Source: Lamellibrachia columna
Lineage: Eukaryota; Annelida; Polychaeta; Sabellida; Siboglinidae
Length of the DNA: 64,000 nucleotides
NCBI GenBank assembly: GCA_963662155.1
Contig: OY759274.1
Span: forward strand, 18,991,060 to 19,055,059
Direction of reading: 5' to 3'
Positions within the stretch are counted from its first letter, which is position 1; every line of letters begins with the position of its first letter. The translations under genes and the position numbers were made by a program. Shown one piece after another: positions 1 to 64,000 of the stretch. The notes under the pieces are model-generated. The model made no database searches and had not been told where the DNA came from. It worked only from the letters and a program-made list of their open reading frames with translations.

Positions 1-600
1 AGGCAGTGTTGCAATTTGTAATCTGTTTATATTAGAAGCTTGCAATTTATATGTTCTGCTCTTAGACTACTGGTTGTTGAGAGGGTTAGCACATGCCAAT
101 ATAACATGCTCAAAATCCCCTTTGAACTTTTTAATCATACTGTTGGCACCAGATTATTCTTATACTGGTGTAGGGCTGCAGGTAGTCTGACTTGAGTCAC
201 CTTACTTCTACAGAGGAAGACTCAGCTGGAAGTTCTTTGCAGTTAGCACTGTCCACCAGTGTCAAGTGGCATGGTCTTCTGACTGCATTCCATGGCTAAC
301 TGATGAGTTAACTGATGAATGGCGGTTTGAGGACATCCTGGTGGCTTTACTAAAGAAACAGGGATTATAGCCTGAACCAGTAGCCTACAATTGTTTGCTT
401 AACTGGGTGTTTCTGACTGGGAAAAGATGCTGCCTGTTGCCTTTTTGGGTATCATTGTCATGGTCATGGGAGAATGTCACCATGGGGTTGTAGGGATGGT
501 AAGGGGGTAACCGTCTTGGGAAGTACTGAGACTCGGTGGTATCACAGTCATATTAATCAGAAATACCAAATAACAAAGTATTAAAAAATAGGTGAATATT
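1..600. other. No gene recognised; unique-looking left flank
   Basis: I see no open frame of note, no splice-flanked exon and no tandem repeat here. It lies outside the triplicated unit that starts near 890. Confidence 0.4.
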
Positions 601-689
601 TAAATACTTAACGAAAGTTTCATTTTGTGAACTACAAATACATTAATTTTCACAGCATATATGTACTCATAAAATCTGAGTATATTGGA

Positions 690-893
690 TATGAGTACGA
701 GTACCTCAAAAATGTACTCGAGTACACCAGTACCGAGTACTTCTGCCCCAGGTCTGATATTATATGATATATACATATGTGTGTGTGTAGATATATATAT
801 ATTATATATATATATATACATGTATATATATATTATATATAGTCTATATATATTATATATATATATATTTAGACTATATATATATATGTGTTA
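690..893. repeat. GAGTAC-rich patch followed by (TG)/(TA) simple repeat
   Basis: Around 690-740 the palindromic word GTACTC/GAGTAC recurs on both strands. From about 777 it passes into short TG and long imperfect TA tracts that end at the start of unit A. The same TA-tract-then-unit order is seen before unit C (12830-13090), so a TA tract seems to belong to the unit boundary. Confidence 0.7.
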
Positions 894-2631
894 TTCGTTT
901 TCGTGTAATGCCAGGAGATTCCCAAATAAAAGCCTTACAATATAACAATAATTGTGACACTAGTTTGTCAATCAAAATATTAAAATAATGCACAGAAAAA
1001 AGAAGAGACCACAGTGAAGCGAGTGACGCTTTGCCATTCTGCCTTGGGCTCGGGCAATTAGTGGAGCACTTTACAGATTCGGTGTGTGGGACCTCCTCCA
1101 CAACACAGGATCTCTTTTGGTTGCTTTATTGAACTACTCAAGGGAGAGTGTATGTCGACCCCTAAGCCATTGTAGTCTCCCACCCGACCACTGACATAAC
1201 CCTGTGTGTTATAGTTCCCAACCTATTTACTGTAGGAATTATCTTTTGCTTATATACTATGTCATGACCAAAAAGACGAATTTGAGGTGTGTGTGTCTTT
1301 CAAACATGTTCAATCTAAATTTAGCTGTAGTGGCAAAATCTAATGAAAATATTTATTCATTAGAATGTTTGTTATATGCAATAAATCATATGGCGATGCA
1401 ACATACATGATAAAAAATGCGTATATAATATTACTAATCCATTTTATTGATATTGAATTATGCATATTCAATCATAGCTATGTACATCCGCCGGAAGTGG
1501 TCAACCTAAGATGGCGCCTACAACAGACAAGCAGATACATGCTCTTTATTTGGCCCTTATATGTACAAGTATTAGTATTACAAATATAAATATAGCACAC
1601 ATATCAAATAAGGGACAAATATACAACGACGGCACTTTATCATGCTGCTATCCCCAGAATGGGCTGTATGGAGTTAGTAATCTGAAATTTACGAATCTGT
1701 CACCATTAATTATCACTAGTAATAAACATATGCCCCAATACATTAATTGCCGCTCCATTTAAATGTGCATCAATGGAATAGATCATATTTATATACAATA
1801 CCAAACTAACATTTATGCACAAACCTAGCTTTTCATCATATAATGGGAATTAAAACCGAAATTGTTTGTAGATGATCCCTTAGCAAGATTCGAAGAGGCA
1901 CACAGGGCAGGTAGTCCGTTGATGAACTTCTTTCATGTATCGCGTGAACAGCGACAATAAAAATATTTCCTAGAAAATAGTACACAATATCTAAAATGGA
2001 ATATGCAATACAGAGTTATTTCACCAATTGATATGTAGAAAATAAATAATATGACACAATATTGTAACGTAGGTGGATTAGCTATAACGTAGTTTAAAAA
2101 TAAATAAACAAACAGTAATTTCAACAATCAATGCATAAATTTGAAGGCTTCAAGCTATGGCGGTAAAGGAAGTGTATTGCATGATGGAATAAACTTCCAT
2201 CGCCTAGCTGCTGTTATACACATCACTCAATCAGTACCAACCTCTCAGAGTGTCGCCGTGCCAGCCATGAGGGAAATGCCACCCGTGCACGGCGCTGTTT
2301 CCTGCTAGTCACCACGTTCCTGTGCACACATAAGAACACTTTGTTTTTGTTCGTCTTTGTATTGGAACACCTTTTTCATCCTTCACATATTTTGTCCCGA
2401 CTGGCTGTCAACTTCACGCACAACACCGCATCAAGCATATCGTGTGTGTCATAGGCCAAGAATGTGTATTGAATCCGAAGCCATGCAACCCACCAAGTGG
2501 GGTCTTTCACAAGTGGGTCTTGTCAGGTGCGTCAACAGAAGCACCAACTTCGCCTGGACTGTTACGTAAGAAACTAATTTGAAGAACGTACTGGTCGGTC
2601 AACAGTAATAAACCCTTGTTGGACTAGCCGC

Positions 2632-2862
2632 AGTTCATTTGGTGATCTCTTGGATGTTCACGGGTAGCTGAACCACTGTATTGTCTGTGCTGGATATAGG
2701 CAACGAACCATGACAGGCATTTCCTTCGACCCAACAGACGATGTTGCCCATGTTTTCATAATAGCATGTAAGCTGCATGTTTATGTCGGTCGGTGTCAAA
2801 AGCTTCGCTCCGATCCAGTCGAAGCCGTACCCCCCCCCCTTATGGCTGTCACTGACCTTCAA
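2632..2862 (-). other. Conserved unexplained minus-strand open frame in the unit (also 8377-8592 in B and about 14874-15070 in C)
   Basis: A frame of about 65-75 residues stays open at the homologous place in all three units. It shares short blocks such as TDINMQLTCYYEN, GNIVCWVEGNA and SSTDNTVVQLPVNIQEITK. It has two or three cysteines and reads like part of an extracellular domain. I do not recognise the family and see no good splice sites. Retention of the frame in three diverged copies is the only argument for coding; it may be an old exon or part of a mobile element. In C it is open but has no start codon. Confidence 0.3.
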
Positions 2863-5239
2863 CTGCTCATTCGAAAGCGCTGTTTCAGTTGATAGGGTAT
2901 TACAATCAGAATTGTGGTTAATTACATTGTAATTAGAACATAGGCTGCCTGAAATAACCCGTGGCGCCTCTGTTGCATGATATACCTGCTGATTCTTGTG
3001 GCGAACAAGTCATCCATGTTAATTTGAACAGTTACTTTCAGAAGTTCTGTGTTAGAAATCTTTTGTGGCCAGAAAAATGGCATGATGTTGCACTAAGGTA
3101 AATGTGAAATCGCGCGAGATTGTCGACGGAAGTACGACACGCACTTCGCGCGAATCGTTTGCCGTGCGTTGAAAAAATCGCGTATCTATGCCAACGCGCT
3201 TATTCAAAAGAGCAGGTTTATGGATTTTATTGTGGGATCTCATAAAACATGAAATAGGTGCACTTAAATGATATTATTTTCTCATCTACTTTGGCACGTC
3301 AAACCACCGTTAGAGAGCACAAACGTCGTAGGTTTCTTTAGCCTACATCGTTTTCGTTGTCCTTCGGGGTTTATCTCACAGCTGTTTTGGCCATATTGTC
3401 ATCGTCCTTTGGTAAAACGTGGCCGATTTTTGTGGTGAACAAGTCAACCATGTTAATTTGAGCAGTTACTTTCTGAAGTTCTGTGTTAGAAATCTTTTGT
3501 GGCCAGAAAAAATGGCATGATGTTTCAAATATATGTTGTGTGGAAGGTTGAAAATTATCTCTCATCTGCTTCATTCAAACGCCAGCATTCTGAAACATAT
3601 TGCAGAGTGGACGAGTTATGATGGCAAATAATTTACCTACATGTTACATGCGTACCATACCTTGGTTGTTTCAGGGACAAAATAACCCTTTTTCGACCTT
3701 TTCTAAAACAAAATATCTAATAAAGTTATAAACTTTACTGATGGCGAGCGTAATTTACAGCAACATGACAGCAACACACATGAAGACATCCAGTTAACCA
3801 TAGTTTGACACATAATTTTTTTTATTGTATGTTATTTCCTTAAAGCTAATCATGTCTATGACCAGAGCTGCCATGTTGTGTAGAGGTACATGCGAGAGAT
3901 ATTGGCATGTTCCAAACACTGAAAAAGGGTGTTATGTTTCCCAAAAACTAGTGCACCAGATGAAAGCATTTCTAGTCATTCAAATTTCTATAGGGAACAG
4001 CTTTTTATAATACACTGAAAATAATTGACAGATTGATAAATCTTTCATTATGTATGCCGTTGCGGTTTATTTAAATACGAGGCAAAATATGTTCAATTGT
4101 GCTACAAATAGATGCGCGAGAGCGTGAGATGGAAGCCAAATGCTTGAGTCTCACGCCAAATGTGTGAGATTTGGTAGCTCTGTATGACTCTTACTGTGGG
4201 TGTTATGCCCCACATTATTCTATGTATCAAAGTTCTCGTGATAAAGCGGTAAAATGCTCACGAAAAGCCGGAAACATCCTCCTCCGCTCAACTTTCTTGG
4301 CTCAAAAGACATAAAATGTCCTTAGGATGGCGTTGTGTGTAACATATAGATCGATTTTAGTGTGAAGTTTGTTTGTTTTTTTAAATTACAAAAAAGCTGG
4401 ACATTTCAGCCAAAAATCGGAGGGAAAAAAAGCGGTACCCCCCCCCCCGAATGTTGACCCCCCCCCCCCTCAGAAACAGTGCCCCGTGCTTTTCGTGTTA
4501 ATCGTTCGTGCCCGAATCATGGTCGGATCCAGGGTGTCCATGAGGTGCCCGGGAACCCCTTAATTCCTCGAATCACAATGGCCCACGAACTGTTTATTAC
4601 CTTGCATTGCAGTCTTCATTTCAGGAAGTCAATGTTTCCCTGGTTTCCTCACTCCATGTTTTGAAAAAAGGTGCTGGATATGGTAAGGTCGAAGTAAAAC
4701 ACAACAGGAGACAGTGGATACGAAATTAATGTCTGATTTCGGTTTTGTGAATTAGTGATGAACGCAAATTCCAATCTACAGATATGTATATCATATTATG
4801 CTTATTTCAAAACGACTGCATTTTCTAACCATATTCTTATAAATATGTCAGTAAAATCATAATGGTTTATGTAACCTCTAATTTGGACCAAGGAAAATGG
4901 CTGTGGCTGAAGGACTTACCGAGTCCCAGATGTCATCACGGCCTTATAGTTTCCGGCGCCACACATATCTGTGTTACATGTGCAGGCTGACACGTATGTT
5001 AAATCTAATTTCCACTGTCTTATTTTCATGACGGATTAAATTTAAAGAGTGACAAAATGTCGGCGGAAAACAGTGAAATATGCCAATAATATTACATTTA
5101 TTCATTTATATTTGTGCATGGTTGCGGTGCACGCCTCTGCGTATGTGCGTGTGTGTGGTGTGTGCGTGCATGCGAGCGTGCGTGCGCGCGTGCGTGCGCG
5201 CGCACTCTCTATATGCACTAATGTCTTGTTCGTCCATAG

Positions 5240-5327
5240 GAGGTCTCAACCGAGATAGTGTAGTATTGAACAACGTGTTGAGGCATGAACCAACTTTGGA
5301 CAAGTGGATCAAGGTGGCAAACATGAA
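5240..5327 (+). pseudogene. Kelch-repeat exon x, unit A (5' splice site deleted)
   Basis: After an acceptor ending CCATAG, the frame reads GGLNRDSVVLNNVLRHEP and TLDKWIKVANM. This is the kelch pattern of a GG doublet, a spaced hydrophobic run, then P..D.W..VA.M. Compared with unit B, about 24 bases spanning the end of the exon and the donor are missing, so the frame runs into intron sequence and stops. The exon starts in phase 1. Kelch repeats form beta-propeller blades, often in BTB-kelch ubiquitin-ligase adaptors. No BTB domain was found in the window. Confidence 0.7.
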
Positions 5328-5921
5328 AAAGTCTGCGAGCGAGACAAGATGAGTTGTTTTTAAAAATGTTATGGTCTCTTTAAATCCATGGTTCGCAATT
5401 TGAAGAAAACGAAGCAACGTGGCAAGCGTGACACGGTGAATCTGCGAGCGAGATACGGTGAGTCTTGGGGCGTGACACGATGACTCTATGAGCGAGACAC
5501 GGTGTGTATGTGAGTGAGACACGGTGAGTATGCGAGCGACACGATTTGAATTGTGTTATAAGCTATGTGATTCCTTTAAAAACATGGTTCGTAATTTGTT
5601 GAACATTATAGCAACATCAAATTTTCATACGACACGGTTGTATAAATACACAGGGACCCGCCTTGTGGATTCCCACTTGGCAAACGTCACACAGGAACTC
5701 AATATCACGCGACTACATTCTAGTACTCTCCGACAGTCACAATTGAAGGTGAAATTAAGCAATCGTGTAGAATATCATGTAATACGATGAAGTTTGGTGC
5801 TTGTTTCTGAAGGAAATACTACAGTTAGGAATTCAAATGACACTAGAACTCCTGTCAGTGTGGTAAGAAATCAATTTCCTCCATCCTGTACAGTTCTTGT
5901 ATTGTTCCGCTTTTAAGGCAG

Positions 5922-6045
5922 TGGTAGCGATGGCGTTGTTGGCCGCGTGTCTGTACGTAGGCCTACTCCGTGGTTCGGACGGAGAAAACTTCATCAGCAA
6001 TGTCTAGCCCTACTCGCCTGCCTTCAACTGTTGGCAGTCTATCAA
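5922..6045 (+). pseudogene. Kelch-repeat exon y, unit A (in-frame stop)
   Basis: The acceptor TTTTAAGGCAG follows a pyrimidine-rich stretch. The frame then reads VAMALLAACLYV, GSDGEN, and after the stop PAFNCWQSI-like residues: a second kelch repeat (LYV..GGSDG...VE.Y.P..N.W). In unit A the codon corresponding to the glutamate of VEPY is TAG. The right boundary is uncertain because no good donor follows. Confidence 0.65.
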
Positions 6046-6277
6046 CATTGTTTTTGAACAGAGATATGGCCATATTTGAGGACTACACCAGATTAAAATT
6101 TGTAGTGGCCGACTGTCAACGTATGCGTGTGACAGTGACTGTAGGATCCCTTTGCCCATGAAGACACGATGCAATTGTTTTGGCCGCCATTTGATGGGGA
6201 GCATGTTTTGCTTTTACTTTACACAAGTTACGTATTTTGTCCAGCGCGTTTATGACATAATAAATGTTGACATACTT

Positions 6278-6550
<273 letters not shown>

Positions 6551-9500
6551 GTTATTGTACAGTGAAAGCAGAGCAGTAGAGTATGTTTGTGTGCAATGCT
6601 GTGTGCGTGTGCTTGTGCGTTTTCGTGTAATGCCAGGAGATTCCCAAATAAAAGCTTTACAATATAACAATAATTGTGACACTAGTTTGTCAATCAAAAT
6701 ATTAAAATAATGCACAGATAAAAGAAGAGACCACAGTGAAGCGAGTGACGCTTTGCCATTCTGCCTTGGGCTCGGGCAATTAGTGGAGCACTTTACAGAT
6801 TTGGTGTGTGGGACCTCCTCCACAACACAGGATCTCTTTTGGTTGCTTTATTGAACTATTCAAGGGAGAGTGTATGTCGACCCCTAAGCCATTGTAGTCT
6901 CCCACCCGACCACTGACATAACCCTGTGTGTTATAGTTCCCAACCTATTTACTGTAGGAATTACCTTTTGCTTATATACTATGTCATGACTAAAAAGACG
7001 AATTTGTGGTGTGCGTCTTTCAAACATGTTCAATCTAAATTTACCTGAAGTGGCAACATCTAATGAAAATATTTAAAATATTTATTGATTAGAATGTTTG
7101 TTATATGCAATAAATCATATGGCGATGCAACATACATGATAAAAAATGCGTATATAATATTACTAATCCATTTTATTGATATTGAATTATGCATATTCAA
7201 TCATATCTATGTACATCCGCCGGAAGTGGTCAACCCAAGATGGCGCCTACAACAGACAAGCAGATACATGCTCTTTATTTGGCCCTTATATGTACAAGTA
7301 TTAGTATTACAAATATAAATATAGCACACATATCAAATAAAGGGAAAATATACAACGACGGCGCTTTATCATGCTGCTATACCCAGAATGGGCTGTATGG
7401 AGTTAATAATCTGATATTTACGAATCTGTCACCATTAATTATCACTAGTAATAAACATATGCCCCAGTACATTAATTGCCGCTCCATTTAAATGTGCAAC
7501 AGTGGTATATAACATATCTGTATACAATACCAAACTAACACTTATGCAGAAACCTAGCTTTTTATCATATAATTGGAATTAAAGCCGAAATTGTTTGTAG
7601 ATGATCCCTTAGCAAGATTCGAAGAGGCACACAGGACAGGTAGTCCGTTGATGAACATCTTTCATGTATCGCGTGAACAGCGACAATAAAAAATATTTCC
7701 TAGAACAATAGTACACAATATCTAAAACGGGATGTGCAATGCAGAGTTATTTCACCAATTGATGAAAATATTATGTAGAAAATAAATAATATGACACAAT
7801 ATTGTAAGGTAGGTGGATTCGCTATAACGTAGTTTAAAAATAAATAAACAAACACAGTCATTTCAACAATTAATGCATAAAATTGAAAGCTTCAAGCTAT
7901 GAAGTTAAAGGAAGTGTATTACATGAAGGAATAAACTTCTATCGCCTAGCTGCTGTTATACACATCACTCGATCAGTACCAACCTCACAGAGTGTAGCCG
8001 TGCCAGCCATGAGTGAAATGCCACCCGTGCACGGCGCTGTTTCCTGCTAGTCACCACGTTCCTGTGCACACATAAAGAACACTTTGTTTTTGTTCGTCTT
8101 TGTCTTGGAACACCTTTTCATTCTTCACATATTTTGTCCCGACTGGCTGTCAACTTCACGCACAACACCGCATCAAGCATACAGTGTGTGTCACAGGCCA
8201 AGAATGTGAACTGAATCCGAAGCCATGCAAGCCACCAAGTGGGATCTTTCACAAATGGGTCTTGTCAGGTGCGTCAACAGAAGCACCAACTTCGCCTGGA
8301 CTGTTATGTAAGAAACTAATTTGAAGAACGTGCTGGTCGGTTAACAGTAATAAACCCTTGTTGGACTAGCCGCAGTTCATTTGGTGATCTCTTGAATGTT
8401 CACGGGTAGCTGAACCACTGTATTGTCTGTGCTGGATATAGGCAACGAACCATGACTGGCATTTCCTTCGACCCAACAGACGATGTTGCCCGTGTTTTCA
8501 TAATAGCATGTAAGCTGCATGTTTATGTCGGTCGATGTCGAAAGCTTCGCTCCGATCCCGTTGAAGCCGTACCACTCCTTTGTGGCTGTCACTGACCGTC
8601 AACTGCTCATTCGGAAGCGCTGTTTCAGTTGATAGGGTATTACAATCAGAATTGGGGTTAATTACATTGTAATTAGAACATAGGCTGCCCGAAATAACCA
8701 GTGGCGCCTCTGTTGCGTGATATACCTGCTGATTATTGTGGCGAACAAGTCATCCATGTTAATTTGAGCAGTTACTTTCAGAAGTTCTGTGTTAGAAATC
8801 TTTTGTGGCCAGAAAAATGGCATGATGTTTCAAAGATATGTTGTGTGGAAGGTTGAAAATTATCTCTCATCTGCTTCAGTCAAACGCCAGCATTCTGAAA
8901 TATATTGCAGAGTGGACGAGTTATGATGGCAAATAATTTACCTACATATTACATGCGTACCACACCTTGGTTGTCTCAGGGACAAAATAACCCTTTTTCG
9001 ACCTTTTCTAAAACAAAATATCTAATAACGTTATAAACTTTACTGATGGCGAGCGTAATTCACAGCAACATGAGAGCAACACACATGAAGACATCCAGTT
9101 AACCACAGTTTAACACAATTTTTTTCATTGTATGTTATTTCCTTAAAGCTAATCATGTCTATGACCAGAGCTGCCATGTTGTGTAGAGGAACATGCGAGA
9201 GATATTGGCAAGATCGAAACACTGAAAAAGGGTGTTATATTTCCCCAAAACTTGGCCACCAGATGAAAGCTATTCTAGTCATTAAAATTTCTATGGGGGA
9301 CAGCTTTTTATAATACACTGGAAATAATTGACAGATTGATAAATCTTTCATTATGTATGCCATTGCTGTTTATATAAATACGGGACGAAATATGTTCAAT
9401 TGTTCTGAAACAGTTAAGATAACAGCATATTGATATATGATAATCCTAATGTGTTATACGTATCAGTCTTCTGGGATCCCATACATATTACACATAAACA

Positions 9501-11112
9501 AGATTAGAAGATTTTAAAAGAACGCAGCAAGTTTTATTGAAAGCAACTATGAACGCACACTCGGAGCCGTAATTATTCTCATATAAGAACTCAACTGGTC
9601 ATCACGTTGAATTATCACACTGTCAATGACATGGTAGTCTAGCATTTTAGCCCAACCTGCACACGTCTGGCTTAAATGCTTCAAGGTTGGTACTACTTAG
9701 GATGTGTCTGGTTGTGTGCCCAGGTATACTTTTAATAAGCAAATCGTTTGTTGGCTCAAATGTCAATGGGCGGTCCATTGCTAGTTTGACAGTCAGTGTG
9801 CCAACGAGGCGACGGACCAGCACTCGTAACAAGCCCCGACCACACCTGTGATCATGATCACTCTGGCAGGGAGACATGGGGTTGTCACGCGGGCTGTCTG
9901 GTGATAATCGTGTGTGAAAGTGGCGATTACGCGCGACGTCACCGACGACGACAAAAATATACCTCGGGGATTGTATTAATTATTCATTGAAACGGCCAAT
10001 GTGCGAGAGATCTACAAATAGAGAGCCTGACATGGAAGCCAAATGCGCGAGTCTCACGTCAAATGTGTGAGACTTGGTAGCTCTGTATGACTCTTACTGT
10101 GGGTGTTATGCCCCACCTTATTCTAGGTATCAAAGTTCTCGTGATAAAGCGGTAAAATGCTCATGAAAAGCCGGAAACGTCCTCCTCCGCTCAACTTTCT
10201 TGGCTCCAAAGACATAAAATGTGCTTAGGATGGCCTCGTGTGCAACAGATAGATCGATTTTAGTGTGAAGTTTGTTCGTTTTTTAAATTACAAAAAAGCT
10301 GCACATTTCAGCCAAAAATCGGAGGGGAAAAAAGCGGTACCCCCCCCCCCCGAATGTTGACCCCTCAGAAACAGTGCCCCGTGCCTCTCGTGTTAATCGT
10401 TCGTGCCCGAATCATGGCCGGATCCAGGGTGTCCATGAGGTGCCCGGGAACCCCTTAATTCCTCGAATCACAATGGCCCACAAACTGTTTATTACCTTGC
10501 ATTGCAATCTTAATTTCAGGATGTCAATGTTTCCCTGGGTTCCTCACTCCATGTTTTGAAAATGTGGTAAGGTCGATGTAAAACACAACAGGAGACGGTG
10601 GATATGAAATTAATATCTGATTTCGGTTTTGTGAATTAGTGGTGAACGCAAATTCCAATCTACATATATGTGTATAATATTATACTTATTTCAAAACGAC
10701 TGCATTTTCTAACCATATTTTTATAAATATGTCAGTAAAATCATAGTGGTTTATGTAACCTCTAATTTGGACCAAGGAAAATGGCTGTGGCTGAAGGATT
10801 TACCAAGTCCCAGATGTCATCACGGCCTTATAGTTTCCGGCGCCACACATATCTGTGTTACAGGTACATGCTTACACGTATGTTAAATCTAATTTCCACC
10901 GTCTTATTTTCATGACGGATTAAATTTAAAAGTGACGAAATGTCGGCGGAAAACAGTGAAATATGCCAATAATATTACATTTATTCATTTATATTTGTTC
11001 ATGGTTGCCGTGCACGCCTCTGCGCATGCGCGAGTGTGTGGTGTGCGTACGTGCATGCGTGCGTGCGTGGGCGCGCGCTCTCTAAATGTACTAATGTCTT
11101 GTTCGTCCATAG

Positions 11113-11220
11113 GAGGTCTCAACCGAGATAGTGTAGTATTGAACAACGTGTTGAGGCATGAACCAACTTTGGACAAGTGGATCAAGGTGGCAAACATGAA
11201 CAAGTCCCGTGCTAGACAAG
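11113..11220 (+). pseudogene. Kelch-repeat exon x, unit B (intact 108-nt exon)
   Basis: This is the best-preserved copy. Acceptor CCATAG, 36 codons with no stop, then donor AAG|GTGAGT at 11221. The exon starts and ends in phase 1. The translation has GGLNRDSVVL at its start and DKWIKVANMNKSRARQ at its end, a typical kelch blade ending in MN..R. It joins in phase with exon y of the same unit (G|TG, valine). Exon y of unit B has a stop, however, so the unit as a whole is probably a pseudogene fragment, unless exon x is spliced to an unbroken exon elsewhere. Confidence 0.75.
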
Positions 11221-11440
11221 GTGAGTCTGCGAGCGAGACAAGATGAGTTGTTTTTTTTAAATGTTATGGTCTCTTTAAATCCATGGTTCGCAATTTGAAG
11301 AAAACGAAGCAACGTGGCAAGCGTGACACGGTGAATCTGCGAGCGAGATACGGTGAGTCTTGGGGCGTGACACGATGACTCTATGAGCGAGACACGGTGT
11401 GTATGTGAGTGAAACACGGTGAGTTTGCGATCGACACGAT
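11221..11440 (+). repeat. Degenerate 22-bp repeat growing from the kelch exon donor
   Basis: Downstream of the donor, words of the type GCGAGCGAGACACGGTGAGTCT recur with variations (about 11221-11245 and 11329-11440; also about 5327-5345 and 5440-5545 in A, 17751-17812 in C). Each word resembles the exon end plus donor (CTAGACAAG|GTGAGTCT), so it looks like reiteration of the exon-intron boundary. Several units still contain GGTGAGT. Confidence 0.55.
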
Positions 11441-11850
11441 GTGAATTGTGTTACAAGCTATGTGATTCCTTTAAAAACATGGTTCGTAATTTGATGAACA
11501 TTATAGCAACATCAAATTTTCATACGACACGGTTGTATAAATACACAGGGACCCGCCTTGTGGATTCCCACTTGGCAAACGTCACACAAGAACTCAATAT
11601 CACGCGACTGCATTCCAATACTCTCCGACAGTCACAATGGTATGTGAAAGTAAGCACACGTTTGCAGGAATCGTGTAGAATATCATGTAATACGATTAAG
11701 GTTGGTGCTTGTTTCTGAAGGAAACGAACACACACCTGTTCACCATACTACAGTTAGGAATTCATATGAAACTAGAACTCCTGTCAGTGTGGTAAGAAAT
11801 CAATTTCCTCCATCCTGTACAGTTCTTGTATTGTTCCGCTTTTAAGGCAG

Positions 11851-11975
11851 TGGTAGCGATGGCATCGTTGGCCGCGTGTCTGTACGTAGGCCTACTCCGT
11901 GGTTCGGACGGAGAAAACCTCATCAGCAATGTCTAGCCCTACTCGCCTGCCTTCAACTGTTGGCAGTCTATCAAC
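11851..11975 (+). pseudogene. Kelch-repeat exon y, unit B (in-frame stop)
   Basis: Same exon as 5922-6045, reading VAMASLAACLYVGLL, GSDGENLISNV, then TAG at 11934-11936 where unit C has GAG. A and B share this stop, so it either predates their separation or was spread by gene conversion. The LYVGLLGG stretch looks two residues longer than a canonical LYVVGG, perhaps an old indel. Confidence 0.68.
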
Positions 11976-12029
11976 ATTGTTTTTGAACATAGATATGGGC
12001 ATATTTGAGGACTACACAACACTTATGCT

Positions 12030-12249
12030 GTGTCCAGATTAAAATTTGTAGTGGCCGACTGTCAACGTATACGTGTGCCAGTGACTGTAGGATCCCTTGC
12101 GCATGAAGACACGATGCAATTGTTTTGGCCGCCATTTGATGGGGAGCATGTTGTGTTTTTACTTTCTGGAGAGAGAAAATTACACAAGTTGACGTATTTT
12201 GTCCAGCGAGTGGATGACATAATAAATGTTGACATACTTGATTGTCGGA
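12030..12249 (+). other. Open segment after kelch exon y in unit B, function unknown
   Basis: The frame reads through RLKFVVADCQ, GEHVVFLLSGERKLHKL and VDDIINVDILD without a stop and has the composition of real protein. Unit A has a shorter, frameshifted version (about 6090-6280), and unit C has lost it. It might be a third exon of the kelch gene, but no kelch GG doublet or splice site is convincing. Confidence 0.3.
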
Positions 12250-12600
12250 CGTGTGTGTGTGTGCGTGTGCGTGTGCGTGTGCGTGTGCGTGTGCGTGTGC
12301 GTGTGCGTGTGCGTGTGCGTGTGCGTGTGCGTGTGCGTGTGCGTGTGCGTGTGCGTGTGCGTGTGCGTGTGCGTGTGCGTGTGCGTGTGCGTGTGCGTGT
12401 GCGTGTGCGTGTGCGTGTGCGTGTGCGTGTGCGTGTGCGTGTGCGTGTGCGTGTGCGTGTGCGTGTGCGTGTGCGTGTGCGTGTGCGTGTGCGTGTGCGT
12501 GTGCGTGTGCGTGTGCGTGTGCGTGTGCGTGTGCGTGTGCGTGTGCGTGTGCGTGTGCGTGTGCATGTGCGTGTGTCTGTATGAGTGCGTGCGTGCGAGT
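12250..12600. repeat. (GTGTGC)n hexanucleotide microsatellite, about 53 copies
   Basis: Nearly perfect six-base repeat with one A near its end, purely alternating purine-pyrimidine. It occupies the place of (TG)100 in unit A. The long VRVRVR and CACACA frames across it are artefacts. Confidence 0.97.
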
Positions 12601-12827
12601 GTATGTGTGCTGTGTGTGCGCGCGCGCGTGTGTGTTATTGTACAGTGCAAGCAGAGCAGTAGAGTATGTTTGTGTGCAGTGCTGTCTGCGTGTGCTTGTG
12701 CGTGTGTGGAGTTTTTGTGTTTATATACATCTGAATGTGTATTGTTTATTACCATTGATGTCGATAGAAACGTCAGGTGCTACGATGGTTGGGATGTGGT
12801 TGTGAGTGTACTACAATGGTTGGACTG

Positions 12828-13090
<263 letters not shown>

Positions 13091-16000
13091 ATATGTTTAT
13101 GTTATGTGTTATTCGTTTTCGTGTAATGCCAGGAGATTCCCAAATAAAAGCCTTACAATGTAACAATAACTGTGACACTAGTTTGTCAATCAAAATATTA
13201 AAATAATGCACAGATAAAAGAAGAGACCACAGTGAAGCGAGTGACGCTTTGCCATTCTGCCTTGGGCTCGGGCAATTAGTGGAGCACTTTACAGATTTGG
13301 TGTGTGGGACCTCCTCCACAACACAGGATCTCTTTTGGTTGCTTTATTGAACTATTCAAGGGAGAGTGTATGTCGACCCCTAAGTCATTGTAGTCTCCCA
13401 CCCGACTACTGTGACATAACCCTGTGTGTTATAGTTCCCAACCTATTTACTGTAGGAATTACCTTTTGCTTATATACTATGTCATGACTAAAAAGACGAA
13501 TTTGTGGTGTGTTTCTTTCAAACATGTTCAATCTAAATTTAGCTGAAGTGGCAAAATCTAATGAAAATATTAAAAATATTTATTCATTAGAATGTTTGTT
13601 ATATGCAATAAATCATATGGCGATGCAACATACATGATAAAAAATGCGTATATAATATTACTAATCCATTTTATTGATATTGAATTATGCATATTCAATC
13701 ATAGCTATGTACATCCGCCGGAAGTGGTCAACCTAAGATGGCCCCTACAACAGACAAGCAGATACATGCTCTTTATTTGGCCCTTATATGTACAAGTATT
13801 AGCATTACAAATATAAATATATCACACATATCAAATAAAGGGAAATATACAACGACGGCGCTTTATCATGCTGCTATACCCAGAATGGGCTGTATGGAGT
13901 TAATAATCTGAAATTTACGAATCTGTCACCATTAATTATCACTAGTAATAAACATATGCCCCAGTACATTAATTGCCGCTCCATTTAAATGTGCAACAGT
14001 GGTATATATCATATCTGTATACAATACCAAACTAACATTTATGCAGAAACCTAGCTTTTCATCATATAATGGGAATTAAAGCCGACATTGTTTGTAGATG
14101 ATCCCTTAGCACGACTCGAAGAGGCACACAGGACAGTTAGTCCGTTGATGAACATCTTTCATGTATCGTGAACAGCGACAATAACAAATATTTCCTAGAA
14201 AATAGTACACAATATCTAAAACGGGACGTGCAATGCAGAGTTATTTCACCAATTGATGGAAATATTATGTAGAAAATAAATAACATGACACAATATTGTA
14301 ATGTATGTGGATTCGCTATAACGTAGTTTAAAAATAAATAAACAAACTCAGTCATTTGAACAATCAATGGATAAACTAGAAAACTTCAAACTATGAAGTT
14401 AAAGGAAGTGTATTGCATGATGGAATAAACTTCCATCGCCTAGCTGCTGTTATACACATCACTCGATCAGTACCAACCTCTCAGAGTGTCGTCGTGCCAG
14501 CCATGAGGGATATGCCACCCGTGCACGGCGCTGTTTCCTGCTAGTCACCACGTTCCTGTGCACACATAAAGAACACTTTGTTTTTGTTCGTCTTTGTCTT
14601 GGAACACCTTTTCATTCTTCACATATTTTGTCCCGACTGGCTGTCAACTTCACGCACAACACCGCATCAAGCATACAGTGTGTGTCATAGGCCAAGAATG
14701 TGAACTGAATCCGAAGCCATGCAAGCCACCAAGTGGGGTCTTTCACAAATGGGTCTTGTCAGGTGCGTCAACAGAAGCACCAGCTTCGCCTGGAATGTTA
14801 TGTAAGAAACTAATTTGAAGAACGTGCTGGTCGGCCAACAGTAGTAAGCCCTTGTTGGACTAGCCGCAGTTCATTTGGTGATCTCTTGAATGTTCACGGG
14901 CAGCTGAACCACTGTATTGTCTGTGCTGGATATAGGCAACGAACCATGACAGGCATTTCCTTTGACCCAACAGACGATGTTGCCTGTGTTTTCACAATAG
15001 CATGTAAGCTGCAGGTTTATGTCGGTCGATGTCAAAAGCTTTGCTCCGATCCAGTTGAAGCCGTACCACCCCTTTGTCGCTGTCGCTGATCTTCAACTGG
15101 TCATTCGGAAGCGCTGTTTCAGTTGATAGGGTATTACAATCAGAATTGGGGTTAATTACATTGTAATTAGAACATAGGCTGCCCGAAATAACCAGTGGCG
15201 CCTCTGTTGCATGATATACCTGCTGATTCTTGTGGCGAACAAGTCATCCATGTTAATTTGAACAGTTACTTTCAGAAGTTCTGTGTTAGAAATCTTTTGT
15301 GGCCAGAAAAATGGCATGATGTTTCAAAGATATGTTGTGTGGAAGGTTGAAAATTATCTCTCATCTGCTTCAGTCAAACGCCAGCATTCTGAAACATATT
15401 GCAGAGTGGACGAGTTATGATGGCAAATAATTTACCTACATATTACATGCGTACCACACCTTGGTTGTCTCAGGGACAAAATAACCCTTTTTCGACCTTT
15501 TCTAAAACAAAATATCTAATAACGTTATAAACTTTAATGATGGCGAGCGTAATTCACAGCAACGTAACAGCCACACACATGGAGACATCCAGTTAACCAC
15601 AGTTTGACACAATTTTTTTCATTGTATGTTATTTCCTTAAAGCTTATCATGTCTATGACCAGAGCTGCCATGTTGTGTAGAGGAACATGCGAGAGATATT
15701 GGCAGGATCGAAACACTGAAAAAGGGTGTTATATTTCCCAAAAACTTGGGCACCAGATGAAAGCAATTCTAGACATTCAAATTTCTATGGGGGACAGCTT
15801 TTTATAATACACTGGAAATAATTGACAGATTGATAAATCTTTCATTATGTATGCCATTGCTGTTTATATAAATACGGGACGAAATATGTTCAATTGTTCT
15901 GGAACAGTTAAGATAACAGCATATTGATATCTGATAATTCCCAATGTGTCATACGTATCAGTCTTCTGGGACCCCAAACACATTACACATAAACAAGATT

Positions 16001-17535
16001 AGAAGATTTCAAAAGAACGCAGCAAGTTTTATTGAAAGCAACTATGAACGCACACTCGGAGCCGTAATTATTCTCATATAAGAACTCAACTGGTCATCAC
16101 GTTGAATTATCACACTGTCAATGACATGGTAGTCTAGCATTTTAACCCAACCTGCACACGTCTGGCTTAAATGCTTCAAGGTTGGTACTACTAGGATGTG
16201 TCTGGTTGTGTGCCCATTTATACTTTTAATAAGCAAATCGTTTGTTGGCTCAAATGCCAAAAAAGGGCGGTCCATTGCCAGTTTGACAGTCAGTGTGCCA
16301 ACGAGGCGAGGGACCAGCACTCGTAACAAGCCCCGACCATACCCGTGATCATGATCACTCTGGCAGAGAGACATGGGGTTGTCACGCGGGATGTCTGGTG
16401 ATAATCGTGTGTGAAAGTGACGATTACGCGCCACGTCACCGACGACGACAAAAATATACCTCGGGAATTGTATTAATTATTCATTGAAACGGCCAATGTG
16501 CGAGAGATCTACAAATAGAGAGCGTGAGATGGAAGCCAAATGCGTGAGTCTCACGTCAAATGTGTGAGACTTGGTAGCTCTGTATGACTCTTACTGTGGG
16601 CGTTATGCCCCACCTTATTCTAGGTATCAAAGTTCTCGTGATAAAGCGGTAAAATGCTCATGAAAAGCCGGAAACGTCCTCCTCCGCTCAACTTTCTTGG
16701 CTCTAAAGACATAAAATGTGTTTAGGATGGCCTCGTGTGCAACAGATAGATCGATTTTAGTGTGAAGTTTGTTTGTTTTTTAAATTACAAAAAAGCTGGA
16801 CATTTCAGCCAAAAATCGGAGGGGAAAAAAAGCGGTACCCCCCCCGAATGTTGACCCCTCAGAAACAGTGCCCCGTGCCTCTCGTGTTAATCTTTCGTGC
16901 CCGAATCATGGCCGGATCCAGGGTGTCCATGAGGTGCCCGGGAACCCCTCAATTCCTCGAATCACAATGGCCCACGAACTGTTTATTACCTTGCATTGCA
17001 GTCTTAATTTCAGTATGTCAATGTTTCCCTGGTTTCCTCACTCCATGTTTTGAAAAAAAGGTACTTGATGTGGTAAGGTCGATGTAAAACACAACAGGAG
17101 ACAGTGGATATGAAATTAATATCTGATTTCGGTTTTGTGAATTAGTGGTGAACGCAAATTCCAATCTACATATATGTGTATAATATTATACTTATTTCAA
17201 AACGACTGCATTTTCTAACCATATTCTTATAAACATGTCAATAAAATCATAGTGGTTTATGTAACCTCTAATTTGGACCAAGAAAAATGGCTGTGTCTGA
17301 AGGACTTACCGGGTCCTAGATGTCATCACGGCCTTATAGTTTCCGGCGCCACACATATCTGTGTTACAGGTACAGGCTTACACGTATGTTAAATCTAATT
17401 TCCACTGTCTTATTTTCATGACGGGTTAAATTTAAAAGTGACAAAATGTCGGCGGAAAACAGTGAAATATGCCAATAATATAACATTTATTCATTTATAT
17501 TTATGCATGGCTGCGGTGCACGCCTCTGCGTATGT

Positions 17536-17569
17536 GCGTGTGTGTGGTGCGCGTGCGTGCGTGCGTGCA

Positions 17570-17606
<37 letters not shown>
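17536..17606. repeat. (GTGC)n tract upstream of kelch exon x in unit C
   Basis: About 70 bp of tetranucleotide GTGC repeat, longer than at the homologous sites in A (5139-5205) and B (11025-11082). It sits in the presumed intron only about 35 bp before the exon x acceptor. Confidence 0.95.
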
Positions 17607-17642
17607 GCTCTCTAAATGTACTAATGTCCTGTTCGTCCACAG

Positions 17643-17750
17643 GAGGTCTCAATCGAGATAGTGTAGTATTGAACAACGTGTTGAGGCATGAGCCAACTTT
17701 GGACAAGTAGATCAAGGTGGTAAGCATGAACAAGTCCTGTGCTAGACAAG
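17643..17750 (+). pseudogene. Kelch-repeat exon x, unit C (in-frame stop, splice sites kept)
   Basis: 108 nt with acceptor CCACAG and donor AAG|GTGAGT, as in unit B. The tryptophan codon of the blade (DKW) is TAG here, and a nearby substitution gives KVVSM instead of KVANM. The exon is otherwise alignable over its full length, so decay is recent relative to the duplication. Confidence 0.72.
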
Positions 17751-18226
17751 GTGAGTCTACTAGCGATACACGGTGAGTCTGCGAGCGAGACACGGTGTGT
17801 ATGCGAGCGATACAATGTGAATTGTGTTATAAACTATGTGATCCCTTTAAAAACATGGTTCGTAATTTGCGGAATATTATAGCAATATCACATTTTCATA
17901 CGACACGTTTGTAAAAATACACTGGGACCCGCCTTGTGGATTCCCACTTGGCAAACATCACACAGGAACTCAACATCACGTGACGACATTCTAATACTCT
18001 CCGACAGTCACAGTGGTAGGTGAAAGTAAGCAAACGTTTGCAGGAATCGTGTAGAATATCATGTAATATGATGAAGGTTGGTGCTTGTTTCTGAAGGAAA
18101 CGAGCACACACCTGTTCACCATACTACAGTTAGGAATTCAAATGACGCTAGAACTCCTGTCAGTGAGGTAAGAAATCAATTTCCTCCATCCTGTACATTT
18201 CTTGTATTGTTCCGCTTTTAAGGCAG

Positions 18227-18350
18227 TGGTAGCGATGGCATCGTTGGCCGCGTGTCTGTACGTAGGCCTACTCGGTGGTTCGGACGGAGAAAACCTCATC
18301 AGCAATGTTGAGCCCTACACGCCTGCCTTCAACTGTTGGCAGTCTATCAA
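18227..18350 (+). pseudogene. Kelch-repeat exon y, unit C (open)
   Basis: Acceptor AAGGCAG, then an uninterrupted frame reading VAMASLAACLYVGLLGGSDG, ENLISNVEPYTPAFNCW and QSI. It has the kelch GG doublet, glutamate, tyrosine and tryptophan in place. This is the only copy without the TAG. The matching exon x in unit C is broken, so no single unit has both exons intact. Confidence 0.7.
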
Positions 18351-18433
18351 CATTGTTTTTGAACAGAGATATGACCATATTTGAGGACTACACAACACTT
18401 ATGCTGTGCCCAGATTAAAATTAAATTGGCTGG

Positions 18434-18502
18434 GTGTGTGGGTGGGTGTGTGTGGTGGTGGTGGTGGTGGTGTGTGTGTGTGTGTGTGTGTGTGTTTGTC
18501 CG

Positions 18503-18534
<32 letters not shown>

Positions 18535-18731
18535 TGTGTGTGAGTATATGTGTGTGTGAGTATATGTGTGTGTGTCTGTGTGAGTGCGTGCGAGTGTGTG
18601 TGTGGTGTGTGCGCGCGTGTGTGTGTTATTGTATAATAAGTCTGCCTTCAACTGTTGGGTGGGTGTGTTGGTGGGTGTGTGTGGTGGTGGTGGTGGTGGT
18701 GGTGGTGGTGTGTGTGTGTGTGTGTGTGTGT

Positions 18732-18762
<31 letters not shown>

Positions 18763-18799
18763 TGTGTGAGTATGTGTATGTGTCTGTGTGAGTGCGTGC

Positions 18800-18881
<82 letters not shown>

Positions 18882-18900
18882 CGCGTGTGTGTGTTATTGT
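18434..18900. repeat. Duplicated GGT/TG/TGCG microsatellite block
   Basis: Two copies of a complex simple repeat (18434-18620 and 18660-18895). Each has the order (GGT)n, (GT)n, (GTGC)n, then GTGTGAGTATGTG-like words, and each is preceded by GGCTGGGTG or TGTTGGGTG. The second has an extra (GT)n run of about 60 bp. Confidence 0.93.
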
Positions 18901-19094
18901 ACAATGCAATGCAGAGCAGTAGAATGTGTTTGTGTGCAGTGCTGTGTGCGTGTGTTTGTGCGTGTGTGGAGTTATTTGTGTTTATATACATCTGACTGTA
19001 TATTTTTTATTAACATTGATATCGATAGAAACCACTGGTAATACGAGGATGTATTTCCCTACCAAGCTATAATAGGCGTGATTATTTTGTTAAA

Positions 19095-19645
19095 CGTCAG
19101 GTGCTACGATGGTTGGGTTGTGGTGCTCAGGGTACTGTGATGGTTGGACTGCGGTGGTTGGGCTGTGTTGGTAAGGGTACTACGATGGTTGGACTGTGTT
19201 GGTGAGGGTACTACGATGGTTGGGCTGCCATGGTGAGGGTAATACGATGGTTGGATTGTGTTGGTGAGGGTACTCCGGTGGTTGGGCTGCCGTGGTGAGG
19301 GTAATACGATGGTTGGATTGTGTTGGTGAGGGTACTACGATGGTTGGGCTGCGGTGGTCAAGGCCACTACAATGGTTCGGATGTGGTGTTCGGGGTACTA
19401 CAACGGTTGCCTGTGGTGGTCTGGATACTACGATGGTTGGGCTGCGGTGGTGAGGGTATTACGATGGTTGGGCTGCAGTGGTGATGGTACTACGATGGTT
19501 GGGCAGCTGTGGTCAGGGTACTACGATGGTTGGACTGGGGCGGTCAGGGTACTACAATGGTTGGGCTGCGGTGGTGAGGGTACTACGATGGTTGTACTGC
19601 GGTGATGAGGGTACTACGATGGCTGGACTGCAGTGGCGAGGGTAC
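19095..19645 (+). repeat. 31-bp minisatellite, about 17 copies
   Basis: Unit approximates GGTACTACGATGGTTGGGCT plus GCGGTGGTGAG. Copies vary at several positions. Two degenerate units occur at the homologous place in unit B (12776-12830), so expansion after unit C came later than the duplication, or was lost in B when the TA tract grew. Confidence 0.93.
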
Positions 19646-20630
19646 ACAAGAGTGCTACAATCAACTTCACTCCTCTATCGGGTTACGCAGTAAAACTTGG
19701 GCACACAAAGACCTTGGTCCAATCTACTCCGTCCTTCCAACTCCCAACGAAAGGATGTTGGATGACTTACTGGGTATCTGTGGTAATTGTCACACCTCCG
19801 CACGTCGCTGAAGATAGTCCATCGCTGTCTTTATCACTTTTGTTTTCTGCTGCAGTACTTTGTGCATTTTGGATTCATTCTCTACAAGGGGAATTGTTTC
19901 GTGCGTGCGTGCGTGCGTGTGTGTGTGCGTGCGTGCGTGCGCGCGCGTGCATGCGTGGAAGAGTGTGAGCATAGCTATACCAGTGACGTACCTCGCATGT
20001 ATTCTTGCAAGTATTCTCGGTTGTAGAGGAAAGCGACAGTACATGTTAGACTTGTACCGAAGACGACTGGAAGCAAACAGAAGAACATCACTCGTTGTGT
20101 CGTACGTATACGTGTGTGTGGACTCGTAAGAGGGGATGTCTTTGGTGAATGATGAGCATCGTTGGACATTTTTTGGAGGTATGGATATAATTATACGCTT
20201 CACTGACCTCGCCAGCTGTCCTATATTATGTGTTCGAGTTTGCAAAAGGACGGGGCATTATAAAAAAGGAAATATATTACATCAGCATTGAAAAAAGGTC
20301 TTACTATTTGTATTTTCGTACTATGGTTTTACCACCAGAATACCAAGAACCCACTGCAACAGCCTTGCACTTGGTGACACACATATAATTGTCAGCATAT
20401 CAATTCAGTTACTCTGCGACCCCACGGTCGGGTTGTCTGTTGAAATGTTTTTCGAAATTCACCCGCTATTACCCTTTCTACGAACAATCGAATTACCCTT
20501 TGTATTCAGCTGCCGACCACGCTACGCGAAAAATTACGTACAATAGTTCACAACATCATGCGTGTTTTCTTTGATTTTCCAAAGTTACGTCATACAAGGC
20601 AAGGCGTCGCTACACGTTACTATAACAAGA
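19646..20630. other. No gene recognised; short TGCG tract
   Basis: Contains a (TGCG)n tract at about 19902-19950 and otherwise unremarkable sequence. No convincing exon was found on either strand. Confidence 0.4.
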
Positions 20631-20631
20631 T

Positions 20632-21887
20632 TTAACAAGATTTAACAAGATTTGCCATCCAAGCCAAAGGCCCAGATGGCAAGTGGACAAGGAAGCCATT
20701 GGCTTATCGAGAGTCCAACAATGTTCACCTACTTATAACCCGCCCTCCTGAGATATGTGTCAACCTTGTTTTTAAACATATTCACGCTGCTAGCAGTTAC
20801 ACAATCTGTAGACAATTTGTTCCATTCATTTATTGTCCTCTGTGAGAACGAGTGCTTCCTGATGTCCAATCTACATTGATCCTTTACTAATTTTACCTCA
20901 TGTCCTCTAGTTCTGCTATCCTTCTTGAGTGAGAAAAACATATTTCTATCAATAATTTCATACCCATTCAATATCTTAAAAACTTCAATCTGATCTCCTC
21001 TTAACCTCCTTGTCTCTAGAGTTGTTAAACCACATTCTTTCAGGCGTTCTTCATAACTAAGGTCTCTAAGTTCTGGAATCATTTTAGTTGCTCTCCTTTG
21101 TATGCGTTCAAGCGTATCTATATCCTTCTTACGATATGGTCTCCATGCTTGTATACAGTATTCTAAATGAGGTCTAACTATTGCTTTATAAAGAGGTATA
21201 ATTAACTTTTTTCCCTTGTATGTTATGTTTCTTCTAATCAATCCAAGAATTTGATTACCCTTTGAAGCTGCAATACCACACTGCTCTGAAACTTTCATAT
21301 CAGCGCTTATTGTAACTCCTAAGTCCTTTTCTTTTACAGTAGTACCCAGAACAGTATCTCCCATTTTATAGTTTACATTCAAGTTCCCATGTCCTGTATG
21401 TAGGCATTTACATTTCCCAAAATTGAACAGCATCTGCCATTTCTCAGACCATTTCACTAATCTGTCTAGATCGTTTTGTAAATGTTGTTTATCACCATCA
21501 GTATTAACCTTTCTAAACAGTTTTGTGTCATCCGCAAATTTCAGTACGTTACTTGTTATACTGTCGTCCAAGTCATTGATATAAATTAAGAATAATATAG
21601 GTCCTAGTACTGACCCTTGAGGTACCCCACTCAAAACCGATTTCCAATTTGAAACTTCTCCATCTACTACAACTCGTTGTCTTCTGTCAGTCAGCCATTG
21701 TTCTATCCAGTCAGTTATGCTATCCCCGATACCATGGGCTTTTAATTTAAGTAGCAATCTTTGATGTGGCACTTTGTCAAAAGCTTTCTGAAAATCTAAG
21801 TAGATAATATCTACTGGCGATCCCACGTCTATCCACTTAGTGATTTCTTCCAAAAAACATAACATATTTGTTAAGCATGACCTTGCT
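20632..21887 (-). mobile_element. 5'-truncated CR1-type non-LTR retrotransposon
   Basis: Minus-strand element whose 3' end (left) has two to three copies of an ATCTTGTTAA-type tail and a hairpin at 20654-20680. The open frame at 20729-21865 encodes 378 residues identical in translation to the last 378 of the intact copy at 51.6-54.5 kb. It includes the reverse-transcriptase motifs YLDFQKAFD, PQGSVLGP and FADD. Identity stops abruptly near 21887, a typical 5' truncation from incomplete reverse transcription. Lacking the endonuclease, it cannot move by itself. No target-site duplication is clear. Confidence 0.93.
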
Positions 21888-21889
21888 GT

Positions 21890-24780
21890 CAGTATTACGT
21901 CGTAAATTCAGGAAGCCATCAAAATATTGACTGGCAACACCATGTAACAAGGCATTGGTGGATATTTATGCTATAAAGTTGTGTATCTTGACATTTTCCA
22001 GTCACGTACGAACTACCAAATCATCCCGTCCGGAGGTTGGGCATTTTTGCTAGTTTCAATAATGTTGAATGCCAGGTACGTTTCCCAGGTGGGACGTCTT
22101 CGGCCATACCAAGATAACACGGACAGCATTGCAACATCACACAGCATAATTATGTGGCCAAGAAATAATGAAGAAAATAATTTGAACTGTTTTATAATTA
22201 AATATGTCAGAATGTTTTATCGTATATAAAGACGCATGTCGACAAATTGGGCCAACCAATTTCCACAGACCACCCTGAGGATTCTCAGCGAGTCTAAATA
22301 GTTGCTCCACCTAGCGGATCTAACGGAGACAGTGCGACTACAATACTGATATATAGATACCATTGCAGTTTACCCTAAAGTCTTACGAATTTTCTTGAAG
22401 TTTATGCTCTTACGTGCTTAGGAGACATTCCTTATGGGATACTGCACGCTTTTGTCAAATTATTCGAATACCAAATAACCGTTTAGAACACGTTCGAAGA
22501 ACGACTGTCACGAATAGTTTAGCTGTACGCAGATAGCAGCGGCAAAGTAAATGTGAGAATGCGCATTAAACAAGGTAACGCAGATCAGCATACAGGTTCG
22601 TTTGTAGTCTTACGGATTTATGTTACCAGTCTCGCATGTGTGCAGTGTGCACTACTCAGGATTGGCACGTAAGTGGGGAGGAATGCTCAATTGCGCATGC
22701 TGACTCTAGCGACTAATGGAATTTGTATCACGCGCCCATGGCAAACTGCCCAGGCAGGCGGAGGAGTGTCACTACGTCATTTGCTGTAATATTGCGAGTT
22801 GAAACATATTCTAAGGCAGTTCATGTAACAATTCTAGCTAAATCGGTAAAAAAAATTCTACTTTCATGTTATAAATGAAAATTCACGGCCTTTTCACGAG
22901 AATTACAAGGAAAATAAAGGCTAATTGCTAAATGTAAGTGAAACGAAGAGATGTTAGCTCAAAAACCGAAGCACCTAGATTCGTTGCCGTCATCTACGAT
23001 AGATGGCAGCACTATACGGTACTAATATAATGCAGTTTCATGGACTTCAGAGAGAAATTTTTACGTGTACACGGTAGGATCAAACTTTGAACAAATAGGC
23101 ACCATGATTGTTAGGCCAGTTTTATTTCACTGTGACTGCCAAATCAGGAAAATGGTTTTGGAGGATAAATTTAATAAATAACCCTTAAATGCCACAATCA
23201 TTTTATTCTATATTAAATGTATTCCTGATAATATTTATAATCGAAAATTAAAATTCTATTTCAGAAATAGCCCCCCCCAACCCATTAACTATGGGTGACA
23301 CATATTAATGTCTGCCTGTTTCTGTTTCACACTTGTTGTGCAATTTCATTCATCCCACATTGCCTGTGTCTTTCTGAAGAGACACTAACAGCCTGGTATC
23401 TAAAGGAGTGACAAAAATTACGAATATATACTAGTACTACTAGTTATCATTAACATTATGTCTGATCACGTCGAAAATAAATCTGCGGATTGGAAAACAC
23501 TCGTAATTATATAAAATTATTAACACTTACTCGCACTTTATTGCATTCTTACATTTCGATTTACTATGGGTCATATATATTCTGACGTTGAAGCACAATT
23601 GTGCTTATTGAGGTGGAACTATATTGTAATCGTAGTGATAAGTCACAATGGTAACGGTAACCCAATTTACTAACCTGGTTTCGGCTCGTCGCTTCCTACG
23701 CATCGCTCTGCCCTCTGATATCTGCCGTTCCCTTGTCGAAGAATAGTCTGTAGATGCATAGCCATATGCGGAAAAATCTATCTAAGATGGAACGGTGTCT
23801 TAAGCTTTGACCAAGCATGACATCTTGACGCTCACCGTCTGTCACCGTCGTCGCATCACATACGTCTTTTGTCTTGTAATCTGCATCGGAAAAGTGGTCT
23901 GTCCCAGAGCCTGCGGCTAGCGGACACGTCAATTTCCGCATTTGCAACCACCTTTTCCGCTGCAAATCCTTCCTCGGAAGTCGATAAAACGTTTTTTCCT
24001 TGCATTTGTAGTACTAGTTGATATATCCAGGAGCCGTCCAGTGCACACCAGTTTTCTTTTTTTCGATTTTCCATGCGTTTCGGCCGTTTTTCCGAGAGGT
24101 AATGCGTCGTCGCTCATATTGATTTACTGTGTGAAAGCGGTGCCTTGGAGCTCGTATTCAAACCACTCATATTATATATGCATATTGTATTCTTGTATAA
24201 TCAGTTGGCTTATTATAAAAGCTTGTATACAAACATACATCTGACTAGTACTTTTGTCTTCAGCAAACTAGCCACGATTCCGAGTCAATAACATTAGCAA
24301 GTAGCATTGTCCCACATAAAGGATATTACAAAATTACCGTGGCGTTGCGCCCATCATATAAAGGTGATATATACTGTAAATGGTATGTTATTATGTTTGG
24401 GCTATGGTTGTTCGAGTGCTTCACCCCCCCCCCACCCCCCAAGGGCTCTGCCTCGTGTAAACTTGTGACGCCCCTGGAGTCACATTAAGAAAATATGGCC
24501 ACGCATGAACTTGTGGCGCCCACTGGAGTCTGTATTGGGGAAAAACAATTTATGTTTGCCATATCAAATATAAGCAACATGAAAGGGAACGCGCATTCGC
24601 TTAATCCTATTTATAAAAAACAAAACCATGTTAGCACTGAGTGTCCATAATTCATGCGCTAGGCAACACGTGTCGCTGTTATTCGAATAACTGTTTCTAT
24701 TAGTCCTACAGGCACGCCACTGAGAACAAATGTTCAATGTCCCTTGTTCGTGACAACGTACAGCTAATACGGTGCATCGG
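21890..24780. other. No gene recognised (about 2.9 kb)
   Basis: AT-rich sequence with short unremarkable frames. Minus-strand frames at 23696-24117 have no family resemblance I can name. Around 24420-24530 a CTTGTGRCGCCCMCTGGAGTC-like word occurs twice beside a poly-C run. Confidence 0.35.
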
Positions 24781-25119
24781 CCGTTAGTCCACCCTAAATG
24801 AGTGAGGCATTGATGACATGTTATATGTGATAATTAGTGCAGGCCCAATTTCTGTGTTGGTAATTCCAGTTGGCGTGTTCGAGTAATGGAAATACACATC
24901 TGCTGACCAATTACATAGCAACATTTTGGTTATAGGGCCAAAGTTCAAACGCTGTAACATTTTATCATGAGTTACCAACTTATGTATCAAATGAGGAGCG
25001 TCTGATTTTCGAGTCTTGTTGTATAATGAGCTGTGGTAGTTAAACAAGGTCGGTCTATGACTCATACTCAAGAAACGTTGTAATGGGCGACAATTGAACA
25101 ACTGTGTGGTCTCGTCCAG

Positions 25120-25460
25120 TCAGGAGGGATCAATCAGGATGTATTCTAGCCTCTTGAGTTTGGTTCCTGCTATGCTGTAGTGTGAGATTTTGTTTAGAAG
25201 TTTTCTGTGTGTGATGGTATCGAACGCCTTGCTGAAGTCCAATATTGCCATGTCTACTAGAGACGAAGGAAGAGAAAAGGCCACGCATGGTGGTCAGGAG
25301 TTGTGTTTCACAAGAGAAGCCTGCTCTGAAACCATGGTTGAGATGTGTCAAAATGTTGTGTTTCTCAAGATAGGTCATGAGATGGAGGCAGATGATGTGC
25401 TCAAGAAGCTTACATGGGACAAACATCAGCCAGATGGGACAGTCATGATGACGTCGCATA
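25120..25460 (-). mobile_element. LINE reverse-transcriptase fragment (fingers/palm), frameshifted
   Basis: Minus-strand frames read VPCKLLEHIICLHLMTYLEK, NILTHLNHGFRAGFSCETQL and, after a frameshift, MAILDFSKAFDTI. These are the conserved RT stretches leading to catalytic motif A (DFSKAFD). It differs from the CR1 copies nearby and belongs to another non-LTR family. It is dead and partial. Confidence 0.75.
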
Positions 25461-25469
25461 TGCTGGGGT

Positions 25470-26740
25470 GCTGCAGGGATCTAGGCGTGGAGGGGCGGAT
25501 CCACCTTCTCTCGTGAAGACACTCTGTAAATGTTCCTAGATCTTTGCCTTCTCCTTACTATCACACGCCAACGATGCGTTCTTTTAATGGGGAGAGGCTG
25601 CTCCGAGGTTGTAAAGTTTCCTGCTTTTGATGCAGCGCAAGACGGACTTTAAATTTGCATGAAGTCCTTAATCTCACAGTATAATACTGGTCCAACCCGA
25701 GTGTTGGTGTGTCTGCAGTAACGATATCGTTCTGCGTTAATGCGACGCAACCAACAAAGCAAACATGAACCAGTGTCAGTATTCATCTCGTGTACACCGA
25801 CTCATGGCAAGAAAAACAGAGGGAAACAAAGACAAACATATGCCAAATACGCCAACCTTGAAGTGGCTGACCTTCCATTTATAATGAACAACATACTTTT
25901 GTGGAAACGGCTCGTTAACGCTACGGCCCCGGCTAATGACTAATGATGATCGACAAACCGGTATTTCAAGTGTTCATAATCAATTTATTACTATTTAATT
26001 TACAAGAGTACCAAAACGATAACAAACACAGAATTGTAAAACACGTATTTTGGACACTATCAGTTTACATCTCGTATTCACCACTGTTGTCATCTACTGC
26101 AAGCGACATTGATATTATCTTCCTGAGGCAAACGACCGCGCGCCCACTACACAAATAAAACAAATTAGGCTAATTCTTTCGTCAATGCCCCTTAGAGAAT
26201 AAATGTTGTTATTCTACCCTGTTACCACTATATAATGTGTTATTCCATTTCGGAAAAAAACACGGTCAAAACATACATTACTGACATAATTGATGCAGAA
26301 TGAGATAACGGTTGTGTACAATGTTCGACATTATACTGCAAGCGTGGTACTTATCGTGGACTGTATGATTCGGATTAGATCGACAATTCTCGCCGTGGCA
26401 GAATATTTGATGTCGGTTTGTCGTTAGTTTGTGGTGATTTATCTTTAGGGTAGATATTGTTTAACGCAAGATCGTAACCTCCAAAAGGAATCGATCATGT
26501 TGTCCAACAAATTGTTGCGTCACGCTACGTCTATGGTGCATTTTTCAAGAGCAATTTTAAGAGACGTTGAAAAAATATAAACCAATTCAAGTGTTTTTCG
26601 ATTGTATGGTGTGGCAATTCTTATTAACGGAGGGTGAATTTTCAAGAGCAATTTTAATTAATATTTAAAAGTATGAACCAATTCAAGTCTGTTCCGATTG
26701 TCTGAGTGAACAGATCACCTCACACAACCACCCCCACACG
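25470..26740. other. No gene recognised
   Basis: No exon or repeat of note. Two near-copies of TTTTCAAGAGCAATTTTAA occur at about 26543 and 26640, a weak local duplication. Confidence 0.35.
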
Positions 26741-26760
26741 CGCACGTGCGCACACAAAGC

Positions 26761-26803
26761 CCGTACGTACGTACGTACGTACGTACGTACGTATGTACGT
26801 AGA
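26761..26803. repeat. (TACG)n self-complementary microsatellite
   Basis: About ten copies of TACG with one substitution. The unit is its own reverse complement, so the tract can fold into a hairpin on either strand. Confidence 0.95.
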
Positions 26804-27017
26804 AACACCGGTTTGCCAGACACATATAATGAAGGCGAGTCCGTGACACGTCATATTCGCCATGCAGCAATATTATCATGATTGTCGTTAATCCGTAATG
26901 GAACACATCAACCATTGTGGCGAGAGCAGTTAAAGAGGGATGAAACAAACATTGTAACTCCCTGTAGACAAAAGTCCAAACTGGATATTATTAGCTAAAT
27001 CTGCAATAGATTCTTCG

Positions 27018-27023
27018 TTTATT
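27018..27023 (-). terminator. Candidate polyadenylation signal for the ASB-like gene
   Basis: TTTATT on the + strand is AATAAA on the minus strand, about 315 nt past the stop codon. The implied 3' UTR includes the (TA)n tract at 27139-27218. Confidence 0.45.
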
Positions 27024-27136
27024 GCATAATCACAAGGGCGACGGTTAGTCATTAAAATGGGAATTAAATATGTAGGCATTTCTTAAAATGTCATAGTGGT
27101 TATAGAACGGGCTCTCTCTGGGTTCCTACGAGAGAA

Positions 27137-27138
<2 letters not shown>

Positions 27139-27218
<80 letters not shown>
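27139..27218. repeat. (TA)40 microsatellite in the presumed 3' UTR
   Basis: About 80 bp of uninterrupted TA between the ASB-like stop codon and the candidate polyadenylation signal. Confidence 0.97.
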
Positions 27219-27220
<2 letters not shown>

Positions 27221-27336
27221 TCGAGTAAGGATTTCAACTTCCACGCAGGAACCCATGCAGGGCGGTAACAGTACTTCGCAGATTCCTGAGACAAAGATCA
27301 CAAACATAACGTGGCATGTGTTACACGAAACATGAT

Positions 27337-27759
27337 CTAGTCTAACATAAGGTCCAGATACTGTTTGATAAAGATCGGTACCGGAAGCTGCTGTATCCCG
27401 GCAGGCAATGCCTGTTTCTCCTTGAGCGTCCGCCTGATGGCGCAGCGACAGATGTGCATAAGTTCGGCGGGCGAGTCGAGTCTGTCCCGGGGCAGCAGGG
27501 GTCGGTAATGGGGATGGAGACCGAACGCGACGAGGTGGCAGCGGTCCGGTGGCGGCGCGACGCAGGTGACGCGGTTGCCGACGGTGATAGGTAGCCGCTC
27601 GAGCGAGCGACAGAAGTAACTTAGACACAACTTCAGTTCGACGTCCTGACGGTTCTGCTTGGTGAGGTACTGCTGTCGTACGCCTGGTGACAAGTGGTGG
27701 TTGTGCGTGCGCCAGAACACGGACGCGTTCAGCTTCGTCACGATCACGTAAAGCGGATG
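27337..27759 (-). CDS. ASB17-like ankyrin/SOCS-box protein, exon 2 (C-terminal)
   Basis: Second and last coding exon, 140 codons plus stop. It begins after acceptor TTCTTCCAG at 27760 with HPLYVIVTKL, in phase 0 with exon 1. The last 46 residues form a SOCS box: SPAELMHICRCAIRRTL, then LPAGIQQLPVPIFIKQYL. This has the leucine/cysteine BC-box-like helix and the LP.P cullin-binding region. SOCS boxes recruit elongin B/C and cullin-5 to make a ubiquitin ligase. Spacing between the CR.AIR helix and the LP..I element matches my recollection of vertebrate ASB17 better than other ASBs. The first residue often called as a start (27747) is GTG, so this is an internal exon, not a separate gene. Confidence 0.85.
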   Translation of the reverse strand, partial: HPLYVIVTKLNASVFWRTHNHHLSPGVRQQYLTKQNRQDVELKLCLSYFCRSLERLPITVGNRVTCVAPPPDRCHLVAFGLHPHYRPLLPRDRLDSPAELMHICRCAIRRTLKEKQALPAGIQQLPVPIFIKQYLDLMLD

Positions 27760-27967
27760 CTGGAAGAAGACACGAGAAAGAAGAAAACAAATTCCTCCGT
27801 TGTCCCAATGGGTTTTCCTTTTGAGAGGAGTCTGAAAGCTAAATGATTATGTGCAACGTTTGTTCAACGTTGTTATTTAATTCTTTGGCGAAGTTTCGCC
27901 AGAGGTCCTTAGCCAAAGACTTGCGACGCGGTGCCATTGTAAAATGTGACTGCATTTGTCCTCCATG

Positions 27968-28160
27968 ATAAGATAAGATAAGATAAGATAAGATAAGATA
28001 CGTTTTATTACCAAGTAGCAAGTACAAGGAATTTGTAGTGTTGTGGCGTTAGCACAAACATACACTCATGCACCCAATCACACACGGAACTAAACATTAC
28101 ATATCACAATCGTAATACTAAAAACAGTTGAAAACAAGCGAGAGTAATATAATAGGTTGC
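27968..28160 (-). mobile_element. 3' end of a (TATCT)n-tailed non-LTR element
   Basis: On the minus strand the sequence ends in AATAAAACG followed by about seven TATCT units, the style of tail seen on L2/RTE-like elements. No coding part remains, so the left-right extent is approximate. Confidence 0.5.
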
Positions 28161-28339
28161 AAGATTTAAAAAAAAAAAAATTTAAAGATTAAAAAAAAAA
28201 AAAAAAAAAAAAAGATATCCGTTAAGATTTCTAATGCAAACAACACGCAAATTTATGGTGCATCCATAATGTAGCAGTGTACATGGTATCATACTAAGAA
28301 TGCGCGATAGAGTAATGATACCCAAAAATAACCCAAAGT

Positions 28340-28790
28340 GGCTGAATGGGGGGGGCAATCCACAAAGTACGTCACGCAATTTGTTTGACTTTTTGAGAGC
28401 CCCCATCCCCTAGTCACGCTTTGTGACGCTGGACTGTACACCCTCCCTCCAAACTACGTTCGTTTTGCGAAAGACCCCCTCCCCCACCACTCGACCACCA
28501 CCACCTATTATGCATAAATCTTTTTTTCACCAAGTTTGCAGAGAGACTTTTCGCGCCCCATTACACATTTCACTGACGCATGGTAAAGTCCGCATTTCTT
28601 GTCTGTTCGAATTCATTAGAAGTATACCCCAAAACTGGCATTGCAAGCAAAGCTATCGGTCTGATATCGATAGCTAGACGGACAAAACAACGTTTTAAAT
28701 AACGAACGTAACGATCGCCACCAACACATAACGCTTCGTAACCCTTACCCGGACACATCACAGCCCCTCCCCCCCAAAGAATGACTGACC
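28340..28790. repeat. Possible MITE with G/C-rich ends
   Basis: Begins with a run of G (GGGGGGGCAATCCAC) and ends with a C-rich run before AAAGAATGAC. The inside has GTCACGCAATTTG and GTCACGCTTTGTGACG words. The ends are inverted in composition, but I could not find a clean target duplication. Confidence 0.3.
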
Positions 28791-28923
28791 CGAATATCTT
28801 GAAAACATGTTGAAGAATGTCATGATTATTATTTTTAAATCAGGTATTCACATGACGCATAAATTAATATCGTTGTTTGTGTGTAACCCTGCTCGAGTGA
28901 GCCGGATAGTTTTTGGGCCTCAC

Positions 28924-29640
28924 CTGGAAGTAGAGGCCAATGATCTGATGAGCCTGCCCTGCCCGCATCGGGTCCGCGCCGTAGCGGAGTAGCAACAGCA
29001 CGGCGGGTGCGTTGATGGAGTGACAGGCGAGGAGTAGTGGGGTACTACCCCTGCTCGAGAATATCGGCATCTCGACGAATGGTACCTTTGAGTAGTAACT
29101 TGTATATGATGGCTGCTGGCAGTCGGTGACGCGAAACTCGCTCAGCTCAACCGGCACCGTGATGCGAGTTGCTTGAGAGAGGAAATACTCCAACACCTCC
29201 AGGTGGCGCTGACTGATCGTCCCGATGGTATGCAGGTTCTGGAAGGGATAAATGATCGGGTCGACCTCAAATGGGAATATGAGTGGGTCGAGGAAGGTGA
29301 CGAAGCGATCGAAGCCTCCGTCGCAGAGAAACACCGACATAAGAATGTCCCGCAACAGTTCTGGCTCGTCGTCAATGTTGTACTTCTGACAGAGATGCGC
29401 CGCTAGGACGATCACCGGATGTGTGGCGCACACGTGATCAACCTCGTTGTCGTGGTGGACGCTATGACGTCGATGGAAACGGACGGCGTCGCCAATGACA
29501 GTCTTCACCACTTTCTTGTAGTTGCCGCTGGCTTTTATGTAGCGATAAAGCGAGTTCTTGATCCGGCTCATTCGATCGCTCCGACGGAAGCACTCCGGCC
29601 CGTGGAGACGGAGCAGATCTTCGAAGATGTTTGACGACAT
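28924..29640 (-). CDS. ASB17-like ankyrin/SOCS-box protein, exon 1 (N-terminal)
   Basis: 239 codons from ATG at 29640 (context AAAATGT, adenine at -3) to LYFQ, ending exactly at CAG|GTGAGG. Together with exon 2 it makes a 379-residue protein. The N-terminal 190 residues are helical in look (CQKYNIDDEPELLRDILMS and so on) without a named motif. One clear ankyrin repeat lies at about 198-226 (GSTPLLLACHSINAPAVLLL, RYGADP). A single ankyrin repeat followed by a long linker and a SOCS box is the ASB17 layout. The product would be a substrate receptor of a cullin-5 ubiquitin ligase; the substrate is unknown. The gene looks intact. An ASB-family identity is firm; the ASB17 orthology is an inference. 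Confidence 0.85.
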
Positions 29641-29699
29641 TTTAAAGAGTTTCTGTCAGCTAGACTTTTAGACAGATCCTGCGGTTTGCCGACATCTGC

Positions 29700-29760
29700 A
29701 CGCGGTGAAAGTACAGCGTGACGTTTGCGTCATAATGCAAATGACGGCGCGCAAACTTAA
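29700..29760 (-). promoter_or_regulatory. Octamer and CRE-like motifs upstream of the ASB-like gene
   Basis: About 60-110 nt upstream of the ATG are ATGCAAAT (29735-29742, the POU octamer word) flanked by TGACG/CGTCA words at 29720-29745. The pattern is suggestive of a compact promoter, but no TATA box or start site is evident. Confidence 0.3.
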
Positions 29761-31490
29761 CGCCTCTGTCATTCCTGGCGCGTAAAATTGCTTAGACTAA
29801 TCAAACTATTTAAGCGACGTACATGGGGCTGAAAAAAAATTAGGTCTTATTTTTATTAAACTAGCTTATGACTTTAGGGAAAGTTAACAGGTGAGAGGAA
29901 CCCAAAATGGTATTTTAGAAGCGCCCTTAATAGTGTCGTTTTTATTGTAATCACCATTCAGATAAGCCTATCAAATTATGATCAATGTATGTGCATAACT
30001 ATATGTTGACTCTCCATTGCAGGTGGTAGACCGACTAATTTCTACAGTAACAGCGCGAGAATCGATTAGTTTCTCGTAAGTTTATCCTTCCTAGAGTATA
30101 TTTTATTGGGTATGTTCCTTTCCAAATAGCACGAATCAAGTGTCGTTGATAACAAAGGTTACCCGTTGTATCATACAATGTTCAATAACCGTTTAATGGA
30201 CAATAACAAATAAAATCTATAACGGGGCAGTGGCGATCACGCGTCGTCTGATTATGTAGATATATTACCGACATTTTTAATTTTACTCCATCCTATCAAT
30301 GTTTATATAACAGCCACACAAGATCACATAAATTGGGCATTTGTTATGTTGTTATTTGTTTCAGTAGAACTGAATATAAAGTTGCAATGTAGGGGCCCAG
30401 CTTACGGGTTGTTACAGTCGACCGCCTGGGAAACTTCACATATCTACCTAACTACAATATGGAATATCGATGGTATGGTACATTTTATTAACACGAATAA
30501 TAAACTTAACGTATACATTGGCAGAAATAATGCATCTAACATACTCTTCACAAAAAGTGACTTTAACTGAAAATTGTAACAACTTGCCCCGGTCTCCCCT
30601 ATCGTAGCCGATAGTTTCACTGTTCGGGTATTTTAATGCGTCAACAAACATCATGTGCGGCTGACACCGAAAATAGAACCAGATGCAGGCAACGATATGG
30701 CATCTCGATTGATAAATAAAATCGCGCTCGCTCTTCTGCAGTGACTTTTCAGTAACAATTTGTGCTTTGATATTAAACACTTAGTCCAACTACTATTTCT
30801 TTCGCGCGAGACTGATGTTGTACTTTTAGATTTTGTAATGATTTTAATTTTTTAGATTTAAAATGACTGAAATAATTGGCTTAGAACGAGTTTAGTGTCT
30901 GAGCCCGATAAACATAGAGCCGTCAGTTGTGAGAGTTCACTCATAAAGTAGTTAATAAACCTGTCGTTGCGTGCTGTTACAAGCGGCTTTAATATTAGTA
31001 CTATTTTATTCGATTAGTTTTTTGTTGGCGAATATTACTGTTATATTTACAATCAGACAGTGGTAATTTGCTGCGACTAATATGTCAGCCTGCCTGTCAG
31101 ACTGCGTGTCTTCTTGCAGTAGGCCGGTGTCCAGCTAAACTGACATTCAGGAAGGTCAAACGTGAAAGTGTATTGTTTTTCTGCGAATCTTTCGTGGCCA
31201 AAGGGTACCACATACACCGACAGTCCAGAGAGTGGCGTGCTCCTGGAGCACACAGGCTCGGTTTCTCTTCGGTTCGGACAGCTTATTGTAAAGGTCACCT
31301 TGATCATTACATGGGTCTCCTGCATTATTGAGGTGTGTCTCTACCCCAAGCAAATTCGAACCGCATCCTATTGTTATGTTTGGTGATTGACCCAACAAAC
31401 CATATTTTTTTTATCCATGGAACTTGGAATTAGCTGTGTATACTAATCGCCGACTAATGGAACCTAGTCATTCCTTGACGTATTGACTCT
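29760..31490. other. No gene recognised
   Basis: AT-rich sequence with no exon that I can support on either strand. Confidence 0.35.
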
Positions 31491-31499
31491 GATCAAAAG

Positions 31500-32195
31500 A
31501 GCGTTGAACGACTGGGCGGGGGCGGTCGTTGAACGACTGCGGGGCCGGTCGTTGAACGATTGTGGGTCCGGTCGTTGAAAGATTGTGGGGCCTGTCGTTG
31601 AACGATTGTGGGTCCTGTCGTTGAACGATTGTAGGTCCGGTCGTTGAACGATTGTGGGTCCGGTCGTTGTACGATTGTGGGTCCGGTCGTTGAACGATTG
31701 TGGGTGCGGTCGTTGAACGATTGTGGGTCCGGTCGTTGAACGATTGTGGGTCCGGTCGTTGAACGATTGTGGGTCCGGTCGTTGAACGATTGTGGGTCCT
31801 GTCGTTGAACGATTGTAGGTCCGGTCGTTGAACGATTGTGGGTCCGGTCGTTGAACGATTGTGTGTCCGGTCGTTGAACGATTGTGGGTCCGGTCGTTAA
31901 ACGATTGTGGGTCCGGTCGTTGAACGATTGTGTGTCCGGTCGTTGAACGATTGTAGGTCCGGTCGTTGAACGATTGTGGGTCCGGTCGTTGAACGATTGT
32001 GTGTCCGGTCGTTGAACGATTGTGGGTCCGGTCGTTAAACGATTGTGGGTCCGGTCGTTGAACGATTGTGTGTCCGGTCGTTGAACGATTGTGGGTCCGG
32101 TCGTTGAACGATTGTGAGTCCGGTCGTTGAACGATTGTGGGTCCGGTCGTTGAACGATTGTGGGTCCGGTCGTTGAATGACTGCAAGGCCGGTCG
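31500..32195. repeat. 23-bp minisatellite, about 30 copies
   Basis: Unit approximates GGTCCGGTCGTTGAACGATT plus GTG. The period is not a multiple of three and the unit has no stop in any minus-strand frame. It therefore reads as a 23-residue repeat (QSFNDRTHNRS...) in more than one frame at once, which marks the long frames as by-products. Variants (GTGTGTCC, GTAGGTCC, GTTAAACG) recur in a partly periodic order, suggesting block duplications. Confidence 0.95.
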
Positions 32196-32234
32196 TCTTC
32201 TCCAATTGAAAATGTTAATATATTTAAATGTGTT

Positions 32235-32283
32235 TGCGCGCGTGCGCGCGTGCGCGCGTGCGTGCGTGCGTGCGTGCGTGCGT
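32235..32283. repeat. (GCGCGT)/(GCGT)n tract
   Basis: Short CG-rich alternating purine-pyrimidine microsatellite just beyond the 23-bp array. Confidence 0.9.
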
Positions 32284-32289
32284 TATTAT

Positions 32290-33120
32290 GCATATAATAA
32301 AGCATTGAATGTGTGCGTGTGCGTGTGTGTGAGTGTGCGCCAACGTGCGTGGGTATTATACAGTTCAACCTGACGTAATCGCAATATTTACGCTAGAATC
32401 GTTTTTCATCTGTCTAGAATGCACAATATTTGTGTGTTTACGGAAACAGTTGATCGTTGTTTCATGGGGGTGTTTACGTCCACATGTTCCACAATGAATG
32501 TGTCCGTGTCATGGCGGCGGATGTCGCTAATGGCTGCACTGACAGCCACTTGGACCCAGCGGTGCGTGACCGTGGCTGTCTGGTGAAGCGTGTAAGATGG
32601 TGTGTCGGCGGATTCAAAGTAGGAGGGGCGTAGAGGATTAGTGACAGAGGCGGACGCAAGTATATAGAATAATCGAGTTATTAAACCTGAAGGAAGAGCC
32701 TTTGAAAAGGACCACACTTTAGTGGATTGACTAATGTATTATGTCCACAAAATAATGATATTTCGATTGTTGTGAAGAGAGAAATTAATTACTACTCTTT
32801 GCACATTGATGACAAACACGTTATTGAGTTGTTTAGCGAGATGACAGTTCCTTTGTTAGGGTTATGACATTTATTTATAAGGGTATTTACGTTTTGTGAC
32901 GTAGAAGGGTTGTCCGCGGTTACGTTTAAAGAAGTGGGTATCCTATGGTTAAACCACTCACTGTAGCAACAACAAAAATCGTAGCTATCCAAATTAATTA
33001 GATTATAAAATATTATAGGCATGTAAATGCGACAAAGCGTCATTGCTGATTCATTGGCCAACCCATAAATTTAAGTGTTGGCAATAATTTTAGCTAACTT
33101 AGTCTTATGCTAAACCCATA
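32290..33120. other. No gene recognised
   Basis: No exon or repeat that I can name; frames are short on both strands. Confidence 0.35.
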
Positions 33121-33124
33121 TAAT

Positions 33125-33215
33125 GTATATATATATATATATGTTATCCTTTATATATATATGTTATCCTTTATATATATGTTATCCTTTATATATATGT
33201 TATCCTTGATTTAAT
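33125..33215. repeat. TA-rich minisatellite with GTTATCCTT core
   Basis: Four copies of TATATATATGTTATCCTT of slightly different TA length, directly after a TA tract. It abuts the LINE remnant on its right. Confidence 0.9.
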
Positions 33216-33279
33216 TTCGTTTGTTCAGTAATATAGAAAACTGTCATGTAATTAACAATTGTAGTCAATCATTGGGAAG

Positions 33280-34215
33280 TCGAGAGTGGTCTCCGTTCTG
33301 AGGAAGTCAGCCGGATGTTGATGGGGAGTCTTCTTCTTCCCCGTAATCCCTTGTGGTGTGGGAGCCCCTTAAATAAATCGTTCCCACCCTCTCGCTCGTG
33401 TGCCTTTTTCCCCCACTATCTGCTTTTCACGCCCGCCTTTTCCAGATATAAATTGACACTGTCACTCAACCTTATTGCTCGTGTTTCTCTTCTCCGTATA
33501 CGCCCTCTTATGTTTCCGTTCTTCATGTATCACTCCACACTCATTCTCTCAATATGTATCATGTCCATCGCAGTCTGCCTTCTTTTTCATGTGCTTCTTC
33601 ATTCCAGTCTCATGTCGTAATTCCACCTTCCTCTCATCCTCCTGTTGTCTCGCTATGGTCTACATATTCTTCGGATCCAGTTGTTCTCTGGTATCCGTAG
33701 CTTCCCTTGTCTCTGTCAGTGCAATAATTCCCAACCCATATACACACACTGGTATCAGACAGGCCTCCAACACTTTCCCTTTAGCTGTTTCTGCGACTAT
33801 ATGTCTCACATAATAACGTCCACCCCCCCCCCCACCCCCCACCTCACGCTGCCGCGTCTGTTAGCGCTCCATTGCTACTTCCTCCATCTGTTCCCCAATA
33901 TCCCACCTCGGTCTTCTCAAGGTTCACCCGGAGGCCATGTTTTGTGAGACTATCGTACAATTCTTACAACGTCTTCTGTAGTTCTGTATTGTTGCTTGTC
34001 ATCGCTGTCAAGTCGTCCGCATACAACATCTTCCTCACTAGTTCCAGTTCTGACACGTTTCCACTGATCATGTCCATCACTACAATGAACAACAGGTTGC
34101 GCAAGGCACTTCCCCCATGTTCCATGTCACTGTCTAAGGCCTACTCCCATTCCAAACACTTCTGCTATGACTCCATCTATGCTCAATACCGCTGTTGGTT
34201 TCTCGTGTGCTGACC
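33280..34215 (-). mobile_element. LINE reverse-transcriptase remnant with YADD motif
   Basis: Reading the minus strand from right to left: ALRNLLFIVVMDMIS, then KMLYADDLTAM (YADD at 34012-34023, RT catalytic motif C), KHGLRVNLEKTEV, and GKVLEACLIPVCVYGLGIIA (thumb/linker). Stops and frameshifts separate these blocks. It lacks the EN and N-terminal RT parts and belongs to a family other than the CR1 copies in this window. Confidence 0.75.
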
Positions 34216-34239
34216 TCCGCCTCTCCTACCTGCAATCAC

Positions 34240-35148
34240 CTCATAACTGCAAGTGTAGTTCTCGTCGCCCTGTAGCTAACAAAATATATAAAATCACTGG
34301 AATTCTAAATAAACTTAAACATTTTCTACAACAGCATATTCTACGGACAATGTACAACTCATTCATAACACCTCACATAAATTATGGTATATTGGTATGG
34401 GGTTATCAAGCTCAACGAATTGTTAAACTTAAACAAAATAGCAATTCGAATAATCACGTCAAGCAAATGTAATACATATACTGAATCTATCTATAAAGAG
34501 CTTACATTTTTGAAAGTCAATGACATATATAAGCTCCAAGAACTTAATTCTACCATAAATGAATAAATAAAGAACTACCAGAATATTTTTATAGCATGCC
34601 TTATACCCAAACTTCTGAAATACACCAGTATGACACACGAGAGCAAAATCGCCTGTTTATATCGTGAAATAGTCATGTGTTTGCAAATAAATGTATTAGA
34701 TACAGCATAATTAGTACTGTTAACAGTAGTCCAGATAACATTACTGAAAAGTTCATACTCATATGGCTTTATCATATACGTAAAACAATACTTTCTTGGT
34801 AATTATGCATACAACTGTGACATACCTAACTGTTATATTTGCCAATGTCATATATAGTCACTTATATGGTATACATTTATATATTTTACATAACTAATTA
34901 TATATACTAATTATATATTTTACACGTCGATAAAGAGTTACTGACCCAGATTATTATTAGCAGTTTTAGTTTTTTTTTAATATAAATAAATATATTAGTA
35001 CTTTTATGGTTTAGTATAACTACAGTGGCTTCCATGCTAACGACATGTTATGTCTTAATGGGAGTCTCCCTGACCGTGTATTTTGTATTTTCACAATGTT
35101 TATTACAATATTGAATCTTCGGCCAAAATAAACTGAGTCTGAGTCTGC
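34240..35148 (+). mobile_element. LINE 3' portion (RT thumb to tail), second family
   Basis: Plus-strand frames read YKITGILNKLKHFLQQHILR, TPHINYGILVWGYQ and KELTFLKVNDIYKLQEL across frameshifts. These are RT C-terminal signatures of Jockey/CR1-like elements. The copy runs through an AT-rich 3' UTR to AATAAACTGAGTCTGAGTCTG at 35128-35148, where a GAGTCT repeat looks like the tail. Degenerate. Confidence 0.65.
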
Positions 35149-35830
35149 ATCAAATGCCTTCTCTATGTCCATCTCCTCTTCTCGACAACCTCTCTGGCCA
35201 CAAACATAGCATGTTCTTCTTCTCTCATAAATCCCAGTTGGTCCTCTCTTGTCTTGCTCTCCACCGCATTCCTTATCATCATGTATCATCATGTATCATC
35301 ATGTATCTTCTTTCATAAATCCCAGTTGGTCCTCTCTTGTCTTACTCTCCACCGCATTCCTTATCATCATGTATCATCATGTATCATCATGTATCATCAT
35401 GTATCTTCTTTCATAAATCCCAGTTGGTCCTCTCTTGTCTTGCTCTCCACCGCATTCCTTATCATCATGTATCATCATGTATCATCATGTATCTTCTTTC
35501 ATAAATCCCAGTTGGTCCTCTCTTGTCTTGCTCTCCACCGCATTCCTTATCATCATGTATCATCATGTATCATCATGTATCTTCTTTCATAAATCCCAGT
35601 TGGTCCTCTCTTGTCTTGCTCTCCACCGCATTCCTTATCATCATGTATCATCATGTATCTTCTTTCATAAATCCCAGTTGGTCCTCTCTTGTCTTACTCT
35701 CCACCGCATTCCTTATCATCATGTATCATCATGTATCATCATGTATCATCATGTATCTTCTTTCATAAATCCCAGTTGGTCCTCTCTTGTCTTGCTCTCA
35801 ACCGCATTCCTTATCATCGTGTATTTGTTT
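35149..35830 (-). repeat. Nested VNTR expanded inside a LINE RT fragment
   Basis: The right end of unrepeated sequence (35149-35250) reads on the minus strand as an RT fragment with IEKAFD (motif A) and KTREDQLGF-type residues. Its part CCACCGCATTCCTTATCATC to CTTCTTTCATAAATCCCAG is then tandemly repeated seven times. Inside each unit a 10-bp word (CATCATGTAT) is itself repeated 3, 4, 3, 3, 2, 4 and 1 times. The long frames across it (YHHVSSCI...) come from the repeat. Confidence 0.85.
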
Positions 35831-35839
35831 GAATAATTA

Positions 35840-36095
35840 AGTGCATCTACATAAAAATGTCTCCGTCTGACGATCTGTCATCCAACAATAATCCGTGTCT
35901 CCAGCGAAGTGTGGCGCAATGCTTAGTCAATTTGGCGTGTTTCCTGGACTTCACCAAACCAACGCCTTCTGTCTCCTTGCTGTGAATATGAGCAAACAAC
36001 AAATGCTCTGTACACAACCGGAAACCACACCCACGAGTGACCAAGCCGTGCATGTCTCGCTGGGCGTGTGTCTGTCGATATTAACATAGCCGTAC
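35840..36095. other. Upstream region of the secreted-peptide gene
   Basis: No repeat or exon is recognised between the VNTR and the candidate TATA box. This is the likely promoter-proximal region of the gene starting at 36.2 kb. Confidence 0.4.
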
Positions 36096-36107
36096 GATGG
36101 CTTATGT

Positions 36108-36113
36108 TATAAG
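36108..36113 (+). promoter_or_regulatory. Candidate TATA box of the secreted-peptide gene
   Basis: TATAAG in the context GTTATAAGTAGCC, about 100 nt upstream of the ATG. It would place transcription start near 36138 and give a 5' UTR of about 75 nt. Confidence 0.45.
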
Positions 36114-36213
36114 TAGCCGCGTTGGCGACGACGCTCATATAGCGGTGCGGCTTGCTGTCGTGTTCTCCGAATTAACACCTCGCAACACTCGGCGTCCTGA
36201 GTCGACGTTGACC

Positions 36214-36305
36214 ATGTCTCCAAGTCTCAGTCTCCTCGCTTTGCTTGTCCTGCTGCTGTCAGTGTCAGTTCGCAACACAATGGCGCAGTCCGACGAACTA
36301 CAAAG
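36214..36305 (+). CDS. Secreted cysteine-rich peptide precursor, exon 1 (signal peptide)
   Basis: ATG in good context (GACCATGT). Then a textbook signal peptide, LSLLALLVLLLSVSV, followed by RNTMAQSDELQ. A likely signal cleavage lies after the small residues near MAQ (about residue 24-25). The exon ends AAAG|GTGAGT, leaving two bases of an arginine codon (phase 2). An earlier in-frame ATG at 36097 exists, but it would bury the hydrophobic core 40 residues in, so 36214 is chosen. Joined to exons at 43922 and 47275 it encodes a 102-residue precursor. I cannot name the family; the layout is that of a neuropeptide, hormone or host-defence peptide. Confidence 0.7.
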
Positions 36306-36774
36306 GTGAGTGCCTGTTATGTGTACTCAAGCATGAAGGACACTGGTCTATGTCAATGTCTAATACTGTCTATAGGCCTATTATAATCAGCAAGAACCAG
36401 AAGGTTGTTACGACAATATGGGAACAAGTACTAAAGTCTTGCGGGGAGTTAAGATATAGTTATAAAAGTGTCCACAATGGCTGCAGACGCAACGGTTTCC
36501 AGTTCTGCACAGTTCTACTGTAAAAGCCGTTGGCATAAACCTCTATCCTGGCGGCACCTGGATTAATCACTACGGCCACATGTATTGATATTTTCCCGAA
36601 CAAGATGATGTGGTAAAGGAAGAGCTGTCTCCCCGTGTTATGATTCGTAAAACATTACGAGGCGGCTGATTTCTCTCCGGGCTCCAGGCACATCCTAGTC
36701 GCGTAGTCATACCGGACACTGGCCAGTATGAGTGCGCGACCAACGGTTCAGTAGTTCAATGCAGAACATCTGGT

Positions 36775-36883
<109 letters not shown>

Positions 36884-37249
36884 ACAACAACAAAAGCAGC
36901 AGAATTACATGTTACGAGAACAATAGTTATACTTTATAATCAGTCAGAGACCATTGCACGAGCTATTCGCTGATGTAACAAAGATTATCAATTAATTTTG
37001 CTGTTATAAATCTGTCCAATTAATTTGTGACTCATTTACTCAATCCAATATGTTAAATTCTTCAATTACTGCAATTAGGCCCTATGGACCAATCCGTGAA
37101 GTTTGATTAACTGGCGTCGAGTTCACTCCGACCGTCTGCCACACGTAGCTTCGCAGCGTTGATACAAACAAGTCAACTTGGTGAGAATCAGTCATTAATA
37201 TCCATGGTGATGTAAGAACATAAATATGCCACATGACGTGTCGGCAGTT

Positions 37250-37470
37250 AACGGACGGGACGCGGTCTCGGCGGTAAGAACGTCGGATTGTAGATCGAGA
37301 GGACAGGGACTCAACTCTACCTGCTGCGTTCACCTAACATTGCCTGTGTATTTCGGATGAAATACTAAAAACCATAGGTCGTTTCTACCTCGTGTCAATG
37401 TCATTGGAAGTAAAAGATCCCACACAGGGAATAAATGTGTTACTTGTCGTGGACGCACGCACTCTAACAC
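37250..37470 (+). mobile_element. Degenerate tRNA-derived SINE
   Basis: A tRNA-like head (GGCGGTAAGAACGTCGGATT, then CGAGAGGACAGGGACTCAAC) is followed by ATTGCCTGTGTATTTCGGAT, GAAATACTAAAA and GGAAGTAAAAGATCCCACAC. This body is shared by a widespread group of invertebrate SINEs. The B box is decayed, so it is not a functional tRNA. Short body words also occur near 23350-23370. Confidence 0.5.
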
Positions 37471-37479
37471 GCACTGCGT

Positions 37480-38680
37480 GTAGAGTGGGCGCTGAATTAA
37501 TGCCGCCAAAACTCTGATAATGGAACAAAACACCATGAGACACGCCATCATTATATCACTGTAGTTCCGGCACAGATGCGTTGATACATACAATATACCA
37601 CATACATACTTTGTCTGCGTGATATGTATACTTTAAATTAATCATTGACGCTTCGTTCGTCTCTATGGCAAACATCGGTCCTGGCGTAGTCAATGCACCG
37701 ATATCAATCTCCGGGGACCCGTTCCTCGATAACGGGAAGCCTGACATCATTGCGTGTTCCTGTCCCCTGTCGCTTCTACTTTCAATAGAACGTCACCGCG
37801 TATAGAATTGTGCATTAGCACTTGTCTTCTGACGTCGTCGAACAAACCATAGCTTGGATGTTGTGACAGTCATTAAAACGTGTCGTCATGATTATTTAAT
37901 CGGCGAGCATGTGTCGTGGATTACGACAGATATTCCCCTGATTAAAGTGAATTACGACGACAGCTGCATCAGTGAGACGCCGTGTGTCAGCGGGTCGCTT
38001 GAGTGGGGGTTGATGGGTAGAGGTTGATGGTTGGGTTGATGGGTAGAGGTTGATGGTTGGGTTGATGGGTAGGGGTTGATAGTGAAATGTCACAGCTTTG
38101 TTGATATATTTAGTCACGTTTTTATTTTGAATGAAAGGTTTTTTCTATTTCGGTGGTAGTGTGCTAGCTTTTGAGCCAGTGACACACATGGGGGGCCGGG
38201 GGGTATTGGGGCTTTCATTTTGTTAGCCTGTTGCGCTACTACATGGTAGCATGCTAAGCCAATGGGTGACTAAGTTTGCCCCCACCCCCACCCCCACCCC
38301 TCCCCCGCTCCTTGGCTTCAAACTTTGAGAGATACGCCACTTCATTGTGCCGTTACGTAATGTGTGAGGATGTGCGCGCTATTGATTAACATATTTTACA
38401 ATATTATGCCTGATCTGACAGATAACATATTTACGATGTTGTGTAGTTTAGCGTTTTATTCATCAAATTGTCTTCTTACAAAATACTGAAAGAGCGCAGA
38501 CCTTTTGCTGTGAATCAAACAGCGCTGTCATATTCCACATTGGACCCTTGAGAGAGAGAGTCGTCAGCTGCTTGCTGCATATTGTTGGCGGCTAATCAAG
38601 ATGAGTGGAGAGATGGAAGTGCTGTTGTCATGGACATTGATTGATATTTACGCCTTAGTGTCTAGTAAGCAGACACACTC
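37480..38680. other. No gene recognised; small repeats
   Basis: Includes about three copies of GGTTGATGGGTAGAGGTTGAT at 38008-38080 and a (CCCCCA)n run at 38278-38302. Nothing coding is apparent. Confidence 0.4.
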
Positions 38681-38689
38681 GTTTTATTA

Positions 38690-39360
38690 CACACTAGCCG
38701 AGTTACCCGGCGTTGCACAGGAGAAAAGGCAGCTACTGCAAGAACTGATGACTCCTTGCCCCACCCCGTCAAGGGTAGTAGGGCAAGGCCACGACAGTGA
38801 CTCCTTGCCCCACCCCGTCAAGGGTAGTAGGGCAAGGCCATGACAATGACGACTTCAAGCCTAACTGCCGGTTTCACGAAGCATTCGTACCGTGCAAAGG
38901 AACCGGAACTAGTTATTTATGACTCGGTCATCGTGTACGAAATGGCGATGACGACAGAACTATAGGAGAATAATTAGACAAAATGGAAAATAGCAGACAG
39001 GCAGACATTGGGATGTAAGCTAATGTAGCAAAACATGCTACAAACAATAAGATAAGACTTGGTCGTTTACTGTTTTCTTCGAGAAGGTGATCAGTTGTGT
39101 ACCCTTTACGTTTTCTTCAAATGCAACGCGGGTCGTTGCAACTGCGTTGCAGACGACACTGCATACGTTTACATATGTTATTAACAGAGTTACCCGGATA
39201 CGCACGTGACAAAAAGGCAACCACTACAAGACCTTATGACTCCTTGCACTACCCAGTACAATTTTGGTAAGGCAATGCCAATGGCTATGCCAATTCATGT
39301 CCCAAGAATCATGAATAACTGCCAGTTTCACGAAGCGTTAGTTTGTGGATGTTTGTCGTA
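38690..39360 (+). repeat. Two direct copies of a dispersed repeat, plus a 54-bp tandem duplication
   Basis: A block beginning AGCCGAGTTACCCGGCGTTG at about 38694 recurs in diverged form at about 39186 (AGAGTTACCCGGATACGC). Both continue through GCAACTACTRCAAGA-like words, GACTCCTTGC and a CGAAGC motif. In the first copy the segment ACTCCTTGCCCCACCCCGTC to GGGCAAGGCCA is duplicated in tandem. The GAGTTACCCGG word is familiar from interspersed elements in other invertebrates; the class is not certain. Confidence 0.5.
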
Positions 39361-40003
39361 GATCACGTTACTGGCAACAATCGTGGCAAACACGCATAGC
39401 GTTGCTAACAATTATACGTAGGCCTACTATTGTTCTCAGTTACGTAATCTACGTGAAACGTCCACATACGTAATATCCCCACGCCCGGGTAATTTGGAAT
39501 TTGTTTGACGCATGAGCGATCTCCGTGGGCCCCGGTCACGCAGACAACATTTCTGCCCGATCAGTCGATCATAAATGTCAAACCATGCGCGGATGGGGAA
39601 GTGTTATTAATTAAACCATCAGCGATAGGGCACTGGACGGATACATTATCTCCAGTTAAATGTCATTGAATCCTGCAACTGCTAACTAAGAAAGCGATAA
39701 GCCTGAATATTGTATGTAATTGCAATCATAAAATGGGCTCTATATGCCGATTTATAAGCTACTATGTCACAGTAAATGTTTCCGGTACGTTCGTCTGGCA
39801 ACGGGAACAAGTGGTTTAATCACTGGAGTGGGACGTGGCAAAAACGTAATGTGTCGCTTCTGAAATAAGAGCAGAAGCGAGCAGTCGAATATGTTATACA
39901 TATTCAATCGATTGTTGCTCTTATGTAGTCATAACGACAACTGTTAAAACAGCAGGGGCATTTATTTGCAATGATTTCATAGTAACACGCTTGATTGTGT
40001 TGT

Positions 40004-40325
40004 GCAGCAAGGCGCAGTGGCGTAGAAGGCCGGACTCTCAGTCCAGAGAACTCGGGTTCGAATCCTCTTGTTGCCATTTCGAAGCGGCCAATTGTGTTCA
40101 CCTCGCGTTGTCACAGTTCACTTAGCTGTACAAACGAGTACCTGGCTACAGACAGAGGTGGCTAGGTGAACGAATAATCTTCGCGCAGAATTTGCAGCGT
40201 GACTGAATGCTTCCCAGAGAATTTCGAGATGGCATTGGAATGAACAGGTCTGCCAGGGGGTGAAGTGTAAAGCGTTTTGAACAGTCCCAAGAACTGGATT
40301 TCGCGCTATATAAGAATGCACTTTT
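40004..40325 (+). mobile_element. tRNA-derived SINE with conserved central domain
   Basis: The head (40004-40076) has an 8-bp acceptor-like pairing (GCAGCAAG with CTTGTTGC), an A box AAGGCGCAGTGG, an anticodon-loop CTCTCAG and a perfect B box GGTTCGAATCC (40055-40065). The T stem is poorly paired, so this is a SINE head rather than a tRNA gene. The body carries CAGTTCACTTAGCTG and GAATGCTTCCCAGAGAA, and the tail ends GCGCTATATAAGAATGCAC. The body and tail match an inverted copy at 63794-63930. Confidence 0.8.
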
Positions 40326-40329
40326 ACGT

Positions 40330-40880
40330 TTATCGTTTAATGATCGTGTGTTTGCATGCGACCATTGGAACGCGATATAAGCCGCCTACAGTAACCAGCT
40401 GAAACTCTCCATAGAACGTAATATGCTTGATAACTAATTAACGACTTCACAGCCGGAAGAAGACAAAACGAGTAAATGTCAGCTATAATTGTTCTAAATC
40501 ACGAGCTTTGACAGAATTAAGAACATCTGCTTTGAATTGTCATCGATCTTATGGGACTTACTGTCGTCGTTAATGGAAACGTCGTCAGGAATCTTACGAG
40601 AACTTGGCGGATTACCAGGAAGCTGACGTTTCATGAAATGCTCTTCGTGTTAATGACGTTACCAGCTCATCTATAACCGGAGTGTTCTCTGCAGTGTTAC
40701 CACGGCATCCCCACTCGGGGAGTGGGCGTTGGACGGGGTGACAGAATGTCGGTGTACGCAGGATGGTGGGATTTCCCTCGTTAAGTATAATGAATCTACG
40801 AAAATACCTTCTTCTTCTATCCCTTTGCGCCTAATAGGGAGAGAATAATCGCACGCCACCTTCCTCAGCGCTCAGTCAAT
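40330..40880. other. No gene recognised
   Basis: Intronic sequence without exon-like frames or repeats. Confidence 0.35.
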
Positions 40881-40884
40881 TGTT

Positions 40885-41110
40885 TCAAGGTTTACAACCC
40901 TTGCTTCTCTTAAGTAGGTTCTTTCCGGCGTTTCTTTCGGTCATCCCCCTTTTCCCTTTTCCAGTTGGACTCCACCTAAGTGGTACTTTTGGTAATATTT
41001 CTGATGGCATTCTCAATAGATGGCCCACGCCTGTCCACCTCTTTCTGATAGTTGAGATATACACCTGTTGGCATTTTCTCTTACATCTTTGTTCGTTTTG
41101 TGTGCTCACT
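40885..41110 (-). mobile_element. LINE C-terminal fragment
   Basis: The minus-strand frame reads STIRKRWTGVGHLLRMPSEI then LPKVPLRWSPTGKGKRGMT. This is the familiar RRW.W.GH.LRMP...P..ALRWTP.GKRKRG ending of some non-LTR retrotransposon proteins. Only this end is left. Confidence 0.7.
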
Positions 41111-41249
41111 GTGTATGTATCTGATCCTCTTATGAAGGCATTTGTTCTGAATACATTTATTCTCAGGCTGATAGTTTTCCATGTTGTGTTCAGATTGCTG
41201 AAGGAAGTTTTAGGCTGTTCTGGTTCTTATCTCCATCTTAAGGTACAAA

Positions 41250-41430
41250 TATAGCTGTCACAGAGCCGGGACAAGAGGACGTCCTATATTCAATGCTATG
41301 TCGCAGAGCCGGGACAAGAGGACATATTCCAGGCCATGTGATGTGACAGAGCCGGGTCAAGAGGACGTCCTCCGTTCAATGATATGTCACAGAACCGGGA
41401 CAAAAGGACGTCCTCCAAGACATGTGATGA
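41250..41430. repeat. About 46-bp tandem repeat, four copies
   Basis: Unit contains CACAGAGCCGGGACAAGAGG then ACGTCCT..., alternating with GCCATGTGATG/CAATGATATG ends. Diverged. Confidence 0.85.
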
Positions 41431-41650
41431 CTCAGCAGCTACAAAAGCCACCAAACATTGTCAACTGCCGGACTACGATGGACGCTGTGGTTCTCGTGTC
41501 CTCGTTAAAAGCCAGTTTACTGACATTAAACAATTATCCAGCGCAGTGTAACAATGGCAGACACCGCGACAAAACACATTAACTATTCACGACTTCGTCC
41601 ATTTTACATTGTCATCACAGACTAATCGTCACCAAACAATGGTGGTCATT

Positions 41651-41720
41651 GTGATTCATTGTGATTCATTGTGATTCATTGTGATTCATTGTGATTCATT
41701 GTGATTCATTGTGATTCATT
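41651..41720. repeat. (GTGATTCATT)7 decamer tandem repeat
   Basis: Seven perfect copies of a 10-bp unit, with one partial copy at each side. Confidence 0.97.
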
Positions 41721-41729
41721 GTAATCAGC

Positions 41730-42415
41730 TTTCCTTAACCATGATGCTTTAAGACACTGGCAGTAATTATGAACTCATTTATTAATTATTTACTTTTTAC
41801 GTAATAGTAGTAGGCCACATGATTTATTTTACTATAGCATTGCCTGTTTTAATATATGATTACGCCCTTTATGCATGTCTAAGCCTATTCTTATTTTGTT
41901 TATTTACAAACATAACTTTAAACATGATGTTTATGCACCTCTTACATTTGTTATATTTTAAGTCATAATTGTTGTCTTAATTAATTTATTATCATTGGTT
42001 GTTTTACTGTGCCAATTTTATAATTTAACTGCTGTAGTTGCCATTTTACAAAAAGTATTATTATAAAAATTATTATAATCACTTTAATTGACTTGTGTAA
42101 ACGATCAGAATTAGATATGTTTCCATAAATGCCTGTATTTTTTTTATAGAATTGACTTGTCACATTCGATGATGTCACGTCATGGGATAATCCACACAAT
42201 TGTATATCATCGTGCAGCGTTATGTGTCACACTCTATTTCGTACAGTGTTGGCTCTGATGAGTCACAACCGTCATTGATAAGCAATCACTCTGGTAAAAT
42301 AAGTAATTAAATATCTTCTAAACGCAGCACCCGTCACCTACTGCAACACGTCCGTCGTCTGCGTCCTCTCCCGTTGTTGTTATTGCAGATCGTCGGCGTG
42401 TCATACGTTGTGACG
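41730..42415. other. No gene recognised; very AT-rich
   Basis: Long AT-rich stretch in intron 1 without exon-like content. Confidence 0.35.
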
Positions 42416-42418
42416 AAT

Positions 42419-42472
42419 CACGGACAGTTGCTCACTGGACAAATGCTCACCGGACAGTTGCTCACCAAGGAA
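42419..42472 (-). repeat. 15-bp repeat, short inverted array
   Basis: Three to four units of CGGACAGTTGCTCAC / GGACAAATGCTCAC, the reverse complement of the larger array at 43104-43372. Confidence 0.9.
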
Positions 42473-42474
42473 AT

Positions 42475-43080
42475 TAAAAAGCGGACTGTTACTCACCCTG
42501 TGTTAATGTTATTCTATGTACAAAAAAAACGAACAAGTAGCAATTGCGGAAACAGGTTTATTGAGGGAACTAACGTAAAGATGTAATTTCCCTTCCCCTG
42601 CAAAACTACAGTAAATCAAATAAGTGACAGTATAAACAACTTAATTCAACGATCCTTCTCTTTCTGTTACTATTAAAACGACCGCCAAGAGGCGCCACAT
42701 TTCTCCTCATATATCTATTTATATATGTTGTGGTAAATAAATATATGTACGTCCTGTGGTGTAATTTTAAAAAGGACACTTCCAGATATCAGCTTCACAG
42801 AAAATCCGTTTGGTGACGCATTAATCGGCGTTGCTACTACAACTGTCATTAATTAAATTTAGCATTATATAATGGGTACACTTTGCGTCTGGTCCGATTT
42901 GATTTATTATAATTTTCTATATTTATTATCATTATCTATATTGCCTAAAGCCTGAAGTTGTAGTATTTAATAGGATGGCTATTTGTACCTTCAGGGCGAC
43001 GCCTTACGGACTTTCTGTGAAACTCATATGGTGCGTTTTAAAATGAAATTCGTAAGGGTGAGCTGTTGCATTTTAAAATG
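42475..43080. other. Spacer between inverted 15-bp arrays
   Basis: AT-rich. Near its right end TTTTAAAATGAAATTCG occurs twice (about 43036 and 43072), both times before AAGGGTGAGC. No gene seen. Confidence 0.4.
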
Positions 43081-43103
43081 AAATTCGGATTGTTATAAGG
43101 GTG

Positions 43104-43372
43104 AGCAACTGTCCGGTGAGCATTTGTCCGGTGAGCAACTGTCTGGTGAGCAACTGTCCGGTGAGCATTTGTCCAGTGAGCAACTGTCCGGTGAGCATTT
43201 GTCCGGTGAGCAACTGTCCGGTGTGCATTTGTCCGGTGAGCATTTGTCCGGTGAGCAACTGTCTGGTGAACAACTGTCCGGTGAGCATTTGTCCAGTGAG
43301 CAACTGTCCGGTGAGCATTTGTCCGGTGAGCAACTGTCCGGTGAGCATTTGTCCGGTGAGCAACTGTCCGAG
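43104..43372 (+). repeat. 15-bp minisatellite, about 18 copies
   Basis: Unit GTGAGCAACTGTCCG alternates with GTGAGCATTTGTCCG, giving a 30-bp higher-order period in places. As 15 is a multiple of three, it is open in several frames (LSGEQ, TGQLL, PVSNC); these are not genes. Confidence 0.95.
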
Positions 43373-43525
43373 CCGTGTTGGGATACTCACGTTGACTCCA
43401 ATCTATTCTATTGTAACACAGTATCGCGTTGACGAGGCTCGATGCCGGGTTATCAAAAGCCCACCAGATGATGCGACGTTTTTTCTGACATCGGATGTTC
43501 TTAATGCAGGGGTTTCTCAGCTCAT

Positions 43526-43622
43526 GGTCCCCCAAATGACGGCAAGGTCCCCCAAATGACGACAAGGTCCCCCAAATGACGGCAAAGTCCCCCAAATGAC
43601 GACAAAGTCCCCCAAATGACTT
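43526..43622 (+). repeat. 20-bp tandem repeat, about five copies
   Basis: Unit TCCCCCAAATGACGACAARG. Confidence 0.93.
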
Positions 43623-43921
43623 CTTTGGGTTGAGACCTCATCTTTGTGCTTCACACGTATTGTGCCTTTCTAATGTAATTGTGCACGTTTGTCGAGGACC
43701 CTCGGAACTACATGGCGTCCCCCGGTTTGAGCACCGACCCCTCTCTAAATGTATTCACTTCCAGCCATAAATGTAATGTTTGACGGTGAACTTGAAATCC
43801 CCAATGCAAGGTGGTTTCGCACTGTACTCGTAGACACAGTTGTAAAGAGTTGATCGAGCGTCAGAGTCTGCCGCAGCTGTGTACACAACGATCTTCTGGC
43901 AACGTTCTATGTGTGTTTCAG

Positions 43922-43978
43922 ATACCTGGCAGACAAAGAGGCGCCGTCACCCCTGTTGTCTCTCTTGGAAGATACGCA
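43922..43978 (+). CDS. Secreted cysteine-rich peptide precursor, exon 2 (acidic propeptide)
   Basis: 57 nt between acceptor GTGTTTCAG and donor GCA|GTAAGT. Its first base completes the split arginine codon of exon 1. It then reads YLADKEAPSPLLSLLEDT and leaves CA of the next codon (phase 2), which exon 3 completes to glutamine. The acidic, cysteine-free spacer between the signal peptide and a KR site fits a propeptide. Perfect phase agreement at both joints, in an otherwise non-coding neighbourhood, is the main evidence that this tiny exon is real. Confidence 0.62.
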
Positions 43979-44534
43979 GTAAGTATTCTTGTCTCTGGAA
44001 TCGTGTATGCTTCCCTTTGGTTTCACCTTTGTCACCATTGTCGTAATAAGTTTCTCTAATTTAGTCTTTGTCACATGTATGGCGTCATGATACAGCTATG
44101 GAACAACCTCACTGAAACACGGACGTTCCGTTGTCGATTTGTTTTATATTTGCCAAGTATTTTAGACATTCGTTCTTAAAAAGAACATAAAACGAATCAC
44201 GTGGTTGATTGCCTAACAAGGCGGCTTCTGCTTGTCACATGCATTTAAGAAATAAAAGAATACATTTCTGGCCACAGAGTTTGTTGTTTCCGGGAAATCT
44301 AAAATGCTATGTGTCATCAGAGTGGACCAGGTCGTTAGGAAATGGCATTTTGAATTTCCTGGTGACTTTTTTCTAAAGGCATCATTCTGATTAAACGTGT
44401 AGGTTTCGACAGGCACATTTGATGCCGTGTAGGTTTCGACGGTTGATGTTGCACTTTAGTTAAACCGCCGTTCGTGCATATATACTCACATTTCTGCGAG
44501 TTGGATTAATTAGCATGGACTGCTATATAATTTA

Positions 44535-45108
44535 GAATGTAGGAAAGAAAGAAACAGGAAAAAAGAAACAGGAAAAAAGAAACGGAAAGAAAGAAACAGG
44601 TTTTTCATATGCTGTTTCAGTGAAAATTCTATTTCATTGAAAATACACCAATATTCTGAGGAATAGTGCCCCCAAGCACTGCTTTTATCCTGTTTTTTTG
44701 GTAGGCAATTAAAATTGAAGCCACCAATTTGGGATAAAATGTCAGTTTGAATTAAGCAAAAGGGATCATCCAAGATATAGGTATCAAGGGAATGGCTTCA
44801 TGACTCAATTAGGGATCAAAGGTAAATTGGGAATGGCTTCAGGAGTGAATTTGTGGATCAGAGGGCTACGAATTGCAATTGTGAAAACTGAAAATATTTA
44901 ATATCTTCATGCCATTAGCTTGTAAACCTCAATTGGTCATGTTAATATTTGAAACTTTCTTTCTGAGACATTTAACATCATTACAAAGATAAATATAGCA
45001 AAAACAGGGTGTTTCTTTCCGTTTCTTTGTTTCTTGTTACCTTTTTCCTAGTCAAATTTGTTTCTTTCTTTTCGTTTCTTTTTTCCTGTTTCTTTATTTC
45101 CGTTTACC
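44535..45108. mobile_element. Candidate MITE with purine/pyrimidine inverted ends
   Basis: The left end is GAAAGAAAGAAACAGGAAAA-type. The right end is the inverted TTTTCCTGTTTCTTTATTTC type, with about 36 bp matching imperfectly. The same 8-bp word ATAATTTA flanks both sides (44527-44534 and 45109-45116), as expected of a target-site duplication. The inside is non-coding. The superfamily is unknown; an 8-bp duplication is typical of hAT and P elements. Confidence 0.55.
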
Positions 45109-45734
45109 ATAATTTATACTCCCACGTTCATTCACCCGACATCGGATACAATCATCTCAAACGACACACAGAAGCTGCCACTGTAGCTTAATTCAAATTG
45201 CCCGGTTGTGTTTACACATGGAAGCAGAACGGATGTGTCCAAGGCCAGAACATCTCGTTATTCGCCCTGTTGGTTGTGATAATGTACGTAGGGGCAGGTA
45301 ACGACGGCGAGGTGCATGACCTACGGGAGAGTGAGCCTCCTCGGACCGATAAACGGCAGGTTCGTTGTGGTCTCCGAGTGAACATCTGTTCTCTCGAGTC
45401 ACAACTTCACAAATGTTGTTCTCTAGCTAGTGAAGCTAGCGAAGCAGGCATGTTTTGGTGTGCTGCCGAGCTTGGGTCTCCGAGGATTTTAGCGCAATAT
45501 AAGTATTTTATTTATTATTATATGTCACACTAACTCGGGTGTATATATCAAACAAAATGGAAGACGAATACCCAAGGAACGGAACTGTTTTCATTTGACT
45601 CCCCAAGCCTCCAAGGGACCTGAACTTGCGTTTGCTCCGAAAAAAACAACCACTCGCTATATGAGTGGTCAACGCCGTGACTTTTATCAAATGATTGCCT
45701 CAAAGCGTACCTAGCAATATAATACGCATATGAT

Positions 45735-45736
<2 letters not shown>

Positions 45737-45770
<34 letters not shown>

Positions 45771-45772
45771 CG
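45737..45772. repeat. (CGCA)n microsatellite
   Basis: About nine copies of CGCA. Confidence 0.95.
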
Positions 45773-46865
45773 GTTCGTGCGACCAACTGTTGCCTCTCAG
45801 GTTACCCACAAAAGTTGTTTGCGACAAATATTGATGATTAAAACGACACGTCGAACAAGTAACTAATGGATCATGCAAACGCGTTCAACGTCGAGGCTTT
45901 GATCACGCCAGGACACACCTGTGCGACAAAGGCTTTGGTCCTCCCTCTGATTGCCAGCACCAGCCGCTGCTAAAATGCAATCCAATCGGGTGGATTGGTT
46001 TCATTTGATGGGCCATTTACACAGCTGGGTCGCTGGTCTTTGTGTCTGCAAAATAAGGCAGCGTTAATAGCACGCCTCATATAACACATTTCTAGCACCT
46101 GCTGGTCAGCCGAGGAGAACGGGATCAAAAGTATTTCTCTAACGAGATTAGATTACAAAGTGGGTTTAATGGCTTGATAACATGTTAAATGTGTTCTATT
46201 GAATAGGCTCTTGACTTGACTTACTACTCAGTGATGTGACGTGTTGGACGAGAACTATTCAGTTTCATTTGTGGTTGCGTTTTGAAAGGACATCGGTACG
46301 TCCTTTCCGAATGACTTGTCAATGCATTAGAGGCGGCAAGTTAAAGGTGCTTAATCAATTCGATTGTTTTGCTAGTCTCATTTCAAATTAATTTTGCGAA
46401 AAACCAAACCTACCTAGTATCCACTACAACATGCTAGCTCGTTTGTGCAATTTTTTAATATAGTTTTTTTTGTGTGAAATCATAAGACAAAGTATTAAAT
46501 TAGTTAATGCTTGTTCAAGCATTAACTAAAGTGAAAATCAAAATGCTGAAAAATCACGATTTTCTTCCTTGGTGACATTTCGTGACTTTGTCATGTGATC
46601 GGCGAGAGGATGGAGGTCACGCCCATGATTAGTATTGACCCACACTGTGTTTACCATTTTGGTTATTTTTGGATATCCACTGTTTTGATCCTTACCAGAT
46701 CTAACGACTAAGCTAAATTCTTTCGATGATTTGAACAAAAACAGGCATTTTTTATTAAATCAACTGCGGATGTTCCATAAACTATTCGCACACTACATAT
46801 TTGGAAAACAATGGACTGGATTTGCGATAGGCTAAATCAGTTGAGGAAACAGTTTTTAAAGTAAT

Positions 46866-47099
46866 ATGGAGAAAGGAGATTATCGTGCCATAGATGAAAT
46901 TAAGGAAAGAAGATATTTTGAGGGGATCCCTTCCCACAATGCGGAAATATCTGAGTACAAATTAAGGTATGAAGTGTACCACTTTATGCAGTCACGTTTT
47001 TGGAAAATGTGGAATTGTTTCAAAAAGATTCAGGGGACAATTACAAAATTGGCAAAAAAGAAGATGACTTTCTCAAAGCAGGACACTTGTCACGTCTAA
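46866..47099 (+). other. Small open frame of unknown nature before the peptide exon 3
   Basis: 77 codons from ATG, rich in charged residues (MEKGDYRAIDEIKERRYFEG, KLRYEVYHFMQSRFWKMWN), ending at the TG tract. The composition resembles a real or recently decayed protein rather than random AT-rich DNA. It has no splice sites that join it to the peptide gene. It could be a mobile-element remnant. Family not recognised. Confidence 0.25.
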
Positions 47100-47101
47100 C
47101 A

Positions 47102-47228
<127 letters not shown>

Positions 47229-47274
47229 TATGTTGTGAGGTTTCTGAGAACGCCGTCTACTCCGCGTGTTGCAG

Positions 47275-47434
47275 GGACGCCGAGAAGCGCGCCTACCGGA
47301 CCCAGTGGCGCCGCCGCAACAGTCGCGGGCGAGTAGGTCGCAACAGCATCTGTTGCCGCAAGGGGCGCTGCTGCAAGAAACGCTTCCGCTGCACGTTCGT
47401 GCCGCGACTCAGGGACTTCTACTGTATACCTTAA
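47275..47434 (+). CDS. Secreted cysteine-rich peptide precursor, exon 3 (mature peptide)
   Basis: Acceptor GTGTTGCAG. The first G completes a glutamine codon, then DAEKR supplies a dibasic KR site for prohormone convertase. The mature part (47 residues) is strongly basic and carries six cysteines in the order CC-x4-CC-x5-C-x10-C, between a basic linker rich in R/N/G and the C-terminal Ile-Pro. The stop is TAA at 47432-47434. The exon stands out by being GC-rich against AT-rich flanks. I do not recognise the cysteine pattern. It would be a processed, disulphide-bonded secreted peptide; a signalling peptide and an antimicrobial peptide are both possible. Confidence 0.72.
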
Positions 47435-47473
47435 CTCAGGCTGCATGTGACGTCACCACACGACTTTCTTAGG

Positions 47474-47479
47474 AATAAA
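47474..47479 (+). terminator. Polyadenylation signal of the secreted-peptide gene
   Basis: AATAAA 40 nt after the stop codon, giving a compact 3' UTR. Confidence 0.6.
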
Positions 47480-47676
47480 AATAACGTCATTTCCTGGATG
47501 TCGTCATCGTAACACATCAGGTCAACTGCCAGCGACGTCTAGAAATGTTCGTATTGAACCTAGTGAGAAAAGACCGAACATGTCTAGTGACTTATTGGAA
47601 ACTCTTTGTTGTAATATATGTACAGTTATTCCAGAATCGACACATCACTGACACATTCAAACTACCACAAATGGCA

Positions 47677-47900
47677 CAGTTGACTCCACTTAATATAATC
47701 ACTTAGTATAATCACTTCGGGCCAGTAATATAATCACTTAATATAATCACTTCGGCCAGTAAAATGTGATTCTGTTAAGCAGTTGATTCACTTGAGCGGC
47801 TCGTTCTAATACAGCGGGAATGATTCCACCCAGCCAATACATTTGATTCTACTAAGCGGTTGCTTTTGTTATCAGTGATTCTCTTAAGCGGAGTCCGCTG
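47677..47900. mobile_element. Pogo/Tc1-like MITE, copy 1
   Basis: Ends CAGTTGACTCCACTTAATAT and (inverted) CAGCGGACTCCGCTTAAGAG, about 25 bp of imperfect TIR, with TA after the right end. A piece of about 43 bp (CTTAATATAATCACTT...CGGCCAGTAA) is duplicated inside. It shares ends and body words (CAGCCAATA..TT.GATTCTACTA) with the copy at 54839-55021. Confidence 0.65.
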
Positions 47901-47904
47901 TAAT

Positions 47905-48900
47905 GTAATATTTAAAATTCGACTTGCTGAACAAACGCAACATGAGATGATCAGTTTATGCCACTTATTAATTATTCTCCCATTATTCTCCCATTATTCT
48001 CTCATTATTCTCTCATTCCATCACTTTGTGTCTCGCTTCTTGAGATGTTCCGATGTCACTCGTACAACCGATCGTTGAACGAACAAAAGCGAATAGAACG
48101 GTCGATGGCTCGACGCGCGGCCATGGAATGTCATCACTCATGACATCACCATACCCATGCCGCTAGGCGACCGTCGCGGCATGCATCGTCGGACCAAGAA
48201 CCTTACGAACATAACATGTTTAGATGTTTACCGCCATCAACTTCATTTGTCATCAATGGTGATATATGTACATTGGATTAATCTTAATTGCTATGTGTCA
48301 AAAGCGTTGCAGAGTAACATGATGCTTATGTTAACAAAACGGTAATGATACGTGAAATTGTCGAAAGCGTCGAACGTATGCAATAAAACTGTCACACTAT
48401 GTTTTCGTCACGTGATCTATCCCACAATCCAAGAAACGCACTGATTCACTCTGGACGAGTTAACAACGATATTGTGTTAGGATATCCGAGATAATTCGAG
48501 TAATAGGCATGATCACGTGTACTGTCCACTCTCTCACAATGAGCATCGTTTGATCAGAAATATGTAGCGTCTGACATTTTGTTGACATATACTCGTAACT
48601 GACTTGTCAGAATCCCTCAAGGACTGGAATTTTGTATCTTATAGCTAGTCCTGTCTGAGTTGGTAGCATACACTCGCCATACGATGGACATGCAGGTTTA
48701 GGAAATGTCCAAGTTAAATGAAGTTTATGTCAGGATGGTGTTTTCCCCTTCTAGAATACCATTGCTGCGAAAGTGTACACGTACATTATATTAAACATAA
48801 TAATTCTGCGAGTTGATTCATTCCTTAGGACAAATCAGAACGGCTTTCCGACACTGAAGATCTATATTCTTGCATTAAGACGCACAATTGAGGGCTTACT
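47905..48900. other. No gene recognised
   Basis: Contains a short CCCATTATTCT repeat near 47985-48015. Nothing coding is apparent until the CR1 remnant at 48905. Confidence 0.35.
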
Positions 48901-49137
48901 TAACCTAGTTACAACCGAAATTAGAAAATCCAAAAGAACCTTTGAAAAAAAATTGGCAGGTAATATAAAAAATGACACCAAAAGTTTCTATGCTTATGTA
49001 AGGAGTAAACAGAAAGTTCGAGATACGGTCGGACCACTGGAAAACAACAGTGAAAACATAATTTCAGACGGGTTCCAAATAGCAGTGGTCCTGAATGAGT
49101 ATTTCAGCTCAGTTTTTACCACCGAAGATATCAGCTC

Positions 49138-49668
<531 letters not shown>

Positions 49669-50249
49669 ATCAGCTCACTACCAGTTCCAGTTCCAAATTT
49701 GAGGGCGATCAATCAGATCAATCAGATAATTTAGGGCAGTTATTTGTAACTCCTGAAATGATAGCAAAAACAATTAAGAAGATGAAAGATAATAAATCAC
49801 ATTGAGTTGTTGGGATACCACCAAAACTGCTTAAGGAAATTGTAGAGCAAATTAGTACACCATTTGCAATGGTATTTAAATTGTCACTAGGAGAAGGAAT
49901 AATTCCTTCAGAATGGAAAGAGGCAAACATTACGCCGCTATTTAAGAAGGGATCGAGGAACAAGCCAGAAAATTACAGACCAGTGAGTTTAACATCAGTG
50001 GTATGTAAATTACTCGAAACATTAATTAGAGACCACATGGTGGAATTCCTTGTATAACATAAATTAATAAATACATCTCAACATGGGTTCCTAAAAGCAA
50101 AGTCATGTCTAACCAATCTCTTATGTTTTTTGGAAGAAATTACAAAGTGGGTAGATGATGGGTCACCAGTGGATGTTATCTACTTAGATTTTCAGAAAGC
50201 TTTCGACAAAGTGCCACAAAAATGGTTACTTAGGCTAAAAGCCCATGGT

Positions 50250-50450
50250 AGATTTGACAAGATTTGCCATCCAAGCCAAAGGCCCAGATGGCAAGTGAAC
50301 AAGGAAGCCATTGGCTTATCGAGAGTCCAACAATGTTCATCTACGTGTAACCCGCCCTCCCGAGATACGTGTCAACCTTGTTTTTAAACATATTCACGCT
50401 GCTAGCGGTTATACAATATGTAGACAATTTGTTCCATTCATTTATTGTTG
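50250..50450 (-). mobile_element. CR1 3'-end fragment (inverted, about 200 bp)
   Basis: Carries the same 3' hairpin (50266-50292) and the C-terminal codons reading INEWNKLSTYCITASSVNMF. It is a strongly 5'-truncated copy that ends at a (GGGTGC)n tract. It abuts the plus-strand CR1 remnant tail-first, so it is a separate insertion rather than a twin-primed inversion of it. Confidence 0.85.
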
Positions 50451-50452
50451 TG

Positions 50453-50535
50453 CGGTGCGGGTGCGGGTGCGGGTGCGGGTGCGGGTGCGGGTGCGGGTGC
50501 GGGTGCGGGTGCGGGTGCGGGTGCGGGTGCGGGTG
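50453..50535. repeat. (GGGTGC)n hexamer repeat, about 13 copies
   Basis: Perfect hexanucleotide repeat immediately at the 5' truncation point of the CR1 fragment. Confidence 0.97.
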
Positions 50536-50582
50536 TGATTTGGAAGATGACATATCTAGCAAAGTTCTAAAAAATTGCAAAT

Positions 50583-50705
50583 AACAATGGCGAGAGATTC
50601 TCCTCCTGCCTTATCCCTTGATTGCATTCAAAGAAGTCAGACATACAACTATCATTAATTTTAATACAAGGCTTGGCCTTAGTATACATGTTTTAACACT
50701 CTACC
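50583..50705 (-). mobile_element. Short LINE RT fragment (third family)
   Basis: Minus-strand frame NMYTKAKPCIKINDSCMSDF, FECNQGIRQEENLSPLL matches the region before and at RT motif B (C.QG.RQG..LSP) of other non-LTR elements. It is about 40 codons long and isolated. Confidence 0.65.
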
Positions 50706-50759
50706 ATTAATACTATGGCTTATGAGTTTACTCCACAAGGCAGGTATATGTATAGTATC

Positions 50760-51140
50760 TATTCAGGCTGAACACTACGGAGCTACTCAGACTGAACACG
50801 ACATTGCGCTCGAAGCTCTCTTCGAAAGACTTGACGAAAACGGTCTCACACTAAACAAGTCAAAGTGCGAGTTCAACCGAGATAAAGTTGCATTCTTCGG
50901 AATCGTCTTCAGCGCGGATGGAATCCCGCCAGACGAAAAGAAAGCACATGCAATCCATGAAACAAAGCCCGTCAGAAAATATATCTGAAGTCCGAAGCCT
51001 ACTAGGAATGATGAATTACTGCGCTAGATTTATTCCAGACTACGCCTCGCTGTCCGAACCAATTCGTTGACTGACACGGAAGAACACAGAATGTCATGGC
51101 AGCATGAACAGAACGTAGTAATGCTTAACAAGGAAGTCTA
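50760..51140 (+). mobile_element. Ty3/Gypsy reverse-transcriptase fragment
   Basis: Frames read HDIALEALFERLDENGLTLN, KSKCEFNRDKVAFFGIVFSA and, after a frameshift near 50985, EVRSLLGMMNYCARFIPDYA. These are the RT thumb to RNase H connection of Gypsy elements. Stops follow. The orientation is opposite to the Gypsy protease at 54.5 kb, so it may be another copy. Confidence 0.82.
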
Positions 51141-51429
51141 AAGGTTAATGGAATCGAGGCCTTGCCTTCAATTAAATCACATTCAGAATACACTCAACAC
51201 GCCAATCGAATGACATACAGGTAAATTAAGGTTAATTGAAACCAGAGCAGCAAATATGTGATCTGATGTGATGGATTACGCAATCAAAAAGCAGGTGCAC
51301 AAGTGCATTGGCTGTCTGGGTGATAAGTCAGAGTGAAGAAGTCACCTCCCAGGAAAACAACCGATTCAATCAAATAAATTGTTGTGGTACCGCTGTTTCA
51401 GGTCATTAACTGTTAACTAGAGCTGGTTG

Positions 51430-51507
51430 TCTAGAAGTCTGCGTTCTCTGGTGTGAAGCTTGTGCATTGATGGTGCAGTGGTGACTCACCTCAGTTCCTA
51501 ACATGAC
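51430..51507 (-). mobile_element. Continuation of the Gypsy protease region, left of the CR1 insertion
   Basis: The minus-strand reading VSHHCTINAQ follows where Gypsy proteins have L.LV..HC.I. It joins the 54.5-kb fragment to within a codon of the expected spacing once the CR1 element is taken out. Confidence 0.6.
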
Positions 51508-51512
51508 GTTTA

Positions 51513-54485
51513 ACAAGATTTAACAAGATTTGCCATCCAAGCCAAAGGCCCAGATGGCAAGTGGACAAGGAAGCCATTGGCTTATCGAGAGTCCAACAAT
51601 GTTCACCTACTTATAACCCGCCCTCCTGAGATATGTGTCAACCTTGTTTTTAAACATATTCACGCTGCTAGCAGTTACACAATCTGTAGACAATTTGTTC
51701 CATTCATTTATTGTCCTCTGTGAGAACGAGTGCTTCCTGATGTCCAATCTACATTGATCCTTTACTAATTTTACCTCATGTCCTCTAGTTCTGCTATCCT
51801 TCTTGAGTGAGAAAAACATATTTCTATCAATAATTTCATACCCATTCAATATCTTAAAAACTTCAATCTGATCTCCTCTTAACCTCCTTGTCTCTAGAGT
51901 TGTTAAACCACATTCTTTCAGGCGTTCTTCATAACTAAGGTCTCTAAGTTCTGGAATCATTTTAGTTGCTCTCCTTTGTATGCGTTCAAGCGTATCTATA
52001 TCCTTCTTACGATATGGTCTCCATGCTTGTATACAGTATTCTAAATGAGGTCTAACTATTGCTTTATAAAGAGGTATAATTAACTTTTTTCCCTTGTATG
52101 TTATGTTTCTTCTAATCAATCCAAGAATTTGATTACCCTTTGAAGCTGCAATACCACACTGCTCTGAAACTTTCATATCAGCGCTTATTGTAACTCCTAA
52201 GTCCTTTTCTTTTACAGTAGTACCCAGAACAGTATCTCCCATTTTATAGTTTACATTCAAGTTCCCATGTCCTGTATGTAGGCATTTACATTTCCCAAAA
52301 TTGAACAGCATCTGCCATTTCTCAGACCATTTCACTAATCTGTCTAGATCGTTTTGTAAATGTTGTTTATCACCATCAGTATTAACCTTTCTAAACAGTT
52401 TTGTGTCATCCGCAAATTTCAGTACGTTACTTGTTATACTGTCGTCCAAGTCATTGATATAAATTAAGAATAATATAGGTCCTAGTACTGACCCTTGAGG
52501 TACCCCACTCAAAACCGATTTCCAATTTGAAACTTCTCCATCTACTACAACTCGTTGTCTTCTGTCAGTCAGCCATTGTTCTATCCAGTCAGTTATGCTA
52601 TCCCCGATACCATGGGCTTTTAATTTAAGTAGCAATCTTTGATGTGGCACTTTGTCAAAAGCTTTCTGAAAATCTAAGTAGATAATATCTACTGGCGATC
52701 CCACGTCTATCCACTTAGTGATTTCTTCCAAAAAACATAACATATTTGTTAAGCATGACCTTGCTTTAAGGAATCCATGTTGAGATGAATTTAATAATTT
52801 ATGCTTAACGAGGAAGTCCACCATATGGTCTTTAATTAACCTTTCTAATAATTTACAAATCACTGACGTTAAACTCACTGGTCTGTAATTCTCTGACTTA
52901 TTTCTCGAACCCTTTTTAAATAATGGTATGATGTTTGCTTCTTTCCATTCAAACGGAACAACTCCCTCTTTTAATGACAAGTTGAATACTCTTGCAAGTG
53001 GTATACTGATTTGATCTACTGTTTCCATTAGTAATTTTGGAGGAATCCCATCCACTCCCGGTGATTTGTTATCCTTCATTGCCCTTATTTTCTTAGCTAC
53101 CAATTCTGGAGTTACAACTAACGGTCCTAAATATTCAGATTTAGCCCCCTGAAATTTAGCATCAGCAACTGGTAATGAACTAATATCTTCCTTGGTAAAC
53201 ACTGAACTGAAGTAACCATTTAGGTCTTCCGCCATTAAAAACCCCTGTGATATTATATTTCCAGCACTGTCTTCTAGAGGTCCAACCTTGTCTTGTACGT
53301 TTTGTTTACTCCTGACATATGCATAAAAACTCTTGCTGTCATTTTTTATGTTACATGCCAGTTTTTGCTCATAGCTTCTTTTAGATTGTCTGATTTCAGT
53401 TGTAGCTGCATTAAGTGCCTCTTTGTATTTTGCATAGTCTTCTTCCTTTCTGGTACGCCTATAAACCCTCCACATAGTTTGTTTTAGCATTATTTTTCTA
53501 ATAGCCTCTTTTGACAAATGTTTCTTTCTACACCGTTTTCCTTGTTTTCGGAAGGGAACAAATTTATCGATGATACTCTCAATTTCATATTTAAGAATGT
53601 TCCAGCATTCAATTGCGGTCTTATTCATCAGCATGTTATTCCAATCTAGCTGTGCTAAGTATTTTCTCATATCTTTGTAGTTACCTTTGTGGAAGTTTCT
53701 CTTGTACGTTTTCTTATTTTTACTTTCTGATTTTACATTGATGTCAAAATGTATTTGATTATGGTCACTATTACCCAATGGTTCAAATATTTTTACATTG
53801 TCCACTAATTCTTTTTGTGATGACAAAACTATATCTAATACATTTTCTCCCCTGGTTGGTTCTAGTACGTGCTGAGTAAGAAAGCTATCCTGGATTAAAC
53901 ATAGAAATTGTTGATCCTCAATCCCTGTGCTCTCTAGAGAATTCCATTGTATGTGTCCATGGTTAAAATCTCCCATTATGATACATTCCCCTTTACTAAC
54001 TTCCTTTATAGCGTTTTTTATTTTTGTGTTGTCCTCTTCGTTTATGTTTGGACTTCGGTAAACTAATCCAATAGTTAATTTTGAATTTCCTGAAACAATT
54101 TTGCACCAAACAGCTTCATCGCAATCTGCTTCCCTTTCTAGTTTTATTTCATAAGCCTGAATAGATTCTTTAACATATAAAATAACTCCCCCGCCCCTTC
54201 TTCCTATTCGATCTTTCCTAAACATTACGTATCCTGTCAGTCCTAATTCAGCATCTGTAATATCTATGTTGGCCCATGATTCAGTTATACCAATTATGTG
54301 AGGGTCAATATCTTCTACCATAATGTTTAATTCGTTTTTCTTATTTACTATGCTCCTTGCATTTAAACATACGCATATATAACCTTTTTCAGAGATGTTT
54401 TTCGGATGATTTGATATTGGTTTATCTGTGCTAGTGGCCTCTTGTTCTGCTTGAGACACCTCTAGGTAACCCCCCTGCACTTCTA
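51513..54485 (-). mobile_element. CR1-type non-LTR retrotransposon with intact endonuclease/RT
   Basis: Nearly complete minus-strand element with one 957-residue open frame (51607-54480). APE endonuclease: LNARS (N40), ITESW (E67), GDFN (D171) and NSDHN (S238-D239-H240). Reverse transcriptase: NYRPVSLTS at 531, YLDFQKAFD (D603), PQGSVLGP at 661 and FADD at 689-692. All catalytic residues are in place. The 3' end has a hairpin (51532-51558) and an ATCTTGTTAA tail. No ORF1 is present and the frame opens within about 2 codons of the left boundary, so it is probably 5' truncated. GTTTA flanks both ends (51508-51512, 54486-54490), a possible short target duplication. Together with the identical partner at 20.6 kb this indicates recent activity. 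Confidence 0.93.
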
Positions 54486-54486
54486 G

Positions 54487-54780
54487 TTTAGACCAATCAC
54501 TGCAGGACCTTCTACATCAACTATGTAGAACGGTGTGTCATCCATGAAGACCTGTTCTAGCTACATGGAATGTTCACAATACCACGACTCTTCATCGTTG
54601 TACTATTGTAAGCTGTCAGTTTCGCATATGCAGCAGTAATGGCGATTTCACGAATTGGAAAACCCTCAGACCTAGCTGGTCAGGTTACATTCTTCGGAAT
54701 GTGCTCCAGTATCTACTTTAAGTCGTAGGTTGTGTATTCCAGGACGATTGTGTAGTTTCACATTCACATGTGCATAGGAG
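54487..54780 (-). mobile_element. Ty3/Gypsy aspartic-protease remnant, split by the CR1 element
   Basis: Reading the minus strand from about 54780: KLHNRPGIHNLRLKVDTGAH (DTGA is the retroviral-type protease catalytic motif), KLTAYNSTTM, then FYIVDVEGPAVIGLN. Stops and a frameshift show decay. The frame breaks exactly where the CR1 copy begins and picks up again at 51.5 kb. Confidence 0.8.
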
Positions 54781-54838
54781 TAACAATAAATGCTTATATG
54801 AAAGTTTCAGAGCAGTGTGGTACCTACTATAGTATATG

Positions 54839-55021
54839 CAGTGAACTCAGCTTAACAGAATCAATTCGAGTCAATGTGATTCTGTAAAGCGACTGATTCT
54901 CTTAAGCGACGCACTGTAAATACAGCGAGAGAATACGACATGATAAGGTCCCAGCCAATATATTTAATTCTACTACACGGCTGACTCTGTTATCGGTGAT
55001 TATATTAAGCGGAGTTCACTG
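54839..55021. mobile_element. Pogo/Tc1-like MITE, copy 2
   Basis: 183 bp with inverted ends CAGTGAACTCAGCTTAACAG and CAGTGAACTCCGCTTAATAT. TA flanks the right end, while the left TA is mutated. Related to the copy at 47677-47900. Confidence 0.7.
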
Positions 55022-55489
55022 TATTAGACCATGGGCCAGACCAGATGTCGGTACCACCTGGGGGGGGGGGGGGGGCAAAACTAAATTTTTGGCAAATTAT
55101 TTTTTCCACCACTATAAGTAAAAAATAGGTGATATCCTTTTCAAATGAGTAGTATTCTTTTGGTTGCGCATAACGTGTTTTTACATAACACGCTAATACG
55201 TGCTAGGTAAAACACTTTTTCATTCATTATTAACTTTAGAGAGATGCGGTTTGCGGCATCCTGTCGGCTATGAAAAATAAACAGGATTTTATATCTAAAC
55301 TTTTTTGTCAGATCAACTTTGGGGGGTTGCGAAATCCCCCCTTTTGTTGGGGGTCTATGGAAAAGCTTATTCCTTTCTCGTTTACCATCGGATTTAAAAT
55401 TTGAAAGGTGTTTTGGATGCGTAATGGATGTACGGAAAAAGGTACGGTAACAACTTTTTTAATTTGAAAAACCCCCAACTGTCAACGAG

Positions 55490-56015
55490 GTGCTCAACCA
55501 CTGAACACTGTGCGGTCTTTAGAGTTGACCACTGTGCGGTCTTTAAAGTTGACCAAGTGGGTGTCTTTGACCAGGCACTATATGCAAAGGCTGTTGAGGC
55601 CACGTGGAAACATCCTGACAAGTTTAAGACGACCATCATCATCAGGCTTGGAGTAGTCCACGCCATATGCACACTGCTGGCAATTGTTGGGAATTGTTGG
55701 GAAGCGATTCCAGGATGCTGGATTGCGGGATCTGTGCACTGAGTCAGGTGTGATTGCAGACTGAAGGCCATCAGTAACCTCTGCAAAGATGTGTCACAAG
55801 CGTTGTTGAAGCAGGTCCTCCAAAACATGTCACGTCCCCGCATCATGTGCCTGTTTGAAGTCTACCTTGAATTCCTGCGAGTTGGAAATGGGAGCCTCTC
55901 AACCTTCTGGCTGTCCTATCTGGACATGGTCGAGATTTTGTTAGGATTCCTTCGAGCATCAAGAAAGGGACACTGGATGCTACACCTGGCGTCTATTCGT
56001 GCAATGATCCCCTGG
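55490..56015 (+). mobile_element. Degenerate mobile-element-type ORF, family unnamed
   Basis: Plus-strand frames read VGVFDQALYAKAVEATWKHP, KFKTTIIIRLGVVHAICTLL and, after breaks, DMVEILLGFLRAS and HWMLHLASIRAMIPW. I have the impression of a repeated invertebrate protein of transposon character that shares VFDQALYAKA and GVFH.IC..L, but cannot name it. A segment with ACTGTGCGGTCTTTARAGTT is duplicated at its left (55507-55555). Confidence 0.45.
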
Positions 56016-56037
56016 TGATTCGTATATGACAGGCATA

Positions 56038-56041
56038 CACA

Positions 56042-56117
<76 letters not shown>

Positions 56118-56128
56118 CACACACACAC
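56038..56128. repeat. (ACGC)n(AC)n microsatellite
   Basis: About 65 bp of ACGC followed by 24 bp of AC. Confidence 0.96.
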
Positions 56129-56260
56129 CTTGCCCTGCAACAAATAAAACTTGCCCATGATAACTCCCCTCCTATAGACCATGGGTGATGTTGTCAAGAT
56201 CCTGAATATAGTCATGCAGAGATCAAGTATGTTGATTCCAGATTGATATAACGTTTAACA

Positions 56261-58427
56261 CAGCGGTTCCCCACCTGGGATATGGTAACCTGGGACAACA
56301 CGGCCCCTGGAGGTAAGACAGCCCCCCAGCACGTACACAAAATCTAAACCTCTGAACATCCCAAAATGTGGTGCAAGATGAAGCTAAAAGCTATCGGATA
56401 CTCACCCCGAAAGCTCACCAACACGAGACAGACGTAATTAAAGCAGTGTTTTTTAACTTTTATATGCACTATTATACGCTCTGATCTAATATGTTCTAAT
56501 ATAATAGTAACATGATGCAACTCACTATGAAACCATTTGAATCATGAACTTAATTGGTGACATAATAATTTATCAGTTGACCTGCCAAACAATACATAAT
56601 GGGCAATAGTGTGTTGTGTTCCATAGAGGGGCCGTCCTGCCCCATGTTACCCTACACGTACCCCCGGGGTTCGCTGAAGTTAAGGTTACGTGCAGTGGTG
56701 CACACAATTTGTCATTTGTGTGGTCCGCGAAAAAGAAAATGTTTTTCTGTAATATTTTGTAATACAATCAAATTCACACAAAATATACTCTTTCCAAGCA
56801 AACATTCAACGCTATTACAAAACGCAGTGACCCAAGTCCATAAATTTATCTACAGTTTTCCCACTTAAGATACTTCCCATCTAAATTATTAAGTTACGAC
56901 GATTTCGCATAATTTCAATTGTTAGTGCTTAACTAGTAAGTTTGCGTCATAAAATCCACCGCCCCAATACCAGGCTCACGCGCCTCGTGTGCTAAGAGTT
57001 CGATACGGACCAAGGCGCGTTGCTCTTCCACATCGAGGTTCGTTCGCTCTCACGGGGAACGTCGTGTCTAAATTGGGGCGCAGAAAGATGAGATCACCAA
57101 ATTCTTTGACCGCGTCGGCATGGAGCAGTCTCGAAAATTCGTCAAAACATTTCGGACAAAGGTGGCTCTTGAAGCTGGCGTGCTTGAAAAACATCGTTTT
57201 CCACCTGAACTCCCATAACAAGTCACTCCAAGGCTGGTTCACCACAGTGACTGATTTCGTGGACGACGTACAAACATCCATCACGAAGTTACAGCTGATT
57301 GGACGGCTAAATCAAAGAAGGACACTTCAACATGTTTGAGCGCAGCGCTTCACACACCCGTCCTTGTGGCCCATCTTTTGACAGAATTGTGTTTAAGTGT
57401 AGCAATTTCAGAAATTATCCCAGAAATCGTAGTAATTTCATAAATTATCCCAGAAATCCCCGGGTGATTTTGAACCCCCCTTTTTAAACCCTGAGGACGT
57501 GCCTGCTTCATCAGGGTGAAGAAACGGGACACGGAAACATGGGGCAACTTGGCAGGCGCACCCCAGCAGGCAAAATTACGTTGAAAATACGTTGTTTCAA
57601 CGTCAGCTACCACGTTGTAGCAATGTCAGAAACTAGTTGGATTTGAAAGTTGCATTGGGTTTCCACGTTGTATCGACGTCGGTATCGACGTCGTAGTAAT
57701 GTTGAAAACTGGTTGGATTTGAAAGTTGCATTGGGTTTCCACGTTGTATCGACGTCGGTATCGACGTCGGTATCGACGTCGTAGTAATGTTGAAAACTGG
57801 TTGGATTTGAAAGTTGTATATACGTCAGGTTTCAACGATGTATCAACGTCGTGTTTCCTGCCTTCCATGCCGAGGAGTTTCATACATACATCCCAGATAT
57901 GAGTGCACTGGATTCGAATTTCATCCATTCATTGTGGATGTGCAGGAGGATTCGTTGAACTTCGTGAACGACTCCACCGCACATGATGCATTTGAGGCTA
58001 TTCCCCTGCCAAAGTGTTTTGTCTAAAGTGAGCGAATCGTATCCACACGTAGCTGAAGTGCCCACGAGGGTATTGCTGATGTTTCCATCAACCTATCTCT
58101 GCGAGCAAGGATTCTTGGCAATGTTCTGCATAAAAACAAAATTAATTTCGTGCCCGACTGTGCATGAAGGAAGACCTCCGCGTCTCCTTATCCAAAGTTG
58201 TTCCCGAATCGAGGTCCTGGTTTTGATCAGGTAAACTCAACCCTCACATTGAAGTTGTTCTTCGAATAACGGTTTCTTATATTATCCATTCGGGGTACAG
58301 TTTCGTCGTCAATAAAATGTATCATTGAACTCGGTGTTGAATGTTGTTTCGTGTATAATTCTGTGTCACCCGGTCGATCGCTTCAGGGCAATGGCGCACG
58401 CGGGGCGAAACATTTTGGGAACCGCTG
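56261..58427 (+). mobile_element. hAT-family DNA transposon with decayed transposase
   Basis: 2,167 bp bounded by CAGCGGTTCCC and its inverse GGGAACCGCTG, the usual CAG...CTG hAT ends. Near-identical 8-bp flanks (GTTTAACA at 56253-56260, ATTGAACA at 58428-58435; 6 of 8 match) fit a mutated target duplication. Transposase remains on the + strand: LLFHIEVRSLSRG near 57019, WLLKLACLKNIVFHLNSHNK at about 57162, SLQGWFTTVTDFVDD, then VSESYPHVAEVPTRVLLMFP and STYLCEQGFLAM near 58030-58120. The last is the hAT dimerisation region. The order matches ZBED-type hAT transposases. Stops, frameshifts and a repeat array inside make it inactive. Confidence 0.82.
57630..57870. repeat. Tandem repeat inside the hAT element
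   Basis: About three copies, 75-90 bp each, of a unit with ACTGGTTGGATTTGAAAGTT, GCATTGGGTTTCCACGTTG and one to three GTATCGACGTC sub-repeats. Confidence 0.9.
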
Positions 58428-58439
58428 ATTGAACAATAC

Positions 58440-58835
58440 AAGGTTCGCTGTTGTAGTTTTCATTGATCCAGTGTTTCCTATAATTGTAGATGCTTAGTGG
58501 ATAATTCCTTAAATGTTCATTTTGCATCTTTGAAAGTACGATGTCGTCTGATATTGTAGTATATATTGTCTATTTCTGGTGGGAATACTTGTCATTTATT
58601 AACATAGTATTTCATATCCGTGATACCTTGAACACATACAGACCATAGTAAGACTTTTGTATTTGCTTAAACATTGTTTACTTGACAACAAAGTTTGCAT
58701 CAGTCTCAGCAGTGTAAGTGGCTATCGACCGGGGCCTTGTGCTAACAAATACAACACCAGGGATTGATGTAGACAGAAGCCACAGGTGACAAACTGTGCT
58801 TTATTTGAGAACACTAGCGTCACATATGTGCACTT
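58440..58835. other. No gene recognised
   Basis: AT-rich spacer between the hAT element and the 57-bp array. Confidence 0.35.
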
Positions 58836-58837
58836 AG

Positions 58838-59273
58838 CTTCATACAATCTGGAGTCACTGTAGCTACTGACGACCAGTTCTAATACTCCAGTAGCTTCAT
58901 ACAATCTGGAAGTACTGCAGCTACTGACGACCAGTTCTAATACTCCAGTAGCTTCATACAATCTGGAAGTACTGCAGCTACTGACGACCAGTTCTAATAC
59001 TCCAGTAGCTTCATACAATCTGGAAGTACTGCAGCTACTGACGACCAGTTCTAATACTCCAGTAGCTTCATACAATCTGGAAGTACTGCAGCTACTGACG
59101 ACCAGTTCTAATACTCCAGTAGCTTCATACAATCTGGAGGTACTGCAGCTACTGACAACCAGTTCTAATACTCCAGTAGCTTCATACAATCTGGAGGTAC
59201 TGCAGCTACTGACAACCAGTTCTAATACTCCAGTAGCTTCATACAATCTGGAGGTAATGCAGCTACTGACGAC
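58838..59273 (+). repeat. 57-bp minisatellite, array 1 (about 7.5 copies)
   Basis: Unit includes AGCTTCATACAATCTGGAAG, TACTGCAGCTACTGACGACC and AGTTCTAATACTCCAGT. 57 is a multiple of three, so frames run through it on both strands. Copies are over 90% alike. Confidence 0.96.
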
Positions 59274-59361
59274 CAGAACTGGAACTGGGAAAATCCGACG
59301 TCGACGACATGTGTTGGTATATTGCTGACGATGTCCTCTTTCTATTACCAGAGCCAGAAAA

Positions 59362-59482
59362 AGCAGGTAACCGGCATGACCAAATCCGACGTGATCTGTT
59401 GGAAATAATTGTGCAATGTGCTTAAGGCATGTCCAAATCCGACATGATCTCTGGGACATAATTGTGCAATGTGCTTAAGGCT
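59362..59482. repeat. 62-bp direct duplication
   Basis: Two copies of CATGACCAAATCCGACRTGA to TAATTGTGCAATGTGCTTAAGG. Confidence 0.9.
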
Positions 59483-59499
59483 GAGCGGAACCAAGAGAC

Positions 59500-60150
59500 T
59501 GGAAACATTTAACATTGTTTTAAAACACAATCATTATGATTATTGTGATCTCTATGATGCAGTGTTATGATTCACTCTGGTTGAGGGTCAGTTCTGTTAC
59601 CAATTGTCAACCCTGTTATCAAAGAATCAACTCTGTTACCGTCCAAAATTACAATAATTATCCTGAATCTGATAAGTTTTCAGAACTTGTGACTGGCTTA
59701 GATCATATGCACTACTTTGTTTATTGCACCATAAGTGTTGTTAATGTGTTCATATGCCAATGACAGCTAATTAGTAGCACAAAGTATATTGTCGTGAGAC
59801 GAAAGTAACATAACAAGGTGGAAAAGCCAGGTAATTCAAAAACTAAGCTGCATGATAATTACTTCTTATGATTAAATGATCAGGGACACAGGTACAAGTC
59901 ACCTATAATGTCATAATTCGTCTATGATTAAGTATCATTGTTCTACTGTGTATGGGAATGTCTGTAACTGAGTTGAAAAAAAAATTATAAAATGAATGTT
60001 TTAAACTATTTTATTGTATGCCGATTTGTTTGTAAGTTTGCATATTTCCATGTCTATTTACTCAAGCATGATAGATTGAAATAAAAATTTGAAAGAAGTA
60101 TGCTGTTTAAAAAATAAATTATTTTTGGACTTATAACGAATTAGTAGAAT
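59500..60150. other. Spacer between the two 57-bp arrays
   Basis: AT-rich, no exon recognised. Confidence 0.35.
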
Positions 60151-60154
60151 GACC

Positions 60155-60493
60155 CATAATCTGGAGGTACCACAGCTACTGATGACCAGTTCTAATACTC
60201 CAGTAGCTTCATATAATCTGGAGGTATTGCAGTTACTGATGACCAGTTCTAATACTCCAGTAGCTTCATATAATCTGGAGGTACCGCAGCTACTGACGAC
60301 CAGTTCTAATACTCCAGTAACTTCATATAATCTAGAGGTACCGCAGCTACTGATGACCAGTTCTAATACTCCAGTAGCTTCATATAATCTGGAGGTACCG
60401 CAGCTACTGACGACCAGTTCTAATACTCCAGTAGCTTCATATAATCTGGAGGTACCGCAGCTACTGACGACCAGTTCTAATACTCCAGCTGCA
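60155..60493 (+). repeat. 57-bp minisatellite, array 2 (about 6 copies)
   Basis: Same unit and orientation as array 1, with fixed differences (CATATAATCTGGAGGTACCG in place of CATACAATCTGGAAGTACTG). The + frame reads as a 19-residue repeat with NLEVPQLL and TSSNTPVAS, ending in a stop 30 nt later. No evidence that it is translated. Confidence 0.95.
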
Positions 60494-60494
60494 C

Positions 60495-61260
60495 CAGTAA
60501 AAAACAGTATAAACGATGCACTTTAGCAGCACTACTTGTCACATACAGCAGTGAGTGGTTCACAAAGCTCCAGCAGTCATAATATAAACATTGACATATG
60601 TTGTGCAGGGATCTGTCCTCATAAACATGTTGTATCCTGTTACTTTGTACATAATAGCATTACATTATGTTGCCACATCCTGACTAGCTGTGCTGCCCCT
60701 CGTCGGTGGCACAAGGTAACAGAACTTGTCTTGTCTTGTTAACATCACAGATACATTGAAGCTGGAACTGGTCTGTACAAAAGTGTCCAACGCTGTTGAA
60801 TATTTGGGTGAATCAAAGTTGGTTTCTGTTAGCATATTACGGGGGTCAACATATACTTAACATATAACAACCAACCCCCCCCCACCCAGTTCAGACACCT
60901 ATACTGTTTTTTCATATTTACAGCGGCTATGTATTCACACAACTACTGTTGAACAAACATAACAGAAGTCACCATGACTTTACACTGGGAGACTAACGTA
61001 ACATCCAGTTCTTATAGACACATAGACTATAAAAAAATTGACACAACCTAGGTGAGTATATTATGTTAATCTTTTTCTCGTATTTCACGGTCAATTTTAC
61101 TGCCTAAACGTAACAAGGAAAATGGTAAAACTGACGAGAGAAAGATTAATACATTGAAACTACCAATCTGGTGAATCTCTTCACAGTTAGCCTAGCTGAG
61201 TGTTAAATAATGTTTGTTTGATGAATAGAATGACAACCATCATATTAGAGTGTCAAACCC
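60495..61260. other. No gene recognised; probable 3' flank of the TBCK-like gene
   Basis: Downstream of the TBCK-like stop codon. No AATAAA on the minus strand lies close to the stop, so the 3' end of the transcript could not be placed. Confidence 0.35.
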
Positions 61261-61261
61261 A

Positions 61262-61372
61262 TCATAGGTTTGCAGGGGGCACTGTCAAGATGCCAGTTGG
61301 TCTTAGTGCGTCTATGCCCTTGTGCAGCACACAGACTTTCTGGTAGCCGAGCTGCACCAACGCATTGGCAAA
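61262..61372 (-). CDS. TBCK: TBCK-like protein, last coding exon (rhodanese C-terminus)
   Basis: Acceptor GGTTTCAG, then 36 codons and TGA: FANALVQLGYQKVCVLHKG, then DALRPTGILTVP and ANL. This matches the C-terminal end of TBCK (TBC1-domain kinase-like protein). There the rhodanese-like domain closes with FA..LV.L...VC.L.GGI...KPTG.LT.P. The exon starts in phase 0 and joins the exon ending at 63344. TBCK combines a pseudokinase, a Rab-GAP TBC domain and a rhodanese domain, and acts in endosomal/mTOR-related traffic as part of the FERRY complex. The rest of the gene lies beyond the right edge of the window. Confidence 0.82.
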   Translation of the reverse strand, partial: FANALVQLGYQKVCVLHKGIDALRPTGILTVPPANL

Positions 61373-63343
61373 CTGAAACCAGACATATTGTAATCACAAA
61401 GAAATATTTAATGGTTAAACAGAAATATATGTAATATAATCCTGTTAATAGCACATAACTCAATGAATGTAATAATTTATTTTCATATTGCAATTATGCA
61501 AATATAATGTTTTTTAATATATACAAAATACACAAAATATAAACAAACAAAATTAGCTGCATCAAAGTAATGTCTAAACAACAACATTTGCTGTCACAAC
61601 CACTGCCATGCACACACGCACGCACGCACGCGTGCACACAGGGAGAGAGACATACAGACAGACAGAGATACATCTACCAGTATATTGTGTTGAATTTTGA
61701 GGCCACTGTTTTTATTATATGATGCCACCCCCATTCAACCCCCGACTGACCTGCATGGTGCACTTGCCCCGACTGACCTGCATGGTGCACTTGCCCCGAC
61801 TGACCTGCATGGTGCACTTGCCCCGACTGACCTGCATGGTGCACTTGCCCCGACTGACCTGCATGGTGCACTTGCCCCGACTGACCTGCATGGTGCACTT
61901 GCCCCGACTGACCTGCATGGTGCACTAGCCCCGACTGACCTGCATGGTGCACTTGCCCCGACTGACCTGCATGGTGCACTAGCCCCGACTGACCTGCATG
62001 GTGCACTTGCCCCGACTGACCTGCATGGTGCACTTGCCCCGACTGACCTGCATGGTGCACTTGCCCCGACTGACCTGCATGGTGCACTTGCCCCGACTGA
62101 CCTGCATGGTGCACTAGCCCCGATTGACCTGCATGGTGCACTTGCCCCGACTGACCTGCATGGTGCACTTGCCCCGACTGACCTGCATGGTGCACTAGCC
62201 CCGACTGACCTGCATGGTGCACTTGCCCCGACTGACCTGCATGGTGCACTAGCCCCGACTCACCTGCATGGTGCACTTGCCCCGACTGACCTGCATGGTG
62301 CACTTGCCCCGACTGACCTGCATGGTGCACTAGCCCCGACTGACCTGCATGGTGCACTTGCCCCGACTGACCTGCATGGTGCACTTGCCCCGACTGACCT
62401 GCATGGTGCACTTGCCCTGACTGACCTGCATGGTGGACTTGCCCGGACTGACCTGCATGGTGCACTTGCCCCGACTGACCTGCATGGTGCACTTGCCCCG
62501 ACTGACCTGCATGGTACACTTGCCCCGACTGACCTGCATGGTGCACTTGCCCCGACTGACCTGCATGGTGCACTGGCCCCGACTGACCTGCATGGTGCAC
62601 TTGCCCCGACTAACCTGCATGGTGCACTAGCCCCGACTGACCTGCATGGTGCACTAGCCCCGACTGACCTGCATGGTGCACTTGCCCCGACTGACCTGCA
62701 TGGTGCACTTGCCTCGACTGACCTGCATGGTGCACTTGCCTCGACTGACCTGCATGGTGGACTTGCCCGGACTGACCTGCATGGTGCACTTGCCCCGACT
62801 GACCTGCATGGTGCACTTGCCCCGACTGACCTGCATGGTACACTTGCCCCGACTGACCTGCATGGTGGACTTGCCCGGACTGACCTGCATGGTGCACTTG
62901 CCCCGACTGACCTGCATGGTGCACTTGCCCCGACTGACCTGCATGGTACACTTGCCCCGACTGACCTGCATGGTGCACTTGCCCCGACTGACCTGCATGG
63001 TGCACTTGCCCCGACTGACCTGCATGGTGCACTTGCCCCGACTAACCTGCATGGTGCACTAGCCCCGACTGACCTGCATGGTGCACTTGCCCCGACTGAC
63101 CTGCATGGTGCACTAGCCCCGACTGACCTGCATGGTGCACTTGCCCCGACTGACCTGCATGGTGCACTTGCCCCGACTGACCTGCATGGTGCACTTGCCC
63201 CGACTGACCTGCATGGTGGACTTGCCCGGACTGACCTGCATGGTGCACTTGCCCCGACTGACCTGCATGGTGCACTTGCCCCGACTGACCTGCATGGTGC
63301 ACTTGCCCCGACTGACCTGCATGGTACACTTGCCCCGACTGAC
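61373..63343 (-). other. Intron of the TBCK-like gene, mostly one 27-bp minisatellite
   Basis: 1,971-nt intron. Its first 1.6 kb (right part) is entirely the 27-bp array; the last 0.37 kb before the acceptor is ordinary AT-rich sequence with a small CGCA/GA tract near 61615-61670. Confidence 0.8.
61738..63343 (-). repeat. 27-bp minisatellite made of exon end plus 5' splice site, about 60 copies
   Basis: On the minus strand the unit is GTCAGTCGGGGCAAGTGCACCATGCAG (written in pieces: GTCAGTCGGGG, CAAGTGCACC, ATGCAG). The same CGGGGCAAGTGCACCATGCAG ends the TBCK exon. Every unit therefore repeats the last 21 bases of the exon and a new CAG|GTCAGT donor. There are no length changes: the phase is constant over 1.6 kb. 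Variants include GGGGCTAGTG (creates TAG in the TBCK frame), CCGGGCAAGTCC, CAG|GTTAGT, and one CAG|GTGAGT at about 62264. Variant order repeats in blocks, showing higher-order duplication. Confidence 0.95.
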
Positions 63344-63503
63344 CTGCATGGTGCACTTGCCCCGACTGCCCACCACAGCCTTCACCTGCACTTTGTGGGA
63401 GTTGAGAATGTGGACGGAGGGAGAGGGCTGCAACTGTCCGTCAGGGCTGAAGGCATTCTCAAAGGGGATGTTGATGCTGCTCGGAACTGTGCCGCGCATG
63501 AAG
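63344..63503 (-). CDS. TBCK: TBCK-like protein, penultimate coding exon (rhodanese domain)
   Basis: Acceptor CCCACTCCCAG. One base completes a split codon, then 53 codons: FMRGTVPSSINIPFENAFS, PDGQLQPSPSVHIL, KVQVKAVVGSRGKCTMQ, ending CAG|GTCAGT. The core FxRG.VP.SINIPF and VVG.RGK are rhodanese-fold signatures as placed in TBCK. Joined to the last exon it reads VVGSRGKCTMQ-FANALVQLGY with no gap relative to the family, which supports use of the first donor. No catalytic cysteine loop of active rhodaneses is evident, as expected for a TBCK-type domain. Confidence 0.82.
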
Positions 63504-63747
63504 CTGGGAGTGGGTTAAGGACAGTGAGATCAGAAGTCAAATACAACACAAATGTCAGCATTGGTGAAGGATATGTAGGTGGAATATGAGAAAGTTCTCA
63601 ATCTCACAGAGGACGTTAGGTAAATGGAACAATGGAAAAAATTATCTACTGATAATAGTTATCTACTGTAAATAGTCATAGTGTGAACATAATGAGAATA
63701 AAATTTTGAGATATCTGATAAGGGCGAGCTATACACAGATTGGACTC

Positions 63748-63792
63748 TTATTGGACTCTCGATAAGCAAATGGCTTCCTTGTCCACTTGCCA
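63748..63792 (+). mobile_element. CR1 3'-UTR scrap
   Basis: TTGGACTCTCGATAAGCAAA then TGGCTTCCTTGTCCACTTGC equals the CR1 3' UTR just before its hairpin, in the + sense. TTGGACTCT is doubled at its left. It stops at the SINE boundary. Confidence 0.75.
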
Positions 63793-63793
63793 G

Positions 63794-63930
63794 CTTTCTA
63801 ATAAAGGTAACTTCTTACATAGCTCATTGTCCAGTCCTTAGGACTGTTCAAAGCACTACACACTTCACATCTGTTCACTCTAATGCCAAGTAGACTTCTC
63901 TGGGAAGCATTCAGCCATGCTGTGTTACTG
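63794..63930 (-). mobile_element. SINE copy 2 (body and tail, inverted)
   Basis: On the minus strand: GCTGAATGCTTCCCAGAGAA, TTGGCATTAGAGTGAACAG, GTGAAGTG, GCTTTGAACAGTCCTAAGGA and GAGCTATGTAAGAAG. It is collinear with the body of the SINE at 40004-40325. The head would lie at or beyond about 63940-64000 and is not recognisable. Confidence 0.75.
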
Positions 63931-64000
63931 TGTCCCTCAATGCAATGTGCTGGACAGGGAAATTAGAAAATGAGTGCGCTGAGAGGGAGAGAAAGAGGGG

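Follow-up and report, generated by a model that had tools for sequence, protein, structure and literature searches.

How is an exon joined to its neighbour when its own 5′ splice site is repeated about sixty times in the intron that follows, and how could such an intron arise? Both questions are raised by the 64,000-nucleotide stretch of DNA analysed here (the window; C14:18991060-19055059 of an 880-Mb assembly). On its minus strand lies the penultimate exon of a TBCK gene (exon 22, 160 nt, 63344..63503), which encodes part of the rhodanese domain, begins after the acceptor CTCCCAG/C (a slash marks a junction) and ends ATGCAG/GTCAGT. The last intron (61373..63343, minus strand, 1971 nt by our exon placement) is largely taken up by a 27-bp minisatellite (61740..63368, minus strand), and beyond it the last coding exon (61262..61372, minus strand), recognised from the sequence and the homologue alignment, reads FANALVQLGY...PPANL followed by TGA. 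Tandem Repeats Finder assigned to the array a period of 27, 60.3 copies, 96% match and 0% indels. A direct scan yielded 60 donor junctions of the form CAG/GT(C/T/G)A(G/A)T, their last exon bases running from 63344 down to 61751 with a spacing of exactly 27 nt in 59 of 59 intervals and with CAG/GT intact in 60 of 60, so that the count of about 60 tandem donors 27 bp apart in the initial annotation holds. That annotation had also correctly described a 27-bp unit made of exon end and donor, and an array filling the intron from the exon's own donor; the exon bases shared with the unit are however 25 (63344-63368), not 21, the remainder being intronic, and the lower end of the array is 61740, not 61738. 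With its 25 exon bases and the donor, the unit spans a real exon-intron boundary, the end of the exon being fixed by 22 homologous proteins.

The array comprises ten unit types in a non-trivial order. All 60 genome-wide matches to a pattern of 1.5 units, allowing up to 3 mismatches, fall inside it, and the reversed pattern gave 0 matches genome-wide under the same settings; since the unit occurs at the TBCK array alone, a dispersed repeat family was ruled out. Nor do we read selection into the constancy of CAG/GT, whose five positions are without change, yet with a chance of ~0.13 for this by our own arithmetic, given about ten distinct variants. A 631-aa open frame through the array on the plus strand was rejected as coding since the period of 27 accounts for it. 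Just past the array in the last intron, an AATAAA at 61711-61716 is a possible cryptic polyadenylation signal, and two related 57-bp minisatellites (58835-59276 and 60156-60488), 0.9 kb apart, lie just downstream of TBCK. Elsewhere in the window, positions 767-17778 hold direct duplications at ~6 kb spacing, 90-95% identical and present about three times, along with long (AC)n tracts, while 51607-54516 and 20729-21907 contain open frames of the non-LTR reverse-transcriptase type, the former a 969-aa frame that includes endonuclease and RT domains. The segments 20623-21887 and 51499-52765 are 99.8% identical over 1267 bp, which makes a recent copying event likely. Searching the 64-kb window against Rfam (gathering threshold) and for tRNAs gave no match.

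The gene was assigned to TBCK on several grounds. Exon placement was guided first by a human TBCK sequence and then by homologues as well, with upstream DNA added to the window, and gave an intact-looking gene of 23 exons in order on contig C14; at least one further exon, between numbered exons 6 and 7, is absent from this list, and the joined exon string loses frame there and at the misplaced end of exon 20. A rhodanese fragment assembled from two exons passes the Pfam cut-off (25 bits versus 22.2; PF00581), the match running across the junction. From 7988 candidates scored in a homologue search 1224 proteins were retained; among the 120 of these that were listed, the best identity was 67-68% and none was near-identical, and the 22 taken from the 120 for alignment are 61-68% identical to the sequence studied here. 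In a tree of 33 rows this sequence forks with Capitella and one further row at 81/96, below the mark for firm support, and lies outside the molluscs (100/99), with the other annelid, Owenia, placed elsewhere, beside Lingula; on this basis the host is probably an annelid or a closely related spiralian. The earlier assignment to TBCK is thus borne out, as are the exon end and phase proposed at 63344 (CAG/GTCAGT), since the protein junction there matches all 22 homologues. None of the 22 carries a repeat unit inserted at SRGKCTMQ/FANAL; the lancelet P0032 and the scorpion P0088 each have a single additional residue six positions upstream of it. Since all 22 homologues lack the unit at this point, and collinearity with them is kept by the exon-proximal donor and no other, 63344 is the ancestral donor.

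The exon 22 array is not the only one of its kind in the gene. Across the 39.6-kb TBCK stretch Tandem Repeats Finder detected 26 merged tandem arrays covering 46% of the DNA, and five of the 26 span splice junctions, namely the donors of exons 9, 14 and 22 and the acceptors of exons 10 and 19. The array at the exon 9 donor (C14:19082266-19082938) has ~14 units of 47-48 bp (48 in its far part), five of which, including the real one, keep CACCAG/GT(A/G)A; that at exon 14 (C14:19069440-19069525) offers 4 donors CAG/GTGAGT at a period of 23 bp; and that at the exon 19 acceptor (C14:19059791-19060091) has 8 copies of 38 bp. At exon 10, the array (C14:19075082-19081778, or L004:183-6879) holds 126 copies of a 53-bp unit in 6.7 kb. 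Its unit consists of the acceptor and the first 37 exon bases, and it sits upstream of its exon, so that it is the mirror image of the exon 22 array. The acceptor is present in 106 exact copies of TTTTAG/TTATG, and 126 sites, the real one included, lie within 3 substitutions of a 20-mer; here as at exon 22, units keep their splice signals. The exon preceding exon 10 likewise has its donor inside an array. By our own sums the decoys, that is the copies beyond the real sites, come close to 200 in TBCK (59 + 4 + 3 donors and 125 + 7 acceptors, 198), or to 178 if for exon 10 the exact TTTTAG/TTATG copies alone are counted.

We compared the placement of these arrays with 5000 random layouts, leaving out the unlocated exon and with the end of exon 20 off by one base. 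Eight of the 26 arrays cross a TBCK junction or have an end no more than 5 nt from one, versus 2.8 expected (P=0.0026), where the 5-nt limit was picked after the data had been seen and limits of 0, 3, 10 and 20 were run too; arrays spanning a junction number 5 of 26 versus 2.3 expected (P=0.07). Array ends therefore cluster at the junctions of TBCK, while spanning taken alone is without clear excess. The adjoining gene, putatively FBXW7, had no apparent array spanning an exon in 7 exons as far as these were inspected, and arrays there stop a few bases short of two acceptors (one of the distances being estimated from frame). One of the arrays beside this neighbouring gene, of 26 bp in 5.8 copies (L008:9161-9309), halts three bases before an acceptor.

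Junction arrays were also encountered in other genes of the genome. From 35 TBC and 77 myosin-head matches we obtained 108 places, put them in order by a fixed-seed shuffle and read the first 12, each extended by 400 bases in both directions; acceptor arrays lay beside 2 of the 13 exons so sampled, some of which come from the same gene. Both adjoin myosin exons, one with 5.8 copies of a 22-bp unit (L030:283-409; TTGTCAG/TGTTG) and the other with 9.1 copies of a 45-bp unit (L036:535-942; GTTGCAG/GCCATTGGCAATG). A hand-picked pair of places that match the same myosin stretch (C6:44937057 and C6:44937549) was rejected as an array since its members are separate exons, each with introns of its own; this region (L025, C6:44936700-44937900) holds two alternative versions of one myosin exon in tandem, which are probably mutually exclusive exons. 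On contig C8 an 81-nt exon, 26 residues of which match human UVRAG (E=1.4e-4), is flanked on both sides (L017:5697-10000), by an acceptor array of 14 copies of 114 bp before it and a donor array of at least 51 copies of 53 bp after it, and only 5 of its bases are left uncovered between the two. This UVRAG-like exon was one among five candidates picked by a donor-motif scan of 88 arrays drawn from 15 arbitrary stretches and other non-TBCK DNA. In that scan a donor match of 8 or 9 out of 9 was found in 5 of the 88 arrays (of which three are copies of a single segment) versus 1.8 in single-base shuffles, and acceptor-like motifs in 6 versus 4.8. No broad enrichment of splice motifs is thus seen, so that the majority of arrays fall outside the junction type. 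The raw material is nevertheless plentiful, since tandem repeats cover 30% (range 3% to 71%) of 15 arbitrary 10-kb stretches, taken at position 3,000,001 of C1-C15, as well as 46% of the TBCK stretch. In this genome the junction arrays found so far comprise four at donors and five at acceptors, so that both types of boundary are represented.

The initial annotation knew of no described gene with an array of duplicated donors, a statement that does not stand, since both the human IFI6 gene and the mirages of lancelets precede this case. In IFI6 (6-16) a minisatellite with a 12-bp unit is placed at an exon end. It supplies multiple donors (Turri, Cuin and Porter 1995, as cited in PMC4526556 and PMC2572611), and two of its downstream units reportedly act as such (PMC4526556); IFI6 and TBCK are alike in that minisatellite units offer splice donors, and differ in that downstream use is reported for the former whereas the TBCK donors are known from sequence. 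Lancelet mirages are described as minisatellite-like tandem repeats lying over exon-intron boundaries, both 5′ and 3′ (PMC3087553, PMC3902484), in Adh3, the globins BflGb6 and BflGb9, troponin C and PGBD5 (PMC3087553, PMC3902484; Canestro et al. 2002 as cited there). The length of a mirage can vary between haplotypes (PMC3087553), and those of the globin, Adh and TnC genes are reported without disturbance of splicing (PMC3087553, PMC3902484). As in the arrays described here, the unit spans a real junction, both boundary types occur, many units keep AG/GT, units are homogenised and several genes are affected, and the unit lengths reported overlap those in TBCK (10-72 bp in Adh3). The differences lie in copy number (60 and 126 in TBCK versus 6 or 3 units in the accounts of BflGb6), in the presence here of five arrays in one gene and of an exon with arrays on both sides, and in the host, whose TBCK groups with the annelid Capitella, at modest support, and not with the lancelet. 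The TBCK array thus probably belongs to the mirage kind already described, with a copy number far above that of the lancelet globin case and, probably, in a non-chordate host.

Two further systems are more remote. The Rogers model, as discussed in PMC3087553, derives introns from tandem duplication of AG/GT proto-splice sites; the duplicated units here likewise hold AG/GT, but the 27-bp units of TBCK have no pyrimidine tract before AG, and no new intron is shown. Intron 1 of earthworm metallothionein, also an annelid gene, is reported to contain large minisatellites and has GTYAGK donors, but its monomers average about 180 bp, and the available portions of that account do not describe arrays over a splice junction (PMC12783039). 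Among the literature matches listed there was no such junction array in annelids or molluscs.

We consider it likely that the array is of the mirage kind, made of tandem copies of the last 25 bases of the TBCK exon with its 5′ splice site, and that its 59 extra donors are silent decoys, exon definition being predicted to use the copy that touches the exon and no other. Such an array may have begun with a slip or an unequal exchange that duplicated the exon-intron junction. The duplication would have been nearly neutral, since the mRNA is unchanged as long as the exon-proximal donor serves, and further unequal exchange would then have enlarged and homogenised the array. The same process may have given rise to the acceptor arrays elsewhere in TBCK and to those beside the two myosin exons and the UVRAG-like exon. 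Choice among near-identical sites would be positional, the site nearest across the exon pairing with the exon's other end. For this explanation speak the exact 27-nt arithmetic, the retention of CAG/GT in every copy and the uniqueness of the unit to the locus; against it may be set the downstream repeat units that are reported to serve as donors in IFI6 (PMC4526556). The predicted use of the exon-proximal donor is based on collinearity of the protein with its homologues and on minigene data from human.

Could the real donor instead be chosen for its strength? Its predicted U1 pairing at exon 22 is -7.5 kcal/mol, which most decoys equal, and the junction of unit 41 (62263..62264, minus strand), the sole decoy with CAG/GTGAGT, betters it at -11.7. 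At exon 9 all four intact decoys have a better predicted pairing than the real donor (-8.2), one at -8.4 and three at -11.1. Since the real donor is not the strongest in the exons tested, strength fails as an explanation of the choice; position could, on these predictions, provide one. Masking of the decoys by RNA structure was likewise rejected, as a 226-nt fold had z=0.45 relative to shuffles and the probability of being unpaired was 0.0072 for the real donor versus 0.0011 to 0.0226 in the 16 decoys computed. Nor is proximity alone the whole rule, since an in-phase donor-like site within the exon, CAG/GTGAAG at 63386, lies 42 nt before the real donor and hence nearer the acceptor, with slightly better predicted pairing (-8.4).

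The published data that bear on a positional rule are human. When minigenes with long introns offered two identical donors, the upstream one is reported to have been used exclusively under exon definition (PMC9225289); exon 22 too is flanked by long introns (1971 and about 2280 nt), from which we predict that its decoys are silent. In the human transcriptome, within exon classes of the same size, the upstream donor preference is given as only 29-44% in table footnotes of the same paper (PMC9225289). For human 3′ splice sites the preference for the upstream site is reported as weakened, not reversed, under exon definition (PMC9225289); since it persists, acceptor arrays pose a harder problem than donor arrays do, and the 125 acceptor copies upstream of exon 10 are a real puzzle.

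The first alternative, unlikely as we judge it, is that the array serves to diversify the protein, as the initial annotation had proposed. Our junction scan confirms the arithmetic of this proposal: units 1 to 8 past the real donor (63128..63343, minus strand) are in frame and free of stops, so that each end is a candidate donor and the eight extra donors from 63317 to 63128, which together with 63344 precede the earliest in-frame TAG (unit 9, 63113..63115, minus strand), could lengthen the rhodanese domain internally by 9 to 72 residues of VSRGKCTMQ repeats. The period is a multiple of 3, and IFI6, with two downstream repeat units reported as donors (PMC4526556), offers a parallel. However, the periods of the nine junction arrays are 27, 47, 23, 53, 38, 22, 45, 114 and 53, of which three are divisible by 3, the chance level, so that frame does not look selected. 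Moreover, TAG occurs in 10 of the 59 full units (9, 11, 26, 27, 38, 41, 43, 46, 51 and 53), and GKCTMQ meets FANAL in all 22 homologues with no inserted repeat unit, two having the single extra residue six positions before. The periods and the stops in particular make protein diversity unlikely as a function, and we do not uphold it.

Next in plausibility, and improbable in our judgement, is that occasional use of downstream donors gives transcripts with premature stops, the length of the array thereby tuning the level of TBCK through nonsense-mediated decay. Donors past the first unit with TAG would indeed carry an in-frame stop, and the predicted pairing of unit 41 with U1 is the better one (-11.7 versus -7.5). 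Cross-exon proximity nevertheless predicts use of the first donor, and use of unit 41 would make the exon longer by 1080 nt (63344 to 62264). We think it very improbable that the 60 donors act by binding U1 snRNP in bulk, so as to keep the last intron from being polyadenylated prematurely or to titrate U1. The array does present 60 near-identical U1 sites, with the AATAAA at 61711-61716 just past them, but that hexamer is common in AT-rich introns and an abundant snRNP is unlikely to be titrated by one intron. Acceptor arrays of the same build (126, 14, 9, 8 and 6 copies) cannot act in this way, so that such a role would leave the class unexplained. We give almost no credence to an assembly artefact in which a few real units were multiplied, given the ten unit types in non-trivial order, the unique and intact flanks of the array, the similar arrays on C5, C8 and C13, and an assembly in which 15 large contigs make up about 879 of 880 Mb.

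Returning to the arrays as mirages with silent decoys, a wider generalisation can be put forward as tentative, possible rather than probable. A sizeable share of the exons of this spiralian (2 of 13 sampled) would adjoin from several to more than 100 copies of their own splice site, with ~200 decoys in TBCK, and the spliceosome would take the exon-proximal copy by position and with near-absolute fidelity at donors and acceptors alike, a rule stricter than the human cross-exon rule and one that would open nearly half of a gene to invasion by minisatellites. Provided that the decoys are silent, the arrays offer a natural test of how one of many near-identical sites is selected by the spliceosome, the same gene having 60 donors in one of its introns and 126 acceptors in another; the donor case fits the published exon-definition minigenes, whereas the acceptor case cannot be derived from the human results reported there (PMC9225289). 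The arrays also bear on the growth of introns, on gene prediction, where long open frames run through exon-derived arrays, and on the spread of mirages beyond the cephalochordates.
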